From assembly GCA_011525805.1 (NCBI GenBank), contig WYBR01000109.1, positions 1 to 64,000 on the forward strand: a stretch of 64,000 bases of DNA, given 5' to 3'. Below, one piece after another: positions 1 to 64,000 of the stretch. A model generated the notes under the pieces. It saw only the letters and a list, made by a program, of their open reading frames with translations, did no database searches and had not been told where the DNA came from. The first letter of the stretch is position 1. The number at the start of each line of letters is the position of its first letter. A program made the position numbers and the translations under genes. Source of the stretch: Vicinamibacteraceae bacterium (GTDB taxonomy: Bacteria > Planctomycetota > Phycisphaerae > Phycisphaerales > UBA5793).

Positions 1-769
1 CACCGTTTCGCCAGAAGTACGCCTCGCGCCGCCCGGGCGGTGGGTTGCTGAAATACCCGACGACTTCGGTGAGGTCATTGATGCCGTAGGCGAAACCGAC
101 CGCGTTGGTCGGCTCGCCGCCGATGTCAATCATCTGGCCGTTGCGCCAGAGGTAGGGTCGCGTGATGCGCTGAGCGTTGGATGACCGGCCGACGATCTCG
201 CCCTGGGCGTTGATGTCGTTGGCGCCTTCGTTGCCGAACTGGTTGCCGAGCGAGCCGAGGTCGATGGGCGGGTCGAGACGCGGCCAGAGGGCCGAACGAT
301 TAGCTGCCGCACACCGCCCGACCATCCAGCCGAAGTCATTGGCTGTTCCGGCGAGGCAAAAGAGCGATCCGCCGAGCGAGGAGAGCAGAGTCGAACCGAC
401 GCCGATTCTCCACGCGGCCGCCCTGCTCCCTTGATTCACCATCGAATCTCCCACGAGCAACCCGCTCGTCGGGCTGATGCCGAAGAGGTTCGCAGTTTCA
501 CCACCCGGGGGCACAGGAGGGGTAAACAACACGCCGTTGAACCAGAGCACGCTGTGGGTCCGACCGCTGGACTCGCGCGACCAGCCGACGACTCGCGCGA
601 ACTCGTCCAGTTCATCGACAAACGAACCTCGATGGCCCTCCAATACACCGATTGACGTTGCTTCATAACCGGTTACGCCAATGGGCTGAGCGGACGCGAG
701 CCTCGTCGGGGGTGCCACCAGGGATGCCATCGTCGCCGCGATTGCGAACCGCAGACGTGTGCGCATCAT
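1..769 (-). CDS. HAF-repeat secreted protein, 3' end beyond the left edge
   Basis: The minus strand is open from an ATG at 769 to the window edge, giving about 256 residues and no stop, so the C-terminus is missing. The protein starts with a signal peptide (MMRTRLRFAIAATMASLVA, then ASAQ). It then shows the HAF-type pattern of repeated blocks such as AYGINDLTEVVGYF, ANDINAQGEIVGRSS and LWRNGQMIDIGG, with spaced IN/GEIVG and W-R-NG elements, as in the gene at 26145. AGGGACGG lies just upstream of the start. HAF proteins are extracellular and of unknown function. A tandem ATG at 766 is an equally possible start. Confidence 0.8.
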   Translation of the reverse strand, partial: MMRTRLRFAIAATMASLVAPPTRLASAQPIGVTGYEATSIGVLEGHRGSFVDELDEFARVVGWSRESSGRTHSVLWFNGVLFTPPVPPGGETANLFGISPTSGLLVGDSMVNQGSRAAAWRIGVGSTLLSSLGGSLFCLAGTANDFGWMVGRCAAANRSALWPRLDPPIDLGSLGNQFGNEGANDINAQGEIVGRSSNAQRITRPYLWRNGQMIDIGGEPTNAVGFAYGINDLTEVVGYFSNPPPGRREAYFWRNG

Positions 770-1001
770 CGTCCGTCCCTCCAGGCAAGCCGGGCCGCCG
801 CATCGCGTCAGAGTATACCGTCAGTGGCGCAGCGCGATGCCGGCCGTGCGGGTCGCGCGGGCAGGGAAGCCGCCCTGAAATCAAGTGGGTTTGGTGGTTG
901 CTGCGTGGGCGGCGGCGTGCCGCGATTGGCCGGCCGCGCACGGCGTGGTATATTCATGAACGCCGGCGCACCCGTGTCATGCGGTGCGCTCGGAGAGGAT
1001 C

Positions 1002-2195
1002 ATGACCGGAGCGACGCTCACCTCCTTCGCCCTTTCCGCAGCCGCGCTCTGTCTGAGCGCCGCGCCGATGGCGGCGCCGCCGCAGCGGGCGAGTCGCCCG
1101 AAGAACCTCATCGTCATCATCGCGGATGAGTGGTGCGTTGACTCGATGGAGGGGCCTGCGTGGCCCAACGAATTCGGATGCTTCACGCCCGTGCTCGGTC
1201 GTCTCGCGCGACTGGGAGTGAGTTTCACGAACTTCCGGCCGCAGCCCCTGGACGCGGCAGAGGGCGAAGCGCCCGGCCGCGGCGGCTCGGCTGAGTTTGA
1301 GCCGTACCAGCGGGCGATCGTGCCGCTGCTCGTGGAGCAGGGCTACTACGTCGTCGAGGTGGACAGCGCCGATCTGGGGCCGGCGCGTGCGGGCCTGCGG
1401 GCGCCGCGGTTCGGCCCGGTCTTCGACGAGGGGCACCCCGAGCCGCCGCGCCTCGTGATCGACGATCCGCTGGAGGTTGGAGATGAGGCGATGGCCTCGG
1501 CTGTTCTCGTCGCGCTGCACCGCGTCATGTATCGTGCGCCCGAAGAGGTGGGCAAGCCGTACGCCCTCTTCTTTCGCCTGACGGCGCCGCGCTTCATCGA
1601 TGAGCACGGCGCCGCAATCGACCCGGCGGGCGGGGACGGATATCGCTGGCCGCGAGTGGATCCACTCCTCTGCCGCGTGACGTGGAATCGCTATGGGAGC
1701 ACGTTTGAGGCCGGACCGCGGGCCTCTGGCGGCGATGCGATCCGATTCCACCGGTACACCGAAGCGCGCGACTCGGTGATCGGCCGCCTCGTCGGCCACC
1801 TGGGCCTGGGCGTCATCGACGAGTTCACGGGGGATTACGGGCACACCTCCGAGGCAGTCGTGTGCATGCTGAGCACAAGCCCGTTCGATCGGCGGGTGTT
1901 TGTGACGCTCCCGGAGGAAGTGGAGCACGAGGTCGAGGCGCCGGGGTCGACGCCGGCGCTGCCGCTGTTCTTCGCGGGCGAGGGCATTGCGGGCGCGACT
2001 CGGATGGCGACGAGCGAAGATCGCCGGGTCGTGCTCGCCGACGTGGCCGCCACGCTGAGCGACATCGCCGCAATCCCTCTCGAGCGGCGCGTTGCGCTGG
2101 ACTCCGGCCCGGGCGGAGCGGGCCGGTCGCTCGCCGCGGTGCTCGGCCTGGTGGATGCGAAGCCGGAGGTTTCACCTGATCGCGTGGAGGAGTGA
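1002..2195 (+). CDS. secreted sulfatase-fold protein lacking the catalytic Cys/Ser
   Basis: A signal peptide (residues 1-27) is followed by KNLIVIIADEW and then, about 30 residues on, GRLARLGVSFTNFR. These match the opening metal-binding strand and the next helix/strand of the arylsulfatase/alkaline phosphatase superfamily. The C-terminal VLADVAATLSDIAAIP resembles the family's DIAPTLLDLAGIP segment. The CxPxR motif that carries formylglycine in true sulfatases is absent where it should follow FTNFR, and only one Asp of the usual metal pair is visible, so it is probably not an active sulfatase. The ATG at 1002 is preferred over a GTG at 984 because GGAGAGG precedes it and it starts directly with the signal peptide. 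A short GC hairpin follows the stop. Confidence 0.65.
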   Translation: MTGATLTSFALSAAALCLSAAPMAAPPQRASRPKNLIVIIADEWCVDSMEGPAWPNEFGCFTPVLGRLARLGVSFTNFRPQPLDAAEGEAPGRGGSAEFEPYQRAIVPLLVEQGYYVVEVDSADLGPARAGLRAPRFGPVFDEGHPEPPRLVIDDPLEVGDEAMASAVLVALHRVMYRAPEEVGKPYALFFRLTAPRFIDEHGAAIDPAGGDGYRWPRVDPLLCRVTWNRYGSTFEAGPRASGGDAIRFHRYTEARDSVIGRLVGHLGLGVIDEFTGDYGHTSEAVVCMLSTSPFDRRVFVTLPEEVEHEVEAPGSTPALPLFFAGEGIAGATRMATSEDRRVVLADVAATLSDIAAIPLERRVALDSGPGGAGRSLAAVLGLVDAKPEVSPDRVEE

Positions 2196-2199
2196 TGCG

Positions 2200-2219
2200 G
2201 CCCGGCCTCGGTGCCGGGC
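2200..2219 (+). terminator. possible terminator hairpin
   Basis: GCCCGGC at 2200-2206 pairs with GCCGGGC at 2213-2219 across a 6-nt loop, five bases after the stop of the sulfatase-like gene. There is no T-run, so termination is only suggested. Confidence 0.35.
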
Positions 2220-2404
2220 AGGGAGTCGGAAAGTCCGCGGGTCCGAGGCAGGATCGACCTTGACGCTTCCTGGTACGAGCCTCTCTGAGGGTGGATCCCG
2301 ATGCGGTCACCACGGGCGCGGATGAGAGTCGTTCTCTCGGTTCGTGGACCCATTCCGGCGGGCGGCGTGTGGACACGAGGGCCGGTAATCCGGGTCATGG
2401 GCGG

Positions 2405-2436
2405 CGTGTGGGGGTAGGGGCGTGTGGGGGTAGGGG
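2405..2436 (+). repeat. 16-bp tandem repeat with G-quadruplex pattern
   Basis: The 16-mer CGTGTGGGGGTAGGGG occurs twice head to tail. The G-runs G5-TA-G4-CGTGT-G5-TA-G4 meet the simple four-run G-quadruplex rule. It lies 110 bp upstream of the start at 2547. Confidence 0.75.
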
Positions 2437-2546
2437 AGAAGCCCCGGATTGCAGTCCTGCGGATCAAAAGTGATAACCGTATCGATTTAGCATCATATAC
2501 TTCCGATGACTCTCCCAGCCACCCCTCGCCCGCCACGGAGGCCACC

Positions 2547-3890
2547 ATGAGCGAACTTCTCGAAGACCCCGCCCAGCAGCAGCAGCGCGTCGCGCAACTC
2601 AAGGCCGTTCTGCGCGAGGTCGTGACGGGCGACGATGTGCCGCAGGCGCGGCAGACGCTCGCGCACCTGCTTACCGGCTGCGACGCCTGCCTCGTCGCGC
2701 AGGCGGAGGATGAACTCATACGCGAAGGCGTGCCGGTCGAGCAGGTCGCCAAGGCGTGCGACCATCACGCCGCGGCCGTGCGCGAGGCGCTGCCGAAGGA
2801 CGCGGGCGCCGAGTTCCCCGCGGGCCATCCCGTCGAGACGTTCCGCAGCGAGAACGCCGCGCTCAAGCGGCTTGCCGAGGCGATGCTCAACCACCTGCCC
2901 GCTCTCCTCGCGGAGGGCAAGGCGATCAGGTCCGACACGCTCGATCATCTCAACGAAGCGCTCAACTCCCTGCTGGACGTCGACAAGCACTATCTGCGCA
3001 AGGAGCACCTGCTCTTCACCTGTCTTGAGCGTCACGGCATCACCGGGCCGTCGAAGGTCATGTGGGCCAAGGACGACGAGATCCGCGCGCGGCTGCGCGC
3101 GCTGGAGGAGGCGATTCGAGCCGAGAGGCGCGATGAGAGCCAGTGGCGCCGCGCCGTGCTGTCGGCGGCCCAGGCCGCTTTGCCCGCCGTCCTCGACATG
3201 ATCTTCAAGGAGGAGAACATCCTCCTGCCCATGTCCATCAAGACGCTCGCCGAAAGCGAGTGGGTGGAGATCTGGGCGCAGTCGCCGCAGTTCGGCTGGT
3301 GCATTGTCGATCCGGGACGTGAGTATCGGCCCAGCGCCAAGGCGCTGCTCGAAGCCGTGCCGCCGGTTCAGCGCTCGGCGGCGGGGACGGCGAAGCGTGA
3401 TTCACTGGTTGCTGAGCGCGGGCCAGGTGGCGTCGGTCTGGCCATGACGCCGGCCGCCGCCCCGGCTCCGCCCGCCGCCGGCGCTCTCATCTTCCCCAGC
3501 GGCGCGCTGACCCTCGAGCAACTCGTGAGCCTCTTCAACGCCCTTCCTGTCGATCTGACCTTCGTCGACGCCGACGATCGCGTGCGGTTCTTCAGCGAAG
3601 GAGCCGGGCGCATCTTCGTGCGGCCCAAGGCAGTCATCGGGCGCAAGGTGCAGCACTGCCACCCGCCCAAGAGCCTCGACAAAGTCGAGGAGATTCTCGC
3701 GGACTTCAAGGCCGGGCGGCAGAACGTCGCCGAGTTCTGGATCAACATGAAGGGCCGCTTCATTCACATCCGCTACTTCGCGCTGCGAAACGAGGACGGC
3801 GGCTATCTCGGCACGCTGGAAGTCACGCAGGACCTCACGCGCGAGCGGGCGCTGGAGGGCGAGCAGCGGCTGGTTCGGTACGACGCCTGA
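2547..3890 (+). CDS. DUF438 / hemerythrin-like / PAS sensor protein
   Basis: A 447-residue cytoplasmic protein. Residues about 10-75 match DUF438 (LIREGVPVEQVAKACDHHAAAV). Residues about 90-235 are an HHE hemerythrin-like helical bundle with HLN, DKHYLRKEHLLF and FKEENILLPM. Residues about 320-440 are a PAS domain (LFNALPVDLTFVDADDRVRFF), with the usual family ending HIRYFALRN then GYLGTLEVTQDL. This is the standard order of the DUF438-PAS family, often proposed to sense redox state, O2 or NO; no output domain is present. GGAGG at 2537-2541 supports the start, so an upstream in-frame start at 2424 is rejected. The neighbours do not form an operon. Confidence 0.85.
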   Translation: MSELLEDPAQQQQRVAQLKAVLREVVTGDDVPQARQTLAHLLTGCDACLVAQAEDELIREGVPVEQVAKACDHHAAAVREALPKDAGAEFPAGHPVETFRSENAALKRLAEAMLNHLPALLAEGKAIRSDTLDHLNEALNSLLDVDKHYLRKEHLLFTCLERHGITGPSKVMWAKDDEIRARLRALEEAIRAERRDESQWRRAVLSAAQAALPAVLDMIFKEENILLPMSIKTLAESEWVEIWAQSPQFGWCIVDPGREYRPSAKALLEAVPPVQRSAAGTAKRDSLVAERGPGGVGLAMTPAAAPAPPAAGALIFPSGALTLEQLVSLFNALPVDLTFVDADDRVRFFSEGAGRIFVRPKAVIGRKVQHCHPPKSLDKVEEILADFKAGRQNVAEFWINMKGRFIHIRYFALRNEDGGYLGTLEVTQDLTRERALEGEQRLVRYDA

Positions 3891-4034
3891 CACCGCGGCG
3901 GGGCAGGGTGCTTTCCCCGGTTGCGCTCCCGATCGTCAGGCTCGCCCGCGCGAGACGTACGATTGACCGTTGACCGCACTCGGGCGTGCGCGAGCCGCGG
4001 CGCCGCCGGTCGACCACTCACTGGAAGAGACGCC

Positions 4035-6725
4035 ATGAGCCCCCAGGCCCCCACGTCCGAGACTCCCGTCCAATACCGATACGACGTCGTGCTCCGCGAC
4101 GGCTCGGTCGTCCGGCTTCGCGCGCTCGAGCATGGCGACAAGATGAAGTTTCAGCATCTGACGGAGGATCTTCTTCCGGACTTCGCGGAGCCGCAGTTTC
4201 TGGAGACGCCGCGCACAAGCGCGCTGAAGGCCGGGGAAGGCGAGACGCCCGACCCCGAGTCGGCGTTCGTGCTCGTGGCCGAACTTCGCGGGCGCATTGT
4301 CGCCTTCGGCAGTTACGTGCGCGACGCGAATCGTCCGCGGGTGGCGGAGATGGCCTTTGCGGTGGATACGGCGCTGCAGGGCCGGGGACTGGGCACGGCG
4401 CTGCTCGACCGGCTTGCGGACGTGGCGCGCGAGCACGGCATCGAGGCGCTGGAAGGAGAGGTGGTGGCGGCGAACCAGCGCATGCTCAACATGGTCGCCG
4501 CCTCCGGCTTTGAGGTCATGCAGCGCCTGGCCAAGGGGCGCGCCCGCGTCCGCCTGGCGCTCGAACCGACGGAGGCGTACGCACATCAACTGCTGAGGCG
4601 AGAGGCGGAATCGGCCGTCGCTTCGGTGCGCATCTTCCTCGAGCCTCGAAGCGTGGCCATCGTCGGCGCCAGCCGCGATCGCACGAAGATCGGCTCGGTG
4701 GTGCTGCACAACCTGCTCACGTTGGGGTATCGCGGCCGCGTCTACCCGGTGAACCCGCAGGCGGAGGAGATCGAGTCGATCCAGGCGTTCGCGAGCGTTC
4801 GGGATGTTCCCGAGCCGGTGGACCTGGCGGTGATCGCGGTGCCGATCGGGCACGTGGATGCGGTAGTGGAGGACTGCATCGCGCGGGGCGTGCGGGGGAT
4901 TCTGCTGCTGACGGCGGGGTATTCAGAAACGGGCGCCGCTGGCCGCGACCGCGAACGCCGCCTCGTGGCGCGCCTTCGGGAGGCGGGGATCCGGCTCATC
5001 GGCCCCAACTGCTTCGGCGTGATCAACACGGACCCGATGGTCCGGCTGAATACGTCCTTCTCGCCGACGCAGCCGCTGGAGGGCAGCGTCGGACTGCTCA
5101 CGCAAAGCGGCGCGCTGGGCCAGGCGATCCTCGACTATGCGCGGTCGCTCAACCTCGGCCTGTCGCAATTCGTCTCGATCGGCAACAAGGCGGACCTCTC
5201 GGGCAACGACCTGCTGCGCTACTGGATGCAGGACGAGCGGACGAGCGTGATTCTCTTCTACCTCGAGAGTTTCGGCAACCCGCGCAAGTTCAGCCTCATC
5301 GCGCGCGAGGCGGCGCGGCGCAAGCCGATCATCTGCGTCAAGGCGGGCCGGTCGAAGGCGGGAGCGCGGGCGGCGAGTTCGCACACCGGCTCGCTCGCCG
5401 GCAGCGACCGGGCCGCGGAAGCGCTCTTCCGGCAATGCGGCGTGATCCGGACGAACACGCTTGAAGAACTCTTCGACGTGGCGCGGCTGCTCTCGCACCA
5501 GCCGCTGCCGCGCGGGCCGAGGGTGGCGATCCTGACCAACGCGGGCGGGCCGGCGATCCTGACCGCGGACGCCTGCGAAGCGGCCGGGCTTGAACTGCCC
5601 ACGCTCAACGATCGCACGCTCGCGGCGCTGCGCGAGTTTCTTCCCGCCGCGGCGAGCGTGGCGAACCCCGTGGACATGATCGCCAGCGCCGATGCGGAGG
5701 ACTATCGCCGGGCGATGAAAGCATTAATCGAAGATCCCGGCGTCGATGCGCTGATCGTCCTGTTCGTGCCGCTGCATCCGGGTTCGCCCGACCGGGTGGC
5801 GCGGGCGATCCGCGACTCGATTCCGCCCGGCTGCGACAAGCCGGTCCTGACGACGTTCCTGAGCGCGCAGGGGATGCCGCCGCCGCTGGAGGGCATTCCG
5901 AGTTACCGCTTCCCGGAGGGGGCGGTGACGGCCTTGGCTCGTGCGCTGCGATATGCGCGCTGGCGCAGCCGGCCCGCCGGCGCCGTGCCGCGCTTCGAGG
6001 ACATGGACGAAGAGCGGGCGCGGGAGACGGTCGAGTCGGTGCGCCGGCGAGGCGGCGGCTGGATGAGCGCCGGCGAAGTCGAGGCGCTTCTTGACGCGGC
6101 GCGGATTCCCGCAGCGCGGGCCCGCGTCGCGGAGACGATCGAACAGGCGCTCGAGGCGGCGGAACTCATCGGCTATCCCGCAGTGCTCAAGGCCCTCGGG
6201 CCCACGATCCTGCACAAGACCGAGGTCAAAGGCGTGATCCTCAACCTCGGCGACGCTGCAGCCGTCAAGGCCGCCTACGAGGACCTTCATGGCCGCCTCG
6301 GAGACCGCATGACCGGCGTGCTCGTGCAGCAGACGATCCCCCGAGGCGTGGAGGTGCTTGTCGGGGCGACGCTTGACGCGACCTTCGGCCACATCGTCGC
6401 GTACGGCGCCGGCGGCACCCTGGCGGAACTCATCGAGGACGTCGCGCTGCGCCTCGTGCCGCTCACGGACCGCGACGCGGATGACCTCCTCGCCGAAGCG
6501 CGGACGACGCGCCTGCTTCGGGGCTGGCGCGGAGCACCCCCGGCCGATGAGGACGCGGTCCGCGACGTGCTCCTTCGACTCTCGGCGCTGCTGGAGGTCT
6601 GCCCGGAGATTGAAGAGGTGGACTTCAATCCGACGATCGTGCTCGAGCGCGGGGCGCGGATCGTGGATGCGCGGGTGCGGGTGGGTTCGTCGTGGAGGCG
6701 TTCAGGCCGGCGACCCGTGTTCTGA
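4035..6725 (+). CDS. GNAT acetyltransferase fused to NDP-forming acyl-CoA synthetase (Pat/PatZ-like)
   Basis: An 896-residue cytoplasmic fusion. The N-terminal GNAT domain (about 10-170) has the acetyl-CoA loop QGRGLGTALLDRL. The CoA-binding domain begins about 196 (RSVAIVGASRDRTKIGS). The succinyl-CoA-ligase-like part carries the phospho-His loop SSHTGSLAGSDRA near residue 448. The C-terminal ATP-grasp domain (about 690-890) has GYPAVLKALGPTILHKTEVKG. The family acetylates lysines of central-metabolism enzymes such as acetyl-CoA synthetase. E. coli PatZ has the GNAT domain at the C-terminus; here it is N-terminal, an alternative known order. GGAAGAG precedes the ATG. Its 3' end overlaps the convergent histidine kinase gene by 24 bp. 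Confidence 0.9.
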   Translation: MSPQAPTSETPVQYRYDVVLRDGSVVRLRALEHGDKMKFQHLTEDLLPDFAEPQFLETPRTSALKAGEGETPDPESAFVLVAELRGRIVAFGSYVRDANRPRVAEMAFAVDTALQGRGLGTALLDRLADVAREHGIEALEGEVVAANQRMLNMVAASGFEVMQRLAKGRARVRLALEPTEAYAHQLLRREAESAVASVRIFLEPRSVAIVGASRDRTKIGSVVLHNLLTLGYRGRVYPVNPQAEEIESIQAFASVRDVPEPVDLAVIAVPIGHVDAVVEDCIARGVRGILLLTAGYSETGAAGRDRERRLVARLREAGIRLIGPNCFGVINTDPMVRLNTSFSPTQPLEGSVGLLTQSGALGQAILDYARSLNLGLSQFVSIGNKADLSGNDLLRYWMQDERTSVILFYLESFGNPRKFSLIAREAARRKPIICVKAGRSKAGARAASSHTGSLAGSDRAAEALFRQCGVIRTNTLEELFDVARLLSHQPLPRGPRVAILTNAGGPAILTADACEAAGLELPTLNDRTLAALREFLPAAASVANPVDMIASADAEDYRRAMKALIEDPGVDALIVLFVPLHPGSPDRVARAIRDSIPPGCDKPVLTTFLSAQGMPPPLEGIPSYRFPEGAVTALARALRYARWRSRPAGAVPRFEDMDEERARETVESVRRRGGGWMSAGEVEALLDAARIPAARARVAETIEQALEAAELIGYPAVLKALGPTILHKTEVKGVILNLGDAAAVKAAYEDLHGRLGDRMTGVLVQQTIPRGVEVLVGATLDATFGHIVAYGAGGTLAELIEDVALRLVPLTDRDADDLLAEARTTRLLRGWRGAPPADEDAVRDVLLRLSALLEVCPEIEEVDFNPTIVLERGARIVDARVRVGSSWRRSGRRPVF

Positions 6726-8093
6726 GGCGCGGCTCGCCGCAGCCCGGCGGACGCCGTTCGTCGCCGCGGGCAGCGTCATGCTGAAGGTCGTGCCGGCGCC
6801 CAGCCGGCTCGTGACGTCCAGGCGCCCCCCGAGGTGCTCGACGATGCGGTAGGAGACGGAGAGGCCCAGGCCCGTTCCCTTGCCCACCGGCTTGGTGGTG
6901 AAGAACGGCTCGAAGATGCGCTCGAGGTGCTCGGGCGCGATGCCCGTGCCGGTGTCCGAGATGCGCAGCGACAGTACGCCGTTGCGCTGCTCGGCGGCGA
7001 TGGTGAGGACCGGATCGGCGGCGCGCTCCATCGCGTCGACGGCGTTGATCGCGAGATTGACGAGCACCTGCTGCACGGCCATGGGCAGCATCCACCCTTG
7101 GGCAAGTGAATCGGGAATGTCGCGCACCACGCGGATCCGATCGAGGCGGCGGTCGAGATCGACCACCTGGAGCACCCGATCGACGAGCGGCCCGAGGGCG
7201 ATGGGCGCGCCGGCGGGAGAATCGGGACGCGCAAACGCGGTCATCTGGCGAACGATGAGATGAATGCGCTCGACCTGCTGGCGGAGGGTGGCGACGGCCC
7301 CGGAGTGCGGCGCCTCGGGGCGGCGCTGCATGAGTTGCAGCACGCCGTCCATCGAGGCGAGCGGATTGGCAATCTCGTGCGCGACACCGGCCGCGAGTTG
7401 CCCCAGGGCCACCATCTTCTCGTGCTGGGCCATTGCCTGACGCTGCTCGCGGAGTCGGCGCGACATGTCGAGGATCCGGGCGTGGTGCGAGAGCGCGCGG
7501 CGCTCGTGGTCGCGCAGGCGCCGGGTGATGCGGTTGACGATGAGCACGGTGAGAAACAGGGTGAGCAGGAAGCCCGCGGTGGCGAGGGTTTCCTGTCTCG
7601 TCCTCGGCGCCTCGCCGCCCGAGCACAGCAGCAGGAAGAAGATCGCGGCCGCGATGGAGGCGGCGGCGTACGCCCGCGCCGAGCCGAGCAGCAGGCTCGC
7701 GAAGACCATGTGAAAGACGAAGAAGCCGAGCACCGGGCTGGACAGCCCGCCCGTCCAGATCGCCAGGAGCGAAAGCATGAGCAGGTCGGCGACGATCTGG
7801 GTCCAGATGACGGCCATGAGCCGCCGCGGACGCCGCAGAAGCGTCGCGCTGCGGTGAATCCAGATCCGCATGAGCACGTTCACGCCGATGAGGGCGATCC
7901 CGAGCAGCACGCCTTCGCGCGAGTGCTCGAACCAACCCGTGACCTGCCAGTCGAGAAGGGAGCCGAGCAGCACCGCGGCGGCGGCGATCCACCGCAGGGC
8001 GATGAACCACCGCACCTGCTGCACGAGCAGCCGCGGATGAGCGGCGGCCTCCGTTCTCACGCGGACGGGTTGCTTCGGGACAGGCTCGTTCAC
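6702..8093 (-). CDS. membrane-bound sensor histidine kinase (NtrB-like)
   Basis: 463 residues with about six membrane helices in residues 25-190 and a short coiled coil. The complete kinase core follows: H-box [15 protein letters not shown] (His about 239), N-box [11 protein letters not shown]1 SDTGTGI, F-box FEPFFTTK and G2 GKGTGLGLS. There is no separate periplasmic sensor domain, so the signal is probably sensed in or near the membrane. The start codon overlaps the stop of the HAMP protein gene (ATGA at 8090-8093), indicating translational coupling. The sigma54 response regulator 1.6 kb upstream is the likely partner (inferred from linkage). Confidence 0.9.
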
Positions 8094-9169
8094 CCCGGGT
8101 TTCCCTCGCGTGACTGGACCTCATGGGCCGCTTCGGGACGCTCGCCGACCGAGCGGGGCAGGTCGAGCATCTTCTCGCCTTCGAGGTAGTCGATGAGCAC
8201 GATGCGACGGACCGATTTGAGGGCCGCGATCGTCCCGCTCATTCGCGCCAGGCAGTCGCGAATGTGCGCGAGGCGGTCGGCGAGTTCCGCGGTCTCCTGG
8301 GGTCGGCGGTGAAGGAGGTGAACCTGGAGTTCGATGATCGCCAGCGCGTTGTTCAGTTCGTGATTGAGCGTCCGGGCGGCCTGGTGGAGCGTTTCCAGTC
8401 GCCGCTGCTCGTTGGCCGCGAGTTGCTCCGCGAGATGGTTGTACGTCGCGGCCAACTGGCCGAACTCGCCCGGCAGGTCCGCCGGCACGCGGTGGCCGAA
8501 GCGCTCCTGCGCCCACTCGCCGCCGGCGCGAATGAGCAGATCGACGGGGCGCAGAACCATCCCAGTGATCCGGAGCACGACGAGAACGGAGATGTTCACT
8601 ACGACGATGGCGGCGACGGCGATGCCCAGCACCACCCAACGGAAATACCACGTGATCTCCGCCTGCCGCTCCGAGGCGTAGGCACGCGCCAGCCTCGTCA
8701 GGTTGAGGATCTCCGCCTGCATCCACACGTGCTCGCCGGAAACGAAGACTCCCGACGCCGGTTCGCCCCCGGCTGCCTGCAGGTCCGCGGCCGAGTCAAT
8801 CCGATCAGCGAAGCGCGGCAGCGCCTCGATGAGCCGGTCGCGCACGGCGGGACCGGTGGAGTCCGCGGGCCACTGCACATCATCGGTCTTGAGCCGTTCG
8901 GCGCCGCGACGCAGGTACTCAGCGATGAAGCGCAGGTCTTCAGGTCGGCGGATCGCGGCGTCCGGCGGGGTGGTCCCGCTCAGCATGGCCTCGACTTCGA
9001 TGACCTGCCCGCCGAGTTCGTGCAGGCGAGAGATATAGGCCGTCACCGTCGCCCGGCTCTCATCGAGATCGTTGAGCAGCCGCTCGAGCAACAGCACCGC
9101 GCCGATTGACAGCACGGCAAAAGCGGCAATGAGCGAGCCGAGCCCGAGAAGGAGTTTGCGCCGAAGCAT
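8090..9169 (-). CDS. HAMP protein with phospho-acceptor-like helix but no ATPase domain
   Basis: 359 residues. TM1 lies at residues 8-30 (LLLGLGSLIAAFAVLSIGAV), followed by a helical periplasmic domain of about 150 residues, TM2 (WVVLGIAVAAIVVVNISVL) and a HAMP linker (LRPVDLLIRAGGEWAQERFGHRVP). A DHp-like helix contains NHELNNALAIIELQ, resembling a histidine-kinase H-box. The protein then ends without N, G1, F or G2 boxes. It may be an input or docking partner for the full kinase encoded directly downstream, with which it overlaps by 4 bp. The start at 9169 leaves a hydrophobic N-terminus; the in-frame ATG at 9244 would add 25 Arg-rich residues and overlap the divergent ygbA start. Confidence 0.75.
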   Translation of the reverse strand: MLRRKLLLGLGSLIAAFAVLSIGAVLLLERLLNDLDESRATVTAYISRLHELGGQVIEVEAMLSGTTPPDAAIRRPEDLRFIAEYLRRGAERLKTDDVQWPADSTGPAVRDRLIEALPRFADRIDSAADLQAAGGEPASGVFVSGEHVWMQAEILNLTRLARAYASERQAEITWYFRWVVLGIAVAAIVVVNISVLVVLRITGMVLRPVDLLIRAGGEWAQERFGHRVPADLPGEFGQLAATYNHLAEQLAANEQRRLETLHQAARTLNHELNNALAIIELQVHLLHRRPQETAELADRLAHIRDCLARMSGTIAALKSVRRIVLIDYLEGEKMLDLPRSVGERPEAAHEVQSREGNPG

Positions 9170-9204
9170 TGCTCGTTTGCCTGCAAGCGGCGCGCCACGG
9201 CCCG

Positions 9205-9220
9205 CGGCACGAGGTTTGCA
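9205..9220 (+). promoter_or_regulatory. sigma54 (-24/-12) promoter of the ygbA-like gene
   Basis: CGGCACG-AGGT-TTGCA matches the sigma54 consensus TGGCACG-N4-TTGCA at every fixed base except the first, with GG and GC at the required 12-bp spacing. The predicted start of transcription is near 9231, one base before the ribosome site (GGAG at 9232-9235) of the gene starting at 9243. A sigma54 activator gene lies in the same cluster. Confidence 0.7.
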
Positions 9221-9242
9221 TCCCGCGGTGCGGAGCGATTGC

Positions 9243-9680
9243 ATGATCCAAGGCGCGGATAACTCTTTGACACTGCCCCTGTACGCCGCCGCTGAGCGGA
9301 CGCCGCCCGCGCCGCCCGCGTTTCAGGCGATGGACCGGCGGATGCGGCGCGACTTGCGAACCCTGGCCGTCTTCATTTCGATGTACTGCCGGTCGCGGCA
9401 CGGGGAGCGTCGGCGAAGACCGGTCGCTGCGAAGAATCTCGACGTTGAGAAAATTGTCCGCGCACCGCTGGAACTCTGTCCCGAATGCACGAAACTGCTG
9501 CTGCACTCGTGGGTCAAGCGGCAGACGTGCCCGTTCGACCCCAAGCCCGCGTGCAAGCACTGCCCGTCGCACTGTTATCACCCGCGGTACCGGAGCCAGA
9601 TCCGCCGGGTGATGCGCGACTCGGGCCGACGCCTCGTGCTCCACGGGCGGCTGGACTACCTCCTCAAACTCCTCTTCTGA
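9243..9680 (+). CDS. ygbA: nitrous-oxide-stimulated promoter family protein (YgbA-like)
   Basis: 145 residues. The core matches the YgbA family: RDLRTLAVFISMYCRSRHG, then a four-part Cys/His signature LCPECTKLL, CPFDPKPACKHCPSHCY and the ending IRRVMRDSGRRLV. Six Cys plus His suggest a metal or Fe-S site. In E. coli ygbA is under NsrR control and induced by nitric oxide; the exact function is not settled. Here it is flanked by a two-component system and preceded by a sigma54-type promoter, so its control seems to differ from E. coli. GGAG seven bases before the ATG fixes the start at 9243, which trims an in-frame extension lying antisense over the HAMP gene. Confidence 0.85.
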   Translation: MIQGADNSLTLPLYAAAERTPPAPPAFQAMDRRMRRDLRTLAVFISMYCRSRHGERRRRPVAAKNLDVEKIVRAPLELCPECTKLLLHSWVKRQTCPFDPKPACKHCPSHCYHPRYRSQIRRVMRDSGRRLVLHGRLDYLLKLLF

Positions 9681-9708
9681 ACCGGGCCGGCTCGCCGGGA
9701 GCGCGGGT

Positions 9709-11061
9709 TCACTCTTCCTGCTTGGCGATGCCCAGTTCCTCCATTTTTCGGTAAAGCGAGGAGAGGCCGATGCCGAGGTGCCTGGCGCATTCGTTCTTGT
9801 CGTAGTCGTGGCGGTGGAGCGAATCGAGGATGTGCTGCCGCTCAAACTGCCGGAGGGCCTCGCGCAGTTCCTCGCCCGGCTCGTCGTTCTGCTCGCTTGA
9901 GCCGAACGGGAGGTCGGCGACGCCGATCTCGTGCCCATCCGCGAAGATCACGGCGCGCTCGATGACGTTTTCAAGTTCGCGGATGTTGCCCGGCCAGCCG
10001 TAGCCGAGCAGGGCGCGCACGGCCCCATTGGTCATGCCGGGAACGGGCTTGTTCATCTGGCCGGCGTACTTGCGCAGGAAGTGGTGGGCGAGCAGGGGAA
10101 TGTCCTCGCGCCTCTGGCGGAGCGGGGGGAGTTCGAGTTTCACCACGTCGAGGCGGTACATCAGGTCTTCGCGGAACTGTCCCTTGGAGACCATCTCGCG
10201 CAGGTCGCGGTTGGTCGCGGCGATGATGCGCACGTCGACGGGCCGGCCGCGCGTGTCGCCCACCGGCACGACGACGCGCTCCTCGAGGACGCGCAGCAGC
10301 ATGCTCTGCGTCTGGAGCGGCAGCGTGGAGATCTCGTCGAGAAAGAGCGTCCCGCCGCCCGCGGCCTCGAAGTAGCCGACGCGGTCGGCGGTGGCGCCCG
10401 TGAACGACCCCTTGCGGTGGCCGAAGAGTTCCGACGCGATGAGCGTCTCGGGGATCGCCCCGCAGTTGACGGGCACGAAGGGCTTGTCGCGGGTGATGCC
10501 GTTGTAGTGAATGGCCCGTGCGATGAGTTCCTTGCCGGTGCCGGATTCGCCGAAGATGAGCACGGTGCTCTTGACCGAGGCGAGGCGGCGCACCATCTCG
10601 AAGAGACGCTGCATCGGGGCCGACTGGCCCACCAGGTTCTCAAAGGCGCTCTCCGCGGCCAGTTGCTCAGTCATGAGGCGGTTGGCGCGCCACAGGTCGC
10701 CGTGCGCCAGCGACCGCTCGACCTTGAGGAGCAGGTCGTCGAACTGGACGGGCTTGAGGAGGTAGTCGGCGGCGCCAGCGCGCATCGCCTCGACGGCGCT
10801 GTCCACCGTGCCGTAGGCCGTCAGAATGAGCACCGGCGTCTGCGGGGCGAGCCTTCGGAGGTTGGCCAGAAGCGTCAGGCCGTCCATCTCCGGCATGCGG
10901 ACGTCGGTGAGGACGAGGTCAAAGGGCCGCTGGAGCGCCATTTCGTGCGCGACGCGCCCGTTGGGGGTCTGGACGACTTCGTAACCCTCCTGCGACAGGA
11001 GTTCCGCGAGCGACTCGCGCAGCACCTGTTCATCTTCCGCGATGAGAATGGATCGGGGCAT
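9709..11061 (-). CDS. sigma54-dependent response regulator, NtrC family
   Basis: 450 residues in the classic three-domain order. The receiver (1-120) has phospho-acceptor Asp about 53 in [11 protein letters not shown] and K in LLKPVQF. The AAA+ domain (about 145-375) has Walker [16 protein letters not shown], the sigma54-contact loop GSFTGA and [14 protein letters not shown]. The C-terminal Fis-type helix-turn-helix has [24 protein letters not shown] is a conservative variant of GAFTGA. The start at 11061 is preferred because it opens the receiver directly and has AAGGACG upstream; an ATG at 11112 would add 17 residues. Likely partner of the kinase at 6702-8093; likely targets are the sigma54-like promoters described in this window. 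Confidence 0.93.
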
Positions 11062-11143
11062 CGACGCGCCGTCCTTGCTGACTTTGCCCGCCGTGGTCCG
11101 GTCCTTTGCCATGACCGATTATTGCCCGATTCGCCTCGGCGGG

Positions 11144-11169
11144 GCCGGCCAGCCGGGCGGGCGGCCGGC
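11144..11169 (-). terminator. terminator hairpin of the NTF2-like gene
   Basis: GCCGGCC at 11144-11150 pairs perfectly with GGCCGGC at 11163-11169, just after the minus-strand stop at 11175. It separates this gene from the response regulator downstream. Confidence 0.4.
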
Positions 11170-11174
11170 TTGCG

Positions 11175-11732
11175 CTACTGGCGCAGAAACTCCTCCGGAA
11201 TCGGCAGGTCTTCGGTCTCGCGCTGCCAGAGGACGCTGCTGATCCACCAGCGGCCTCCGCTCTCGACGAGTTGAATGCTGTTGACGCCGCGCGAGTAGGG
11301 CATCTCGTCCTCGGCGGCGCGGCGGCTCTCGTAGACGCTCAGCACGTGTGCGATCTGCCCGAAGCGCTGCACCTTCATCGATGCCGCACGCTCGAAGTAA
11401 CCGGACTTCTCGATGTAGCCCGACTCGCTCTTGACGTATTCATCGATGGTGAAACTGCTGACCACGCCCGTCCCATGCGCCGAGCGAGCCACGCTCAGCC
11501 GCGCCTCGGGGAAGAACAGGTCGCGGTAGCGGTCCCAGTCGCGGGCCTGGCCCTTGGGGCCCGACACCGTCTCGTAGAACGCGGCGACGATCTGCTCGAC
11601 CGTGCGAACATGTTCCGGATGCGATTGCGGCGAGTGGCCGGGAATCGGGTGCGGCGGCGCTTTCGCAGCCGAGATGGTCAGAACGACCGCGGCGGCGGTC
11701 AGTAGCAAAGCAAGGCGGACGACGGCGTGCAT
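11175..11732 (-). CDS. secreted NTF2/SnoaL-like protein
   Basis: 185 residues. A signal peptide (MHAVVRLALLLTAAAVVLT, cleavage near SAAKA) is followed by an NTF2/SnoaL-like fold: VEQIVAAFYETVSG, RDWDRYRDLFFPEARL, SFTIDEYV and the final strand WWISSVLWQRE. Such domains in secreted proteins often bind small ligands or act as lyases, but no catalytic pair can be assigned. GAGGAG lies eight bases upstream of the ATG. It is divergent from the 15-heme cytochrome gene at 12036. Confidence 0.75.
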   Translation of the reverse strand: MHAVVRLALLLTAAAVVLTISAAKAPPHPIPGHSPQSHPEHVRTVEQIVAAFYETVSGPKGQARDWDRYRDLFFPEARLSVARSAHGTGVVSSFTIDEYVKSESGYIEKSGYFERAASMKVQRFGQIAHVLSVYESRRAAEDEMPYSRGVNSIQLVESGGRWWISSVLWQRETEDLPIPEEFLRQ

Positions 11733-11883
11733 GGGGTGCTCCTCTCGTGCAGTGCGCCTCGCGATGCAATCGGCGTACCGCGAAGCAATGACGCCTCCGG
11801 CCCGTCGCGAAGTCGATCCCGAGAAGCGCGGACCGAGGAGCCGCGGCCCCGACCCCGGAATCGGGAAGGCCCGTTGCCGCTGA

Positions 11884-11920
11884 TTCTCAAAGTCGAGAAA
11901 AATCCGCTCTCGCAGAGCGG
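11884..11920. promoter_or_regulatory. two dyads, candidate activator-binding sites
   Basis: TTCTC-N6-GAGAA (11884-11899) and the perfect 7-3-7 palindrome CCGCTCT-CGC-AGAGCGG (11904-11920) lie 70-105 bp upstream of a sigma54-like element. This is the usual distance for NtrC-family enhancer sites. Function is inferred from position only. Confidence 0.4.
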
Positions 11921-11988
11921 CATTTGCAGCGGGGCCCGAATGAACGCCCCGCAGACGTGCCAATCCGGGGTGATATCCCTGATTCCGC

Positions 11989-12004
11989 AGGCACGGCGCG
12001 TGCT
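11989..12004 (+). promoter_or_regulatory. candidate sigma54 promoter of the multiheme island
   Basis: AGGCACG-GCGC-GTGCT keeps the essential GG and GC dinucleotides at the sigma54 spacing and matches TGGCACG-N4-TTGC at all but two fixed positions. Predicted transcription starts near 12015, just ahead of AGGAGG (12025-12030). Confidence 0.45.
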
Positions 12005-12035
12005 GGAGCGGTGTGGCGTCTTTCAGGAGGCACGA

Positions 12036-13442
12036 GTGATACCACTGCGCCTGACATCCCAACGGCAATGCATCTCGGCCAGCGTTCTGGCACTGGGTGT
12101 CGCCCTGGGAGGCGGCCTTGCGCGGAGTCCCGCGGCGCCCGTGGATCAGCCGCCGACGAAGCCGACCACCGTCACGCCCGACTGCACCGCCGGGGGATGT
12201 CACGCCGGCGTCCTCGCACACAAGTTTCTTCACGGCCCCACGGCCGGGAAGAAGTGCGACGCCTGCCACGAGTATGACGAGCCGCGCGAGCACCGGTTCC
12301 GCGCCGTGAGCGAGAGCGACCTGTGCGCGCGATGCCATCCGATGGAGCACCGCAACGTCATTCACAAGCCGGTGCGCGACGGACAGTGCTCGGCATGCCA
12401 CGACCCGCACGGCTCAGAGCACCGGCTCATGCTCATCGCCGACCCGGCCAAGGGCCTGTGCATCAGTTGCCACATTCACGAAGAGTCGCCGGCTGAGCAC
12501 GTGCATGGGCCCGTGGCGGCGGGCGCGTGCATCCTCTGCCACGAACCGCACTCGTCCTGGCAGCCGAGCCTGCTCGTCAAGAGCGCGAGCGACCTCTGCG
12601 CCGACTGCCACGCTGAGGTTCAGCAGGCGGGGGCGGGGCTTCACGTCCACGCGGCGATGGAGCAGGGCTGCACGAGTTGCCACAACCCGCACGCCTCGCT
12701 GCACCCCTACATGCTTCACAAGGCCACCGACGACCTGTGCGCCGACTGCCACGGCGAGACGATGCAGGCGATCGGGTCGGCCGCCGTCGTCCACGGCGCC
12801 GTCCACGAGGCCGAGGGATGCACGCAGTGCCACTCGCCGCACTCGTCGAGGTTGCCGAACCTTCAGAAGCACGCGGAACCGGAAACGTGCCTTGCCTGCC
12901 ACGACAAGCCGCTTGCGACGGAGACCGGCCGGGTTCTCACGAATATGGCGCTGCTGCTGCACGAGTCGCCGGACCATCACGGCCCGATCCGCGAAGGCTC
13001 GTGCTCGTCGTGCCACGAGCCTCACGCAGCCGAGCACGCCAACCTCCTGGTGCAGACGTATCCGCCGGAGTTCTACGCGCCCTTCGAGATCGACCGCTAC
13101 GCGCTGTGTTTCACCTGCCACATGGCGGAGATGGCGACGAGCAAGTCGGGGATGGGGTTGACGCGGTTCCGCGACGGCGACGTGAACCTGCACTGGTTGC
13201 ACGTGAACCAGGAAAAGGGGCGCACCTGCCGCGCGTGCCACGAAGTTCACGCTTCGAAGCGGCCGTTCCACGTTCGAGAGTCCGTGCCTTTCGGCAGCAG
13301 CGGATGGCTGCTGGAGATCAACTTCGAGGCCCGGCCGGACGGAGGGTTCTGCGCGCCGGGGTGCCACGTCGAACGGGCGTACGCGCGCGGCGAGGCGGAG
13401 GAGCCGGCGGCGAGCCGGGACCCGAAGGGAGGTTCGCAATGA
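12036..13442 (+). CDS. pentadecaheme cytochrome c (paralogue 1)
   Basis: 468 residues with a signal peptide (SASVLALGVALGGGLA). There are 13 CXXCH motifs plus CTAGGCH (CX4CH) as the first site near residue 49 and CAPGCH (CX3CH) as the last near residue 442, giving 15 apparent c-type hemes. The CH-x-PH-S/A spacing, for example CHDPHG and CHSPHSS, is the doubled-CXXCH type seen in periplasmic electron carriers. The GTG start is chosen because AGGAGG ends five bases before it and it leads directly into the signal peptide. The stop overlaps the next ATG (ATGA at 13439). Paralogues lie at 21249 and 22808. Probably a periplasmic wire between the bc-type complex and acceptors. Confidence 0.9.
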   Translation: MIPLRLTSQRQCISASVLALGVALGGGLARSPAAPVDQPPTKPTTVTPDCTAGGCHAGVLAHKFLHGPTAGKKCDACHEYDEPREHRFRAVSESDLCARCHPMEHRNVIHKPVRDGQCSACHDPHGSEHRLMLIADPAKGLCISCHIHEESPAEHVHGPVAAGACILCHEPHSSWQPSLLVKSASDLCADCHAEVQQAGAGLHVHAAMEQGCTSCHNPHASLHPYMLHKATDDLCADCHGETMQAIGSAAVVHGAVHEAEGCTQCHSPHSSRLPNLQKHAEPETCLACHDKPLATETGRVLTNMALLLHESPDHHGPIREGSCSSCHEPHAAEHANLLVQTYPPEFYAPFEIDRYALCFTCHMAEMATSKSGMGLTRFRDGDVNLHWLHVNQEKGRTCRACHEVHASKRPFHVRESVPFGSSGWLLEINFEARPDGGFCAPGCHVERAYARGEAEEPAASRDPKGGSQ

Positions 13443-14455
13443 GATCGCTTCAGATCGCGGCGGCCTGGTGCTGCCTGGTGCTGGCGGGCGGGGCCGAGCC
13501 TGCACTCGGCGCCGCGGCGCCGCCTCGAGGCTCGGACGCGGCGCCGATACAACTCAATGACCTCGATGGAGCGGCCTTCGATGCGGCGCGAGTCGCCGGC
13601 CGCCCCTACATCATCATCTTCGGCGAACTCTACCACCGCCAGACGCGCGAGGCGTGCGCCGAGATTCAGCGCCTCCTCGACGAACCGCGCTTCGCGGGCG
13701 ACACCATCCTGCCGCTGCTCATCGTCGCTCAGCCGCTCTCGCGCCTTGAACTCAAGACGCAGGCCGAGTCACTGGGGCTGGCCGGCGTCATTCTCCACGA
13801 CCCGGAGCGCAAGGCCTTTGCAGACTACCGCGTGAGCGTCATGCCCACGGTCGTGGTGGTCGGCGGCGATCAGAAGGTCGTCCACAGCCTGCCCGGGCTG
13901 ACGGCGCGATTCGCCGATCTCCTCGCCGATTCGCTGCTCGTCGCGACGGGCCGCCTGAGCGTGGAGCGATTCGAGCAGTCCCTGCATCCCGACGCGGCCG
14001 AGAGCCTGACGGACGAGCAGGTCCGGGCGAACCGGCTGACGCAACTGGCCCGGCAACTCGCGAGGCGCGGGCTGGACGACCTGTCGGACGAGAAGTACCG
14101 CGAGGCGCTTCATCTCTGGCCCCAGAGCACTGAGGCGCGGCTCGGGCTGGGCCGTCTGCACCTCAAGCGCGGGAAGATCTCCGAAGCCGAGGCGCAGTTC
14201 CGCGCCGTGCTCAGTGAGCAACCCGACCTCGTCGAGGCGATCCTTGGCGTGGCGTACGTGCAGACGCTGCGCGGCGGTGAGGAACTCGACGAGGCTCAGC
14301 GGCTGGTGCGCGGCGTGCTCGACCGCGACGCGAATCAGCCGCGGGCGCATTACCTCCTCGGACGGATCTTCGAGCAGCGGGACCAACCGGCCCAGGCCGC
14401 GGCGAGTTTCAAGCGCGCCGCTGAACTGCTCATGGAACGGCAAGTGACGGAGTGA
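13439..14455 (+). CDS. secreted thioredoxin-fold protein with TPR repeats
   Basis: 338 residues: signal peptide, a thioredoxin-like domain (about 35-165, with GRPYIIIFGELYHRQT and cis-Pro motif VMPTVVVVGGDQKVV), then TPR units (EALHLWPQSTEARLGLGRLH; AEAQFRAVLSEQPDLVEAIL; RAHYLLGRIFEQRDQPAQAA). The CXXC that defines redox-active TlpA/CcmG proteins is absent. A structural role in assembling or holding the 15-heme cytochromes is inferred, since a close relative (24313) also directly follows a 15-heme gene. It overlaps the upstream stop by 4 bp. Confidence 0.8.
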   Translation: MRSLQIAAAWCCLVLAGGAEPALGAAAPPRGSDAAPIQLNDLDGAAFDAARVAGRPYIIIFGELYHRQTREACAEIQRLLDEPRFAGDTILPLLIVAQPLSRLELKTQAESLGLAGVILHDPERKAFADYRVSVMPTVVVVGGDQKVVHSLPGLTARFADLLADSLLVATGRLSVERFEQSLHPDAAESLTDEQVRANRLTQLARQLARRGLDDLSDEKYREALHLWPQSTEARLGLGRLHLKRGKISEAEAQFRAVLSEQPDLVEAILGVAYVQTLRGGEELDEAQRLVRGVLDRDANQPRAHYLLGRIFEQRDQPAQAAASFKRAAELLMERQVTE

Positions 14456-14460
14456 AGCCC

Positions 14461-14937
14461 ATGTCGCACGAGCACCCGCACCATCACGATCATGGACACG
14501 AGCATGACGCCTCGGGCGAGCCGGTCAGCGGCGCGCGCCGCCGGTTCTGCCAGGTGTGCATTGGCTCGGCGACGGCCATCACGGTCGGGACGGTGGTTTA
14601 TCCGATCGTCGCGTTTCTCAAACTGCCGCTGCGCCTCGGCGACGCCAAGCCCGTCGAGATCCCGCTCGATCGACTTTCGCCGGGCCAGGCGTATTACGCC
14701 GACTTCCAGGGACAGCAGGTGATCGTCGTCATGACGGAAGCCGGGCCGAGGGTCTTCGATGCCGCCTGCACGCACCTGGGCTGCAACGTCGTGTGGGACA
14801 CGGCCCATTCCAACTTCCATTGCCCCTGCCACGGGGCGGTCTTCAGCGGCGAAGGCAAGGTCGTCAGCGGACCCGTCAGTTCGCCGCTCAGAGAGATTCC
14901 GTTCGAGATCAAGAACGGCGTACTGGTGATCGCGTGA
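14461..14937 (+). CDS. Rieske iron-sulfur protein of a cytochrome bc-type complex
   Basis: 158 residues. The 2Fe-2S ligands are seen in CTHLGC and CPCHGAVF, and GPVSSPL matches the Pro-loop. The N-terminus has a twin-arginine-type stretch ARRRFCQVC followed by a membrane helix (ITVGTVVYPIVAFL), typical of Tat-exported, membrane-anchored Rieske proteins. It is preceded by an unusual His-rich leader (HEHPHHHDHGHEHD) that could bind metal. GGAG eight bases upstream supports the ATG at 14461 over the GTG at 14452. It leads the bc-type gene set: Rieske, b6, then subunit IV fusion. Confidence 0.95.
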   Translation: MSHEHPHHHDHGHEHDASGEPVSGARRRFCQVCIGSATAITVGTVVYPIVAFLKLPLRLGDAKPVEIPLDRLSPGQAYYADFQGQQVIVVMTEAGPRVFDAACTHLGCNVVWDTAHSNFHCPCHGAVFSGEGKVVSGPVSSPLREIPFEIKNGVLVIA

Positions 14938-15061
14938 GAGCAGAGATGTCAAGGGGCCAAGGCATAAAGGGAATGAGTGTTCGGTTCGGTGGCGCCATGC
15001 GAGTCCGCTTGCGTCTTCGCCTCCAGCGCCTCGAGGAACTGAAGCGTCAGGAAACGGAAAC

Positions 15062-15721
15062 ATGCGAGTGATTCGACTCATCTACGGCTGGATCGACGAG
15101 CGGTTTGCGACGACGCCGCTGCTCGAGAAGAACGTGACCAAGAAGATGGTGCCGCGCACGCTGTCGTGGGCGGGCTGCTTCGGCGGGCTGGCGTTCTTCA
15201 CGTTTCTCGTGCAGGTGTTCACGGGCATGCTGCTGCTCATGTACTACAAGCCGCATCCCGAGGCCGCGTGGGACAGCGTGACGTTCATCAAGTCCAACGT
15301 GACGATGGGGTGGTTGGTGCAGCGGATTCACGCCGTCGCCGCCAACCTCATGATCGCGCTGGTGCTCATGCACATGGCCCGCATCGCGTATTACAAGATC
15401 TACCGCAAGCCGCGCGAACTGCACTGGGTGAGCGGAGTCTGCCTGCTGCTGTTCACGACGATCATGGCGTTCACCGGCTACCTCCTGCCGTGGACGCAGT
15501 TGAGTTACTGGGGGGCGAAGGTCGGCACGGAGATTCCCAGCGCCATTCCGATCGTCGGACAGGACATCGTCGAGTGGGTCCGCCGCGGCAAGGCGATCAG
15601 CGGCGAGACGCTGGGGTTCTTCTTCTCGCTGCACATCTGGATTCTCCCGGCCGTCATGAGCGCGTTCATGGGGCTGCACTTTGTGATGATTCGGAGGACG
15701 GGCATCTCGAAGCCGCTGTGA
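15062..15721 (+). CDS. cytochrome b6-type subunit
   Basis: 219 residues and four membrane helices. Heme-b ligands are spaced H-x13-H in QRIHAVAANLMIALVLMHM and H-x14-H in SLHIWILPAVMSAFMGLHF. The x14 spacing of the second pair is typical of b6-type rather than mitochondrial b. The conserved GYLLPWTQLSYWG segment is present. It is the N-terminal half of a split cytochrome b; the C-terminal half is encoded by the next gene. It receives electrons from quinol with the Rieske protein. Confidence 0.95.
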   Translation: MRVIRLIYGWIDERFATTPLLEKNVTKKMVPRTLSWAGCFGGLAFFTFLVQVFTGMLLLMYYKPHPEAAWDSVTFIKSNVTMGWLVQRIHAVAANLMIALVLMHMARIAYYKIYRKPRELHWVSGVCLLLFTTIMAFTGYLLPWTQLSYWGAKVGTEIPSAIPIVGQDIVEWVRRGKAISGETLGFFFSLHIWILPAVMSAFMGLHFVMIRRTGISKPL

Positions 15722-15788
15722 TCTGCCGCGAGGACGCGGCGGCTTGCCGCGGAAGCGATGGGACGATTCGCCGAGGAAGGACACGCCG

Positions 15789-17423
15789 ATGGGCGTCGAT
15801 TACCGGGAACAATACGAGCCGGACCAACTCGAGCCGTTCTGGCCCAACGAGATCATCAAGATGATCGTGTCGGTGCTCTGCTGCCTCGCGATCATCATGC
15901 TCCTCGTGATCCTGCCGGTGCTGCTCGAGATGATCGGGCTGCCGGGGTTGGCGCACGAGGAGCAGCCGGCCAATCCGCGCGGCTCGACGCCCATCGGCAT
16001 CAAGCCCGAGTGGTACTTTCTCGCGGTGTATCAATACCTGCGCATCTGGCCCACGACACTTCTGGGATTGAGCGGCAAGACGTGGGGCGTGCTCAGTCAG
16101 GGACCGCTCATCCTCATCATCGTTCTGCTCCCGTTCCTCTACCGCGGCCGCCGGGCGTTCACGCGGCCGAACTGGTGGTACCGCATCGGCGTAACGGTCG
16201 TGCTCGCGATGGCCGTTCTCTTCACCTTCTGGGGCGGCTGGCCAGAGGCGCACACCGACGATGGCGAAGCGCTCATGCCGCTGGGTGAGTACTTCCGCCA
16301 TCGCCCGCTCTTTTTCATCTTCACCGCCCTGGCAATCGTCGTGTTCTACGTGCTCGTCGCGCACGAGCGCCAGGCGATCCGGCGCGTGCTGCATCGCGAG
16401 TCCGACGGCCCGGCCCCCGGGGGGTCGGGCGCCTCGCCGGCGCCCGAGGCGGGCCGTCGCGGCCTGGCGACGTGGTGGATGCTCGGCGTGCTGGCCGCGA
16501 CGGCGCTGGGCGCGGCGCTCGCAGCCGGCGCGGCGTCGCCACCCGCGGAGGAGGCGGAATACGGCGAGGATCCCTTCAGCCAGAACAACTGCGTGAACTG
16601 CCACGCCAACCTGCCGGGCCGCTCGAGCGAGATCGTCGAACTCGAGTGGAAGCACAGCGTCCACTTCGGCGCGAAGGTGGGATGCGACGGCTGCCACGGC
16701 GGCAACGCCGCGCTGCGCCGCGAGCAGTTCGAGTCCGAGGACGCCTTCAAGCGGGCGGCGCACCTCGAGCGCCACGCCGACTTCCTTGTCATGCACTCGT
16801 CAGAGCGCGAGTTCGTGAGCGAGGCGCGCGGGAGGGCGGTCTCCTACTTCTGCGGCAAGTGCCACTCGGACATCAAGGAGAAGCACCTGGGCAGCCCGCA
16901 CGGCGACTTCGGCGACCCGACGTGCCTCTACTGCCACGGCCAGGGCAGCCACCGCATCACCGAACCATCGCCCGAGATCATCGACACGCGCTCGCGCGCC
17001 GAGGGCGGGCGCTGTTCGCCGTGCCACCGCGCCTCGACCATGGAGGCGGTCGCGCGGATCAAGGAGATTCTCGTCACGACCGAGGAGCAGGTGGCGGCTT
17101 CGACGGACCTCAGCGCCGACCTGACGGCGTGGGGCTACCGAAATCTCTCCCTCGAGCAGGCCCGGCAGAACGCAGCCGAAGTGAACTCACGGCTCCGCCA
17201 GGTCTTTCACAGTTTCAACATGCGGGAGATCAACAACTTCGCCTCGGAAATCCGCGACGGTGTGGACCGAGTGCAGGCGACGCACGAACTCGTGCAGCGC
17301 CTCAAGACTCAGCAGCGCGGGCAGACGATCGTGGGGAGCGCCGCGGTGGCGCTGCTGCTGGTGTTCTCGGGGCTTCTCGTGTATTACAAGCATGCGTTCC
17401 TCGACGGGAGTCACGCCCCGTGA
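15789..17423 (+). CDS. cytochrome b subunit IV fused to a pentaheme cytochrome c
   Basis: 544 residues. Residues 1-205 are the C-terminal part of cytochrome b, with the Qo-site PEWY motif (GIKPEWYFLAVYQYLR) and four membrane helices. A linker and fifth helix (WWMLGVLAATALGAALAAGA) lead to a periplasmic domain with five CXXCH motifs (CVNCH, CDGCH, CGKCH, CLYCH, CSPCH). A helical stalk and final helix (VGSAAVALLLVFSGLLVYY) close the protein. The fusion replaces a separate cytochrome c1/f. Comparable Rieske/b complexes with multiheme partners are known from anammox planctomycetes. AAGGA precedes the ATG at 15789. Confidence 0.92.
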   Translation: MGVDYREQYEPDQLEPFWPNEIIKMIVSVLCCLAIIMLLVILPVLLEMIGLPGLAHEEQPANPRGSTPIGIKPEWYFLAVYQYLRIWPTTLLGLSGKTWGVLSQGPLILIIVLLPFLYRGRRAFTRPNWWYRIGVTVVLAMAVLFTFWGGWPEAHTDDGEALMPLGEYFRHRPLFFIFTALAIVVFYVLVAHERQAIRRVLHRESDGPAPGGSGASPAPEAGRRGLATWWMLGVLAATALGAALAAGAASPPAEEAEYGEDPFSQNNCVNCHANLPGRSSEIVELEWKHSVHFGAKVGCDGCHGGNAALRREQFESEDAFKRAAHLERHADFLVMHSSEREFVSEARGRAVSYFCGKCHSDIKEKHLGSPHGDFGDPTCLYCHGQGSHRITEPSPEIIDTRSRAEGGRCSPCHRASTMEAVARIKEILVTTEEQVAASTDLSADLTAWGYRNLSLEQARQNAAEVNSRLRQVFHSFNMREINNFASEIRDGVDRVQATHELVQRLKTQQRGQTIVGSAAVALLLVFSGLLVYYKHAFLDGSHAP

Positions 17424-17435
17424 GGCGGGTGGAGT

Positions 17436-19676
17436 ATGGATGGCCTGACGTTCCATGTCGCGAAGCGCCCAAGCGCTGACGGCCCGCAGGCCCGGCTGCA
17501 CCGCCTGATACTCTTCATCATGACGGTTGCCGCGGTCGCGGGGGCGCCGCGCGCGGACGCGCAGACCGACGCCGCGGCCGACAACCGCCGCTGCCTCAAC
17601 TGCCACGGCCAGGCGCACATCGCCACGCTCGATCCCTTCGAGCGGCGGTCCATGATCGGCCTGGCCGATCGGGCCGCCGAGCCGAACGAGCAGGCGCCGG
17701 CGACCCGGCCGGGTCTGTACCTCTCGGCGAAGGACTATCCCTTCCCCGTGCATGCCACCGCGTCCTGCGTGGACTGCCACGCCGACGCGGGCACCCTGCC
17801 GCACGCGCAGCATCTCAAGCCGGCGACGTGCTCGACCGGCTCGTGCCACAGCCGCGACGCGGCGGCGTTCCTGCGCGGCGTCCACGCCGAGGCGGCGGTC
17901 GTCGGCGACCAGCCGGCGCCGACGTGCTCGACGTGCCACGGCGGGCATGACGTGCTGCCCCGGCGCGACCGCGCTTCAAGGGTCCATCCCGTCAACATCG
18001 TCGCCACTTGCGGCGGCTGTCACCGGACCCACGCGCCGCAATCCGAGGACCGGCCCGAGGGCCAGGTGCTGGTGAGTTCCTATCTCGAAAGCGTTCACGG
18101 CACGCTGGTGACGCAGAGCGGGCTCGCCGTCGCCGCCACCTGTGCCGACTGCCACGGGTCGCACGAGGTGCACCCCGCCGCAGACGAGCGATCGAGCGTG
18201 CATCGAGACCGCGTGCCGACGACGTGCGGCCGTTGCCACGTCGGCATCAGCGAGACCTACGAGAAGAGCGTTCATGCCCAGGTCCGCCTCAACGGCCAGG
18301 AGAACGGCCACAAGGCGCCGGTGTGTACGGACTGCCACACCGCCCACAGCATTTCGCGCACGAACGTGCCGACGTTCATGCTCGACATCGTGAACGAGTG
18401 CGGCGAGTGCCACAACGATCCGTCGATGTCCGGCTCGCGCCGCGCAACGTTTTACGAGACCTACCGAGCCAGTTACCACGGGCAGGTGACGCGCCTGGGA
18501 TCGATGCGGGCCGCCCGGTGCAGCGACTGCCACGGCGCCCACGACATCCTCCCCATCAGCGATCCCGACTCGGCGCTGCACGGCGACCACCGAGTGCAGG
18601 TGTGCGCCAAGTGCCATCCAGGGGCGACGGCGAGTTTCGCGAAGTTCGATCCCCACGCCGACTACCGAGACTCGGCGCGCTACCCGCTGCTGCACGGCGT
18701 GTGGCTCTATTTCCTGATCGTCATCACCGCCGCGTTCGGGTTCTTCGGCCTGCATTCGATCCTCTGGTTCGTGCGCTCAGTCGTAGAACGGAGGCGCCTG
18801 CCGCGGCTCAACCACGCCGGAGGGCCGGCGATCCGCCGCTTCACGCGGATCAACCGCGTGAACCACGCGCTGGTGATTGTGAGTTTCTTCGGGCTGACGC
18901 TGACGGGCATCCCGCTGTTCTTCTCGGATCGCCCGTGGGCGCCGCGTCTGGCGGCGGTTTTCGGCGGGGTGGACTCGGCGGGGACGTGGCACCGCTTCTT
19001 CGCCGTCATGCTGCTGGTCAACTTCATCCTTCACGTCATCAACCTGTTCCGCTGCGGGGCCGAAGTCGCGCGGGCGGCGCAGGGCACGCCGATGGGACCG
19101 CGCCGCACGCTGCTGGGCTGGCTCTTCGGCCCGCACTCGCTCTTTCCGCGCTGGAAGGACGTGAAGGACTGCGCCGCGATGTTCCGCTGGTTCCTCACCG
19201 GCCGCGGCAAGCCGGCCTTCGGCCGCTGGACCTACTGGGAGAAGTTCGACTACTGGGCGGAGATCGTCGGCACGTTCATCATCGGCGGCTCGGGGTTGCT
19301 GCTGTGGTTCCCCGAAGTCTTCGCGAACTGGCTTCCGGGCTGGATCTTCAACATCGCCATGGTTGTCCACGGTTACGAGGCGCTTCTCGCTGTCGGATTC
19401 ATCTTCACGATCCACTTCTTCAACGCCCACCTGCGCCTCGAGAAGTTCCCGGTGGATGACGTGATCTTCACGGGCCGGGTGTCGGAGGAGGAGATGAAGC
19501 ACGAGCGGTCCGCGGAGTACGCCCACCTCGTGGAGCGCGGGCGGCTGGAGACCTTCCGAACCGACCCGGCGCCGCGCTGGCAGCGCCTCGTCGCCGTTGT
19601 CGTGGGGACCATCGCGATGCTCATCGGGACGTCGATGGTGGTCCTGATCGTTCTTGCCGGACTCAACGCACTGTAG
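17436..19676 (+). CDS. 11-heme cytochrome c fused to a membrane cytochrome b domain
   Basis: 746 residues. After a signal peptide (LILFIMTVAAVAGAPRADAQ) come ten CXXCH motifs plus one CX4CH (CSTGSCH) within residues 50-400. A six-helix membrane domain with conserved His follows (NRVNHALVIVSFFGLTLTG; WHRFFAVMLLVNFILHVINL; MVVHGYEALLAVGFIFTIHF), resembling formate dehydrogenase gamma / thiosulfate reductase cytochrome b. It could pass electrons between the quinone pool and the multiheme domain. It follows the bc gene by 12 bp and is probably part of the same complex or operon. The ribosome site before the ATG is weak. Confidence 0.88.
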   Translation: MDGLTFHVAKRPSADGPQARLHRLILFIMTVAAVAGAPRADAQTDAAADNRRCLNCHGQAHIATLDPFERRSMIGLADRAAEPNEQAPATRPGLYLSAKDYPFPVHATASCVDCHADAGTLPHAQHLKPATCSTGSCHSRDAAAFLRGVHAEAAVVGDQPAPTCSTCHGGHDVLPRRDRASRVHPVNIVATCGGCHRTHAPQSEDRPEGQVLVSSYLESVHGTLVTQSGLAVAATCADCHGSHEVHPAADERSSVHRDRVPTTCGRCHVGISETYEKSVHAQVRLNGQENGHKAPVCTDCHTAHSISRTNVPTFMLDIVNECGECHNDPSMSGSRRATFYETYRASYHGQVTRLGSMRAARCSDCHGAHDILPISDPDSALHGDHRVQVCAKCHPGATASFAKFDPHADYRDSARYPLLHGVWLYFLIVITAAFGFFGLHSILWFVRSVVERRRLPRLNHAGGPAIRRFTRINRVNHALVIVSFFGLTLTGIPLFFSDRPWAPRLAAVFGGVDSAGTWHRFFAVMLLVNFILHVINLFRCGAEVARAAQGTPMGPRRTLLGWLFGPHSLFPRWKDVKDCAAMFRWFLTGRGKPAFGRWTYWEKFDYWAEIVGTFIIGGSGLLLWFPEVFANWLPGWIFNIAMVVHGYEALLAVGFIFTIHFFNAHLRLEKFPVDDVIFTGRVSEEEMKHERSAEYAHLVERGRLETFRTDPAPRWQRLVAVVVGTIAMLIGTSMVVLIVLAGLNAL

Positions 19677-19725
19677 AGGAGGGCGGCACCAATCTTGCAC
19701 CTTGAGCCGTGGAACGGAGTGAGCC

Positions 19726-21252
19726 ATGAGTACCCCTTCTGACACCCCTGAAACGCCCGATTCCGCCGTGCGCCCGGCGCCGCGGTGGTGGCGGTTTCTC
19801 GGCCTCAAGAAGGTCAATCGCCGCCGTTTCCCGATCGGCCTAGCGCTGTGGGCGAAGATCGCCTATCCGGCCCTGATCCTGGCGGGGGGCGGACTCGGGT
19901 TTGTTGAGTATTCGATGCAGCCGGACTTCTGCCGCTCCTGCCACATCATGGAGCCGTACTACAAGGCGTGGCACGAATCCACGCACCGCGACGTGCCCTG
20001 CGGCGACTGCCACTTCGAGCCGGGCCTCGAAAACACCCTCAAGGGCAAGTGGCAGGCGAGCAGCCAGGCCGTCAGTTACATCACGCGGACCTACGGCTCC
20101 AAGCCGCACGCCCAGATTCAGGACGCCTCGTGCCTCCGGGCCGGCTGCCACGACCAGCGGCTCCTCGAGGGGCTCAGCGAGTGGGAAGTCGCCACGCACC
20201 GGGGCGACACGATCAAGATTCACTTCGACCACGCGCCGCACCTCGGCGAGATGCGCCGCGGCAAGCAACTGCGTTGCGTCTCATGCCACTCGCAGATCGT
20301 GCAGGGCCAGCACCTCGTCGTCACCCTCGACACCTGCTTCACCTGTCACTTCAAGGGGATGAAACACGGGCGCGATGAAGAGGTGATCGGAGGCTGCGGC
20401 TCGTGCCACGGCGCGCCCAAGGGCGACATCCGGCTCGCCACCGGGCTCTTCAACCACAAGGAGTTCCTCGACCGCAAGGTCGCCTGCGAGAACTGCCACG
20501 CCGAGGCGGTCAAGGGCGACGGCGAAGTCCCGCCCCAGATGTGCTGGAACTGCCACAACCAGCCGCAGCAACTCGCCAAGTTCGGCGAGACGCAACTCAT
20601 CCACCGCGCGCACGTCACCGACCACAAACTCGAATGCTCCGACTGCCACGTGCAGATCGAGCATCACCTGACCGCGAACGCCACGCGGGCCCTCTCGCTC
20701 ATCGCCGTCAACCATCAGCCGATGGCGTCGTCGTCGGACGGGTGCGCCCAGTGCCACGAGGGCACGCACTCCGGCCCGGCGCTGATGTACGCGGGCAAGG
20801 GCGGGCGCGGCGCGCCCGAGATGCCCAGCCCGATGTTCAGCGCCCAGGTCGACTGCATCGCCTGCCACACTGAGAGCCGCGACGGACTCGCGCACGGCGT
20901 CTCCGGTCGGACCTATCTCGCCGCGCAGAGAGCCTGCGATTCCTGCCACGGCAATCGCTACGAGGGCGTGCTCGACGCGTGGAAGAACGCCGTCGATGGG
21001 CTTCTCGCCGAGGCGGAAGTCGCAGTGGAAGGCGCGCGCGTGGCGATCGAAGCCGCGCCGATCGCCGATGATCGCCTGCGCCTCGACCTTCAGCGCCTCT
21101 ACAACGACGCGGGCGAAAACGTCCGCTTCGTCCGCGCCGCCCACGGCGTCCACAACATCACCTACGCCACGGCGCTGCTCAACGCCGCGATCGACGCGAG
21201 CGAGGAGATCCGCGCCAGGCTCGCGGCGCCGGAGGAAGAGAGCGAGCGGTGA
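19726..21252 (+). CDS. NapC/NirT-type dodecaheme cytochrome c
   Basis: 508 residues with a single N-terminal membrane anchor (YPALILAGGGLGFVEYSM) directly followed by PDFCRSCHIMEPYYKAW and DVPCGDCHF, the NapC/NirT arrangement for quinol oxidation. In all there are eleven CXXCH and one CX4CH (CLRAGCH). The C-terminal 100 residues are helical and heme-free. NapC proteins normally have 4-5 hemes, so this is an extended form. It probably offers a second, non-bc route from quinol to periplasmic carriers. The stop overlaps the GTG of the next gene (GTGA at 21249-21252). Confidence 0.9.
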   Translation: MSTPSDTPETPDSAVRPAPRWWRFLGLKKVNRRRFPIGLALWAKIAYPALILAGGGLGFVEYSMQPDFCRSCHIMEPYYKAWHESTHRDVPCGDCHFEPGLENTLKGKWQASSQAVSYITRTYGSKPHAQIQDASCLRAGCHDQRLLEGLSEWEVATHRGDTIKIHFDHAPHLGEMRRGKQLRCVSCHSQIVQGQHLVVTLDTCFTCHFKGMKHGRDEEVIGGCGSCHGAPKGDIRLATGLFNHKEFLDRKVACENCHAEAVKGDGEVPPQMCWNCHNQPQQLAKFGETQLIHRAHVTDHKLECSDCHVQIEHHLTANATRALSLIAVNHQPMASSSDGCAQCHEGTHSGPALMYAGKGGRGAPEMPSPMFSAQVDCIACHTESRDGLAHGVSGRTYLAAQRACDSCHGNRYEGVLDAWKNAVDGLLAEAEVAVEGARVAIEAAPIADDRLRLDLQRLYNDAGENVRFVRAAHGVHNITYATALLNAAIDASEEIRARLAAPEEESER

Positions 21253-22811
21253 GGCGCCCCCGCGCGACAGTTCGACCGATTCGGCCGGACGGGTCGAAGC
21301 CGCGACGGCGCCCGCCGGCGGCGGCGGCGGTTCGCGCAGCGCTCTTTCTCTCCCTCGCCGTCGCCGCGGGTTGCGGCAAGAGCGAGCAACGCGAGAGCGC
21401 CGAGCCCACAACGGCCGCGGCCGACACCGGCACGCGCTACGTCACCACCGCCCCAGGCCGAGCGCCTCCGATCGTCAGGCCCTCTTTCGTCGCCGCGGAG
21501 CACGCCGCGCCCAGGCCGACCGAAACGCTCACTCCAGATGCTTCGTGCGTTACCCCCGAATGCCACGCGACCTTCGGCACCGCCGACCGCGTGCACGGAC
21601 CCATCGCGGCGGGCGACTGCTTCTCCTGCCACGGCGAGGACGCGGGTGGGCACGTCTATCCCCTCCGCCGCGAAGGCGATCGCACCTGCACCTTCTGCCA
21701 CCAGACGGGGCAGATGCGTGAGCACCGCCATGCCGCGCTGGACAATCCCGGCTGCATGGGCTGCCACGATCCTCATACGGGCGGGAAGTTCCTTCTCGTG
21801 GCCGACTCGGTCGAGAAGGTCTGCCTCACCTGTCACGTGCTCGATGAGGGCAAGCACGCGCACGGCCCCTACGCCGCCGGCGAGTGCGCCGCGTGCCACC
21901 TGCCGCATGAATCGGATCACCCCGGCCTGTTGCGGGGCGGAAGCGGCGCCGATCACTGCTTTGCCTGCCACGCCGAGACCCGCCACGCCTTGGTCAACGC
22001 GCCGTACGTTCACGCGCCGGCCGCGAACGACTGCACGACCTGCCACAGCCCGCACGCGTCGGATCAGCCGAATCATCTGCGGCAGGCGATCGGCTCGCTC
22101 TGCCTCGACTGCCACACCGGCCTTGAGCAGGCGATCGAGGGCGCGACGACGGCGCACGCCGCGATCTTCACCGCCGACTCCTGCGCCAACTGCCACGATG
22201 CGCACGCCGCGGGCCGGCCGCGTCTGCTGCGCGACCGGCAAACGACGCTGTGTCTCTCGTGCCACAATCAACCCGTCGTCGCCAACGACGGTCGCCGCAT
22301 CCCCGACATGACGGCGAGCGTCGTCAACCGCCGCTTCCTGCACGGTCCGGTCGAGTCCGGCGACTGCTCCGCCTGCCACAACGTCCACGGCTCCTCGCAC
22401 GACCGCCTGCTGCGGCAGAACTTCCCGACGAGTTTCTATGCCAGGTTTGACCTTCAGAACTATGCCTTGTGCTTCAGTTGCCATCCGCAGGACCTGGTGC
22501 TCTCCGAGCGGACGACTTCGCTCACCGACTTCCGCGACGGGGATCGCAACTTGCACTATCTGCACGTGCACCGCGACGAGAAGGGCCGCACCTGCAAGAC
22601 CTGCCACGCGATCCACGGCTCGGACCTGCCGCGCCACGTCGCCACCGACGTTCCCTTCGAGAGTTCCGACTGGCTCATGCCCATCGGCTTTGAGCGCTTC
22701 GAGGACGGAGGCAAGTGCGCCCCCGGCTGCCACGTCGCCATGACCTATCGCCGCGGAGAGCCCGCGACGCCCCCGCCGGACGATCCGCAGAAACCAGGAG
22801 GTCAGCCATGA
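21249..22811 (+). CDS. pentadecaheme cytochrome c, lipoprotein (paralogue 2)
   Basis: 520 residues. A long Arg-rich n-region leads to a lipobox LAVAAGC, so the protein is predicted to be lipid-anchored. It has 13 CXXCH, first site CVTPECH (CX4CH) and last site CAPGCH (CX3CH), the same order as the genes at 12036 and 22808. The C-terminal block FRDGDRNLHYLHV, GRTCKTCH and GG-x-CAPGCHV is shared by all three. The lipid anchor suggests a membrane-bound relay. Coupled upstream (GTGA) and downstream (ATGA). Confidence 0.9.
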   Translation: MRRPRATVRPIRPDGSKPRRRPPAAAAVRAALFLSLAVAAGCGKSEQRESAEPTTAAADTGTRYVTTAPGRAPPIVRPSFVAAEHAAPRPTETLTPDASCVTPECHATFGTADRVHGPIAAGDCFSCHGEDAGGHVYPLRREGDRTCTFCHQTGQMREHRHAALDNPGCMGCHDPHTGGKFLLVADSVEKVCLTCHVLDEGKHAHGPYAAGECAACHLPHESDHPGLLRGGSGADHCFACHAETRHALVNAPYVHAPAANDCTTCHSPHASDQPNHLRQAIGSLCLDCHTGLEQAIEGATTAHAAIFTADSCANCHDAHAAGRPRLLRDRQTTLCLSCHNQPVVANDGRRIPDMTASVVNRRFLHGPVESGDCSACHNVHGSSHDRLLRQNFPTSFYARFDLQNYALCFSCHPQDLVLSERTTSLTDFRDGDRNLHYLHVHRDEKGRTCKTCHAIHGSDLPRHVATDVPFESSDWLMPIGFERFEDGGKCAPGCHVAMTYRRGEPATPPPDDPQKPGGQP

Positions 22812-24274
22812 GACTCCACCACCGACTGCTCGTCGCCGCGGGATCGCTCGCCGCCGGCGCGGCGCTGCTGGCGATGCAGGACCGGCCGCGAGCCGCGCGG
22901 CCGACGACCGCCGTCGCTCCCTCGTCGTGCGTGACGGCCGAGTGCCACGCCGACGTCAAGAAGCACGACACGCTGCACGGCCCCGTCGCGGTGGACGCCT
23001 GCGACGCCTGCCACGCTTCGGTCAGCGTCCCGGACCACACCTTTGCGCTCGTGCGCGACGCCAAGGACTTGTGCCTCTTCTGCCACGAGATGAACGTCGC
23101 CGGCGCCAAGACGGTTCACGAGCCGCTCACCACCGGCGACTGCCTCTCGTGCCACAGCCCGCACGGCGGGCCGAGCCGCCTGCTCCTCAAGGCCGCCAGC
23201 CCCTCCGCCCTCTGCCAGCAGTGCCATGAGAACGTCTTCGCCGGCAAGTCGGCGGTTCACGGCCCGGTCGCCGCGGGCGCCTGCGCCGCGTGCCACTCGC
23301 CGCACGCCTCGGAGCACGAGCATCTCCTGCTGGCGCAGGGCCGCGAACTCTGCCTCCAGTGCCACACGACGACGCGCACCCAGGTCGAGTCGATGCGCTA
23401 CGTTCATGGCCCGGTCAACACCGACTGCGCCGCCTGTCATGATCCGCACGCGTCCGATCACCCCATGATGCTGCATGACGCGCCTGGCGCGCTGTGCCTC
23501 TCCTGCCACGAGACGATCAAGCACATCGTGGACACCGCCACCGAGCAGCACGCCGCCGTCACCACCGACCAGGAGTGCCTCAACTGCCACGAATCGCACG
23601 CCTCGGATCATCCGCGCATCCTCAAGGGCGACATGATGGACTTGTGCCTCAAGTGCCACGACCGCGAGATCAAGATGCCCGACGGGCGCAACCTCGCCAA
23701 CATGAAGGCGGTCTTCGCCACCGGCACGAGCCTGCACGGGCCCGTGGCGCAGCACAACTGCGCCGCGTGCCACGAGATTCACGGCGGGGGCAACTTTCGC
23801 CTGCTCGTCCACGAATACCCGCCGCAGTTCTACGCCCCATTCAAGGAGGAGAGTTACGCCCTGTGCTTCTCCTGCCACGACAAGGCGCTCGTTCACGACG
23901 AACGCACCACGGCGCTGACGAACTTCCGCAACGGCGATCTCAACCTGCACTTCCTCCACGTCAACAAGGAGAAGAAAGGCCGCACCTGCCGCGCCTGCCA
24001 CGAAACCCACGCCAGCAACAAGGCCAACCACATTCGCGAGTGGGTGCTCTTCGGCGAGGGTTACAAACTCCCGATCAACTTCACCAAACTCGCCGAGGGC
24101 GGGTCGTGCGCGCCGGGCTGCCACGTGCCCTACGAATACAGCCGCACGACGCCGGTCGAGTATCCGCCGCCGGCGCCGGCGACCTGGCCAGGGGAACAGC
24201 CCGGGACCAACCCCGCGCCGAACCCCGCACCGAACTCCGCGCCGAACCCCGCCGACCGGCCCGACGGCCGCTGA
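22808..24274 (+). CDS. pentadecaheme cytochrome c (paralogue 3)
   Basis: 488 residues with an ordinary signal peptide (LLVAAGSLAAGAALLA). There are 13 CXXCH plus CVTAECH (first, CX4CH) and CAPGCH (last, CX3CH). The C-terminal tail is rich in Pro, Asn and Ala with NPAP/NSAP repeats and may tether the protein to the wall or a partner. AGGAGG six bases before the ATG gives a strong start, which overlaps the previous stop. Confidence 0.9.
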   Translation: MRLHHRLLVAAGSLAAGAALLAMQDRPRAARPTTAVAPSSCVTAECHADVKKHDTLHGPVAVDACDACHASVSVPDHTFALVRDAKDLCLFCHEMNVAGAKTVHEPLTTGDCLSCHSPHGGPSRLLLKAASPSALCQQCHENVFAGKSAVHGPVAAGACAACHSPHASEHEHLLLAQGRELCLQCHTTTRTQVESMRYVHGPVNTDCAACHDPHASDHPMMLHDAPGALCLSCHETIKHIVDTATEQHAAVTTDQECLNCHESHASDHPRILKGDMMDLCLKCHDREIKMPDGRNLANMKAVFATGTSLHGPVAQHNCAACHEIHGGGNFRLLVHEYPPQFYAPFKEESYALCFSCHDKALVHDERTTALTNFRNGDLNLHFLHVNKEKKGRTCRACHETHASNKANHIREWVLFGEGYKLPINFTKLAEGGSCAPGCHVPYEYSRTTPVEYPPPAPATWPGEQPGTNPAPNPAPNSAPNPADRPDGR

Positions 24275-24312
24275 GGCCGGCGAACCCTCGCCGCGATGCG
24301 AAGGAGCATGAC

Positions 24313-25302
24313 ATGAGAACTGCACTCTGGACCACTCTCATCTTCCTTGCTTTCGGAGCCGCCGTCTTCGCCGACGATCTGCGCGTCGTCAAGCGCGGTC
24401 AGAGCGTTCCCGCCTACTCGCTGGCGACCGTGACCGGCTCGACGGTGGACAACGCCTCCAATCGCCAGCGTGCCTCCGTTGTCGTCTACCTCGCCGCCGA
24501 GCAGAACAGTTCCATGCGCATCGCCGTCGAGTCGCAGCAGGTCGTCACCGAACTTAAGCGCGACGATCTCGAACTCCACCACGTCACCGCCGACGTGGCG
24601 CAGGCCAACTGGTTCCGCGAGTTCCGCGACGGCGCCGGCGTCCGCTGCCCGCTCGGCCTCGATTTCGACCGCACCTTCTATGGCCAACTCGGCGTGATCG
24701 TCCTGCCGACGACGATCGTCGTCGATGCGCAGGGGCGCCTGCGCCACGTCATCGCCGGCTACAAAGCCGACTACGCCCACGTGCTCGACGCCTGCGCCCG
24801 CCACGCGCTGGGCCTGCTCGACGACGCCCAACTCGAGGCCGCCCTCGCGGCCAAGGGCTTCGAGCGCGACACGCCCGCCGACCGCGCCGCCCGGCACCGC
24901 GCCGCCGCCAACCTCCTGCGCGAAAAAGGCCTTCTCGCCGACGCCGAGAAGGAACTGCGCCAGGCCATCGAGATCGATCCGCAGGGCGTCGAGCTGCGCC
25001 TCGATCTCGCCTCGCTCTGCATCGCGCTGCGGCGATTCGACGAGGCCGAGACCCTTGTGAATGAGGCAGTGAAGATCGAGGCGGACAACCGTCGCGCCAA
25101 ACTCCTGCGCGGCATGCTCCACTACCACGCCGGCCGACTCGAAGAGGCCGAGAAGGCCCTGAGCGAGTCGCTCATCCTCAACACCGATCCCGCGCGCACG
25201 CATTACTACCTCGGCCTGGTCTACGAAGCCCGCAAACAGCCCGACAAGGCGCTCGAACACTACCGCAAGGCCCTCGAGCGCCTGCTCGGCGAGCGCCCGT
25301 AA
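24313..25302 (+). CDS. secreted thioredoxin-fold protein with TPR repeats
   Basis: 329 residues: signal peptide (MRTALWTTLIFLAFGAAVFA), a thioredoxin-like domain ending in the cis-Pro segment VLPTTIVVDAQGRLRHVIAGY, and at least three TPR units (AEKELRQAIEIDPQGVELRL; AETLVNEAVKIEADNRRAKL; THYYLGLVYEARKQPDKALE). No CXXC is present. Same architecture as 13439-14455, and it again follows a 15-heme cytochrome, so the pair was probably duplicated together. AAGGAG at 24301-24306 fixes the start. Last gene of the plus-strand island. Confidence 0.82.
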   Translation: MRTALWTTLIFLAFGAAVFADDLRVVKRGQSVPAYSLATVTGSTVDNASNRQRASVVVYLAAEQNSSMRIAVESQQVVTELKRDDLELHHVTADVAQANWFREFRDGAGVRCPLGLDFDRTFYGQLGVIVLPTTIVVDAQGRLRHVIAGYKADYAHVLDACARHALGLLDDAQLEAALAAKGFERDTPADRAARHRAAANLLREKGLLADAEKELRQAIEIDPQGVELRLDLASLCIALRRFDEAETLVNEAVKIEADNRRAKLLRGMLHYHAGRLEEAEKALSESLILNTDPARTHYYLGLVYEARKQPDKALEHYRKALERLLGERP

Positions 25303-25355
25303 GCGCCGCTGCCGCAGAAACCTTTACTTTCTTCTCCATTTTCCCGAGTTCCCGA

Positions 25356-25383
25356 TTGCACCCGGGTCGGATGGCGGTAGATT
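25356..25383 (+). promoter_or_regulatory. weak sigma70-like promoter
   Basis: TTGCAC (25356-25361) and TAGATT (25378-25383) are separated by 16 bp, each matching consensus at four of six positions, ahead of the split small gene. Confidence 0.25.
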
Positions 25384-25439
25384 AATGACGACGAGCAGCT
25401 GAGCGGTCCGGCGCGGCACGACGCGGATCGAGGGGGGCG

Positions 25440-26074
25440 GTGAAGCGTCAGGATGACCTCGCCGCCTGGCTGCTCTGGTCACACGGATGGTGCGCCAACT
25501 CGGTGGTAGGCGGTAGGGTGCGTTGAGGCTCTGTGAAACGCACCGGGCTGAGAGGTAGAGCGCGCGATGGGCGTGCATTGAGGGAAACGCGTCGATGCCC
25601 AAGCGCACAATGAGTAGAAGCGCGAGGAGTCTCGAACGGAATCGGGCGCTGAATCCGGCGGGTTTCGCGGAGCCTCGACGCCACGCGACGTCGGAACGCA
25701 CGCAAGTCGCTCACCACAGAGCATCGAGGGCGCGGCCCTTCGGTCCCGCCTTCGGCTCTGAGGCTCAGCCTCGAAGAGAGCGACTCCAGGTCGATGGGAG
25801 GGCGCACGGAGGGAAGTTTGATGTATGACAGGAGCATCCGGGAGCAAGGCCACGCAGGTGGAAGCGAAGACGATGCAGCGCGCGATCGACGCCCAACCCG
25901 GTGCGTTTCGCCGAGCCTCAACGCACCCTACGCCCGAACCCGCGCTACTCGCTGTTTACGCCGGGTGCCGACTGGTATCTCGACCAGTACGCGGCGCCGG
26001 CGCACAAGATCCAGAACTTCAGTCCCCACCCGAGCGCGTGTGACCCGAATCACACGTGTCCGGCCTGTCCGTAG
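25440..26074 (+). pseudogene. small gene apparently split by a 419-bp inverted-repeat element
   Basis: A GTG at 25440 with GAGGGG just upstream opens a frame (VKRQDDLAAWLLWSHGWCANS) that enters an inverted-repeat element at 25513. Beyond the element's right end (25931) another open frame (PNPRYSLFTPGADWYLDQYA, ending CDPNHTCPACP) runs to a TAG at 26072-26074. Removing exactly 25513-25931 joins the two frames into one 71-codon ORF. A perfect terminator hairpin follows the stop. The product is unrecognised, with a Cys-rich end. The join could be chance (one in three for frame), so this is a reconstruction rather than a certainty. Confidence 0.4.
25513..25931. repeat. 419-bp element with 35-bp terminal inverted repeats (REP/MITE-like)
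   Basis: 25513-25547 and the reverse complement of 25897-25931 agree at 33 of 35 bases. Each end is itself a hairpin (GGTGCGTT...AACGCACC). A third, degenerate copy of the same motif lies inside near 25658-25685. No transposase is encoded. The pattern resembles REP or MITE-type non-autonomous elements. Confidence 0.7.
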
Positions 26075-26092
26075 TGACCTGCTGACTGCTCA

Positions 26093-26122
26093 CGCCGGGA
26101 GGGGTTAGCGCCCCTCCCGGCG
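26093..26122 (+). terminator. strong terminator hairpin
   Basis: A perfect 12-bp stem (CGCCGGGAGGGG / CCCCTCCCGGCG) with loop TTAGCG, 18 bp after the stop of the split gene and just ahead of the HAF gene. Confidence 0.75.
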
Positions 26123-26144
26123 ATTCATGCGTGGAGGCATTGTT

Positions 26145-27515
26145 ATGGGTTCCATCGTGCGCAACTTTGTAATGATTCTGATCGTCGCCATGCACTTCTT
26201 CGTTTTGAACGCCTCCGGTCAGGAGATCCGATACGCGCTCTTCCGACTACCGCCTCTCAATCAGAGCGACCCCGCCTCAGCGCCATATTCGATTAGTGGG
26301 TTGGGGCGACTTTGCGGTTCCGCCGTGTCTCTCTCACGTGACATCCATGCGGCCATTTGGGAGCCCGGCTGGGTCTTGGATCTCGGTGCGATCGGAGGTG
26401 AAAACAGCGAGGCTAACGGCATTAATGACCTCGGCGAAGTCGTTGGCTGGACAGGCCTTAGTCCGGTGGACGGGCGGGCGTTTCTGTGGCGCAATAATGA
26501 AATGATTGACCTCGGCACTCTTGGCGGTCAATTCAGTGCTGCCTCCGGAGTAAACAATGTAACGCAGATCGTCGGCTGGGCGGGGAACGCAAATGGGTCA
26601 AGCGATGCATTCATCTGGGAGAACGGCCAGATGCGCGCCTTGCCAGCGCTCGAGGAAGGGCAGCCGACTCAAGCCTACGCCATCAACAACACCGGCCTTG
26701 TCGTCGGCTATTCTTGGCCGCCGCAGTCCCAGCAGATTGCCGTCTATTGGGAGAACGATGAGGTCTTCGAGTTGCCCAGGTGGACGAATTACAGCAGCGA
26801 CGCATTCGCCGTCAACGACCTCGGCCAGATCGTCGGCCAGGCGGATGTATCCGCCTCCAGGGTGCATGCGGCCGCGTGGGTCGACGGCCGAATCTACGAC
26901 CTGCACCGCCCCGGCCTGGGCCGGGACAGTTCCGCGTGGGGGATCAACAACGTTGGACAGGTCGTCGGCTGGGTCGGAGACGGCGACACGTTGACCGTTC
27001 GGAAGGCCTTCCTCTGGGAGCAGGTCGGCGGTATGCAGATTCTCGATCCGATGGTCCCGCCTCGCTTGCGCGAAAACTGGACGCTGACCTTCGCGCGCGA
27101 CATCAACGACGCCGGCCAGATCGCCGTGCAATGCGTGATCCAGGGGCGGCCCCTGACGCTCTACGCCTTTCTTGCCAGCCCGGTGAATCCGACGATGCAA
27201 CTCGACGCCCCGACGCCCGGCCACGCGGGAGAAGCAAACACGCTGACGATCCGCGACGCCACCCCCGGCGCGCGCGTGACGTTCCTCTACTCCAGATTCG
27301 GCGGCGGCGCGAGCATCCCCGGCTGCACCTTGCAACAGAACGCGCTGCAACTCGACAGCCCGACGGTCATCGGCACCGCCATCGCCGACGCCAACGGCGT
27401 CGCATCAATCACCCGCACCGTCCCGCCCATCGCGCGCGGCCAGACCATCCTCTTCCAGGCCCTCGTCCAGAACGAGTGCGCCATCAGCCAGTTGGTTGTG
27501 CATCAGTTCGAGTAA
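26145..27515 (+). CDS. HAF-repeat secreted protein with C-terminal SQ/SNVV-type domain
   Basis: 456 residues. A signal peptide (FVMILIVAMHFFVLNASGQ) is followed by about six HAF-type repeats (ANGINDLGEVVGWTG; ASGVNNVTQIVGWAG; AYAINNTGLVVGYSW; AFAVNDLGQIVGQAD; AWGINNVGQVVGWVG; ARDINDAGQIAVQC), each about 45-60 residues. The last 100 residues form a different beta-rich domain ending CAISQLVVHQFE, related to the ends of four other secreted proteins here. GGAGG at 26131-26135 favours the ATG at 26145 over the one at 26127. The function of HAF proteins is unknown; an extracellular beta-propeller-like fold is plausible. Confidence 0.8.
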   Translation: MGSIVRNFVMILIVAMHFFVLNASGQEIRYALFRLPPLNQSDPASAPYSISGLGRLCGSAVSLSRDIHAAIWEPGWVLDLGAIGGENSEANGINDLGEVVGWTGLSPVDGRAFLWRNNEMIDLGTLGGQFSAASGVNNVTQIVGWAGNANGSSDAFIWENGQMRALPALEEGQPTQAYAINNTGLVVGYSWPPQSQQIAVYWENDEVFELPRWTNYSSDAFAVNDLGQIVGQADVSASRVHAAAWVDGRIYDLHRPGLGRDSSAWGINNVGQVVGWVGDGDTLTVRKAFLWEQVGGMQILDPMVPPRLRENWTLTFARDINDAGQIAVQCVIQGRPLTLYAFLASPVNPTMQLDAPTPGHAGEANTLTIRDATPGARVTFLYSRFGGGASIPGCTLQQNALQLDSPTVIGTAIADANGVASITRTVPPIARGQTILFQALVQNECAISQLVVHQFE

Positions 27516-27558
27516 CGAGCCGCGCGTGTGAGCAAGCGGATGGGACTTCGAGGCACGA

Positions 27559-27596
27559 GGCAATAGGCACTGGGCACTTGGCAATAGGCACTGGGG
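27559..27596 (+). repeat. direct repeat of a 16-mer, 21-bp period
   Basis: GGCAATAGGCACTGGG occurs at 27559 and again at 27580 in the gap after the HAF gene. Origin unclear. Confidence 0.7.
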
Positions 27597-27629
27597 ACTG
27601 GGGAAGGCAGCAAGGCATCGACGGGCAGC

Positions 27630-27729
27630 GTTCTCCTGCTCACCTGTTCAACTCTCAACTTTCTCGGCGCTTCGCCGCCGTTCTCCTGCTCACCTGTCCA
27701 ACTCTCAATTCTCTCGGCGCTTCGCCGCC
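27630..27729. repeat. 50-bp tandem duplication with small hairpins
   Basis: Two adjacent 50-bp units (27630-27679 and 27680-27729) differ at only a few bases. Each ends in CGGCG-CTT-CGCCG, a 5-bp hairpin. The array abuts the stop of the minus-strand 12-heme gene and may serve as its terminator. Confidence 0.8.
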
Positions 27730-27731
27730 GG

Positions 27732-29342
27732 TCAGTTGTCGTATTCCTCCGGCGAGTGGCGCTCGCCGTGGCATTCAAGGTAGCACTGGCCGCGGTAGCG
27801 GCCGTCGTCGATAAACTCGAGGCGGCCGGTGACGGGGTCGGGGAAGACGATGGAGATGTCGAAGTTGATGAGGTGGCTGTTGTGGCGCGTGCTGCCCTGG
27901 GCCGAGACGCCGTGCGCGTCGTGGCAGACGAAGCAGGGAGTGCGCTCCTCGACGATGTGCTTGCGGTGTTCGGAGAAGGACTCGTCGCCGAGGATGCTGT
28001 TGCGGCTGTGGCAGGTGTAGCAGAGGGCGTAGTTGGCGGCGCTCTCGCTGGAGTAGTCGTTCATGACGTAGCGCTTCATGAGCAGCGGCTCGCTGTTGGA
28101 GCCGTGCACGCCGTCCGGCCCTCCGCCGCCGGCCTTGGCGCCGGTGTCGGAGGTGTGGCAGTCGTTGCAGTAGATGACGCTCGCGGTCGTCCAGCCGGGC
28201 AGGAGGCTGGGCACGTCGCTGTTGCGCCCGGGCAAGGCGACGGGGTGGTAGGAGACGGCGGTGGAGTCGAACTTGAGGCGGTTGTTGGCGGTGGCCACCT
28301 GCCGTGCGACGCGCGGCGGCACGGCGTTCTGGTCGCCGTGGCACTTGAAGCAGACCTCGTATTCGAACTGGGCGGAGGGGAGCAGGGCGCCCGAGAGGCT
28401 CACGCCGCTGACCTGGCCGAAGTTCGGCGGGAGGCTGGGCGCCTGCGCCGTGCCGTGGCGCATCGTGTGGGCCTCGTGGCAATCGGTGCAGGTGACGTCG
28501 TAGGGGATCGGGTCGGGCGGATCGATCTCGCGATCGGTGTCGTGGACGTTGAGTTTGTGCAGGTCGGGGTCGATGTTGGGCGCGGCGGGGGAGGAGCCGT
28601 CGTGGCAGTTCATGCACGCGCGGGTGACGTTGGCGCCGCGGAGGAGGTAGGGCCCGCTCGGCGCGGCGTGGGGAGTGTGGCAGGCGATGCAGTCGCTGTG
28701 GCCGGCGACGGTGGTGGAGTCGATCTGGTGGCAGGCGCGGCAGAGTTCGGAATTGCCGTTGTGCATGACGAGGAACTGTCCGAGCGCGTTGTTGTGCGGG
28801 TCGTGGCAGGTGGTGCACTGAAGTTCGCCGTTGGAGTCGAGGCGTACGTCGTGGGGGAGGCTGGCGGGCGGCTTGAGGTGCGGGTCCTTCGCCGCCAGCG
28901 TCGAGGTGTAGCGGAAGGAGACGGGGTGGTCGTCGGAGAGGTCGGTGCCGAGGTTCGACCGGCCGGCGGGCATCGTCGTTACGCCGCTTCGCATCGTGAT
29001 GGGCAGCGGTCGTGACAGGACGGCTCCGAGCGCGATCGTTCCATCGTGGCAGGAGAGGCACATCTTGGAGACGCCGGTGGGCTGGCCGGGATCGGCGTCG
29101 AGCGCGCGGCTCGAATAGGGCGTGTAGGCGTCGAGCGGCATTGAGCGGTTCCACAGCGGCACGATCGGCGAAGACTGGTGCGGCGTGTGGCAGAAGATGC
29201 ACACCTGCGCCTCGGCCACGGCGCGAACCTCGCCCGGGCCGTCCGCCGAGAGATTGTGCAGGCTGTCCACGACGCTTGACTGCTGCGCGAGCGCGGCGGT
29301 CGGAACGAGGATCGCGGCGAGGAGCGGGAGGGTCGATTTCAT
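27732..29342 (-). CDS. dodecaheme cytochrome c
   Basis: 536 residues with a signal peptide (MKSTLPLLAAILVPTAALAQ). There are eleven CXXCH motifs and a last site CYLECH (CX3CH) near the C-terminus. Early motifs CIFCHTPH, CLSCHDGT and CTTCHDPH are of the doubled-CXXCH type; the 4-heme protein at 34634 shares the CHTPH, CHDGTVAL/IAL and DLTNDHPV/DLSDDHPV segments. It is the last gene of a minus-strand set with NHL lipoproteins and a beta-barrel, so a periplasmic or surface electron carrier for an outer-membrane conduit is inferred. Its ATG overlaps the upstream stop. Confidence 0.88.
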   Translation of the reverse strand: MKSTLPLLAAILVPTAALAQQSSVVDSLHNLSADGPGEVRAVAEAQVCIFCHTPHQSSPIVPLWNRSMPLDAYTPYSSRALDADPGQPTGVSKMCLSCHDGTIALGAVLSRPLPITMRSGVTTMPAGRSNLGTDLSDDHPVSFRYTSTLAAKDPHLKPPASLPHDVRLDSNGELQCTTCHDPHNNALGQFLVMHNGNSELCRACHQIDSTTVAGHSDCIACHTPHAAPSGPYLLRGANVTRACMNCHDGSSPAAPNIDPDLHKLNVHDTDREIDPPDPIPYDVTCTDCHEAHTMRHGTAQAPSLPPNFGQVSGVSLSGALLPSAQFEYEVCFKCHGDQNAVPPRVARQVATANNRLKFDSTAVSYHPVALPGRNSDVPSLLPGWTTASVIYCNDCHTSDTGAKAGGGGPDGVHGSNSEPLLMKRYVMNDYSSESAANYALCYTCHSRNSILGDESFSEHRKHIVEERTPCFVCHDAHGVSAQGSTRHNSHLINFDISIVFPDPVTGRLEFIDDGRYRGQCYLECHGERHSPEEYDN

Positions 29343-30499
29343 GGGGCAACCTCCTGCGAAGCGCGGGCTTCAGCCGAGTTCGGCGCGGGGGCGCGATAGT
29401 CGAAGGCCTGGATGCGGCGGTTGTAGGTGTCGGCGATCCAGAGGCGGTCGGCGACATCGATGTGAATGCCCGAGGGGAGCCAGAACTCGCCGGGCCCGCG
29501 CCCTTCGCGGCCGAAGGCCATGAGCAGCACCCCGTCGCTCGAATAGACCTGCACGGCCTCGAACTGGGCGTCGATGACGTAGAGATGATCCTGGCTGTCC
29601 ACCGCGACGCCCTTAGGCCGCGAGAAGTAGCCGGGCATGTCGCCGCGGCTTCCGATCTGGAGGCGCGGGAGGTAGGACGGGGATCTCTGCTGCGCAGTGC
29701 CGGGAGTGTCCGACGGCGCTTCGGGCACGAACTGCTGGATGCGGCAGTTGAGCGAGTCGCTGACGTAGAGGCGTCCCTCGTGGTCGAGGGCGACATCCAC
29801 GGGGAAGTTGAAGGAGCCGGGCGACGCGCCGCGCGAGCCGATGCGGGCGACGGGCAGTCCGGCGTCGTCGAGCACGACGACCTGGTGTGCGCCGGCGTCG
29901 GCGATGAACAGCAGTCCCCGGGCGTCGTCGCGCGCCAGGCCGCAGGGGCGAACGAGGTCGTCCTGCCCCCACGTGTCGATGAGCGCGCCGCGCGCGCCGA
30001 AGACGCGGATGACGCGGGCGCCGGAGTCGGCGACGAAGAGCCGCCCGTCGGCGCTGCGGGCAAGCCCGACGGGGCTGATGAAGGCGTCAGGCTCGGGCGG
30101 GGCCCAGCGTTCATAGGTGCGACGGGCGAGGTCGAAGACGTGGACGACGCGCCCGCCGCCGTCGGCGACGTAGAGCCGCTGCTGATCGTCGCATTCAACG
30201 GCGATCGGGCTGACGACGCCGAGGATGGGCGACTTGCCGAAGAAGGTCTCGTGAAGCGCTTCGCCGAGCGACCGGCCGGGCTTGAGGTCGGCGCTGGTGG
30301 CGATCTGGCCGACGTAGTGGATGCGCGGCGTGTCGGGCGGTCCGGGCCAGGAGATGGGCGAAGCCGGAGGCTCGAAGATCACGCCCGGCTTGGCGCATCC
30401 GGTGAGAGCCGACGCGCCGAGCAGCGCCGCGGCGAGGAGACCGCCGGCCGCGGCGCCTCTCCGGCTCACCTTCGTCAGGATGGAGTATCGGGCGGGCAT
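29339..30499 (-). CDS. NHL-repeat beta-propeller lipoprotein
   Basis: 386 residues. The lipobox LTGC predicts a lipoprotein. Six-blade NHL repeats are evident (IAVECDDQQRLYVADGGGRV; VGLARSADGRLFVADSGARV; VDVALDHEGRLYVSDSLNCR; KGVAVDSQDHLYVIDAQFEA; SGIHIDVADRLWIADTYNRR). NHL propellers often sit next to multiheme cytochrome and porin genes in metal-reducing bacteria and may scaffold them. Overlaps the downstream cytochrome start by 4 bp and follows the barrel gene by 6 bp. A paralogue is at 33201. Confidence 0.87.
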   Translation of the reverse strand: MPARYSILTKVSRRGAAAGGLLAAALLGASALTGCAKPGVIFEPPASPISWPGPPDTPRIHYVGQIATSADLKPGRSLGEALHETFFGKSPILGVVSPIAVECDDQQRLYVADGGGRVVHVFDLARRTYERWAPPEPDAFISPVGLARSADGRLFVADSGARVIRVFGARGALIDTWGQDDLVRPCGLARDDARGLLFIADAGAHQVVVLDDAGLPVARIGSRGASPGSFNFPVDVALDHEGRLYVSDSLNCRIQQFVPEAPSDTPGTAQQRSPSYLPRLQIGSRGDMPGYFSRPKGVAVDSQDHLYVIDAQFEAVQVYSSDGVLLMAFGREGRGPGEFWLPSGIHIDVADRLWIADTYNRRIQAFDYRAPAPNSAEARASQEVAP

Positions 30500-30505
30500 G
30501 GCGGT

Positions 30506-32551
30506 TCAGAACGTCCTCCGGAAGCCGACTTCGAGCGACTGCGCCGTTCGCTCCTCCGTGGGGGAGTCGAAGAAGGAGTTGCGCCCCGAGACGTAAATCT
30601 CCGTCTGGCGGTGTCTCCAGTTGAGGTTGAGGCGCTGCTCGAAGCCGTTCGAGTGTCCGTCGCGGTCGTCGCGCTCGTCGCGCCAGACAAGTTGGGCGCT
30701 GAGGCGCAGCGTGTCGGTCAACTGCTGGTTCCAGCCGGCGGTGACGAGGGCGAGGTCGACGTGGTTGGGGATGGAGGGAAAGTCGATCATCTGATAGGCG
30801 GCCGTGACATTGACGGACGAGCCGCGGCCGAGGGCGTGGACGTATCGCGCCTCGAACCGGGTCGCGTCGAAGGGAGAGATGGTGCTGTCGTACTGCTCGT
30901 ATTCGGCGCTGACGGTAAGCGGGCCGGTGTTGTAGTCGGCGCCGAAGATGAGGTCGCGCGTCTCGTCGAGGATGAAGAAGGTCGGGTCCGGGCTGTCGAT
31001 GTCGGCGTCGCGCTGGAAGTAGCGGACGTAGACGCCCAGGCCGCGGAGCGGGCCTTCGGCGATGTCGTAGCGGGCCGTGGTCCCGAGGCCGGTGGTCGAG
31101 ACGGTGCTGGCGGGCTCCGGGCCGATGGTGTAGTCGATGAGCACCGTCTGCCCGTCGAGGATGCTCCCGCCGATGACGCGGCGGATCTCGACGCGGTCGA
31201 CGAAGGCGTCCACGGTGTAGTCGAGCCCCTCGTCGTAGAAGATGAGTCCGGAGAGGTCGGTGATGACGATCGAGCCGGGGAGGATGTTCTGCCGGGCGAT
31301 GATGATCGGGGCGGGGTCGCTGAAGGTCCGCGCGTCGTCGAAGATGCGCAGCAGTTCGCCGCGCGGCCCGTCGTCGCGGATGTTGTGGCTCGCCGAGACC
31401 GTGGCGGAGAGCAGGCCCAACGGGACCTTCTTGGTGTAATCGAGGGCGATGTCGCCGAAGTACTCGTTGCTCGTGAAGCCGTCGACGTCGAGGGTCGAGG
31501 CCCCGAGGTTCGCCGTGGTCACCAGGCTCTCGAAGAGCCGGTGGCGGAGGTTGAAGTTGCCGCGCAGAAAGTCCTGGTTCGAGTCCTCGCGCTCGCGCGA
31601 CTCGTAGAACACGTCGTAGCGCGTCTGGAAGCGGTCGGTGTGGCGCAGGCGCAGCGACTCGTCGATGGTGATGCGGCGGAACGGCTCATCGCCCGTCTGC
31701 TCGAACCACCGGATGCGCGAGCGCAGTTCATCCTCGCGATCGTCGTCGAGGAAATAGGTGTGCAGGGCGGTGGCGTCGTGGCGGACGAACTCGAGTGCAG
31801 CGCGATTGGCGCCGCTCTGCTCGACGGCGTCCATCGTGTATTCGAGGCTGAGCGTCTGGCGCGCCGAGAGCAGGATGTTGCTGCGGATGTCGAAGGAGTC
31901 CTGCACGACGCCGAAATCGAGCAGGCCCCGGGCGTCGGTCTGCTCCTGGTCACGGTGGAAGTACTGTACGGTGGTGGGCGCGCGGTCGTTGACGAACTGG
32001 ACGATGCCGCCGTGCTCGGTGATGATCGAGTCGAAGGACGGGCCGAAGAGGCGGTCAATGTTGGTCTGAGTGCGGCGGCTGTAGGCGGTGACGGGCATCG
32101 AGGACTGGCCGAGGATGAGCGCGCGGAAATCGTAGTTCGTGTCGAGGGTGGTGGTCTCTTCGCGCAACTGGATCGACTCGGTGTCGAGCGTCTCGTTCTC
32201 GAGCAGGAGTCGGCCGGTGAGGGTGAGGTCGATGAAGTTGGGGTGGACGATGTAGGCGTCGGCGGAGATCTGGAGGCTGGGGCGGAAGATCTCCTGAGTG
32301 TCGCGCGTGGCGCGCGAGCCGGCCGCGCGGCGCTCCTCGGCGCGGTAGCGGGCCATGAGTTCGAGGACGGCCTCGATGCGCTCGATGACGAAGGACTCAA
32401 ACTGTTCGTCGCGCTGGCCCACGATGATGGGGCCTCCTTCCTCCGGGGGCGCCGGCTGCTGGGCGCGGGCCGCCGACCCCATTCCGACCGCCGCTGCGGC
32501 CGTTGCCGTCGCGAGCGCTCCGGCCCGCCGCTGGCTGGCGTGGGGCGTCAC
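30506..32551 (-). CDS. outer-membrane beta-barrel protein (porin-like partner of multiheme cytochromes)
   Basis: 681 residues with a signal peptide (ALATATAAAAVGMGSAARAQ). After an acidic N-terminal helix region there are many alternating-residue strands of 8-12 residues (for example LTLTGRLLLENETL, YDVFYESRERED, GLGVYVRYFQRDADI, LTVSAEYEQYDS). It ends in a C-terminal Phe (EVGFRRTF), the classical outer-membrane signature. Length is similar to MtrB/PioB-type conduit barrels, but the N-terminal CXXC of MtrB is absent. The GTG start overlaps the upstream stop (GTGA); an in-frame extension upstream lies inside the 5-heme gene and is rejected. Confidence 0.8.
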   Translation of the reverse strand: MTPHASQRRAGALATATAAAAVGMGSAARAQQPAPPEEGGPIIVGQRDEQFESFVIERIEAVLELMARYRAEERRAAGSRATRDTQEIFRPSLQISADAYIVHPNFIDLTLTGRLLLENETLDTESIQLREETTTLDTNYDFRALILGQSSMPVTAYSRRTQTNIDRLFGPSFDSIITEHGGIVQFVNDRAPTTVQYFHRDQEQTDARGLLDFGVVQDSFDIRSNILLSARQTLSLEYTMDAVEQSGANRAALEFVRHDATALHTYFLDDDREDELRSRIRWFEQTGDEPFRRITIDESLRLRHTDRFQTRYDVFYESREREDSNQDFLRGNFNLRHRLFESLVTTANLGASTLDVDGFTSNEYFGDIALDYTKKVPLGLLSATVSASHNIRDDGPRGELLRIFDDARTFSDPAPIIIARQNILPGSIVITDLSGLIFYDEGLDYTVDAFVDRVEIRRVIGGSILDGQTVLIDYTIGPEPASTVSTTGLGTTARYDIAEGPLRGLGVYVRYFQRDADIDSPDPTFFILDETRDLIFGADYNTGPLTVSAEYEQYDSTISPFDATRFEARYVHALGRGSSVNVTAAYQMIDFPSIPNHVDLALVTAGWNQQLTDTLRLSAQLVWRDERDDRDGHSNGFEQRLNLNWRHRQTEIYVSGRNSFFDSPTEERTAQSLEVGFRRTF

Positions 32552-33180
32552 GGCCCGTCCTCGCTGACTGACTCGACGGGCGGCGGCTCCGGCGGCGCCG
32601 GCGGCGACAGATCGATGCGGAGCAAATTGCGATCCAGCCCGCCGTGGCCGTTGTGGCAGGCGAGGCAGTCCTTCGACAGATCCTCGTGCTGCGGCGTGCC
32701 GGCGGCGCGAAGGTCGTCCGTGGCGTGGCATTGCAGGCACAGTTTCGGCGTCGGCTCGATGAGCAGGTGCGCATTGAGAGACTCGTGCGGCTCATGGCAG
32801 GCGAGGCAGTCCACTGACGCGACCGGGCCGTGCATCACCGGGTACTCGTGCGCCACATCCTCGTGGCACTTGAGGCAGACCTGCGACGTGACGCCGCTGT
32901 AGCCCGAAAGCGACATGGTGAACTGGCCGACCTCGCCGTGGCAATCCGCGCAGCGGTCGGCGGCGTAGGGCTCGTGAAGCATCACGGAGAGGGCGACGGG
33001 CTGGCCTTCGTCATCGACCTCGGCGGTGCGCATCGAGGGAGGCAGCGGCACGCCGTCGAAGAAGAAACTGAGCACCTCATAACTGGCTTCAGGAGTACTG
33101 CAACTCCACAATGCAAGTGCGGCCAGCGCGAGCAGCCAGCCCAGAGGGTGGATTCGGGGAGCGGTCGATCGAAGTCTCAT
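32548..33180 (-). CDS. pentaheme cytochrome c lipoprotein
   Basis: 210 residues. Lipobox ALALWSC gives a lipid anchor. Five CXXCH sites (CADCH, CLKCH, CLACH, CLQCH, CLACH) lie in residues 70-190, with a Pro/Glu-rich tail. The size and heme count fit the inner cytochrome of a porin-cytochrome conduit, with the barrel gene directly downstream and coupled. That role is an inference from order. Confidence 0.88.
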   Translation of the reverse strand: MRLRSTAPRIHPLGWLLALAALALWSCSTPEASYEVLSFFFDGVPLPPSMRTAEVDDEGQPVALSVMLHEPYAADRCADCHGEVGQFTMSLSGYSGVTSQVCLKCHEDVAHEYPVMHGPVASVDCLACHEPHESLNAHLLIEPTPKLCLQCHATDDLRAAGTPQHEDLSKDCLACHNGHGGLDRNLLRIDLSPPAPPEPPPVESVSEDGP

Positions 33181-33200
33181 CGATCACGGTCTCGCTTTCG

Positions 33201-34445
33201 TCAATCCTTGAGATCGGCCGGAACGTCGTCCGGGGCCACCTGACCTCCGACGCCCTGCTCGACCTTGGCGGCGTCCTCCACCCCCAGCGCGACCTGCGCC
33301 TGGCTGGCGCGAATCGCCTCGACGCTCACGCCCGGCCGCAGTTGCCCAAAGGCATAGACCGACACCTTGTTCTCCGTGAACTGGTTCGTCACAAGGATCA
33401 GGTACTCCGGTTCGAAGTCGGGGTGAATGTAGGGCTTGAAGAGGTCGAGATCGCCCTTGTGGATCGTGACGCCGGCCGGAAGGTACATCGCGCCCGGATG
33501 CACGCCCGTTGCGCCGAAGAAGGTGAGGATGTACCCCTCGGCGTCGAAGACCTGGACGTTCTGGAACGCGGAGTCGACGATGTAAATCAGGCCGTCTTCA
33601 TCGACGGCGAGGTGCTTGGGCCGGCGCAGGGCTCCAAGGTTGTTGGTGATCGTGCCGAACGAGAAGAGGAAGGTCCCGTCGGGGCTGAACTTCTGCATCT
33701 TGCAGCGTATGACGTCGGTGACGTAGACGTTGCCGTCCTTGTCCACTTCGATGCCAAGTGGCCGGACGAACTTGCCGTCTTCGTCGCCCTTCTCGCCGAT
33801 GTGGCCGATCGGGGCGCCGTTGAAGCGATTGAGAATCTCGACGCGCTGGCCGACGAAGTTGCTCACGTAGAGGCGGTCGCCGAAGACCGCCACTCCGGAG
33901 GGCTGCAGGTCCTTCATCCCGTAGGTCGTGACGAAACGCTCGTTCGCGTCGAAGACGAAGATCATGTTGCGGCCGATGTCGGCGACGTACTTCATTCCAT
34001 CGTCGGCGACGGCGACGTCGGTGGGACGGAGAAGGATTTCGCGCCCGGTGGTTCCCATGACGCGGGTCTGGCGGCTGCGCAGGTCGAAGACCATAACGCA
34101 GGCGGCGCGGATGTCGCAGGTGTAGATTCGACCGTTCCACATCTCGACGCCGTAGGGCTTGTTGACGGCGGTGTCGGTGGCCGATTCCTTGCCGTAGACG
34201 ATGTCCGCCAGCGTGTTCTTCTTGACTTCAGCGACCTGGCCGCTGTGCTGGTAGGAGACGAGGAACTGGATTCGCGGCTCGTCGGGATAGGGCGGCCAGA
34301 AGGCGTACTCCGTCGGCGCGGCGGGCGCCAGTTCCGCCTTGGGAGAAGAAGAACACCCGAAGGTGAGCAGAAGCGCTCCCGCGGCAAGCAGCAGCGAGGC
34401 GCGGGTTCGTGAATGCAGTGGCGAGGTCAGTCGGCCGGGGATCAT
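33201..34445 (-). CDS. NHL-repeat beta-propeller lipoprotein (second copy)
   Basis: 414 residues. Lipobox LLTFGC. Repeats such as YGVEMWNGRIYTCDI, TDVAVADDGMKYVADI, SGVAVFGDRLYVSNF, LGIEVDKDGNVYVTD and KHLAVDEDGLIYIVD form a six-bladed propeller. It shares the leader WPPYPDEPRIQFLVSY with the counterpart WPGPPDTPRIHYVGQI in 29339-30499, so the two are paralogues. Probably an outer-membrane or periplasmic scaffold for the adjacent cytochromes. Separated from the tetraheme gene by a terminator-like hairpin. Confidence 0.87.
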   Translation of the reverse strand: MIPGRLTSPLHSRTRASLLLAAGALLLTFGCSSSPKAELAPAAPTEYAFWPPYPDEPRIQFLVSYQHSGQVAEVKKNTLADIVYGKESATDTAVNKPYGVEMWNGRIYTCDIRAACVMVFDLRSRQTRVMGTTGREILLRPTDVAVADDGMKYVADIGRNMIFVFDANERFVTTYGMKDLQPSGVAVFGDRLYVSNFVGQRVEILNRFNGAPIGHIGEKGDEDGKFVRPLGIEVDKDGNVYVTDVIRCKMQKFSPDGTFLFSFGTITNNLGALRRPKHLAVDEDGLIYIVDSAFQNVQVFDAEGYILTFFGATGVHPGAMYLPAGVTIHKGDLDLFKPYIHPDFEPEYLILVTNQFTENKVSVYAFGQLRPGVSVEAIRASQAQVALGVEDAAKVEQGVGGQVAPDDVPADLKD

Positions 34446-34554
34446 GGCTGGGCCTCTCTGTCGTCTTGCCGGCGCGGCTGTCGGTCTGTCGGTCCGGGGG
34501 GCCGTGGCGCTCGGTCCTGAGCCGAGCGTCCGCGCCCATCCGGTCCATCAAGCC

Positions 34555-34600
34555 TCTCCCCCCCTCGGGCCGCGCCGATCAACGCCCGAGAGGGGGAGGA
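34555..34600 (-). terminator. terminator hairpin after the tetraheme gene
   Basis: A 12-bp GC-rich stem with one bulged A pairs 34559-34570 with 34584-34596 across a 13-nt loop, 34 bp after the minus-strand stop at 34634. It could act as an attenuator inside the cytochrome cluster. Confidence 0.6.
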
Positions 34601-34633
34601 GTGAACATTCAGGATTCGGTCCGCCTGCGAGCC

Positions 34634-35302
34634 TTACTTGATGTGGCACGCCAGGCACATCTGGCTTCCGGTGTTGCTGATCCGGAGGAGGTCGTCGTGT
34701 CCGCCGCGACGGTGCGGCTCATGGCAGGTCGCGCAGGAGATGACCGGCTGGACCTGGCCGTTGACGATCATGTCGCGGAGGCGACCCATGCTCGAGTTGC
34801 CGAAGGTCTGGCCTTCCCACGTTGAGCGCGGGTTGTAGCGGGTGCCTTCGTAGATCGGGTTCCACACGGCCGATGAGCCGACGGGATGGTCGTTCGTCAG
34901 GTCGGTGCCGATCAGCTCGCTGCCGAAGATGAACTGGCTTCCGTTGACCCCGCCGAAACTGTCGAGGGCGACGGTGCCGTCATGGCAGCCCATGCAGAGG
35001 ATGCTGTAGGCGTCGAGGGCGTCGTTGCGGGGCATCGGGCCGTCCTGCGTCTCGTACACCTGGCCCTCGGAGGGCAGCGAGTGGTTCCACAGCCGCTCCG
35101 TGCCATAGCCGTTGATGTCAACGTGCATGGCGTTGTGCGGCGTGTGGCAGGGGAGACAGATCTGGTTGCGAGACCAGCCCGCGTTCGTGAAGTCGTGGGC
35201 ACTTCCTCGAATCTGGGCGTTCGCGCCTGAGGCGCAGAGGATGCCTGCTGCCCCCAAGGCAAGCACCTTCAAACCGAGGTTGTTCATGTGGCGCCGTTTC
35301 AT
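34634..35302 (-). CDS. tetraheme cytochrome c
   Basis: 222 residues with a signal peptide (LKVLALGAAGILCASGANAQ). Four CXXCH sites: CLPCHTPH, CMGCHDGT, CATCHEPH and CLACH near the end. Segments LWNHSLPSEGQ and DLTNDHPV resemble the first third of the 12-heme protein at 27732. AAAGGAG seven bases before the ATG at 35302 fixes the start; a long in-frame extension upstream is rejected. Promoter element at 35400-35417 is identical to the one before ccmE. Confidence 0.88.
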   Translation of the reverse strand: MKRRHMNNLGLKVLALGAAGILCASGANAQIRGSAHDFTNAGWSRNQICLPCHTPHNAMHVDINGYGTERLWNHSLPSEGQVYETQDGPMPRNDALDAYSILCMGCHDGTVALDSFGGVNGSQFIFGSELIGTDLTNDHPVGSSAVWNPIYEGTRYNPRSTWEGQTFGNSSMGRLRDMIVNGQVQPVISCATCHEPHRRGGHDDLLRISNTGSQMCLACHIK

Positions 35303-35399
35303 CGTGGTTCTCCTTTCGACTTGGCGGCCGGCCCTTTCGTCGGCCGCATGTTCCGTTCCCGCCCGCGTCCATTTCACTTGCGCGAGCCGCCCAAAGAGG

Positions 35400-35417
35400 A
35401 ACAACATCCGTGCCAGA
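35400..35417 (-). promoter_or_regulatory. sigma54-like promoter element of the tetraheme gene
   Basis: On the minus strand TCTGGCACGGATGTTGTT gives TGGCACG-N4-TTGT. The -24 box is perfect; the -12 box is TTGT instead of TTGC. Identical over 18 bp to the element before ccmE. Confidence 0.45.
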
Positions 35418-35769
35418 TGGGGCGGGGTGAATTCCCCGAACCGGACCGCGGGCAACCCCATAATCACCGGTCCAATCGCCCTCGACGCCGGTCTGCGGCC
35501 GCACCGGAGCGCCGCCGTCCCAGCCCCAAGAAAGTCCATCCGGACTCAATCCCACGGTTGAGAATCTCTCGGCGGCCGATGTGCGGCGCCGCGGATCTCG
35601 GACGTGCCTGGCCGGCGCGCCGTTGAGTGCAATTCGCTCAGCGCCGTCCCCGCATCCCCTCGCGGCGACCCGGTCGCAAGCGGGTGGATTCGTGCTTTCC
35701 GCCCAATTCACGCTCTCGCAATCAGGGAATTCACCTCGCATCAGCGGTGAAGGGGCCCAAGCCCGGGTC

Positions 35770-35787
35770 TCTGGCACGGATGTTGTT
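35770..35787 (+). promoter_or_regulatory. sigma54-like promoter element of the ccm operon
   Basis: TCTGGCACGGATGTTGTT, an exact 18-bp copy (opposite strand) of 35400-35417. Predicted transcription start near 35798, between the element and the GGAG before ccmE. Confidence 0.45.
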
Positions 35788-35821
35788 GTCGGCGAGGCGG
35801 AAGCGGCACCGGAGACCAGCC

Positions 35822-36250
35822 ATGACTCGCATTCGCACCAAACTCATCGTCGCCCTGCTGATCGTCGGCGGAGCCGTGGCGTACCTCGTCCAGGCCGGCG
35901 TTCGCGGCGGCTGGGTCTACTCGATGGACGCCGACGCCTTCCTTCAGCGCACCGAATTCCACGACCGCCGCGTCCGCCTGAGCGGCAAGGTGGCGTGGGA
36001 GAATGTCGAGTCCAATCCCGCGTCGCTGATGGCGAAGTTCGACCTCGAGAGCAACGACCAGAAGGTCCCAGTCGTGTATCGCGGGCCGATCCCCGACATG
36101 TTCCGCCCGGGGCATGACGTGGTGATCGAGGGTCGGCTGGACGCCGAAGGCGTCTTCCAGGCCGACGTCCTTCTCACCAAGTGCGCCAGCAAGTACGACG
36201 AGGCCTCGCCGCATGGCGAAGGCGAAACGATGATGGAGGCGGATCAATGA
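35822..36250 (+). CDS. ccmE: heme chaperone CcmE, Cys (CxxxY) variant
   Basis: 142 residues: N-terminal membrane anchor (LIVALLIVGGAVAYLV) and an OB-fold domain (RVRLSGKVAWENVES; VPVVYRGPIPDMFRPGHDVVIEG). CcmE normally binds heme through His in HxxxY. Here the site reads CASKY (Cys121, Tyr125), the CxxxY form known from Desulfovibrio and archaea (so-called System I*). It receives heme from CcmC and gives it to CcmF. First gene of the ccm operon, overlapping ccmF by 4 bp. Confidence 0.92.
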   Translation: MTRIRTKLIVALLIVGGAVAYLVQAGVRGGWVYSMDADAFLQRTEFHDRRVRLSGKVAWENVESNPASLMAKFDLESNDQKVPVVYRGPIPDMFRPGHDVVIEGRLDAEGVFQADVLLTKCASKYDEASPHGEGETMMEADQ

Positions 36251-38412
36251 TCCCGACACTGGGCACCCTGACGCTCGCCGTCGCGGCCGTGGCATGCGTC
36301 GCCGTCGTGATATCAAGCCTGTCGGCGGCGCGCTTTGACTCGCGGGGCGCACTTCGCGCGGCTCGATGGGGCCTCGTCGGCTACGCGGCGCTTATCACCA
36401 TCGCCTCGGCGTTTCTGGTCACCGCTCTCTTGCAGAGCGACTTCCGGCTTGAATACGTTGCCTCCTACACGGAGCGCGCCCTGCCCACGGGTTACAAACT
36501 CGCCGCATTCTGGGCCGGGCAGCAGGGCAGCCTGCTCCTCTGGGCCGGAATGATCGCCTGGATGAGCGCCTTCGCCGCGTGGTCGCGGTCGTCGAATCGC
36601 GGCTTGGGCGAGGCCGTCACGCTCGGCGTACTCGCGGTGATCTGCGGCTTCTTCGCCTGCCTGCTTCTCTTCGCGGCCAACCCCTTCGAGGTCGTGGCCG
36701 GCGCCGTGCCCGCGGATGGCCGCGGCCTCAACCCGATGCTCCAGGATCTCGCGATGCTGGCGCACCCGCCGACGCTGTTCCTCGGCTACGCCGGATTCGC
36801 CGTGCCCTTCGCGGCGATGGCCGGCGCGCTCGCGGAGCGGCGCACCGACGCCCGGTGGCTCGTTGACATCCGCCGATGGGTGCTCTTCGCCTGGTTGGCG
36901 CTGGGCATCGGCATCATCATCGGCGCCTGGTGGGCGTACATCGAACTCGGCTGGGGCGGCTACTGGGCGTGGGACCCGGTCGAGAACGCCTCGCTCCTCC
37001 CCTGGCTCACCGGCACGGCCCTCATTCACTCGATGATCATGCAGGAGCACCGCGGCGTCTTCAAGCGCTGGAACGTCGCACTCCTCGCGGCGACCTTCAT
37101 TCTCTGCATCTTCGGAACCTACATCACGCGAAGCGGCATCGTCTCGTCGGTCCACTCCTTCGGCGAGTCGCTGGTGGGAACCTTCTTCTTCGTCTTCATC
37201 ATCGTGCTGCTCATCGGCAGCATGGGGATCATCGCCTGGCGCTGGTGGCTCCTGGCGCCGCAGCGGCGCCTTGCCAGTCTGCTCGAACGCGAGGGCGTCG
37301 TGCTGATCGCCAACGTGGTGCTCGTGCTCATGATGCTCATCACGCTGGTGGGCACGATGCTGCCGGTGATCACGCGCACGTTCATGCCCAACGAGATCAC
37401 CGTGGACCAGTCGTTCTACAACCGGATCGTGGCGCCGATGGGGCTGGCGCTGGTCGGCTTCATGGCCCTGGCGCCGGCGCTGGTGTACGGCCAGCAGGCC
37501 GGCCGCCGCCTCGGGCGCGGATTGATCGTCCCGGTGGTTGCAGCCGTCCTGGTGACGGCGCTGGTCATCGGCCTGGGGGTGCGAAATGTCTGGGCGCTGC
37601 TCGCCGCCTTCTTTGCCGCCCTCGCCGCCAGTGCAGTGGCCGTCAACTTCCTCCATTCCCTTCGCATGGAGCGCGCTCACGCGCAGGTCGGATGGGTTTC
37701 GGCGGCGGCCCGGCTGCTCGACTCGAATCACCGGCGCTGGGGCGGGTTCGTCGTCCACCTCGGCATCGCCCTCATCGTCATCGGCTTCGCGTGGTCGAGC
37801 CTCTTCCCGGAGAAGACCACCCACCAGGTAACGCCGGGGCAGACCTTCGACGTCGGCCGCTACTCGCTCACTTTCAAGGACCTCGAGGAGCAGCGGCGCG
37901 AGAACTACACCGCGGTCGTCGCAGTCGTTGCTGCCGTCCTGCCCGACGGCACGACGATCGACGTTTCGCCCGAGCGGCGCTTCTACGACAAAGCGGAGGA
38001 GTCGTCGGCCCAGGTCGCGGTCCGCTCTGGCCTGCGCGAGGACCTCTACCTCATCCTCGCCGGCTGGGAAGCGGGCGGCAAGGTGGTGGCGCTCCAGGCC
38101 ATCATCAATCCCCTGACGATCTGGATCTGGATCGGCACGGGCGTGCTCACGCTCGGTTCACTCATCTGCCTCGCACCGCGGATCGGAAAGGCCGCCGGCG
38201 TGGCGCTCAACGGAGGAAAGAGACACGCGGAGGACATCACGAAGGACATGAGGGCTCCGGCCACCAATAGGTCGTCGGCGGACACCGGCGAACGCGAGGA
38301 CAGCAGAACTTCACCACGACGGCCGCATCGACCGGTGCTCGAGCCCGCGTCCGCGGCCATGTTCAACCCGGCTGATTCCTCACCCACGCGCCTCTCCACC
38401 GGACCGGCCTGA
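36247..38412 (+). CDS. ccmF: cytochrome c heme lyase CcmF
   Basis: 721 residues and about 15 membrane helices. Family marks: AFWAGQQGSLLLWAG, AHPPTLFLGYAGFAVPFA, the WWD heme-binding loop GWGGYWAWDPVENASLLPW, and a periplasmic domain followed by a final helix (IWIWIGTGVLTLGSLICLAP). CcmF is the ligation core of the System I pathway. The last 60 or so residues (from NGGKRHAED) are polar, low-complexity and not part of the family, so the true end or function of this tail is unclear. ATGA overlap with ccmE. Confidence 0.95.
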   Translation: MIPTLGTLTLAVAAVACVAVVISSLSAARFDSRGALRAARWGLVGYAALITIASAFLVTALLQSDFRLEYVASYTERALPTGYKLAAFWAGQQGSLLLWAGMIAWMSAFAAWSRSSNRGLGEAVTLGVLAVICGFFACLLLFAANPFEVVAGAVPADGRGLNPMLQDLAMLAHPPTLFLGYAGFAVPFAAMAGALAERRTDARWLVDIRRWVLFAWLALGIGIIIGAWWAYIELGWGGYWAWDPVENASLLPWLTGTALIHSMIMQEHRGVFKRWNVALLAATFILCIFGTYITRSGIVSSVHSFGESLVGTFFFVFIIVLLIGSMGIIAWRWWLLAPQRRLASLLEREGVVLIANVVLVLMMLITLVGTMLPVITRTFMPNEITVDQSFYNRIVAPMGLALVGFMALAPALVYGQQAGRRLGRGLIVPVVAAVLVTALVIGLGVRNVWALLAAFFAALAASAVAVNFLHSLRMERAHAQVGWVSAAARLLDSNHRRWGGFVVHLGIALIVIGFAWSSLFPEKTTHQVTPGQTFDVGRYSLTFKDLEEQRRENYTAVVAVVAAVLPDGTTIDVSPERRFYDKAEESSAQVAVRSGLREDLYLILAGWEAGGKVVALQAIINPLTIWIWIGTGVLTLGSLICLAPRIGKAAGVALNGGKRHAEDITKDMRAPATNRSSADTGEREDSRTSPRRPHRPVLEPASAAMFNPADSSPTRLSTGPA

Positions 38413-38468
38413 CCCGCCCATGTCCTTCGTGATCTGCTTCGCATGTCCCCACCTCGGAAGGTCGAATC

Positions 38469-39593
38469 ATGAACACCGCCCTGACCCTTGCATCGCTGCT
38501 CACCTTGATCGCCGCCGGCGCCGCGCCGGCGCAGGAGACCCCCTCCGCGCCGCCGGCGACCCCCGAGGCGATTCCTCAGGCGACTCCGCCGCAGGCCGCG
38601 CCGCTCGGCGAGGCTGAACTGCGCGAGAGGATGGCCGGAGGCAACGGCTCGCTCGCCATCCGCGCCATTCAGGGAACGCCCTACGGCAATGAGGTCGGCA
38701 TCGCGCCCGTTGAGATCATCCTCGTCCACCGCGGCCAGGTCGTCCACAACGAGAAGACGCAACTCGACGAGCACGGCGTGGTCGTCGTCGAGGGCCTCCC
38801 CGTCGCCATGGAAGTCACTCCCATCGTGCAGGTGAACTACTCCGGCGTCTTCTACCAGGAGACCGGACCCAACCTCACGCCCCAGGCCAACCAGGCCAGC
38901 ATCGAGATCACCGTCTACGACACGACCGATCAGCGGCCGGACTGGTCGATTGCGATGCGCCACGTCATGATCGAGAAGTCGGACAAGGGCCTGCTCGTCT
39001 CCGAGACGGTTGTGACGAGCAACGAGGCCACGCAGACCTGGCTGGGCCAGCCCGTCGATTCAAGCCCCGACGCGAAGCGCACCACTGCCGAGTTTCAGTT
39101 GCCCGCAGGCGCGCAGGACGTGCAACTCGTCGGCGGCTTCCACGGCTGGTGCTGCACGACGCTGAGCGACTCGGGCCTGCTCGGCGTGCAGATGCCCATG
39201 ATGCCCGGAAGGGCGCAGTACCGCTTCTCCTACCTCGTGCCCGTCAAGGGAACCGAGGCGAGCTTGGCGCTGAGCGCGCCGGTTCGGACGGACCACGTCA
39301 TCGCCTTCATGGCCGACGACGGCACGCAAGTGACGACGACCGGGATGACGGACGCCGGCGCCGAGGCGATGGGCGACTCGCGCGTGCGCCTTTTCCAGGC
39401 CGAAGCCCTGGCCGCGAACCAGATCGCGGGCCTGTCGTTCGCCGGCCTGGCGCCCGCGGGTTCGCTCGAAGCGGTCAGCAGCGCCAACAGCCGGATCAAA
39501 CTCTTCGCGGCGGTGGGGGCTGGCGTGCTGCTTCTCGCCGGGATCGTCGTCGTGCTGATGAAGGCGCCGCGCCCCGCCGCGGCGGCCGGCTGA
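38469..39593 (+). CDS. secreted membrane-anchored protein of unknown function within the ccm operon
   Basis: 374 residues: signal peptide (LASLLTLIAAGAAPAQ), a Pro/Ala-rich linker, a beta-rich region (AIRAIQGTPYGNEVGIAPVEI), a second domain with HGWCCTTLS near residue 225, and a C-terminal membrane helix (LFAAVGAGVLLLAGIVVVLM) with a short Arg/Pro cytoplasmic tail. No known family is recognised. It sits where other operons carry ccmG or ccmH and has an adjacent Cys pair but no CXXC. It may supply part of the missing apocytochrome-handling function, or simply be a periplasmic transport or adhesion factor. Confidence 0.75.
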   Translation: MNTALTLASLLTLIAAGAAPAQETPSAPPATPEAIPQATPPQAAPLGEAELRERMAGGNGSLAIRAIQGTPYGNEVGIAPVEIILVHRGQVVHNEKTQLDEHGVVVVEGLPVAMEVTPIVQVNYSGVFYQETGPNLTPQANQASIEITVYDTTDQRPDWSIAMRHVMIEKSDKGLLVSETVVTSNEATQTWLGQPVDSSPDAKRTTAEFQLPAGAQDVQLVGGFHGWCCTTLSDSGLLGVQMPMMPGRAQYRFSYLVPVKGTEASLALSAPVRTDHVIAFMADDGTQVTTTGMTDAGAEAMGDSRVRLFQAEALAANQIAGLSFAGLAPAGSLEAVSSANSRIKLFAAVGAGVLLLAGIVVVLMKAPRPAAAAG

Positions 39594-39637
39594 GCGCGCT
39601 CGGCCGCGTCGCCGTGTGCGACGCTGAAAGGACGCCG

Positions 39638-40456
39638 ATGAACGGCCGACTCGCCATCCCGACTTCCGACACGCCGCAGCCCGCGAACCGCGGCGCCCGC
39701 GGGGATCGCGCGCCGGCGTCCGGCCTGCGGCTGACTCCGATGATCGATGCCGCGGTGGCCAGCCCCGCCGTCCGCTCCGTCAACCTGTGCAAGGTGATTG
39801 ACGATCGCCCGATTCTCCGCGACCTGACCTTCGAACTTCCCGCGGCGTGCTACGTCGGCCTGCTCGGCGCCAACGGCGCCGGCAAGACGACGCTGCTGCG
39901 GCTGCTCTCGACGCTGACGACGCCGACACGCGGCGACCTCGAGATCTTCGGCCGCAGCGTGCGCGGCCACGGCCCCGCCATCCGCGCCGGCATCGGGTTG
40001 ATCGGCCACCAGCCGATGCTCTACCGCGATCTCTCGGCGCTCGAGAACCTGGTCTTCTTCGGGCGCCTGCACGACCTGTCGGAGCCGACCGTTCGCGCAA
40101 TGGACCTGCTCGAGTTCGTCGGCCTGGCGGACCGCGCCCACGACGCGGTCAAGACGTTCAGCCGCGGCATGGTGCAGCGCGTCTCGATCGCGCGGTCGCT
40201 GCTGCACGAGCCTCGCCTGCTGCTCGCCGACGAGCCCTTTGCGGGCCTTGACGCGCCCTCGGCTCGGACGGTCGAGCGCCTGCTCGAAGAACTCAATGGG
40301 CGGGGGATGGCGGTCATCCTCGCCAACCATGACGTTCGACAAAGCCTGCGGCTGGCGCAGCGCGTGCTCGTGCTGCGGCGCGGGCGGCTTGCGCTTGATG
40401 CGCCCGCCGCGTCCCTGAGCGCCGACGAGGCGCTCGAGGAGATCGAGAAGCGATGA
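39638..40456 (+). CDS. ccmA: heme exporter ATP-binding protein CcmA
   Basis: 272 residues. Walker A GANGAGKTTLL, signature SRGMVQRVSIARSL, Walker B LLLADEPFAGLD and switch His (ANHDVRQ). A 45-residue N-terminal extension precedes the ABC domain; the domain itself starts about SVNLCKVI, so an internal start is possible. AAAGGA supports the ATG at 39638. CcmA with CcmB and CcmC frees heme-loaded CcmE. Confidence 0.93.
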   Translation: MNGRLAIPTSDTPQPANRGARGDRAPASGLRLTPMIDAAVASPAVRSVNLCKVIDDRPILRDLTFELPAACYVGLLGANGAGKTTLLRLLSTLTTPTRGDLEIFGRSVRGHGPAIRAGIGLIGHQPMLYRDLSALENLVFFGRLHDLSEPTVRAMDLLEFVGLADRAHDAVKTFSRGMVQRVSIARSLLHEPRLLLADEPFAGLDAPSARTVERLLEELNGRGMAVILANHDVRQSLRLAQRVLVLRRGRLALDAPAASLSADEALEEIEKR

Positions 40457-41130
40457 CCCGGGCTGTGCGGCACATCGCGATGCTCACGCTCAAGGACTTG
40501 CGCATCGAGGCGCGCGGCCGGCAGACGGTCGGCCTCGTCGCCGTCCTCGCGGTGCTCATCGTCGTCGTGCTCGGCATCGGCCTGAGCCCGGGCCGCGGCG
40601 CCGACGGCCTGAGCGCGACGGCGATCCTCTGGGTCGCCTACCTCTTCGGCGGCGTGCTCGTCTTCGAGCGCACGATGGAGGTGGAGCGGCACGACGATGC
40701 CCTGGCCGGCCTGCTGCTGGCGCCGGTGGACCGCGGGGCGATCTTCGCCGCCAAACTCCTTGCCAACCTGCTTCTCATGTTCGCGATCGCCGTGATCGTG
40801 ACACCCGTCGCCGTGCTGTTCTTTCACTTCGACCTCTCCGCCGCGCCCGGGGGGTTCGCGGCGGTGATGCTCGTGAGCATGGTCGGCTATGCCGCGATCG
40901 GGACGCTCTTTGCCGCGCTGACGAGTTCGACGCGCCTGGCGGGCGGGCTGCTGGCGATGCTCGTCTTCCCCGTGGCGCTGCCGCTCGTGCTCGCTTCGAC
41001 GCGCCTGCTGCACGGCGTGTTCGAGCAGGGCGAGGCGCTCGGCGGGGCCGGCCTGGCCGTGCTCATCGCCTTCGATCTGATTTTCCTCGTCGTATCCTGG
41101 CTCGTCTTCGAGATGGTCCTCGAAGCCTAA
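40453..41130 (+). CDS. ccmB: heme exporter membrane subunit CcmB
   Basis: 225 residues with six membrane helices and the family features TLKDLRIEARGRQ at the N-terminus and VFERTMEVERHDDALAGLLL after helix 2. It forms the ABC complex with CcmA, with which it overlaps by 4 bp. Confidence 0.94.
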   Translation: MTRAVRHIAMLTLKDLRIEARGRQTVGLVAVLAVLIVVVLGIGLSPGRGADGLSATAILWVAYLFGGVLVFERTMEVERHDDALAGLLLAPVDRGAIFAAKLLANLLLMFAIAVIVTPVAVLFFHFDLSAAPGGFAAVMLVSMVGYAAIGTLFAALTSSTRLAGGLLAMLVFPVALPLVLASTRLLHGVFEQGEALGGAGLAVLIAFDLIFLVVSWLVFEMVLEA

Positions 41131-41141
41131 GGAGCGTTGCC

Positions 41142-41846
41142 ATGAGTTCCTCCCTGAGCACAACGATCGTTCGGCTGTATTGGCTCGCGACGCTGCTGCT
41201 GTTCGCCGCGGTCGCGTGGATGCTGGTCTTCTGGACGCCGCGCGAGGCGTCGATGGGGGACGTGCAGAAGATCTTCTACATCCACCTGCCGGCGGCGATT
41301 CACACGTTCGTCGCGTGCTTCGTCGTCTTCGTGGGCAGCGTGATGTACCTCCTGCAGCGCCGCCTGTGGTGGGACGACGTCGCCAGCGCCGCGGCCAAGG
41401 TTTCCGTCCTGCTCGCCTCGCTGGTGCTTCTCACCGGCATGGTCTGGGGCCGCAGCGCCTGGGGGCACTGGTGGACGTGGAGCCCGCGGCTGACCTTCAG
41501 CCTCATCCTCTGGCTCCTCTACGTCGTCTACCTCGTGATCCGCCCGTCGATCGAGTCGTCCCAGAAGCGGGCGCTCATCAGCGCGGTGTACGGCGTGATC
41601 GCCTTCCTCGACGTGCCGCTCGTGTATCTCTCGACGAAACTCCTGCCGGACATCCATCCGAAGGAGATCGTGCTGACGGCGCGCATGGGCACGACGCTGC
41701 TGGCGTGGTTCGCGCCGATGACGATGCTCGCGGCGGGGCTCATCGTTGTCTCGTTCCGGATCAACCGGCTGCGCCGCACGAGCCTGGAAGAAGTCGAAAC
41801 CGAATTTGAAGAGCCGCGCCTCGTGCCAGCCGGAGGCAACGCATGA
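41142..41846 (+). CDS. ccmC: heme handling protein CcmC
   Basis: 234 residues, six membrane helices, the WWD-type loop WGHWWTWSPRLT and axial-His segments KIFYIHLPAAIH and STKLLPDIHP. CcmC loads heme on CcmE. GGAGCG lies upstream of the ATG; the stop overlaps ccmD. Confidence 0.95.
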   Translation: MSSSLSTTIVRLYWLATLLLFAAVAWMLVFWTPREASMGDVQKIFYIHLPAAIHTFVACFVVFVGSVMYLLQRRLWWDDVASAAAKVSVLLASLVLLTGMVWGRSAWGHWWTWSPRLTFSLILWLLYVVYLVIRPSIESSQKRALISAVYGVIAFLDVPLVYLSTKLLPDIHPKEIVLTARMGTTLLAWFAPMTMLAAGLIVVSFRINRLRRTSLEEVETEFEEPRLVPAGGNA

Positions 41847-41971
41847 CCCCCACGCAGTACGCCATCTTCGCCTATGTCATCAGTTTCCTTCTCCTCGGCG
41901 GCTTCGCGCTGTGGTCGTGGCTGGAGCATCGCCGACTCACCCGCGGCCGCTCGGGATCGAATCCGTCCTGA
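41843..41971 (+). CDS. ccmD: small membrane protein CcmD
   Basis: 42 residues with one membrane helix (YAIFAYVISFLLLGGFALWS) and a basic tail LEHRRLTRGR. CcmD is typically 40-70 residues of this form and stabilises the CcmABC-CcmE complex. CGGAGG precedes the ATG, which overlaps the ccmC stop. Recognised from position and topology as much as from sequence. Confidence 0.85.
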   Translation: MTPTQYAIFAYVISFLLLGGFALWSWLEHRRLTRGRSGSNPS

Positions 41972-42009
41972 CTTTCCGGCCCCGTCCCCGGGCGCTCAAG
42001 GAGCAAGCC

Positions 42010-42366
42010 ATGCAACGCCTCGTCACGCTTGACGTCATGACCCGGGCCCTCCGCGCGGAGGTGTGCCCGCAGTGCAGCCAGCGGCAGCCTCTCGGTCCGT
42101 GGCCGCTCAACCAGCCGCGGCCCTGCGAGAAGGACTGCACGATCTTCATCAACCTGCCGAAACTGCGGATCATTGCTGAGCAGGTCAAGTCGCCCGGCCT
42201 GGGGCCCTACGAGTACGCCATCCAGGAACTCATCTGCCAGGCCTGCCACTCCAGCCCGACGGCGGGGGACTACTGCGCCGACCGGACGACGCGCGACTGC
42301 CCGCTGAGCCGCTACAGCGATCTCGTCGTTGACGTGCTGGAGCGAGTCGAGAAGTCGCGGCCGTAG
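42010..42366 (+). CDS. small eight-Cys cytoplasmic protein, unknown function
   Basis: 118 residues with no signal peptide or membrane helix. Eight Cys fall in four pairs: CPQC (19, 22), CEKDC (39, 43), CQAC (76, 79) and C89/C97 in DYCADR and DCPLSRY. This suggests zinc or Fe-S binding. CQACH matches CXXCH, but a cytoplasmic protein would not receive c-type heme. It follows ccmD by 38 bp with AAGGAG before the ATG, so it is probably co-transcribed with the maturation operon; a regulatory or redox-sensing role is possible. Confidence 0.7.
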   Translation: MQRLVTLDVMTRALRAEVCPQCSQRQPLGPWPLNQPRPCEKDCTIFINLPKLRIIAEQVKSPGLGPYEYAIQELICQACHSSPTAGDYCADRTTRDCPLSRYSDLVVDVLERVEKSRP

Positions 42367-42452
42367 GAGCCGGTCCGATTCACACCCGCCGGAGCCGCAC
42401 ATCAACCCGCTCCGGGCGAGAGTGCCGTGCCGACGGGCTACGGTGCAAACAC

Positions 42453-42646
42453 GGGTGCCACTGCACGCTCGCTGCTCTGGGCGAGAGTGCAGTGCATCGG
42501 GTCGGCGCCGATGATCGAACTTCACCGGGGTGCCACTGCACGCTCGCCGCCCTGGGCGAGAGTGCAGTGCATCGGGTCGGCGCCGATGATCGAACTTCAC
42601 CGGGGTGCCACTGCACGCTCGCCGCTCTGGGCGAGAGTGCAGTGCG
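42453..42646. repeat. 75-bp tandem repeats, each a long hairpin
   Basis: Three copies start at 42453, 42528 and 42603 (the last lacks the distal part). Each contains CACTGCAC-x-CTCGCC and GGCGAG-x-GTGCAGTG around a 6-nt loop: a 15-bp stem with one mismatch. The 30-bp linker between hairpins is identical in copies 1 and 2. No spacers of variable sequence occur, so this is not CRISPR. It fills most of the 42367-42683 gap between convergent genes. Confidence 0.9.
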
Positions 42647-42683
42647 GAACGGCAACGACGCGCCCCAAGCCGAGCCCCAAGCC

Positions 42684-44408
42684 TTACTCAATCCTCACGA
42701 CGTTGCTCGTCTTGCACCGGCTGACATCGACGAGTTGGAGGTATGCGCCGCAGGCGGAGCGGGGGATGGTGGTGACGAGGCGGCCGGCGCCGAAGTCGCC
42801 GGCGGAGCCGATGAAGGCGACCTGGAGATCAAGCGAACCGAGGCCCAGCGGCGTGCCGGCGCAGGGGTTGCCGTTGGGAATGACAAAGTTGCCGGTGCGC
42901 CGGCCGAAAAGAATCGCGATGCGCGCCCGGCGGTCCGGCGTGGCCTGAAACCATCTGACTTCGATCTCCCCGCCCTGCCCGCCGGCGCAGTCGGGGACTT
43001 TCTGAAGGGTGAGCACCGGCGGCGGACAGTTGCCCGGTTCGCCGGGGTCGAGGTCGAAGGAGTAAACGGCGCCGACGGCGTCGAACTGCGTGCCGCCGGG
43101 GCACTGCGTCGCCAGCGCGCCGACGACGGCCATTTCCGCGGAAGCGCCGCTGCCGAGGGCGAGATCAACCGCGAAGCCGTCATACTGATCCTGCTCGCGG
43201 CCATAGAGCGCCTGAGTTCCGATCCAGTTGCCGCTAATCTTGTCTTGATCAAAGACAAACACACCGCCGGACTCCTGGCCAAAGCGTGGATCATTTGTTG
43301 CGCCCACGAGCAGTCGGGTCGAGCCATCCTGCGCCAGATTTACACTTTGTCCGAAGGACATGTTGGGAGGATTCTGAATAGGCGGCAGCAGGTGTGCTTC
43401 TTGTTGCCACGTTCCGTCATTGGCACGAAGATAGAGATAGACCGCTCCAGGTCCGGACGTCGAGCCGAAGCCACCTTCGTTGCGCCGCCCCACGGCGGCG
43501 CGATGCGTAAAGCCGGGGAGGTTGGTCACCGGCGACACCGACACGCCTTTCCCGTACTGATCCTGCTCGTACGGATCAGGCGCCTCAAACTGGGCCTCCA
43601 GCGTGAATTCGTTGTTGGACTCATCGAAGCGATAGAAGTAGGCGGCGCCGGGCTGCCTGAAGGGCATGTTGATGTGGCCCGATGCACCAATGACGAGAAT
43701 GGTCATGTCTTGACTTTCAGCCGAGTCCAGCGCAATACCAAAGGCGTCTTCGGGCGTGCCGTCCGGGGCTTGAAGGCGCGCTTGCTGCCGCCAGATGCCC
43801 TTGCCATCGCGTTCAAAGACATAAGCCGAACCGAGCAAGCCGAACCCGTCCGTGCCCTGCGCTCCGACGATGAGGAACGTCCTCTCGCCGGCAGTCGCCC
43901 AAGTCACATCGGTTCCGAACCACTCGTGAGCAATGACGACATCAGGAAGCACTTCGTCCTGAAGGACCCAGGATCCAACGCCATCAAGCGCGAAGACGTA
44001 CCCGGTCCCGGAATTCCGCTCAGAAGTGCTGCGTTCCGGACTCCCCGCCGCGAGAAGCCATTGACCGGCCGTTGGCTCGAAGTGCAACTCCACCGAATGT
44101 CCGAACGTGTCCGGGGACTGTAAGCCGGGTGGCACGATGTCCGACTCGAACTCCCACAGGCCGCTGAGTTGACTTAGGACGTGAGTTGTTACCCTTCCAC
44201 CTCTGAGATCGAATCGGCCGACGGCTATTCGATCATTGAGGACCGAGACGCTTTCACCAAACGTGCCGCGGTCCTGGCAAACGGGCATGAGCCGCTGCAT
44301 CTGCACGGGCGGGCAGGGCAGCGTCTGGGATCCCACTCCGTCTGCGATGACCAGCGCAGCCCAACATACAGTCGCTAAGTTGATCCCCTTGTGATCGATG
44401 AAACTCAT
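42684..44408 (-). CDS. secreted FG-GAP-like repeat protein with C-terminal SNVV domain (copy B')
   Basis: 574 residues with a signal peptide (ATVCWAALVIADGVGSQ). Repeats of the form FGHSVELHFE, FGTDVTWATAG, FGIALDSAESQD, YGKGVSVSPV and FGQSVNLAQDG, each followed by a strand with LLVGA or LIVGA and then G-YVF/AYFYRF, resemble a seven-bladed FG-GAP-type propeller. The last 110 residues form a Cys-containing domain ending CKTSNVVRIE. It is a paralogue of 45019-46740, and the C-terminal 180 residues are nearly identical. Function unknown; probably surface-exposed. Confidence 0.78.
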   Translation of the reverse strand: MSFIDHKGINLATVCWAALVIADGVGSQTLPCPPVQMQRLMPVCQDRGTFGESVSVLNDRIAVGRFDLRGGRVTTHVLSQLSGLWEFESDIVPPGLQSPDTFGHSVELHFEPTAGQWLLAAGSPERSTSERNSGTGYVFALDGVGSWVLQDEVLPDVVIAHEWFGTDVTWATAGERTFLIVGAQGTDGFGLLGSAYVFERDGKGIWRQQARLQAPDGTPEDAFGIALDSAESQDMTILVIGASGHINMPFRQPGAAYFYRFDESNNEFTLEAQFEAPDPYEQDQYGKGVSVSPVTNLPGFTHRAAVGRRNEGGFGSTSGPGAVYLYLRANDGTWQQEAHLLPPIQNPPNMSFGQSVNLAQDGSTRLLVGATNDPRFGQESGGVFVFDQDKISGNWIGTQALYGREQDQYDGFAVDLALGSGASAEMAVVGALATQCPGGTQFDAVGAVYSFDLDPGEPGNCPPPVLTLQKVPDCAGGQGGEIEVRWFQATPDRRARIAILFGRRTGNFVIPNGNPCAGTPLGLGSLDLQVAFIGSAGDFGAGRLVTTIPRSACGAYLQLVDVSRCKTSNVVRIE

Positions 44409-44462
44409 TGCTGGATCCCCTCTTGGCGATCAATCGCAAACAAAGCGCTGCAAACGCGATCC

Positions 44463-45026
44463 TCAGAAAGGAATCATGTAGATGCACCCGCGGTCATCGG
44501 CAGAGTCGGGATAGGTGTTGTGGTCCCATCCCGGGGCCCCGATGATGAAGTCATCGTTGTAATTCGCCACGACATTGGCATCCCCGATGAAAACGATGGA
44601 CCGGCCGAGTTGCGGCGCGTACTTCCCATAGAGACTCTGATTGCATTGAATGCGGAAGTAGGCCGCGCTGTTGGCGACAGCCGCCCACGTCGCGTGGTCG
44701 CCGTCTTCACCCGGGTCGAAGGTGCCCGTTACGCGGAAGAGATACGCAAAGCCGCGATTCTCTTCGAGCGAATCTGGCGTGAAATCACAACTCCTCCCCC
44801 GCGGCGCGCCGACGATCAGGTCCGCGCGCGAGTCAGTCTGCTTGTTGGTATTCCCGTTGCACGCCATGTCGTAGCCGAAGTGAACGACGTCTTCCCCCGT
44901 CGGACCATCGATGATGACGTTGGCCTCCCAGGCGTCCCAGTGCTTGGCGTCATCGGTGCTTGGCCAGCCGGCATTCACTGTATTCGCGCGCATTCGAATC
45001 TTGCTCCCTTTCCTTGCCTTACTCAA
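44463..45026 (-). pseudogene. 5'-truncated copy (A') of the FG-GAP gene at 46795
   Basis: 187 codons nearly identical to the C-terminal third of the gene at 46795-48559 from GWPSTDDAKHWDAWEAN to GCIYMIPF. The copy begins abruptly at GCCGGCTGGCC, and the 26 preceding residues (MSKARKGSKIRMRANTV...) are unrelated and contain no signal peptide. It is therefore unlikely to be exported and is probably a relic of a tandem duplication. Its start overlaps the 3' end of the gene at 45019. Confidence 0.75.
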
Positions 45027-46740
45027 TCCTCACCACGTTGCTCGTCTTGCAGCGGGTGATGTCGATGAGTTGGAGGTGGCCGCCGCAGACGGCTCGGGGG
45101 ACGTTGGTGACGAGTCGTCCGGCGCCGAAGTCGCCGGCGGAGCCGATGAAGGCGACTTGCAAATCAAGCGCGCCGAGGCCCAGCGGCGTGCCGGCGCAGG
45201 GGTTGCCGTCGGGGATGACGAAGTTGCCCGTCCGCCGGCCGAAGAGAATCGCAATGCGGGCGAGGCGATCCGGCGTGGCCTGGAACCATCTGACTTCAAT
45301 CTCCCCGCCCTGCCCGCCGGCGCAGTCGGGAACCTTCTGCAACGTAAGCACCGGCGGCGGACAGTTGCCCGGTTCGCCGGGGTTGAGGTCGAAGGAGTAA
45401 ACGGCGCCGACGGCGTCGAACTGCGTGCCGCCGGGGCACTGTGTCGCCAGCGCGCCGACGACGGCCATGTCCGCGGAAGCGCCGCTGCCGAAGGCGAGAT
45501 CAACCGCGAAGGCGTCATACTGATCCTGCTCGCGGCCGAAGAGCGCCTGCACAGCGTTCCACTCGCCGGAGATCGCATCGCGCTGGAGTACGTAGGCGCT
45601 GCCCGACTCGGCGCCGAACTCGCGGCTGTTGACAGCGCCGGCGAGGAGGAGGTTCGGGTCGTCAGGGGCGAAGTGAACGCTGTGGCCGAAGGCGATGTCG
45701 GTCGGATTCGGCACCGGCGGCGGAATCCGCGTTTCCTCTTCCCAGGCGCCGGTTGCGAGTCGACGGTACATGTACACTCCGCCCGGCCCGAGGCCGGTGC
45801 CGTTGCTGTTCTCGCCGGCGGCGCCGATCGCGACTCGATGCGTTGCGTCCGGCGCGTCGTTCAAACCGACGATGGCGACGTCCCAGCCAAACCGATCGCA
45901 CGGGACGGGAACACGTGCGTTGAACGTCGCTTCCAGCACCCATTCCTCAGACGATCGATCGAACCGATAGGCATATGCGGCGCCTACGGGCCCCTCGGGC
46001 ACGGATTGACACGCCGGAGCGCCGACCATGAGAATGGTCTCGCCGTCGTGCTCCGCTGCGGAGATGCTCCTGCCGAACCCGTTGTCAGGCACGCCGTCGG
46101 GCGCCTGAAGGTGCGCCTGCTGCCGCCAGATGCCCTCCAAATCCTCCTCGAACACGTACACCGATCCGATGACCCGATTATCAGGCGACCCGTGCGCGCC
46201 GACAAACAGAAGCGTGCGGCCACCTGCGGTTGCCCATGCCACTGTCCATCCAAACCGACCTTTTGGAACCGTGACCTCTGGAAGAATCTCCGCGCTCTGC
46301 ACCCACTGCCCGAATGAACGCAATCCGAAGACATATGCCTTTCCGGCAGTTTGCGCGAGATCGCTCTTTTGAGGGCTGCCGGCGGCCAGCAGCCAGCGAT
46401 CGTTCAGAACGTCGTGATGGATCGCCACGGAGCGACCAAAGTCGTCGGACGCAGCCAAATCGCCGGGTCGAAGGAGCGCTTCCTGCCGCCACCGATGGCT
46501 CTGCTCGTCAAGCGTGAATGTAGTAACCAATCCACCCAGAGGTTCGAACTCTCCAACGACCATTCGTGCGTCCGCTAGGGCGACTGCTTCTCCGAATGTA
46601 CCCGGTTCACACGGCGGCATCAACCGCTCAAGTTGCACTGGTGGGCAGGGAAGTGACTGCGCTGTCGCCGCATCCGCCATGAACAGCGCCGCCCAGCACA
46701 CCGGCGCCAGGTAGCCCGTCTTGCGGTGAATGAAACTCAT
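45019..46740 (-). CDS. secreted FG-GAP-like repeat protein with C-terminal SNVV domain (copy B)
   Basis: 573 residues: signal peptide (APVCWAALFMADAATAQ), then about seven repeats such as FGEAVALADARMVVG, FGRSVAIHHDVLND, FGWTVAWATAGG, FGRSISAAEHDGE, FGWDVAIVGLNDAP and FGHSVHFAPDDP, alternating with YVF/YAYRF strands. The C-terminal domain (last 110 residues) ends CKTSNVVRIE. The clear paralogue is 42684-44408. Likely extracellular; role unknown. Confidence 0.78.
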   Translation of the reverse strand: MSFIHRKTGYLAPVCWAALFMADAATAQSLPCPPVQLERLMPPCEPGTFGEAVALADARMVVGEFEPLGGLVTTFTLDEQSHRWRQEALLRPGDLAASDDFGRSVAIHHDVLNDRWLLAAGSPQKSDLAQTAGKAYVFGLRSFGQWVQSAEILPEVTVPKGRFGWTVAWATAGGRTLLFVGAHGSPDNRVIGSVYVFEEDLEGIWRQQAHLQAPDGVPDNGFGRSISAAEHDGETILMVGAPACQSVPEGPVGAAYAYRFDRSSEEWVLEATFNARVPVPCDRFGWDVAIVGLNDAPDATHRVAIGAAGENSNGTGLGPGGVYMYRRLATGAWEEETRIPPPVPNPTDIAFGHSVHFAPDDPNLLLAGAVNSREFGAESGSAYVLQRDAISGEWNAVQALFGREQDQYDAFAVDLAFGSGASADMAVVGALATQCPGGTQFDAVGAVYSFDLNPGEPGNCPPPVLTLQKVPDCAGGQGGEIEVRWFQATPDRLARIAILFGRRTGNFVIPDGNPCAGTPLGLGALDLQVAFIGSAGDFGAGRLVTNVPRAVCGGHLQLIDITRCKTSNVVRIE

Positions 46741-46794
46741 TGACCCATCCTCTCGGATGTCTGAATTGCAGACGCAACGAGGCGAATGCGATCC

Positions 46795-48559
46795 TCAGAA
46801 GGGAATCATGTAGATACAGCCGCGATCGTCGATGTCAGGATACGTCGTTGTATCCCAGCCGGGACAGCCGATCACGAAGTCATCGTTGTAGTTGGCGGCG
46901 ACATTGGCGTCTCCCATGAACACGATGGATCGACCCAATAGCGGCGCCGACTTGTTGTAAGTCGCCCCGCAGTCGATGCGGTAGTACGCCGCACTGTTCG
47001 CCACTGCTGCCCATGTGAGGTGGTCGCCGTCTTCGCCCGGGTCCACGGTACCCGTCACGCGGAAGAGGTACGCGAAGCCACGGTTTTCGTCGAGTGACGG
47101 AGGTGAGTAGAAGCAGGGTGACTTGCCGCGCGGCGCGCCAACGATCAGGTCCGCGCGCGAGTCGGTCTGCTTGTTGGTATTCCCGTTGCACGCCATGGCA
47201 TAGCCGAAGTGAACGACGTCTTCCCCCGTCGGACCATCGATGATGACGTTGGCCTCCCAGGCGTCCCAGTGCTTGGCGTCATCGGTGCTTGGCCAGCCGC
47301 TTGAGTAATCCGGCAGCAGGAAAATGTACACCCGCCCGACTTCAGTATTGCTCGTCTCGGTGTGTTCGCGGCTGGCGATGACGACGTCGTTGATGCCGTC
47401 GCCGTTGAGATCGCCTCCGGCCGCGAGGCTCTGACCGAAGCGGTCCTCGGTGTCCTCGCCGTTGAACACGAGTTTGGCATAGGCCTCGGCGTCCTCCTCC
47501 GTGGATGGATACGTGGCCGCGCCCGCGAAGAGATACGCCTTGCCGACGCGGCAGTCCTCCGACAGACTTTCGGAAATCGTCTCCTCGCCGTTCCACCAAC
47601 TGAAGTTCTGTCCGGTGCAGGTTCCGGTGAAGTCGGCCGGCGTGCGTCGCGGCGCCGTGGCCACGAAGTCGTCGTAGCCGTCGTCATTCACATCGCCTAC
47701 GGCCGCGACGCGGACGCCGAAGTAGCCGCGTGTCTGCTCCCCGCCGTCGATGGGATTCCAACTCGCTTCACCCCGGATGATCAGTTCCGCTTCAGGCACT
47801 TCGCGCCACGTCGAAGATGATTCCCAGCCGTCGTGGTCGAAGACGTAGACGCTGCCGGTCCAATCCTCGAGCAACGTGGGGCCCGGACCGTAGACGCAGT
47901 TGTCCTCCTCTTCGCATTCGCTCCAGTACCGCGCTCCCACGATGAGGTCGAGATCGCCGTCGCCGTTGAAGTCGGCGAGGGCGACGGACCAGCCGAAGTT
48001 GTCGCCCAGTTGCCCGCCGTTGTATTGATTGCTGCGGAACTTGTGGGTGAGGGCAAAGGCGCTGGACTGGCTGTCCCAGTCGTAAATGAAGACGACGCCG
48101 TCTTCGTCGGCCCCGGCGCCATCGCCGCCGGGCGCGGTGACAACAAGTTCATCCTTGCCGTCGTTGTCCACATCGCCGGCAGTCATCGCGTATCCGAAGT
48201 AGACGCCGGCAGGCGGATCGCCGCTCACTCCCAGGTAGAACACCTCCACGCCGCTGCTCCAGGTACCCGGATTGCCGGGCGTGTACTCGTAGACGTAGAC
48301 GTGCCCCTTGCCTTGGTTCCAGGTGAAGGAGGTACTCTCTTCTTCGAAGGTGGAAACGGCGACCTCGCGCTTGCCGTCGCCGTCAAAGTCGCCCGCCGCC
48401 ATCGCGTGGCCGAACTGCGGTCCGGCGTACTCGTTCAGGTTCGGCCCCTCGATGTCCGGGGCCTCCAACTCAGTTTGCGCAACAGCTACTCCCCCCCCCG
48501 AGAAGGGCGACGACGATCGGAGCGACGCGGAGCCACGATGAGTGAGCATTGCCTGCCAT
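46795..48559 (-). CDS. secreted FG-GAP repeat protein (copy A), signal peptide one base out of frame at a 9-C run
   Basis: About 585 residues with five Ca-binding FG-GAP motifs (DFDGDGKREV, DVDNDGKDEL, DFNGDGDLDL, DVNDDGYDDF, DLNGDGINDV), each followed by a hydrophobic strand, as in integrin-alpha-type propellers. The main frame opens at an ATG at 48549 with no ribosome site and an odd N-terminus. An ATG at 48559 with GGGAGG nine bases upstream encodes a perfect signal peptide (MAGNAHSSWLRVAPIVVALL) but shifts frame at the nine-base C run 48491-48499. With eight bases the two join to give GGGVAVAQTELEAP. 1765 nt is one more than a multiple of three. Confidence 0.75.
48491..48499. repeat. 9-base C/G homopolymer inside a signal-peptide coding region
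   Basis: Nine C on the plus strand (nine G in the coding strand). One base fewer would put the start at 48559 in frame with the FG-GAP protein. Confidence 0.9.
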
Positions 48560-48621
48560 GTTGTCCATCCTCCCGGGGGGCTCGGGTTGAAAAAGGGGAG
48601 AAACCGCCATTCACGCTTTCG

Positions 48622-48649
48622 ATTATCTTGATTTCTTCCCCCTTGTCAA
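48622..48649 (-). promoter_or_regulatory. sigma70 promoter of the FG-GAP gene
   Basis: On the minus strand a perfect TTGACA (48649-48644) and GATAAT (48627-48622) lie 16 bp apart, 63 bp ahead of the start at 48559. Confidence 0.65.
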
Positions 48650-48724
48650 GGGAGATTTCCGGAATTGCGCGAAGATCGGCCGGTTTCTGCGGGGATTGGA
48701 TCTGGCTTGGAACGAACAGGCTAG

Positions 48725-48820
48725 TCAGCGTGCTCGGGCGGGGATGCCTTGGACGGTGGCGCCGTCGGGGACGTCGCGGCAGACGACCGCGGCTGCGCCG
48801 GCATCAGCCCGCGTTGGGCG
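48725..48820 (-). pseudogene. 3' fragment of a hexapeptide-repeat acetyltransferase
   Basis: On the minus strand a short open stretch ends ADAGAAAVVCRDVPDGATVQ then GIPARAR and a stop at 48725. This is the typical C-terminus of NeuD-like sugar O-acetyltransferases (AVVxRDVPDGxTVxGxPAR). The upstream part of the gene is missing; the neighbouring sequence belongs to the promoter and leader of the Cys-rich gene at 48927. Probably a deletion remnant. Confidence 0.5.
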
Positions 48821-48926
48821 AGGTGCCGAGGCGCCGCCTCGGTCGTTGGAACGGCGCGAGCGTTGTTGCTGGTCGGTCCTTCGGCCGATACACTCCGAGG
48901 GACCGGTCCGTCCCCCAAGGCAAAAG

Positions 48927-49364
48927 ATGCGTCGTATTCGATCCATCCTGGTTTCCGTTCCTCTGCTGGCGCTGGCGGCGCTGTGCCTGCAGATCGGGGC
49001 CGGGGCGCTGGGCGGGCATCTGTGCCGAGGCGTCGCGCTGGCGGCCGCCTCCGCCTGCGAGCGGGTGTGCTGCGCGGCCGATTGCGTGGATGACCAGGCC
49101 GTCCTGCCCCATGGCGTCCGCCCGGAGCACGGGCCGCTCGATTCACCGGATTCGGAGTGCTGCATTCGGGCGTCGCTGGTGCTCATGGCGCCGACGCTCT
49201 CGGCCGAGGTCCGCCCGGCGTCGCAGGCGCCGCATTGGCTTCTCGCGCCCGCCCCGCTGGCGCCCGTCGCAGGGGCGTCCGGCCTGCTTTCGCATTCGCG
49301 TGCGGCCCCGCCTCGGCCGCCCGAGTCGCTCGCGCTCGTTACCTTCGCGATCCTCAACATCTGA
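48927..49364 (+). CDS. small exported Cys-rich protein preceding the metal-efflux operon
   Basis: 145 residues: signal peptide (VSVPLLALAALCLQIGAGALGG), then a Cys cluster (HLCRG, ACERVCCAADCVDD, SECCIRAS) and a Pro/Ala-rich C-terminus ending in a hydrophobic strand. No family recognised. Position 96 bp before a TolC-type efflux gene suggests a metal-related role. The start at 48927 is chosen because it opens the signal peptide and has AAGG upstream; the longer in-frame ORF overlaps the acetyltransferase relic. Confidence 0.6.
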   Translation: MRRIRSILVSVPLLALAALCLQIGAGALGGHLCRGVALAAASACERVCCAADCVDDQAVLPHGVRPEHGPLDSPDSECCIRASLVLMAPTLSAEVRPASQAPHWLLAPAPLAPVAGASGLLSHSRAAPPRPPESLALVTFAILNI

Positions 49365-49460
49365 TCGTTCGATCCACCGCGTCGGCCGCCGCCCCGTGAG
49401 GCTGCGGCGTGGCTGCGCGCCCGCGCAGCGGATCGTGTCTGGGTCTTGCGGAGTTGAACG

Positions 49461-50855
49461 TTGCGTACTCGCTGGTGCAGATGGTTGACGGCGGTTCTGA
49501 CGGGAGGCGTGTGCGCGTGCAGCGGGCCGGACTATGGCGTGCGCCTCCTCGACGATCTTCGGGCTCAAGGGCTGATCGTTGACGACTCCGGCTCTCCCTC
49601 GCCTGCGCCGTCGCTTGCCGAGCGCGAGTCCGCCGTCGTCGAGCGAGGCTCGCTGTCTCTCGATGCGCTGCTGGCGATCGCGGATGCGCACCACCCTCGG
49701 CTGGCCGCGGCGCGGGCGGCGATCGGCGCGACCGGCGCGCGGGCGTGGCAGGAATCCCTTCCGCCCAACCCGGAAGTCGAGGTCGAGAGCGAAAACGTGC
49801 GTCCTTCAGACGGCGGCTTCGGGGTCAGCGAGACGACTGTGCGCGTCGCACGGCCCCTCTTCAGCGAGCGCCGACGAAGCGCCGCCGTTGAGGCCGGCCT
49901 TGCCGAGATCGAGCGAGAACGATTCGCGGTCGAGGAAGTCCGGCGCGAGATTCACGCGGCCATTCGGCGCATCGTGGTCGAAACGGCCTTCGACCGCGAG
50001 GCGATCGAGCACTACGACGGGCTGATCGAAGCGGCCGGCGAGTCGCTGCGCATCGCCGAGGCCCGCCTGAGCGCCGGGGCCGCGCCCGAGACGGAAGCGA
50101 TCCGCTTCCGCGTCGAGGTCAACAGCCTGGCGCTCGCCCGGGATCGCCTGCGCGGCGCCCTGGCGGTGGCGGCGGAGGAACTTCGCACCGCGCTGGGCGG
50201 AGTCGCGATTGAGTTCGACCGCGTGGAATGGCCTTCGACGGCAAGCCTGGCGGAGCAGCCGCTCGCGTCGCTCGATGAAGTGGAGCAGGAGTTGGCGCGC
50301 ACGCACCCGGCGATTCTCCGGGCGCGTGCGGAGGTCGAGGCGGCGCGGCGACGGGTCGCCGTGGCGGAAGCCCTGGCCCGCGCCGAACCAACGGCCCGGC
50401 TGGGCGTCGGGATCGATCACGCTGACGACGAAGGGTTCATCGAAGCCGGCGTGAGCGTGCCGCTGACGATCTTCGATCGAAACCAGGGCGCGGTGCTCGC
50501 GGCGCGGTTCGAGGTGATTCAACGGCGGCGCGAGGCGGAGGCGGTGGAGAATGAACAGCGCGGCGCGCTGGCGCGGGCGTGGCGTCTCTGGGAGAGCGAG
50601 CGCGAGCGCCTCGACGCGTTTGAGTCGCAGATCCTCTCGGGCGCCCGCCGCGCCCACGAGCAGACCCGGGTGGCGTACGAAGCCGGCCGCGTGCCGCTGC
50701 TCGATCTCCTCGACGCGCAGCGAACGCTGATGGAGGCGACGCTCTCGCAGGTGGAACTCCGCCGCGCCGTCGGGGTGGCGCTGAGCGAAGTCAATTCGAT
50801 TCTCGGCCGGGAAGTTACAGCCTCTTCGGAACCTCAGACAGGAGAATTGCCATGA
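49461..50855 (+). CDS. TolC-family outer-membrane efflux protein (CusC/CzcC-like)
   Basis: 464 residues. The N-terminus GGVCAC looks like a lipobox. Two long alpha-hairpin repeats follow, each opening with the family motif (LDALLAIADAHHPRLAAARAAI; LARTHPAILRARAEVEAAR) and ending in GVSETTVRVARPLF / EAGVSVPLTIFDRN and GRVPLLDLLDAQRTL. The TTG start has GGAG seven bases upstream. Forms the outer-membrane channel of the RND pump; the stop overlaps the next ATG. Confidence 0.88.
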   Translation: MRTRWCRWLTAVLTGGVCACSGPDYGVRLLDDLRAQGLIVDDSGSPSPAPSLAERESAVVERGSLSLDALLAIADAHHPRLAAARAAIGATGARAWQESLPPNPEVEVESENVRPSDGGFGVSETTVRVARPLFSERRRSAAVEAGLAEIERERFAVEEVRREIHAAIRRIVVETAFDREAIEHYDGLIEAAGESLRIAEARLSAGAAPETEAIRFRVEVNSLALARDRLRGALAVAAEELRTALGGVAIEFDRVEWPSTASLAEQPLASLDEVEQELARTHPAILRARAEVEAARRRVAVAEALARAEPTARLGVGIDHADDEGFIEAGVSVPLTIFDRNQGAVLAARFEVIQRRREAEAVENEQRGALARAWRLWESERERLDAFESQILSGARRAHEQTRVAYEAGRVPLLDLLDAQRTLMEATLSQVELRRAVGVALSEVNSILGREVTASSEPQTGELP

Positions 50856-51262
50856 AGCCAGTTGCCATTGCAGCGATCGCGATCATTCTTTTCGGCGCCG
50901 GGGCGGGCGGCGCCTGGTGGTTCGTCAGCCAGCGGGGCGCCGCGAGCGGCGGCGCGGGTGGCTCGGTGGACCGCGAGCAAGCGGGAAGCGGAGCCGCCGC
51001 GCCGCACGGCACGCCCATCGAGATCCCCGCGGACGCCTCGCTGTGCGAGAAGCACCGGATTCCGCAGGTGGTCTGCCCCTTCTGCGATCCATCGCTCATC
51101 GAATCGCGCGGGCACTGCGGCGAGCACGACGTGGCTGAAGCCCTCTGCACGCGGTGCAGCCCGATCCTCATCGCCGCGTTCAAGGCTGAGAAGGACTGGT
51201 GCGCCGAGCACGAACTGCCCGAATCCCAGTGCCTCATCTGCAATCCGAAGACGGGCGGTTGA
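50852..51262 (+). CDS. membrane-anchored Cys/His-rich putative metal-binding protein
   Basis: 136 residues: one N-terminal membrane helix (AIAAIAIILFGAGAGGAWWFV), a Gly-rich linker, then a 75-residue module with CEKH, CPFCDP, HCGEHDVAEALCTRC, DWCAEH and SQCLICNP. The same module, almost residue for residue, forms the N-terminus of the adaptor encoded next. It is probably a stand-alone metal donor or sensor for the pump. ATGA overlap with the TolC-type gene. Confidence 0.78.
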   Translation: MKPVAIAAIAIILFGAGAGGAWWFVSQRGAASGGAGGSVDREQAGSGAAAPHGTPIEIPADASLCEKHRIPQVVCPFCDPSLIESRGHCGEHDVAEALCTRCSPILIAAFKAEKDWCAEHELPESQCLICNPKTGG

Positions 51263-51304
51263 AGCCTTGAGACTGAACTCCGCTCCGGCAAGGAGGGACA
51301 TTCC

Positions 51305-52831
51305 ATGAAGTCGCTCTCACTCATCGTTGTTCTGGGCGTCGGTTCGCTCGGCGCCGGCATCGGCCTTATCGTCGCGGCGGACCGCTACGGCTGGATCGGC
51401 GCCGGGCAACCTGACGAGGCGCCGGGCGCGCGGTGCGTCCACGACGTTGAGGCCCGGGGCTGTCCCTTCTGCCATCCGGAACTGATTGAATCGCTGGGCT
51501 GGTGCGAAGGGCACGACGTGGCCGAGGCGCTGTGCACGCGGTGCAACAGCGCCCTGATTCCCGCCTTCAAGGCGCAGGGCGACTGGTGCGGAGAGCACGG
51601 CCTGCCGGAGTCGCAATGCGCGATCTGCGCGGCCGGTCCCGGTTCGGGGAGCGCGGTGAGCGTGATCAGCGCTGGCGGCGGCGGTTCCGGCGAACCGGTG
51701 CTTCGCGCCAACCGCCCGCCGTCGGCCGAGTGCCCCAACGCCTTCGCCACCGTAGTGCTCAAGTCGCCGGAGATCGCCCAGCGCGCCGGCCTGACCGTCG
51801 AGACCCTGCGCCAGGCGACGATCGAGGAGTCGATCGCGACGAGCGCGCAGTGCGCGTTCGACGGCGACCGCGTGGCGCACCTCGCCTCCCGCGCGCCGGG
51901 AACGGTCGCCCAGGTCCGCGTCCGCCTCGGGCAGCGGGTTGCTGAGGGCGACGTGCTGGCCATGATCGAGACGTCCGAACTGGGGTCGGCGAAGGCGGCC
52001 TACCTCCAGGCGAGCACCCTCGTCGAACTCTGGGAGCGCAACCTCGAGCGTGAGAAGCGGCTCTTCGAACAGCGCGCGGGCACCGAGCGCGAGGTGCTCG
52101 ATGCGGAGACGAACCTCGTCGAGAGCCGCGTGCGCCTCTCGAGCGCCGCCCAGCACCTGCGGAACCTCGGCCTGTCGGATGAAGACCTGGAGCGCGTGCT
52201 CAGCGAGCGCGACACGTCCTCGCTGCTGCCGCTTCGAACGCCCTTTGAGGGCGAGGTCATCGAGCGCCACGCGGTGGTCGGCGAGGTCATCTCGACGAGC
52301 GAAGCGCTCTTCGTCGTCGCCGACACGAGCAACATGTGGGTCATGCTCGACGTCCCCGAGCGCGAGGCCGCGCGCGTGCGACAGGGGCAGACGGTGCGTC
52401 TGGCCTTCGACGGCGCCGCGGGGCGCGCGTTCAGCGGTGAGATCGCCTGGATCAGCACCAACGTCGATCCGCGGACGCGAACGCTCGCGGCCCGGGCGGA
52501 AGTGGAGAACGGCGAGGGGGCGCTGCGCGCCAACATGTTCGGCCGCGCCGAGATCAGGATCCGCACGATCGAGAACGCGGTCCTCGTGCCCGAGGCCGCC
52601 GTGCAGTGGGACGGCTGCTGCAACCTCGTCTTCGTCCGCCAGACCCGGACGGTCTACCAGCCCTACAAGGTTACGCTCGGGTACAAGCGCGACGGCTACT
52701 ACGTCGTCGAGGAGGGCGTGCCCGCCGGCGAATCGGTCGTCACCCAGGGCAGTTTCCTGCTCAAGACCGAGATTCTCAAGGGGCATATCGGCGCCGGCTG
52801 CTGCGAAGTCCACCCGGGCGCAGAGAAGTAG
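51305..52831 (+). CDS. RND efflux periplasmic adaptor with Cys/His-rich N-terminal module (CusB/CzcB-like)
   Basis: 508 residues. TM anchor (1-25); Cys/His module (about 40-110: CPFCHPELIES, WCEGHDVAEALCTRC, DWCGEHGLPESQCAIC). The adaptor proper follows: lipoyl half APGTVAQVRVRLGQRVAEGD, a helical hairpin (YLQASTLVELWERNLEREKR) and FEGEVIERHAVVGEVI. The membrane-proximal domain has DGCCNLVFVRQ and GAGCCEVHPG, giving extra Cys pairs. It links pump and outer channel; the Cys modules suggest capture of a soft metal. Confidence 0.88.
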   Translation: MKSLSLIVVLGVGSLGAGIGLIVAADRYGWIGAGQPDEAPGARCVHDVEARGCPFCHPELIESLGWCEGHDVAEALCTRCNSALIPAFKAQGDWCGEHGLPESQCAICAAGPGSGSAVSVISAGGGGSGEPVLRANRPPSAECPNAFATVVLKSPEIAQRAGLTVETLRQATIEESIATSAQCAFDGDRVAHLASRAPGTVAQVRVRLGQRVAEGDVLAMIETSELGSAKAAYLQASTLVELWERNLEREKRLFEQRAGTEREVLDAETNLVESRVRLSSAAQHLRNLGLSDEDLERVLSERDTSSLLPLRTPFEGEVIERHAVVGEVISTSEALFVVADTSNMWVMLDVPEREAARVRQGQTVRLAFDGAAGRAFSGEIAWISTNVDPRTRTLAARAEVENGEGALRANMFGRAEIRIRTIENAVLVPEAAVQWDGCCNLVFVRQTRTVYQPYKVTLGYKRDGYYVVEEGVPAGESVVTQGSFLLKTEILKGHIGAGCCEVHPGAEK

Positions 52832-52869
52832 GCCCTCAACACGCACGTCTCGCATCCCGGGCGCCACTC

Positions 52870-55800
52870 ATGCTCAACTCCCTCATCACCTGGTCGCTGC
52901 ACAATCGCCTTCTTGTCGTCGCGCTGACGCTGATCATCGTCGGCGCCGGGGCGTGGTCGATGCGCCGCCTGCCCATCGACGCCTATCCCGACACGACGCC
53001 GGTCATGGTGCAGATCAACACGACCGCTCCCGCGCTCTCGCCGCTCGAAATCGAGCAGCAGGTGACCTTCCCCATCGAGCAGGTCATCAGCGGCCTGCCG
53101 GGGCTCGAGCACGTGCGCTCGATCTCGAAGTTCGGCCTTTCGCAGATCACCGCGATCTTCGAGGACGGGACGGATCTCTACCTCTCGCGGCAGATGGTGA
53201 TGGAGCGTCTCCAGTCGGTCGAGACGGCGGCGGGGATTGACGCGCCGGAACTCGGCCCGATCTCGACGGGCCTGGGCGAAGTCTTTCACTATGTGGTCTC
53301 CGGCCTCGGTTACAGCCTGGAGCAACTCACGACGATTCATGACTGGGTCATCCGGCCGCAGTTGCAGTCGGTGCCCGGCGTGGCGGAGGTAAACACGTGG
53401 GGCGGCGAGCGCCGCCAGCACCACGTCATCATCGAGCCGGACCGCCTGCTTAAGTATGACCTGACGCTTGATGAGGTCTTCGACGCGCTTCGGCACAACA
53501 ACCTCAACGTCGGCGGGGGCAACATCACCCAGGCCGGCGAACTACACCTCGTGCAGGGCGTCAGCCTCACCTCGAGCGTGGAAGAGATCGGCGCCATCGT
53601 CATCGCGGCGCACGAGGGAGTGCCCATCCGCATCCGCGACCTGGGCGAGGTGGCCATCGGGCACGAGATCCGCCGCGGCGCCGCCACGGCGATGGGGGAG
53701 GGCGAGGTCGTACTCGGCCTGGGCTTCATGCTCATGGGCGAGAACAGCCACGACGTTACCGCGCGCCTCCGCGCCCGCCTCGAAGAGGTCAAGCGGTCGC
53801 TGCCTCCGGGCGTCGAGGTGCGCCCCGTCTACGAGCGCACCGAACTGGTGAACCAGGTCATCGGGACGGTCAAAGAGAACCTCTTAATCGGCGCGATCCT
53901 CGTCGTCGCGGTCCTGTTCATCTTCCTGGGCAACTTCCGCGCGGGGATGATCGTGGCGCTGGCGATCCCGCTCTCGATGCTCTTTGCCTTCAACGGCATG
54001 GTGCAGATCGGCATCGCGGCGAGTCTCATGAGCCTCGGCGCCATCGACTTCGGTCTCGTCGTGGACAGCAGCGTCATCATGGTCGAGAACTGCGCCCGCC
54101 GCCTCAACGAGGAGGGCGGAACGCGCCGCCGGCTCGACATCGTCCGAGACGCCGCCATCGAAGTCCGCAAGCCCACGATGTTCGGCGAACTCATCATCGC
54201 GATCGTCTACCTGCCCATCCTCACGCTCGAAGGCATCGAGGGCAAACTCTTCCGGCCCATGGCTCTGACGGTCATCCTCGCCCTGCTCGGCTCGATGATC
54301 TTCTCACTTACGCTCATGCCCGTGCTGGCCAGCCTGATGCTCAGCGATCGGGCGAGCCACCGCGACAACCTCGTCGTGCGGCTATGCAAGTGGGTGTACG
54401 CGCCGGTCGTTTCGCTGGCGATCCGGCTGCGGCCGGCGGTGATCCTCCTTGCCGTGGCGCTGCTCGCGGGCGGCGCGTGGCTCGGCTCGCGCCTTGGGGC
54501 CGAGTTCATCCCCCGGCTCTCCGAAGGCGCCATCACCATCAACACCATCCGCCTCGCCGGCGTTTCGCTCGAGGAGTCCGTCCGCTACGCGACGCAGATC
54601 GAGCGGGTGATTCTGGAGGAGTTCCCCGACGAGGTGCGCGACGTCTGGACCCGCGTCGGCAGCGCGCAGATTCCCACCGACCCGATGGGCATTGAAGTGT
54701 CGGACGTCTACCTCATGCTCCATCCGCGGGATCAGTGGAAGCGGGCCGCCCACCAGGATGAACTCGTCGAGCGGGTCGATGCCGTGCTCAGCGATCTGCC
54801 CGGCATGCGCGTCGTTTTCTCCCAGCCCATCGAAATGCGCCTCAACGAGATGATCGCGGGCATCCGCACCGATCTCGGCGTCAAGATCTTCGGCGACGAT
54901 CTCGAAGTGCTCAAGGAGAAAGCCTCCGAGGTCGCGGCCATTCTCGAATCGACACCCGGCGCGGTCGATCTCTATGTCGAGCAGATCACCGGCCAGCCGG
55001 TCGTCGAGGTGCGCGTCGATCAGGACGCGATCGCGCGGCACGGCGTGCCGGCACGGCACGTGCTCGAGATGGTCGAAGCCGTCGGCGGGACCGTCATCGG
55101 CGAGATCCGCGAAGGGCAGCGGCGATTCGATCTCGTCGTCCGCCTGCCCGATCGCTTTCGCGGCGATCCGGCTGAACTCGCCTCGGTCCTGATTCCCACG
55201 GCCGCGGGCGAGCGCCTGCCGCTGGGCCGCCTGGCGCGCGTCAGCCAGTTCGAAGGGCCTTCCACCATCACCCGCGAGTGGCAGAAGCGCCGCATCGTCG
55301 TGCAATGCAACGTCCGCGACCGCGACGTGGCGGGCGTTGTGGACGAAGTGCGCGAGCGGATCGCGCGCGAGATCGATCTGCCGGTCGGATACTACATCGC
55401 CTTCGGCGGGCAGTTCGAGCACCTTGAGCGGGCCCGGCTGCGCCTCATGTTCGTCGTGCCGGCGGCGCTGCTGCTTATTCTCTTCCTGCTGCACACGAGC
55501 ACGAACTCGGTCCGCGATGCGCTGATCATCTTTACGGGCGCGCCCTTCGCCACGCTCGGCGGGATTCTTGCCCTGTGGTGGCGCGACATGCCCTTCACGA
55601 TTTCCGCGGGAGTGGGATTCGTGGCGGTGTCAGGGGTGGCGATGCTCAACGGGCTGGTGATGGTCTCGACGATCCAGAACCTCATGAACGACGGCGTGCC
55701 CCTGCACGAGGCCATCCGGCGCAGCGCGCTGACGCGCCTGCGGCCCGTGCTCATGACGGCGCTCGTGGCGAGCGTCGGGTTCATCCCGATGGCCGTCAAC

Positions 55801-55977
55801 ACGCATGTCGGCGCCGAGGTGCAGCGCCCGCTGGCCACGGTCGTGATCGGCGGCGTGCTCTCCGACACGCTGCTGACGCTGCTCGTGCTGCCGGCGCTGT
55901 ACGCCGCCTTCGGCCGGGGCCGCGCGCCGCGCGAGAGTGCCGAGGCCGCGGCTCCGCTCGCGCCCCGACCCGCGTGA
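52870..55977 (+). CDS. heavy-metal efflux RND transporter (CzcA/CusA family)
   Basis: 1035 residues with 12 membrane helices and two large periplasmic loops. Start LNSLITWSLHNRLLVVALTL and the segments RRLPIDAYPDTTPVMVQI and EQQVTFPIEQVISGLPG are typical of heavy-metal RND pumps. TM4 reads AIDFGLVVDSSVIMVEN: the DFG-x3-D-x5-EN pattern of CzcA-type pumps for divalent ions, not the AMVDA-type of CusA for Cu/Ag. Substrate is therefore likely Zn/Co/Cd-like, though the Cys-rich partners leave copper open. The ribosome site is weak; coupling to the adaptor 38 bp upstream is likely. Confidence 0.92.
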   Translation: MLNSLITWSLHNRLLVVALTLIIVGAGAWSMRRLPIDAYPDTTPVMVQINTTAPALSPLEIEQQVTFPIEQVISGLPGLEHVRSISKFGLSQITAIFEDGTDLYLSRQMVMERLQSVETAAGIDAPELGPISTGLGEVFHYVVSGLGYSLEQLTTIHDWVIRPQLQSVPGVAEVNTWGGERRQHHVIIEPDRLLKYDLTLDEVFDALRHNNLNVGGGNITQAGELHLVQGVSLTSSVEEIGAIVIAAHEGVPIRIRDLGEVAIGHEIRRGAATAMGEGEVVLGLGFMLMGENSHDVTARLRARLEEVKRSLPPGVEVRPVYERTELVNQVIGTVKENLLIGAILVVAVLFIFLGNFRAGMIVALAIPLSMLFAFNGMVQIGIAASLMSLGAIDFGLVVDSSVIMVENCARRLNEEGGTRRRLDIVRDAAIEVRKPTMFGELIIAIVYLPILTLEGIEGKLFRPMALTVILALLGSMIFSLTLMPVLASLMLSDRASHRDNLVVRLCKWVYAPVVSLAIRLRPAVILLAVALLAGGAWLGSRLGAEFIPRLSEGAITINTIRLAGVSLEESVRYATQIERVILEEFPDEVRDVWTRVGSAQIPTDPMGIEVSDVYLMLHPRDQWKRAAHQDELVERVDAVLSDLPGMRVVFSQPIEMRLNEMIAGIRTDLGVKIFGDDLEVLKEKASEVAAILESTPGAVDLYVEQITGQPVVEVRVDQDAIARHGVPARHVLEMVEAVGGTVIGEIREGQRRFDLVVRLPDRFRGDPAELASVLIPTAAGERLPLGRLARVSQFEGPSTITREWQKRRIVVQCNVRDRDVAGVVDEVRERIAREIDLPVGYYIAFGGQFEHLERARLRLMFVVPAALLLILFLLHTSTNSVRDALIIFTGAPFATLGGILALWWRDMPFTISAGVGFVAVSGVAMLNGLVMVSTIQNLMNDGVPLHEAIRRSALTRLRPVLMTALVASVGFIPMAVNTHVGAEVQRPLATVVIGGVLSDTLLTLLVLPALYAAFGRGRAPRESAEAAAPLAPRPA

Positions 55978-56012
55978 GGAGCGCGCCCAGAACTCGCACA
56001 CCCCGAAAAACA

Positions 56013-56046
56013 GGCGCGCCTCGGCTGGGACTCGCCGAGGCGCGCC
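56013..56046. terminator. bidirectional terminator
   Basis: A perfect 13-bp stem GGCGCGCCTCGGC / GCCGAGGCGCGCC with an 8-nt loop lies between convergent genes ending at 55977 and 56081. Confidence 0.85.
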
Positions 56047-56080
56047 GACCTGAAAGGAGGATGGACTGGAGGGAGAATCG

Positions 56081-56662
56081 CTACCGGCTGCGGCGCCGCG
56101 TCAGGGCGAAGCCGCCAAGGCCCAGCAGCATCAGGCTCCCGGGGGCGGGGATGCTCTGAAACTCGATCGCAAACTCGGCGTCGTTGAAGTCGCCGTCGTA
56201 TCCCCGCTGCGAGCGGCGCAGATCCTCAACGCCGTAGAAACCCGTCGAGGCGTCGTAGACAAAGTTGAGCGCATCGTCGCCCACGTCGGTGCGGAAGAGG
56301 TCGCGCTTGGGGCGCGGATGGACGATCTCGTAGGCGAAGTGCAGCACGCTCTGCGACTCGAAGAACGCATCAAGGGCGACGGCCGCACCGACCTCGCTCG
56401 AATGGTTGTTGAAGAGCCACTGGCCCAGGCCGGTCTCGCGCGTGTCGGGGGCGAAGTGCAGAATCGCGTCAGACGTGCCCCAGCCGAGGAAGTAGAAATC
56501 ACCGGTGTAGCCCGCACTGCTGCCGGTGAACTCGATGGTGGCGGTCGAGGAACCGACGGGCGAGACGACGGGCCCGCCGATGACGGCGTCGGCTTTCGCC
56601 GAGCCGGAAAGGCCCAGCGCGATAAGACTCGCGAATGCAATCTGCCGGAAACTCCGTCTCAC
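56081..56662 (-). CDS. PEP-CTERM-type secreted protein
   Basis: 193 residues. Signal peptide (IAFASLIALGLSGSAKA), a beta-rich body with several F-Y/G-D segments, and the C-terminal sorting signal PAPGSLMLLGLGGFALTRRRSR split as motif (PAPGS), hydrophobic helix and Arg cluster. Proteins with this tail are cut by exosortase and displayed or secreted with exopolysaccharide. GGGAG supports the GTG start at 56662; the longer ORF upstream lacks a signal peptide at its start. Monocistronic. Confidence 0.85.
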   Translation of the reverse strand: MRRSFRQIAFASLIALGLSGSAKADAVIGGPVVSPVGSSTATIEFTGSSAGYTGDFYFLGWGTSDAILHFAPDTRETGLGQWLFNNHSSEVGAAVALDAFFESQSVLHFAYEIVHPRPKRDLFRTDVGDDALNFVYDASTGFYGVEDLRRSQRGYDGDFNDAEFAIEFQSIPAPGSLMLLGLGGFALTRRRSR

Positions 56663-57144
56663 GATCCACTCCCTTTCCTGAAGAGGGCACACTTCTCGGG
56701 TTCTCAGGCGGCGAGCCGGCCCACGGCCGTTCGCACGCCGGATCAAGCATCCAATTCACGGCGGGCCGACGCCACCCCGCGGCGACCGCGTGAGCGCCCT
56801 CGCGCCGTCGTATGCGGACTCGGCAAGCGCGGCAAGCCGCCGTGTTTCCGGACCTTGACGCGGTCGGAGCGCCCTTGCCGCGGACGATGAATCGACCCAT
56901 TGCAGGGTCGATGCATGGTCAATCAAGTCGTAGCGGCGTCGATCTTGTTATGCGCACTCTGCGCCCCTCTGCGGCGACAGATCTCATCCTCGCTGGCGCT
57001 TCGGCCTGGTTGACTGCTTCGCTGCACTTTCAACGCCCTCAGCACTCTCTGTGTCCTCTGTGGTGAATGCCCCTTCACCATTGCTACTGCCAAAGGCCTC
57101 CTTTGCCAGTCCTCTGCGCCCCATTGATGCTCTAGAATCCGCGC
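56663..57144. other. intergenic region, nothing distinctive
   Basis: 482 bp without a supported gene. The stretch about 57035-57068 (CTCTGTGTCCTCTGTGGTGA) is a low-complexity sequence often seen between bacterial genes. The promoter for the MoeB/ThiF gene presumably lies in the last 100 bp, but no clear boxes are seen. Confidence 0.4.
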
Positions 57145-58230
57145 ATGGCTGACTTCGCTCGTTACCACCGCCAGATGCTGCTGCCGGAGATTGGGCGCGA
57201 GGGGCAGGAGCGCCTGCTCGCCTCGCACGCGGCGGTGATCGGCTGCGGGGCGCTGGGCTCATGCATCGCGGACAGTCTCGCGCGTGCCGGCGTCGGCCGC
57301 CTCACGATCGTGGATCGTGACCTGCTCGAACTGACCAACCTCCAGCGTCAGACTCTCTACGATGAGCAGGATCTGGCGGACAACCTGCCCAAGGCCGAGG
57401 CCGCTCGCCGGCGCCTCGTTCGCATCAACTCCGTCGTCTCCATTCATGCGATCGTTGATGACGTCAACGCCTCCAATGTCGAGTCGATTATCGGCGAGGC
57501 GCAGGTGATCGTGGACGGCCTGGACAACTTCGAGACGCGCTATCTCCTCAATGACGTCGCGGTCAAGCGCGGGATCGCCTACGTGTACGGCGGGGCGGTG
57601 GCAACGCACGGCATGATGGCGACCTTTCTACCGCACCCCCCGCCCGCCGGCCGGGCGCGGCGCGCGTGGGATGCGTTCGCGGGCCCGTGCCTGCGCTGCG
57701 TCTTCGACGCCGCGCCCCCCGCGGGATCGACGTTGACGTGCGACACGGCGGGCGTTCTCGGGCCGGTGGTGGGCGTGATCGCCAACATGCAGGCGGCCGA
57801 GGCGATCAAGATCCTGGCCGGCCGCTCCGACGCCGTCAGCCGCGACCTCACGACCATCGACCTGTGGCGCGGAGAGCACCAGCGCCTCGATCTCACCGGG
57901 GCGTGGCGCGGCGGCGAGTGCGTCTGCTGCGGCCAAGGCCGTTTCGAGCATCTTTGCGGTGAGTTCGCCGGCGCGACGGCCTCGTTGTGCGGGCGCGAGG
58001 CCGTGCAGATCGTGCCGCGCGCGGCGGGGAGGACCGACCTCGCCTCACTCGCCTCGCGGCTCGAAGCGCACGGCCGGGTCGAGCACAACCGCTTCCTGCT
58101 CCGCGCCTCGCTCCACGACGCCACCGGACCCATCGACCTCACCGTCTTTCCCAACGGCCGCGCGATCATCAAGGGAACGAGCCAGCCCGAGGTCGCCCGC
58201 GGCATCTACGCCCGCTATGTCGGCTCGTGA
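57145..58230 (+). CDS. ThiF/MoeB/HesA-type adenylyltransferase
   Basis: 361 residues. The E1-like nucleotide site is clear: RYHRQMLLPEIG, GCGALGSCIADSLARAG, IVDRDLLELTNLQRQTLYDE and the second-Asp/Arg region VIVDGLDNFETRYLLND. A zinc site is formed by CLRC and CVCC. It adenylates the C-terminus of a ubiquitin-like sulfur carrier (MoaD or ThiS type). The C-terminal 100 residues (after CGQGRFEHL) form an extra beta domain in place of the rhodanese found in some MoeB; similar compact forms occur in planctomycetes. No partner carrier gene lies nearby, so pathway (molybdopterin, thiamine or other) cannot be set. Confidence 0.88.
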   Translation: MADFARYHRQMLLPEIGREGQERLLASHAAVIGCGALGSCIADSLARAGVGRLTIVDRDLLELTNLQRQTLYDEQDLADNLPKAEAARRRLVRINSVVSIHAIVDDVNASNVESIIGEAQVIVDGLDNFETRYLLNDVAVKRGIAYVYGGAVATHGMMATFLPHPPPAGRARRAWDAFAGPCLRCVFDAAPPAGSTLTCDTAGVLGPVVGVIANMQAAEAIKILAGRSDAVSRDLTTIDLWRGEHQRLDLTGAWRGGECVCCGQGRFEHLCGEFAGATASLCGREAVQIVPRAAGRTDLASLASRLEAHGRVEHNRFLLRASLHDATGPIDLTVFPNGRAIIKGTSQPEVARGIYARYVGS

Positions 58231-58294
58231 GACGGCCCGCGCCGCGATACAATCGCCCCCATTATCCGCAATCCATCAAGAGGAGTGAGTTTCG

Positions 58295-58798
58295 ATGACC
58301 TCTTCCGCACAGTTCCTTGCCGGCAACCTGCGCCTGGCCGTTGGATACGCCGAGAGCCTCGCCAAGGACATCCCGGCCGAGAAGTTCGCCTTCAAGCCCC
58401 ATCCCACCATCAACCATCCCGCGTGGTGCTTCGGGCACCTGGCGCTCTATCCCGACCGCACCTTCGCCATGCTCCTCGGGCGCAGCGACCTGGCGCGCGT
58501 GAACGAACGCTTCACGAAACTGTTCGAGCCGGGCAGCAAGTGCGAGGCCAACGCCGCGATTTACCCGCCCAAGGACGAGATCATGGCCGAGTTGCGCGCC
58601 CGCCACGCGGTCATGATCGACTATCTCGAACGGGTGGACGATGAAGTCCTGCAGCGCGAAACGACGCACGAGCGCTACAAGGCGCGCTTCCCGAAGATCG
58701 GCCACGCGCTTCACTTCCTCTTCGCCAACCACATCATGATGCACCTCGGCCAGGTCTCGTCCTGGCGCCGGTGCGTCGGCCTGCCCTCGGTTTCCTGA
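58295..58798 (+). CDS. DinB-fold metalloprotein
   Basis: 167 residues forming a four-helix bundle. Probable metal-binding His lie in NHPAWCFGHLALYP and in the C-terminal HIMMHLGQVSSWRR (H-x3-H), as in the DinB/YfiT family. These are damage-inducible or thiol-transferase-like proteins; the specific activity is unknown. GAGGAG precedes the ATG. Confidence 0.85.
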   Translation: MTSSAQFLAGNLRLAVGYAESLAKDIPAEKFAFKPHPTINHPAWCFGHLALYPDRTFAMLLGRSDLARVNERFTKLFEPGSKCEANAAIYPPKDEIMAELRARHAVMIDYLERVDDEVLQRETTHERYKARFPKIGHALHFLFANHIMMHLGQVSSWRRCVGLPSVS

Positions 58799-58834
58799 AC
58801 TGGCGGCGGACGGCGTGAAAGTCGCCCGCGCGCT

Positions 58835-59350
58835 CTACGCCGGGTACGTCGGCTTCTGCTGCCAGTCGAGTTCGTAGGAGCCGGGGATGCCGTGGTATTC
58901 GCGGGGGAAAACGTAGTCTTTGCGCAGAGGATGGCCGACCCAGTCTTCGGGCAGCAGAATGCGGCGCAGGTCGGGGTGCCCCGGAAAGTCGATGCCGAAG
59001 AGGTCGAAGATCTCCCGCTCGTGCCAATCCGCCGCGGGCCAGAGGTCGGCCACGCTGGGGATCGAGGGGTTGCCGCGGTCGGTGTAAACCTTGACGGCGA
59101 ACTCGTGCCGGTGCTTCATCGAGCGCAGGTCGTAGACGGCGCAGAGTCGGTCCTCGGCGACGTAGTCCACGCCGGAGATGCACAGGAGAAAGTCAAAGTC
59201 GAGATCGGCGCTGCCGGCAAGGAATTCGGCCACGCCGCGCCATTCGGCGGCATCGAGGTGGATGCGCGGGTGCTTGTCGAGCGGGTGCGAGGTGAGGATG
59301 CGTCCGGGGAACTTCGCTTCAAGAGCCTGGGTGATCTGCGTCGGATTCAT
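58835..59350 (-). CDS. nuoC: NADH-quinone oxidoreductase subunit C (orphan)
   Basis: 171 residues. The 30-kDa subunit signature is complete: WHEREIFDLFGIDFPGHP, then RRILLPEDWVGHPLRKDY. This subunit sits in the peripheral arm of complex I next to NuoD. No other nuo gene flanks it in this window, which is unusual, as nuoC is normally between nuoB and nuoD. It may serve a complex I encoded elsewhere. The start at 59350 is chosen because it opens the NuoC domain; the longer ORF upstream overlaps unrelated sequence. Confidence 0.9.
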   Translation of the reverse strand: MNPTQITQALEAKFPGRILTSHPLDKHPRIHLDAAEWRGVAEFLAGSADLDFDFLLCISGVDYVAEDRLCAVYDLRSMKHRHEFAVKVYTDRGNPSIPSVADLWPAADWHEREIFDLFGIDFPGHPDLRRILLPEDWVGHPLRKDYVFPREYHGIPGSYELDWQQKPTYPA

Positions 59351-59478
59351 GGCGGCGGATTCTAGGCCGCGTCGTTGCGCGGGCGCCGCGCGTTGCGGAC
59401 GCACCGAGTCCATGGTCCGACACTTTGATCCCTTGGTGCCTCGATGCCCTGATGCCTCGATCCCCCGATGCATTCTCC

Positions 59479-60516
59479 CTACGGCGTGCCCACCACGTTG
59501 CTGACTTCGCACGGTCCGGTCGGCTCGCGGATGAGGGCCTGGAAGTGGCCGGGGCAGGCGGCGGCGGGGAGGAATCGCTCGACCACGCCCGAGCCTTCGC
59601 CCGTCTCGACGCTGAACGCGACCTGGAGGCGCTGCCAGCCGAGGCCGAGTTGCGTCCCGCCGCAGGGGAGGTTCGGCGGGATGCGCACGTTGCCGGTCTG
59701 CTTGGCGTAGAGGAACGTCAGTGTGCTCTCCGGCGAGGCGTTGCTCCAGGAGAACTGCGCCGTGCCGCCGCACTCGCCTTCGACGGCGATGGTCATGGGG
59801 TCGAAGCAGCCGATGATCTTGATGAAGGAGTCCGCGGCACGCTGTCCCTGACTCCCCGCGGAGCGCCAGTCAGTGAAGCCCCAGCCTCCTTCGCCGTTCG
59901 GCCCGTCTTTGACATAGGCGTCAGCACCTTGGAGGGCCTGATTGAAGTTACGGTTGATGGACCAGTAACTTCCCTGCGGCGTCTCGTCGCGCGGCTGTAC
60001 CGTAATCCACGTGCGCCCTGCGGCAAACGGAATGTCAAGGCCTGAGACGTGAATCTCAACATGATGCCGAAATGCCAGATCCTCAATATGCCGTATGTAA
60101 ATGCCCTCCACAGGAATCTCCAGGCTAAGAGTCGGCTCTTGTGACGGGGTTTCATCCGTTCCCCACAGATACACGCGCACTCCGTTGGCCGGTATACCAT
60201 TCCCCGTGAAAACGAGGCTGTATGTGAACACATCAGTGATGCGACCCGCGCGCGGCGAAATAAAGTCGTCCGACACCAGCAGATCAAATAGCCTGTTGGT
60301 TCCTATTGTTGAGTTAAAGTTGTCGAGACCAGAATTAAATCTGAACAGCTCCATCTGACCTAGTTCTGCGTCAAAGATGACCATACAGTTTGCTGGATGC
60401 TCCGACGGCAATGTGACCGACGGGGTTGGCGGCATCAAATGAATAGCGGGCGGAAGTTGGCCAAGGCAGACAGCGGAGCACAGAAGCATGGATGATGCAA
60501 AGACGTGTGAGCGCAT
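59479..60516 (-). CDS. secreted protein with C-terminal SNVV domain
   Basis: 345 residues with a signal peptide (MRSHVFASSMLLCSAVCLGQ). The central region (about 65-230) is a predicted beta-sandwich (DDFISPRAGRITDVFTYSLVF; YWSINRNFNQALQGADAY) of the sort found in planctomycete surface proteins. The last 100 residues (from GECGGTAQFSWSNASPES) form the shared Cys-containing domain and end CEVSNVVGTP. Function unknown. Adjacent to a subtilase gene that carries the same end domain. Confidence 0.75.
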   Translation of the reverse strand: MRSHVFASSMLLCSAVCLGQLPPAIHLMPPTPSVTLPSEHPANCMVIFDAELGQMELFRFNSGLDNFNSTIGTNRLFDLLVSDDFISPRAGRITDVFTYSLVFTGNGIPANGVRVYLWGTDETPSQEPTLSLEIPVEGIYIRHIEDLAFRHHVEIHVSGLDIPFAAGRTWITVQPRDETPQGSYWSINRNFNQALQGADAYVKDGPNGEGGWGFTDWRSAGSQGQRAADSFIKIIGCFDPMTIAVEGECGGTAQFSWSNASPESTLTFLYAKQTGNVRIPPNLPCGGTQLGLGWQRLQVAFSVETGEGSGVVERFLPAAACPGHFQALIREPTGPCEVSNVVGTP

Positions 60517-60546
60517 GATGATCCTCCGAACGCGCGTGGGTCGAAG

Positions 60547-62317
60547 TCAGGGAAAAGTGTAGGTAACGACGTTCGATTTGCGGCATGGATTGCCGTATTC
60601 GATGGCCTGAATCAACATGGTTCCGGTTGACCAGTTGGAAGGAATGAACACGGTCTTGACGGCGGCGCCATTCGCGCCCGCCGTCGCTGTTCCAAAAGAC
60701 GCCGCGTTCGCGATATCGATGTTGACGGAACATCCTTGGACCGATGTCGAACCGTCATCTGCTCCGTAGAAGAACTCGATGGTCGCGTCGTTCGCGGCGC
60801 CCGCCACCTTCAGGTCGTTGACCTCGTCCGCGATGCCGGGATTGGGCGTGCGCGTCCACAGGGTGCCAGAAGCCAGGGCGAGTGAATTGAAGACACTGAT
60901 GCGCCCCTCTCCGTGCTCGCCCGGTATATGATCATCCAGTTCAGTACACCCGTCCAAGATAAAGCCTTCAACCTCCGCCGCCGTGAAATCGGGATCGAGC
61001 GACCAGATGAGATTCGCGAGTCCAGCGGCCTGCGGCGCGGCGAATGATGTACCGCTATTGTAGTGGTAAAATCCCCAAAACCAATGCTCCTGAATTGTGA
61101 GCCAGATTTCCCATGCCGGGGCCATGAGCGTAATGAATTCCCCAGTGGCGCTCCCGCCGCTTGGACCAGAGTCCACCCACCAGACCTTTTCAATCCCATT
61201 CTGATCCAGCATCGTCCCGCCGACCATGAGGGCGGCCGAATAAGGAGAACAATACTCAAACGACGGGTTGTTTCCTGCGGCGAAGAAGATCAGGAGATTG
61301 CTGTAGTTCTCCTTCAACTCAACGGTATTGTCCTCCCAGGCTTGCCATGTCTGCTGGATTGCCTGATCGCAGGTGTCGGGAGGGGTATAGCCGCTCGTCG
61401 CCCACGAAAGCGAAAACACGCGATCACCGGCATTGGCGGCTACCTCCATTCCATAGAAGACCGACGCCATGTATGCCGCTGGGGTTTCGGGATCGGTCTC
61501 GACGATTTTCACCATGCGGTGACGCAGAGACCATCCGATACCACACACCCCCTCTTCGTTATCTCCAGTGGCCGCCCCAGCGCCTGCAACGAGAATGCCG
61601 TGAGCGAGTTCGCCTGGCTGATCCCGCATATCAACATCTTCAGGGTCGCTCGGATTCTCCCATCCATAGGGGGGAAGTGGGAAGGGGCCGGTCGGAAAGA
61701 CCGCGTTGTAGCCGAGTCGGCGATACTCGTTGAGATCGCTCAGGTCGGGATGATCGCTGTAATCGGGCAGATGAATCCCGCTGTCGAAGAAGGTCACGAC
61801 GATGTCGTCGTGCCCTTCCTTGCGAATTTGCCAGCCGGCGCGCGACTCGATTCTCTCATGGTGCCACTGGTCGCCGAACTTGGGGTCTCTCGGGCAAAGC
61901 GGGTCGGTCGGCTGCGGGCAGTCGAACGGAAACAGCCGCCAGTTGGGGCAGACGTAGCGGAAGTTGCCGGTCTGGAGCAGCCTCATGCCGACCCAGTCCT
62001 CCGTCTCCATCGGCCTCAGGGGAAACCAGAACTCATCCATCGACTCGCGGTGCCAGAAGGGCCGGCCATCAAGGAACTGGAGCAGCCAGCCGACGGTGAA
62101 GTCGTGCTGCCGGCGCGCCTGCTCCTCAGTGAAGCCGCGCTCCATCCAGTGCCGGACCTGGAGGGGCCGGGCGACCATCGAGCCGGAGAAGAACCTCTGC
62201 CCCGGCGCCTCCCGATAGAACTCCTGCCCCAAGACCATCCGCCCGGGCAAGGCGAGCAGCATCCCCATCAGGACGACGCGGAACGCGACGCTGGTGACGC
62301 GGGGGGGGGGCGAACAT
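60547..62317 (-). CDS. secreted subtilisin-like serine protease, signal peptide one base out of frame at a 10-G run
   Basis: About 590 residues. Counting from the internal Met at 62268, the S8 triad is Asp162 (TFFDSG), His223 (ELAHGILVAGAGAA) and Ser408 (NSGTSFAAPQAAGL), with oxyanion Asn in FFAAGNN. The C-terminal 110 residues form the shared domain ending CRKSNVVTYTFP. An ATG at 62317 with AAGGAG nine bases upstream is followed after a ten-G run (62301-62310) by VTSVAFRVVLMGMLLALPG, a signal peptide, but one base out of frame. Nine bases would restore MFAPPRVTSVAFRVVL plus the rest. 1771 nt is one more than a multiple of three. As read, only the poor internal start at 62268 gives the protease. 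Confidence 0.8.
62301..62310. repeat. 10-base G/C homopolymer inside a signal-peptide coding region
   Basis: Ten G on the plus strand (ten C in the coding strand). One base fewer puts the start at 62317 in frame with the subtilase. Confidence 0.9.
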
Positions 62318-62422
62318 GGCGGATTCTCCTTGCCTTGTGTCAGTATAACCGACGAACGTCACAAGTGCCGCCGGAAAGCCGGAAAGTGCCGGAGAATCGT
62401 CGAAAACAGGGCGAAATGCTCG

Positions 62423-63247
62423 TCAGTCGGTCGAAATCCGGCCTTCGCCGATGGCAGAAGGGGAGCCGACCTTCGGCGGATCGATTCGTGTGCCCTGTTG
62501 CTGTTCCACCGGCCAGTAGTGCAGCATCGCCGGGGCGATGACGCGCAGGGCGAAGCGCTGGTTGAGCAGGTCGAGGTGGTCTCCGCTGTTGCGGTGTTCA
62601 AGCCAGGCGGGGTCGTAGCCCCACTGCTCGAAGCGCGGGTGATTGAAGGTGAAGCCGATGCGGCCGCCGGCGTCGCCGAAGTGTCCGTCCGAGGTGCCAA
62701 AGAGCGTCGTCCCCATGCCGAGGATGAGCCGGTCATGCTCCGAGGAGAGCGCGACGATGCGCGGTACTCGCTCGAGCGCCGGGCCAAAGTCGTACTCGGG
62801 CGAGAGGGCGGGCGCGAGAATCCAGACCTGTTCGACGAGATTTTCGCCGATCTCAAGCAGTTCGGCCGCGCGGATGACGATGCGGGCGCCGCCGCTGTGC
62901 CCGGTGAGGATCACGCGGGCCTCGGGCGAAGTCGCCTTGAAGCCGCGCACGCGCTCGACGAGTCGCCGCGCTTCGCGCTCGTGCAGGGCGGCGTCGCTGA
63001 GGTTGCGGCCGGGCAGGAGGGTCGCCCAGGCGACGAAGTGCACTTCCTGAATTCCGCCGCGGATCAGGCCGCGCGCGAAGTAGTGATCGTGGGGCACGTC
63101 GCCGGAGATGCCCGGCGCATGGAACACGTACACGCCGTCGTGGCGGATGATCCCTTCGCGCTCGTTGAGCGCCACGCCGCATCCTCCCGCGCCGAGCAGG
63201 GCGGCGGCTGCCGCCACGGATCGCCAGTGTCTCAGGAACATGAACAT
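62423..63247 (-). CDS. alpha/beta-hydrolase-fold lipoprotein
   Basis: 274 residues. Lipobox LGAGGC. The nucleophile elbow GHSGGAR (in VILTGHSGGARIVIRAAE) and the late His in HRNSGDHLDLL are consistent with a serine alpha/beta hydrolase; VFHAPGISGD fits the oxyanion region. Substrate unknown. The ATG at 63247 is preferred; a TTG at 63277 overlapping the LptB stop is possible. Downstream of the LPS-export ATPase, so an envelope role is plausible. Confidence 0.72.
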   Translation of the reverse strand: MFMFLRHWRSVAAAAALLGAGGCGVALNEREGIIRHDGVYVFHAPGISGDVPHDHYFARGLIRGGIQEVHFVAWATLLPGRNLSDAALHEREARRLVERVRGFKATSPEARVILTGHSGGARIVIRAAELLEIGENLVEQVWILAPALSPEYDFGPALERVPRIVALSSEHDRLILGMGTTLFGTSDGHFGDAGGRIGFTFNHPRFEQWGYDPAWLEHRNSGDHLDLLNQRFALRVIAPAMLHYWPVEQQQGTRIDPPKVGSPSAIGEGRISTD

Positions 63248-63273
63248 GCGTCGCCCGTCCGATGCGTCCGGCG

Positions 63274-64000
63274 TCAATCGAATTCGTCGCCGCGGAACAT
63301 CGACCCGAGGTACGAGCGGCGCACGACCTCATCGCGGATGAGGTCCTTTGGAGCGCCTTCGGCCAGAATGCGCCCGTCATTGAGGATATACGCCCGATCG
63401 CAGACGCGCAGCGTCTGGAGGACGTTATGGTCGGTAATGAGCATGGCGATGCCGCGCTGCTCGCGCAGGCGGATGATCTCGCGCTGGAGGTCTTCGACGG
63501 CGAGGGGATCGACGCCTGAGAACGGTTCGTCGAGGAGAATGAGATCGGGGTTCTTGATGAGGCAGCGGGCGATCTCGAGTTTGCGCCGCTCGCCGCCCGA
63601 GAGGGTGCGGGCGGACTGACTGCGGTTGCGCGTCAGGCCGAACTGCGCCAGCAGGTCGTTGAGGCGGGCCTTGCGCTCCTGCCGGCTCAGGGGCTGGAGT
63701 TCGAGGAAGGCCATGAGGTTCTGCTCAACGGTCGCGCGGCGGAGGATGCTCGGCTCCTGGCTGAGGTAGCCCATGCCCCGGTTGGCGCGGCGGTACATCG
63801 GCTCGCGCGTCACGTCGTGGCCGTCAAAGATCACCTCGCCGCCGTCGGCCGTCGTCATGCCGATGCTCATGCGAAAACTGGTCGTCTTGCCGGCGCCGTT
63901 GCGTCCGAGAAGGCCGACGATCTCCGCCCGGTCCACGTGGAAGGACACCTGGTCCACGACGGTGCGCTGGCCGTAGCGCTTGACGAGATTGCTGGCCTTG
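63274..64000 (-). CDS. lptB: LPS-export ABC transporter ATP-binding protein LptB, 5' end beyond the right edge
   Basis: The frame is open to the window edge (last residues read KASNLVKRYGQRTVVDQVSF from the edge inwards), so the start is missing. Walker A GRNGAGKTT, Q-loop LSQEPSI, signature LSGGERRKLEIARCL, Walker B LILLDEPFSGVDP and switch LITDHNV are present. The pattern FRMSIGMTTADGGEVIFDG and REPMYRRANRGMGYLSQEPSI is typical of LptB. It powers LPS transport with LptF/LptG; gene partners would lie outside. Confidence 0.92.
   Translation of the reverse strand, partial: KASNLVKRYGQRTVVDQVSFHVDRAEIVGLLGRNGAGKTTSFRMSIGMTTADGGEVIFDGHDVTREPMYRRANRGMGYLSQEPSILRRATVEQNLMAFLELQPLSRQERKARLNDLLAQFGLTRNRSQSARTLSGGERRKLEIARCLIKNPDLILLDEPFSGVDPLAVEDLQREIIRLREQRGIAMLITDHNVLQTLRVCDRAYILNDGRILAEGAPKDLIRDEVVRRSYLGSMFRGDEFD

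Follow-up and report, generated by a model that had tools for sequence, protein, structure and literature searches.

A planctomycete gene cluster probably encoding an outer-membrane electron conduit for an OmcE-type cytochrome filament

Six adjacent genes of a Phycisphaerales planctomycete, located in a stretch of 64,000 nucleotides that is referred to here as the window, are probably the genes of an electron conduit through the outer membrane that specifically serves a cytochrome filament of the OmcE type (Table 1). The conservation of the set, the co-occurrence of the barrel and the 12-heme cytochrome c12, the homology of the pentaheme lipoprotein c5 to MtrA and the adjacent candidate quinol-side and cytochrome c maturation (Ccm) genes support this reading. 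An earlier note on this DNA had described here a barrel, two NHL lipoproteins and three multiheme cytochromes; the six ORFs do lie where it placed them, all on the minus strand and tightly packed, and motif counts in each ORF bear out its heme numbers of 4 (c4), 5 (c5) and 12 (c12), with 20 CXXCH motifs in the six frames of the region vs 0.2 ± 0.4 in shuffled sequence. Its description of the barrel is equally accurate in length (681 residues), in the terminal Phe (the protein ends in RRTF) and in the lack of a CXXC, no Cys being present anywhere in the barrel. It had also seen the barrel as coupled to c5 on one side and to NHL2 and c12 on the other: the c5/barrel and NHL2/c12 gene pairs each overlap by 4 bases and a gap of 6 bases separates barrel and NHL2, and translational coupling of these four genes is therefore likely. 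A scan for promoters and terminators gave no signal above chance.

Table 1. Features of the cluster and of its neighbourhood (positions in the window)
Feature	Position	Strand	Basis
c4: tetraheme cytochrome c, OmcE-family nanowire-type subunit, 222 aa	34634..35302	-	4 CXXCH, 7TFS match
NHL1: NHL beta-propeller lipoprotein, 414 aa	33201..34445	-	Pfam NHL 1.2e-16, lipobox
c5: pentaheme lipoprotein, like half of MtrA, 210 aa	32548..33180	-	5 CXXCH, 6R2Q_A match
c5 motif C-STPEASYEVLSFFFDGVP, right behind the lipid-anchored Cys	33046..33102	-	in 17/17 aligned relatives
barrel: outer-membrane beta-barrel, 681 aa, GTG start	30506..32551	-	weak Porin_4, amphipathic strands
NHL2: NHL beta-propeller lipoprotein, 386 aa	29339..30499	-	Pfam NHL 2.9e-25, lipobox
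c12: 12-heme cytochrome, 536 aa	27732..29342	-	11 CXXCH + 1 CX3CH
c12 N-terminal OmcE-like tetraheme domain, ~residues 11-207	28722..29312	-	profile match to 7TFS, hhalign
multiheme + cytochrome b domain protein	15744-17423	+	Pfam
multiheme + Ni_hydr_CYTB domain protein, CbcL-like architecture	17436-19676	+	Pfam
multiheme + NapC/NirT domain protein	19726-21252	+	Pfam
two 15-heme doubled-CXXCH cytochromes	21249-22811 and 22715-24274 (as called)	+	motifs, Pfam
cytochrome c maturation genes CcmE, CcmF, ABC ATPase, CcmB, CcmC-like	35627..41846	+	Pfam

By sequence and profile comparison, c4 is a member of the OmcE nanowire family: it matches OmcE of Geobacter sulfurreducens (PDB 7TFS) over its full length (single sequence, E 2.9e-16; profile, E 6.9e-40), has four hemes likewise and conserves the distal residues His 36, 56, 139 and 197, which suggest bis-His heme ligation. 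Its signal peptide is plain, with no lipobox, and the protein may polymerise into a filament, which here is putative; in OmcE filaments, heme 2 takes a His ligand from the neighbouring subunit (PMC12203936). The earlier mention of NHL proteins as neighbours of nanowire cytochromes thus proves apt, c4 itself belonging to that family. An OmcE-like sequence is encoded by 16 of 343 genomes, and all 16 also hold the conduit (p=5e-21); 13 of these 16 possess stand-alone tetraheme genes. It counts against the conduit model that the c4 gene lies elsewhere in the genome, away from the cluster, in two cases (G190 and G034) and was not found in two others at contig edges (G184 and G324).

The c12 protein is the best conserved of the set (44-79% identity). 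It has 12 heme motifs, 11 CXXCH and one CX3CH, which here reads CYLECH, and all complete homologues keep this count of 11 plus one. Its N-terminus matches 7TFS over residues 11-211 (profile E 1.7e-44), and hhalign aligns the c4 family with c12 at 100% (E 3e-46). All four distal His of this OmcE-like domain are invariant in 19/19 sequences, and 14 His outside the CXXCH motifs are invariant across the c12 alignment. The difference from OmcE is that the unit, which spans about the first 205 residues, is fused in c12 to 8 further hemes, so that the protein looks like the build expected of an anchor between filament and conduit. The earlier note had not seen this domain. The signal peptide of c12 is plain and without lipobox.

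MtrA is a transmembrane wire, and c5 resembles one half of it: the best profile match of c5 is MtrA (6R2Q_A, E 1e-26; runner-up, 9e-10), and the MtrA/DmsE family model TIGR03508 matches at 6e-17, under its curated cut-off. While MtrA/DmsE proteins have ten hemes, c5 has five, and 9-10 are found in a few relatives. The signal peptide is of the lipobox type with no Asp at +2, and the motif LSFFFDGVP that follows the lipobox is invariant in the 17 aligned c5 relatives and present in the 9- and 10-heme versions as well. As in MtrCAB (PDB 6R2Q), the gene for an MtrA-like cytochrome is thus coupled to a barrel gene; the differences are that c5 usually has 5 hemes instead of 10, that the barrel is not MtrB and that this cluster has no MtrC.

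Assignment of the barrel to MtrB/PioB (PF11854) was rejected, PF11854 giving no match and hhalign to a planctomycetote MtrB set 1.2%, while that set, as positive control, matches 6R2Q_B at 4e-39; by these profile comparisons the barrel is outside the MtrB family, and a PF11854 search found no MtrB-family gene in the host's own genome. Pfam Porin_4 matches the barrel weakly (2.6e-6), 17 of the 20 aligned members end in an aromatic residue, and amphipathic strands are about as dense as in barrels of the MtrB family. At a threshold of 1.3, 25 amphipathic-strand peaks were counted in the barrel, 34 in MtrB-family barrels and at most 12 in the NHL and c12 controls. The solved MtrB-family structure has 26 strands. 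Scaling from the MtrB-family calibration gives about 20 strands for the barrel, a rough estimate compatible with a lumen that takes up a cytochrome and with one that does not. An AlphaFold model built from an alignment of the window and L002 reached pLDDT 27.8 and pTM 0.20 and was discarded. The barrel also contains a conserved beta segment that is not barrel-like (~residues 395-475), and an NCBIfam phage tail tube model matches 13 of the 20 members weakly (best 4.6e-7, residues ~417-486); we take this as a shared small beta fold and not as a sign of phage origin. A plasmid search with c12, c4 and barrel gave no match, annotated phage records held no c4 match, and nothing was found in viral contigs scanned with the c5 alignment.

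The cluster is conserved far more than chance would allow. Gene order is kept in about 24 loci, and the order c5-barrel-NHL2-c12 holds in loci of about 18 genera, down to about 20% barrel identity. Among 392 planctomycetote genomes, 20 have the barrel, 21 have c12 and 19 have both (Fisher p=4e-29); of the three exceptions, one genome has the barrel alone and two have c12 alone (two are partial matches and the third is a contig edge). The earlier note had made its reading hinge on the width of the barrel and on its being conserved with the cytochrome genes, and these 19 shared genomes bear out the latter. Furthermore, distances correlate between barrel and c12 (r=0.84) and between barrel and NHL1 (0.82), values reached in 0/2000 permutations. 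As in porin-cytochrome systems in general, a barrel, a lipoprotein cytochrome and a second multiheme cytochrome are encoded and conserved together. NHL1 adjoins c4/c5 in most loci, and in every locus whose contig reaches far enough NHL2 separates barrel from c12; their lipoboxes (..LTFGC-SS and ..ALTGC-AK, respectively) are both without Asp at +2. Most of the other loci, too, have 15-heme genes next to the cluster, and these are probably part of the same pathway.

We propose that the proteins of the cluster may form a complex in which electrons would pass between the barrel and the neighbouring candidate quinol-side proteins and 15-heme cytochromes, c5, as a lipid-anchored half-MtrA, would carry them through or along the barrel, and c12, presumably at the outer surface, would carry them on the outside of the cell. 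The OmcE-like domain of c12 would be the base, or first, subunit on which c4 polymerises, and NHL1 and NHL2 may be propeller scaffolds that keep c12 attached to the outer membrane together with the base of the filament. Flow could run either way, in mineral reduction or in uptake from minerals. More tentatively, and with somewhat greater doubt than belief, we suggest that c12 is a nanowire anchor, an OmcE subunit plus 8-heme adaptor on a non-MtrB barrel with a half-MtrA wire, by which the filament of these planctomycetes would sit, physically and electrically, on a conduit of its own, the fusion setting the filament's polarity. In Desulfovibrio ferrophilus, deletion of cytochromes with NHL neighbours left Fe(III) oxide reduction unimpaired (PMC9769857); this counts against the conduit model as far as NHL neighbourhood makes those cytochromes comparable to the present ones.

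A rather unlikely alternative is an ordinary porin-cytochrome conduit of inverted arrangement, with c12 as periplasmic carrier like ExtA/ExtG, c5 as outer-surface lipoprotein like ExtC/ExtF and c4 as a separate secreted cytochrome or filament sharing ancestry with the c12 N-terminus. The Geobacter ExtABC and ExtEFG systems comprise a dodecaheme cytochrome predicted to be periplasmic, a pentaheme lipoprotein and a barrel for which 18 or 21 strands are predicted (PMC6148476). Judged by description, their heme numbers equal those found here, and ExtEFG/ExtABCD share with the cluster a barrel, a pentaheme lipoprotein and a dodecaheme cytochrome without lipid anchor; c12, which lacks a lipobox, could sit in the periplasm because it has no lipid anchor and dodecaheme ExtA/ExtG are predicted there (PMC6148476). 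The NHL lipoproteins and an OmcE-like subunit set this cluster apart from the Ext systems. An inverted arrangement leaves unexplained both the complete OmcE-like domain of c12 with all its distal His and the fact that, among 343 genomes, none that lacks the conduit showed an OmcE-like gene. No NCBIfam equivalog model matched the cluster proteins above its cut-off.

It is improbable that barrel and NHL lipoproteins serve mainly to secrete or assemble the c4 filament, with c12 and c5 priming it, and form no electron path. The barrel-coupled c5 is similar to MtrA, itself a transmembrane wire, and the 9- and 10-heme versions of c5 fit a wire of variable length, although the barrel, NHL2 and c12 genes are packed or overlapping and inseparable across genomes, and a review describes export and assembly of cytochrome nanowires as unresolved (PMC12307469). 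Conduit function is read here from genes, and many doubled-CXXCH cytochromes have no assigned role; nevertheless, a periplasmic redox or respiratory cluster (e.g. for detoxification) with a solute porin and no extracellular electron transfer is very improbable, since the OmcE and MtrA homologies and the Uet precedent point outward and a survey of ORFs and Pfam domains from c4 to c12 revealed neither a reductase nor any other catalytic domain.

In this locus a putative filament subunit, such a subunit fused to an 8-heme portion, an MtrA-like wire and a barrel are inherited together, which offers specific proteins for testing how the cell envelope anchors cytochrome nanowires and is redox-coupled to them, an open question according to a 2025 review (PMC12307469). 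If the conduit reading is right, it would also extend extracellular electron transfer by filaments to some 18 planctomycetote genera, no such system being described for Planctomycetota in the papers that we searched, and provide conduit searches with a second barrel family that MtrB models overlook.

Two further reported systems come close. In Geoalkalibacter ferrihydriticus, the locus Ga0056053_02426-02431 holds an MtoA-like cytochrome, an OmcE homologue and two NHL proteins, with no mtoB reported by the authors (PMC12016550); the combination of an MtrA-type cytochrome, an OmcE relative and two NHL proteins is shared with the cluster. In Tenderiales and some Gallionella, the Uet pathway (for undecaheme electron transfer) is reported to include the undecaheme/12-motif UetJ, the tetraheme UetA, the NHL proteins UetHI and the beta-barrel UetC (PMC10734462, citing Eddie et al. 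2022). Matched by composition, c12 has 11-12 heme motifs like UetJ, and its locus likewise combines a beta-barrel with a tetraheme cytochrome and a pair of NHL proteins. The differences are the other phylum, the additional MtrA-like lipoprotein with 5, 9 or 10 hemes and an SFFFDGVP motif, and the lack of the PPIase UetB and the triheme UetDEG; indeed, there is no PPIase or triheme ORF from c4 to c12, and none of the runs of CXXCH in the window belongs to a triheme protein. The make-up matches that of the reported Uet pathway with c5 added and the PPIase and triheme cytochromes left out, a correspondence that the earlier note had not seen.

All six genes that the earlier note had assigned to a possible outer-membrane electron conduit at 27732-35302 were found at their positions, and a count of CXXCH motifs bears out its 12, 5 and 4 hemes for the cytochromes c12, c5 and c4, the c12 motifs being 11 CXXCH and one CX3CH. 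The c5 and barrel genes overlap by four bases, as do those of the beta-propeller lipoprotein NHL2 and c12; 6 bases separate barrel and NHL2 and 20 bases NHL1 and c5, and c4 lies upstream of NHL1 across a gap of 188 bases. Localisation is predicted here from signal peptides alone: by sequence inspection, NHL1, NHL2 and c5 are lipoproteins lacking Asp at +2, and c4 and c12 carry plain signal peptides.

Positions of the conduit genes and of related features
Feature	Location	Strand	Remark
c4	34634-35302	minus	1st in transcription order
NHL1	33201-34445	minus	2nd in transcription order
c5	32548-33180	minus	3rd in transcription order
barrel	30506-32551	minus	4th in transcription order
NHL2	29339-30499	minus	5th in transcription order
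c12	27732-29342	minus	6th in transcription order
Very heme-rich gene run	window 11727-24274		three 15-heme proteins, CbcL-like fusion, NapC/NirT multiheme protein
Sigma-54 response regulator	window 9709-11112		adjoins heme-rich run
OmcE-like tetraheme gene	G000:C77:106554-107216		own genome, outside window
OmcE-like tetraheme gene	G000:C104:7540-8160		own genome, outside window
OmcE-family gene	L046:9923-10540		IMG/VR contig
OmcE-family gene	L047:9986-10627		IMG/VR contig
OmcE-family gene	L048:9842-10600		IMG/VR contig
OmcE-family gene	L049:7541-8221		IMG/VR contig
OmcE-family gene	L050:10031-10621		IMG/VR contig

The c4 profile matches OmcE, the cytochrome filament subunit of Geobacter sulfurreducens (PDB 7TFS), from end to end (7e-40; 3e-16 with the window c4 as single sequence), and a second multi-chain entry, 9YUQ (4e-36). 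Residues 11-211 of c12 have these two entries as their sole strong PDB matches (7TFS, 1.7e-44), the c4 and c12 profiles match each other at 100% (3e-46), and a PDB profile search gave no strong match for the other 8 hemes of c12. Distal His residues of the OmcE-like part are invariant in c12 (29, 55, 139, 183) and nearly so in c4 (36, 56, 139, 197); in OmcE, one ligand of heme 2 comes from the adjoining subunit (PMC12203936). Furthermore, OmcE-like sequences (E<=1e-18) occur in 16 of 343 genomes of the phylum, all 16 belonging to the conduit set (p=5e-21) and 13 having stand-alone tetraheme genes; a nanowire-type subunit was therefore not seen apart from the conduit among these planctomycetotes. 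Two more such genes lie elsewhere in the window's own genome.

The best PDB match of the c5 profile is MtrA of MtrCAB (6R2Q chain A, 1e-26), a chain identified as MtrA in PMC12203936 and mislabelled in the structure file. A C-x-[YH]xxLSFFFDGVP-like sequence directly follows the lipid-bearing Cys in 17/17 aligned c5 members and recurs in the 9- and 10-heme versions. The barrel, which has no cysteine in the window copy and, on a rough estimate, about 20 strands, has no profile match in the PDB. Kinship with MtrB can be dismissed, the profile comparison with the planctomycetote MtrB set giving 1.2%, while true MtrB relatives of the same phylum match 6R2Q_B at 4e-39. No MtrB was found in the window's own genome; four other planctomycetote genomes encode true MtrB-family barrels (G042, G086, G249 and G258, the last with three) and none of these four has the conduit barrel. 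The most conserved barrel stretch, residues ~395-475 (window ~31127-31369), is a non-barrel-like beta segment of consensus SIVVTDxxGLxxYxEGxDYxV...RVEIRR...GGxIxDGxTVLVDY. An NCBIfam phage tail tube model is matched by 13/20 members, the window copy falling under its cut-off, and about one third (L033, L034, L040, L041, L043, L045) have a preceding lipobox, which is unusual for an outer-membrane barrel.

Among 392 planctomycetote genomes searched with profiles, 20 have the barrel, 21 have c12 and 19 have both (Fisher 4e-29), the carriers coming from ~18/266 genera; the three departures from co-occurrence trace to two partial matches, in G046 and G306, and to the end of a contig in G077. The closest named record is Phycisphaerales bacterium UBA5793 (barrel identity 68%). 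The order c5-barrel-NHL2-c12 is held in ~24 loci wherever the contig permits, even at barrel identities as low as 19-26%; as a rule, NHL1 and c4 precede this block and 15-heme genes lie close by. A 10-heme relative replaces c5 in G190, G397 and G412; in G174 and G057 the usual site is without c5 and a 9-heme relative lies somewhat more distant. Pairwise protein distances correlate (barrel-c12, r=0.84), which indicates that the conduit genes are inherited as one unit.

In our interpretation, the locus encodes a conduit that would serve a filament. Whatever the direction of flow, the chain of contacts would link periplasmic cytochromes with c5, placed inside the barrel or beside it, and then with c12 and the c4 polymer, the NHL propellers serving as putative scaffolds. 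In c12, eight additional hemes are fused to the filament unit at the site that a further subunit would occupy, an architecture that suggests a filament base or cap. The main rival, less likely but still plausible, would keep c12 periplasmic and c5 outside; it has a precedent in the predicted periplasmic location of ExtA/ExtG (PMC6148476), which share with c12 a count of twelve hemes.

A gene set of this kind is already known, since the Uet pathway has matching parts: 11-12-heme UetJ, tetraheme UetA, NHL proteins UetHI and barrel UetC (PMC10734462). The likeness is one of gene make-up; Uet has PPIase and triheme genes that the present cluster lacks, whereas the latter adds an MtrA-like lipoprotein. 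In Geoalkalibacter, one locus encodes an OmcE homologue, an MtoA-like protein and two NHL proteins but no recognised mtoB (PMC12016550), and it may be another, overlooked case of this barrel family. In the open papers searched, no such cluster is described for Planctomycetota.

Candidate quinol oxidoreductases are present in the window as well, as multiheme proteins whose domains include cytochrome b, Ni_hydr_CYTB and NapC/NirT. With the 15-heme cytochromes and the Ccm genes for cytochrome maturation that the window also holds, an electron route between quinol pool and outer surface encoded by one island is plausible.

Full-length OmcE-family tetraheme genes also occur on five IMG/VR contigs catalogued as viral (c4 profile, E 4e-51 to 2e-61), four of them of 166-536 kb. 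No second multiheme gene was seen inside the stretches read, and the larger contigs carry phage-like neighbours (DnaB-like helicase, DNA primase, S74 tail fibre, RNA ligase, RtcB); a nanowire-type cytochrome may be an auxiliary gene of large phages.
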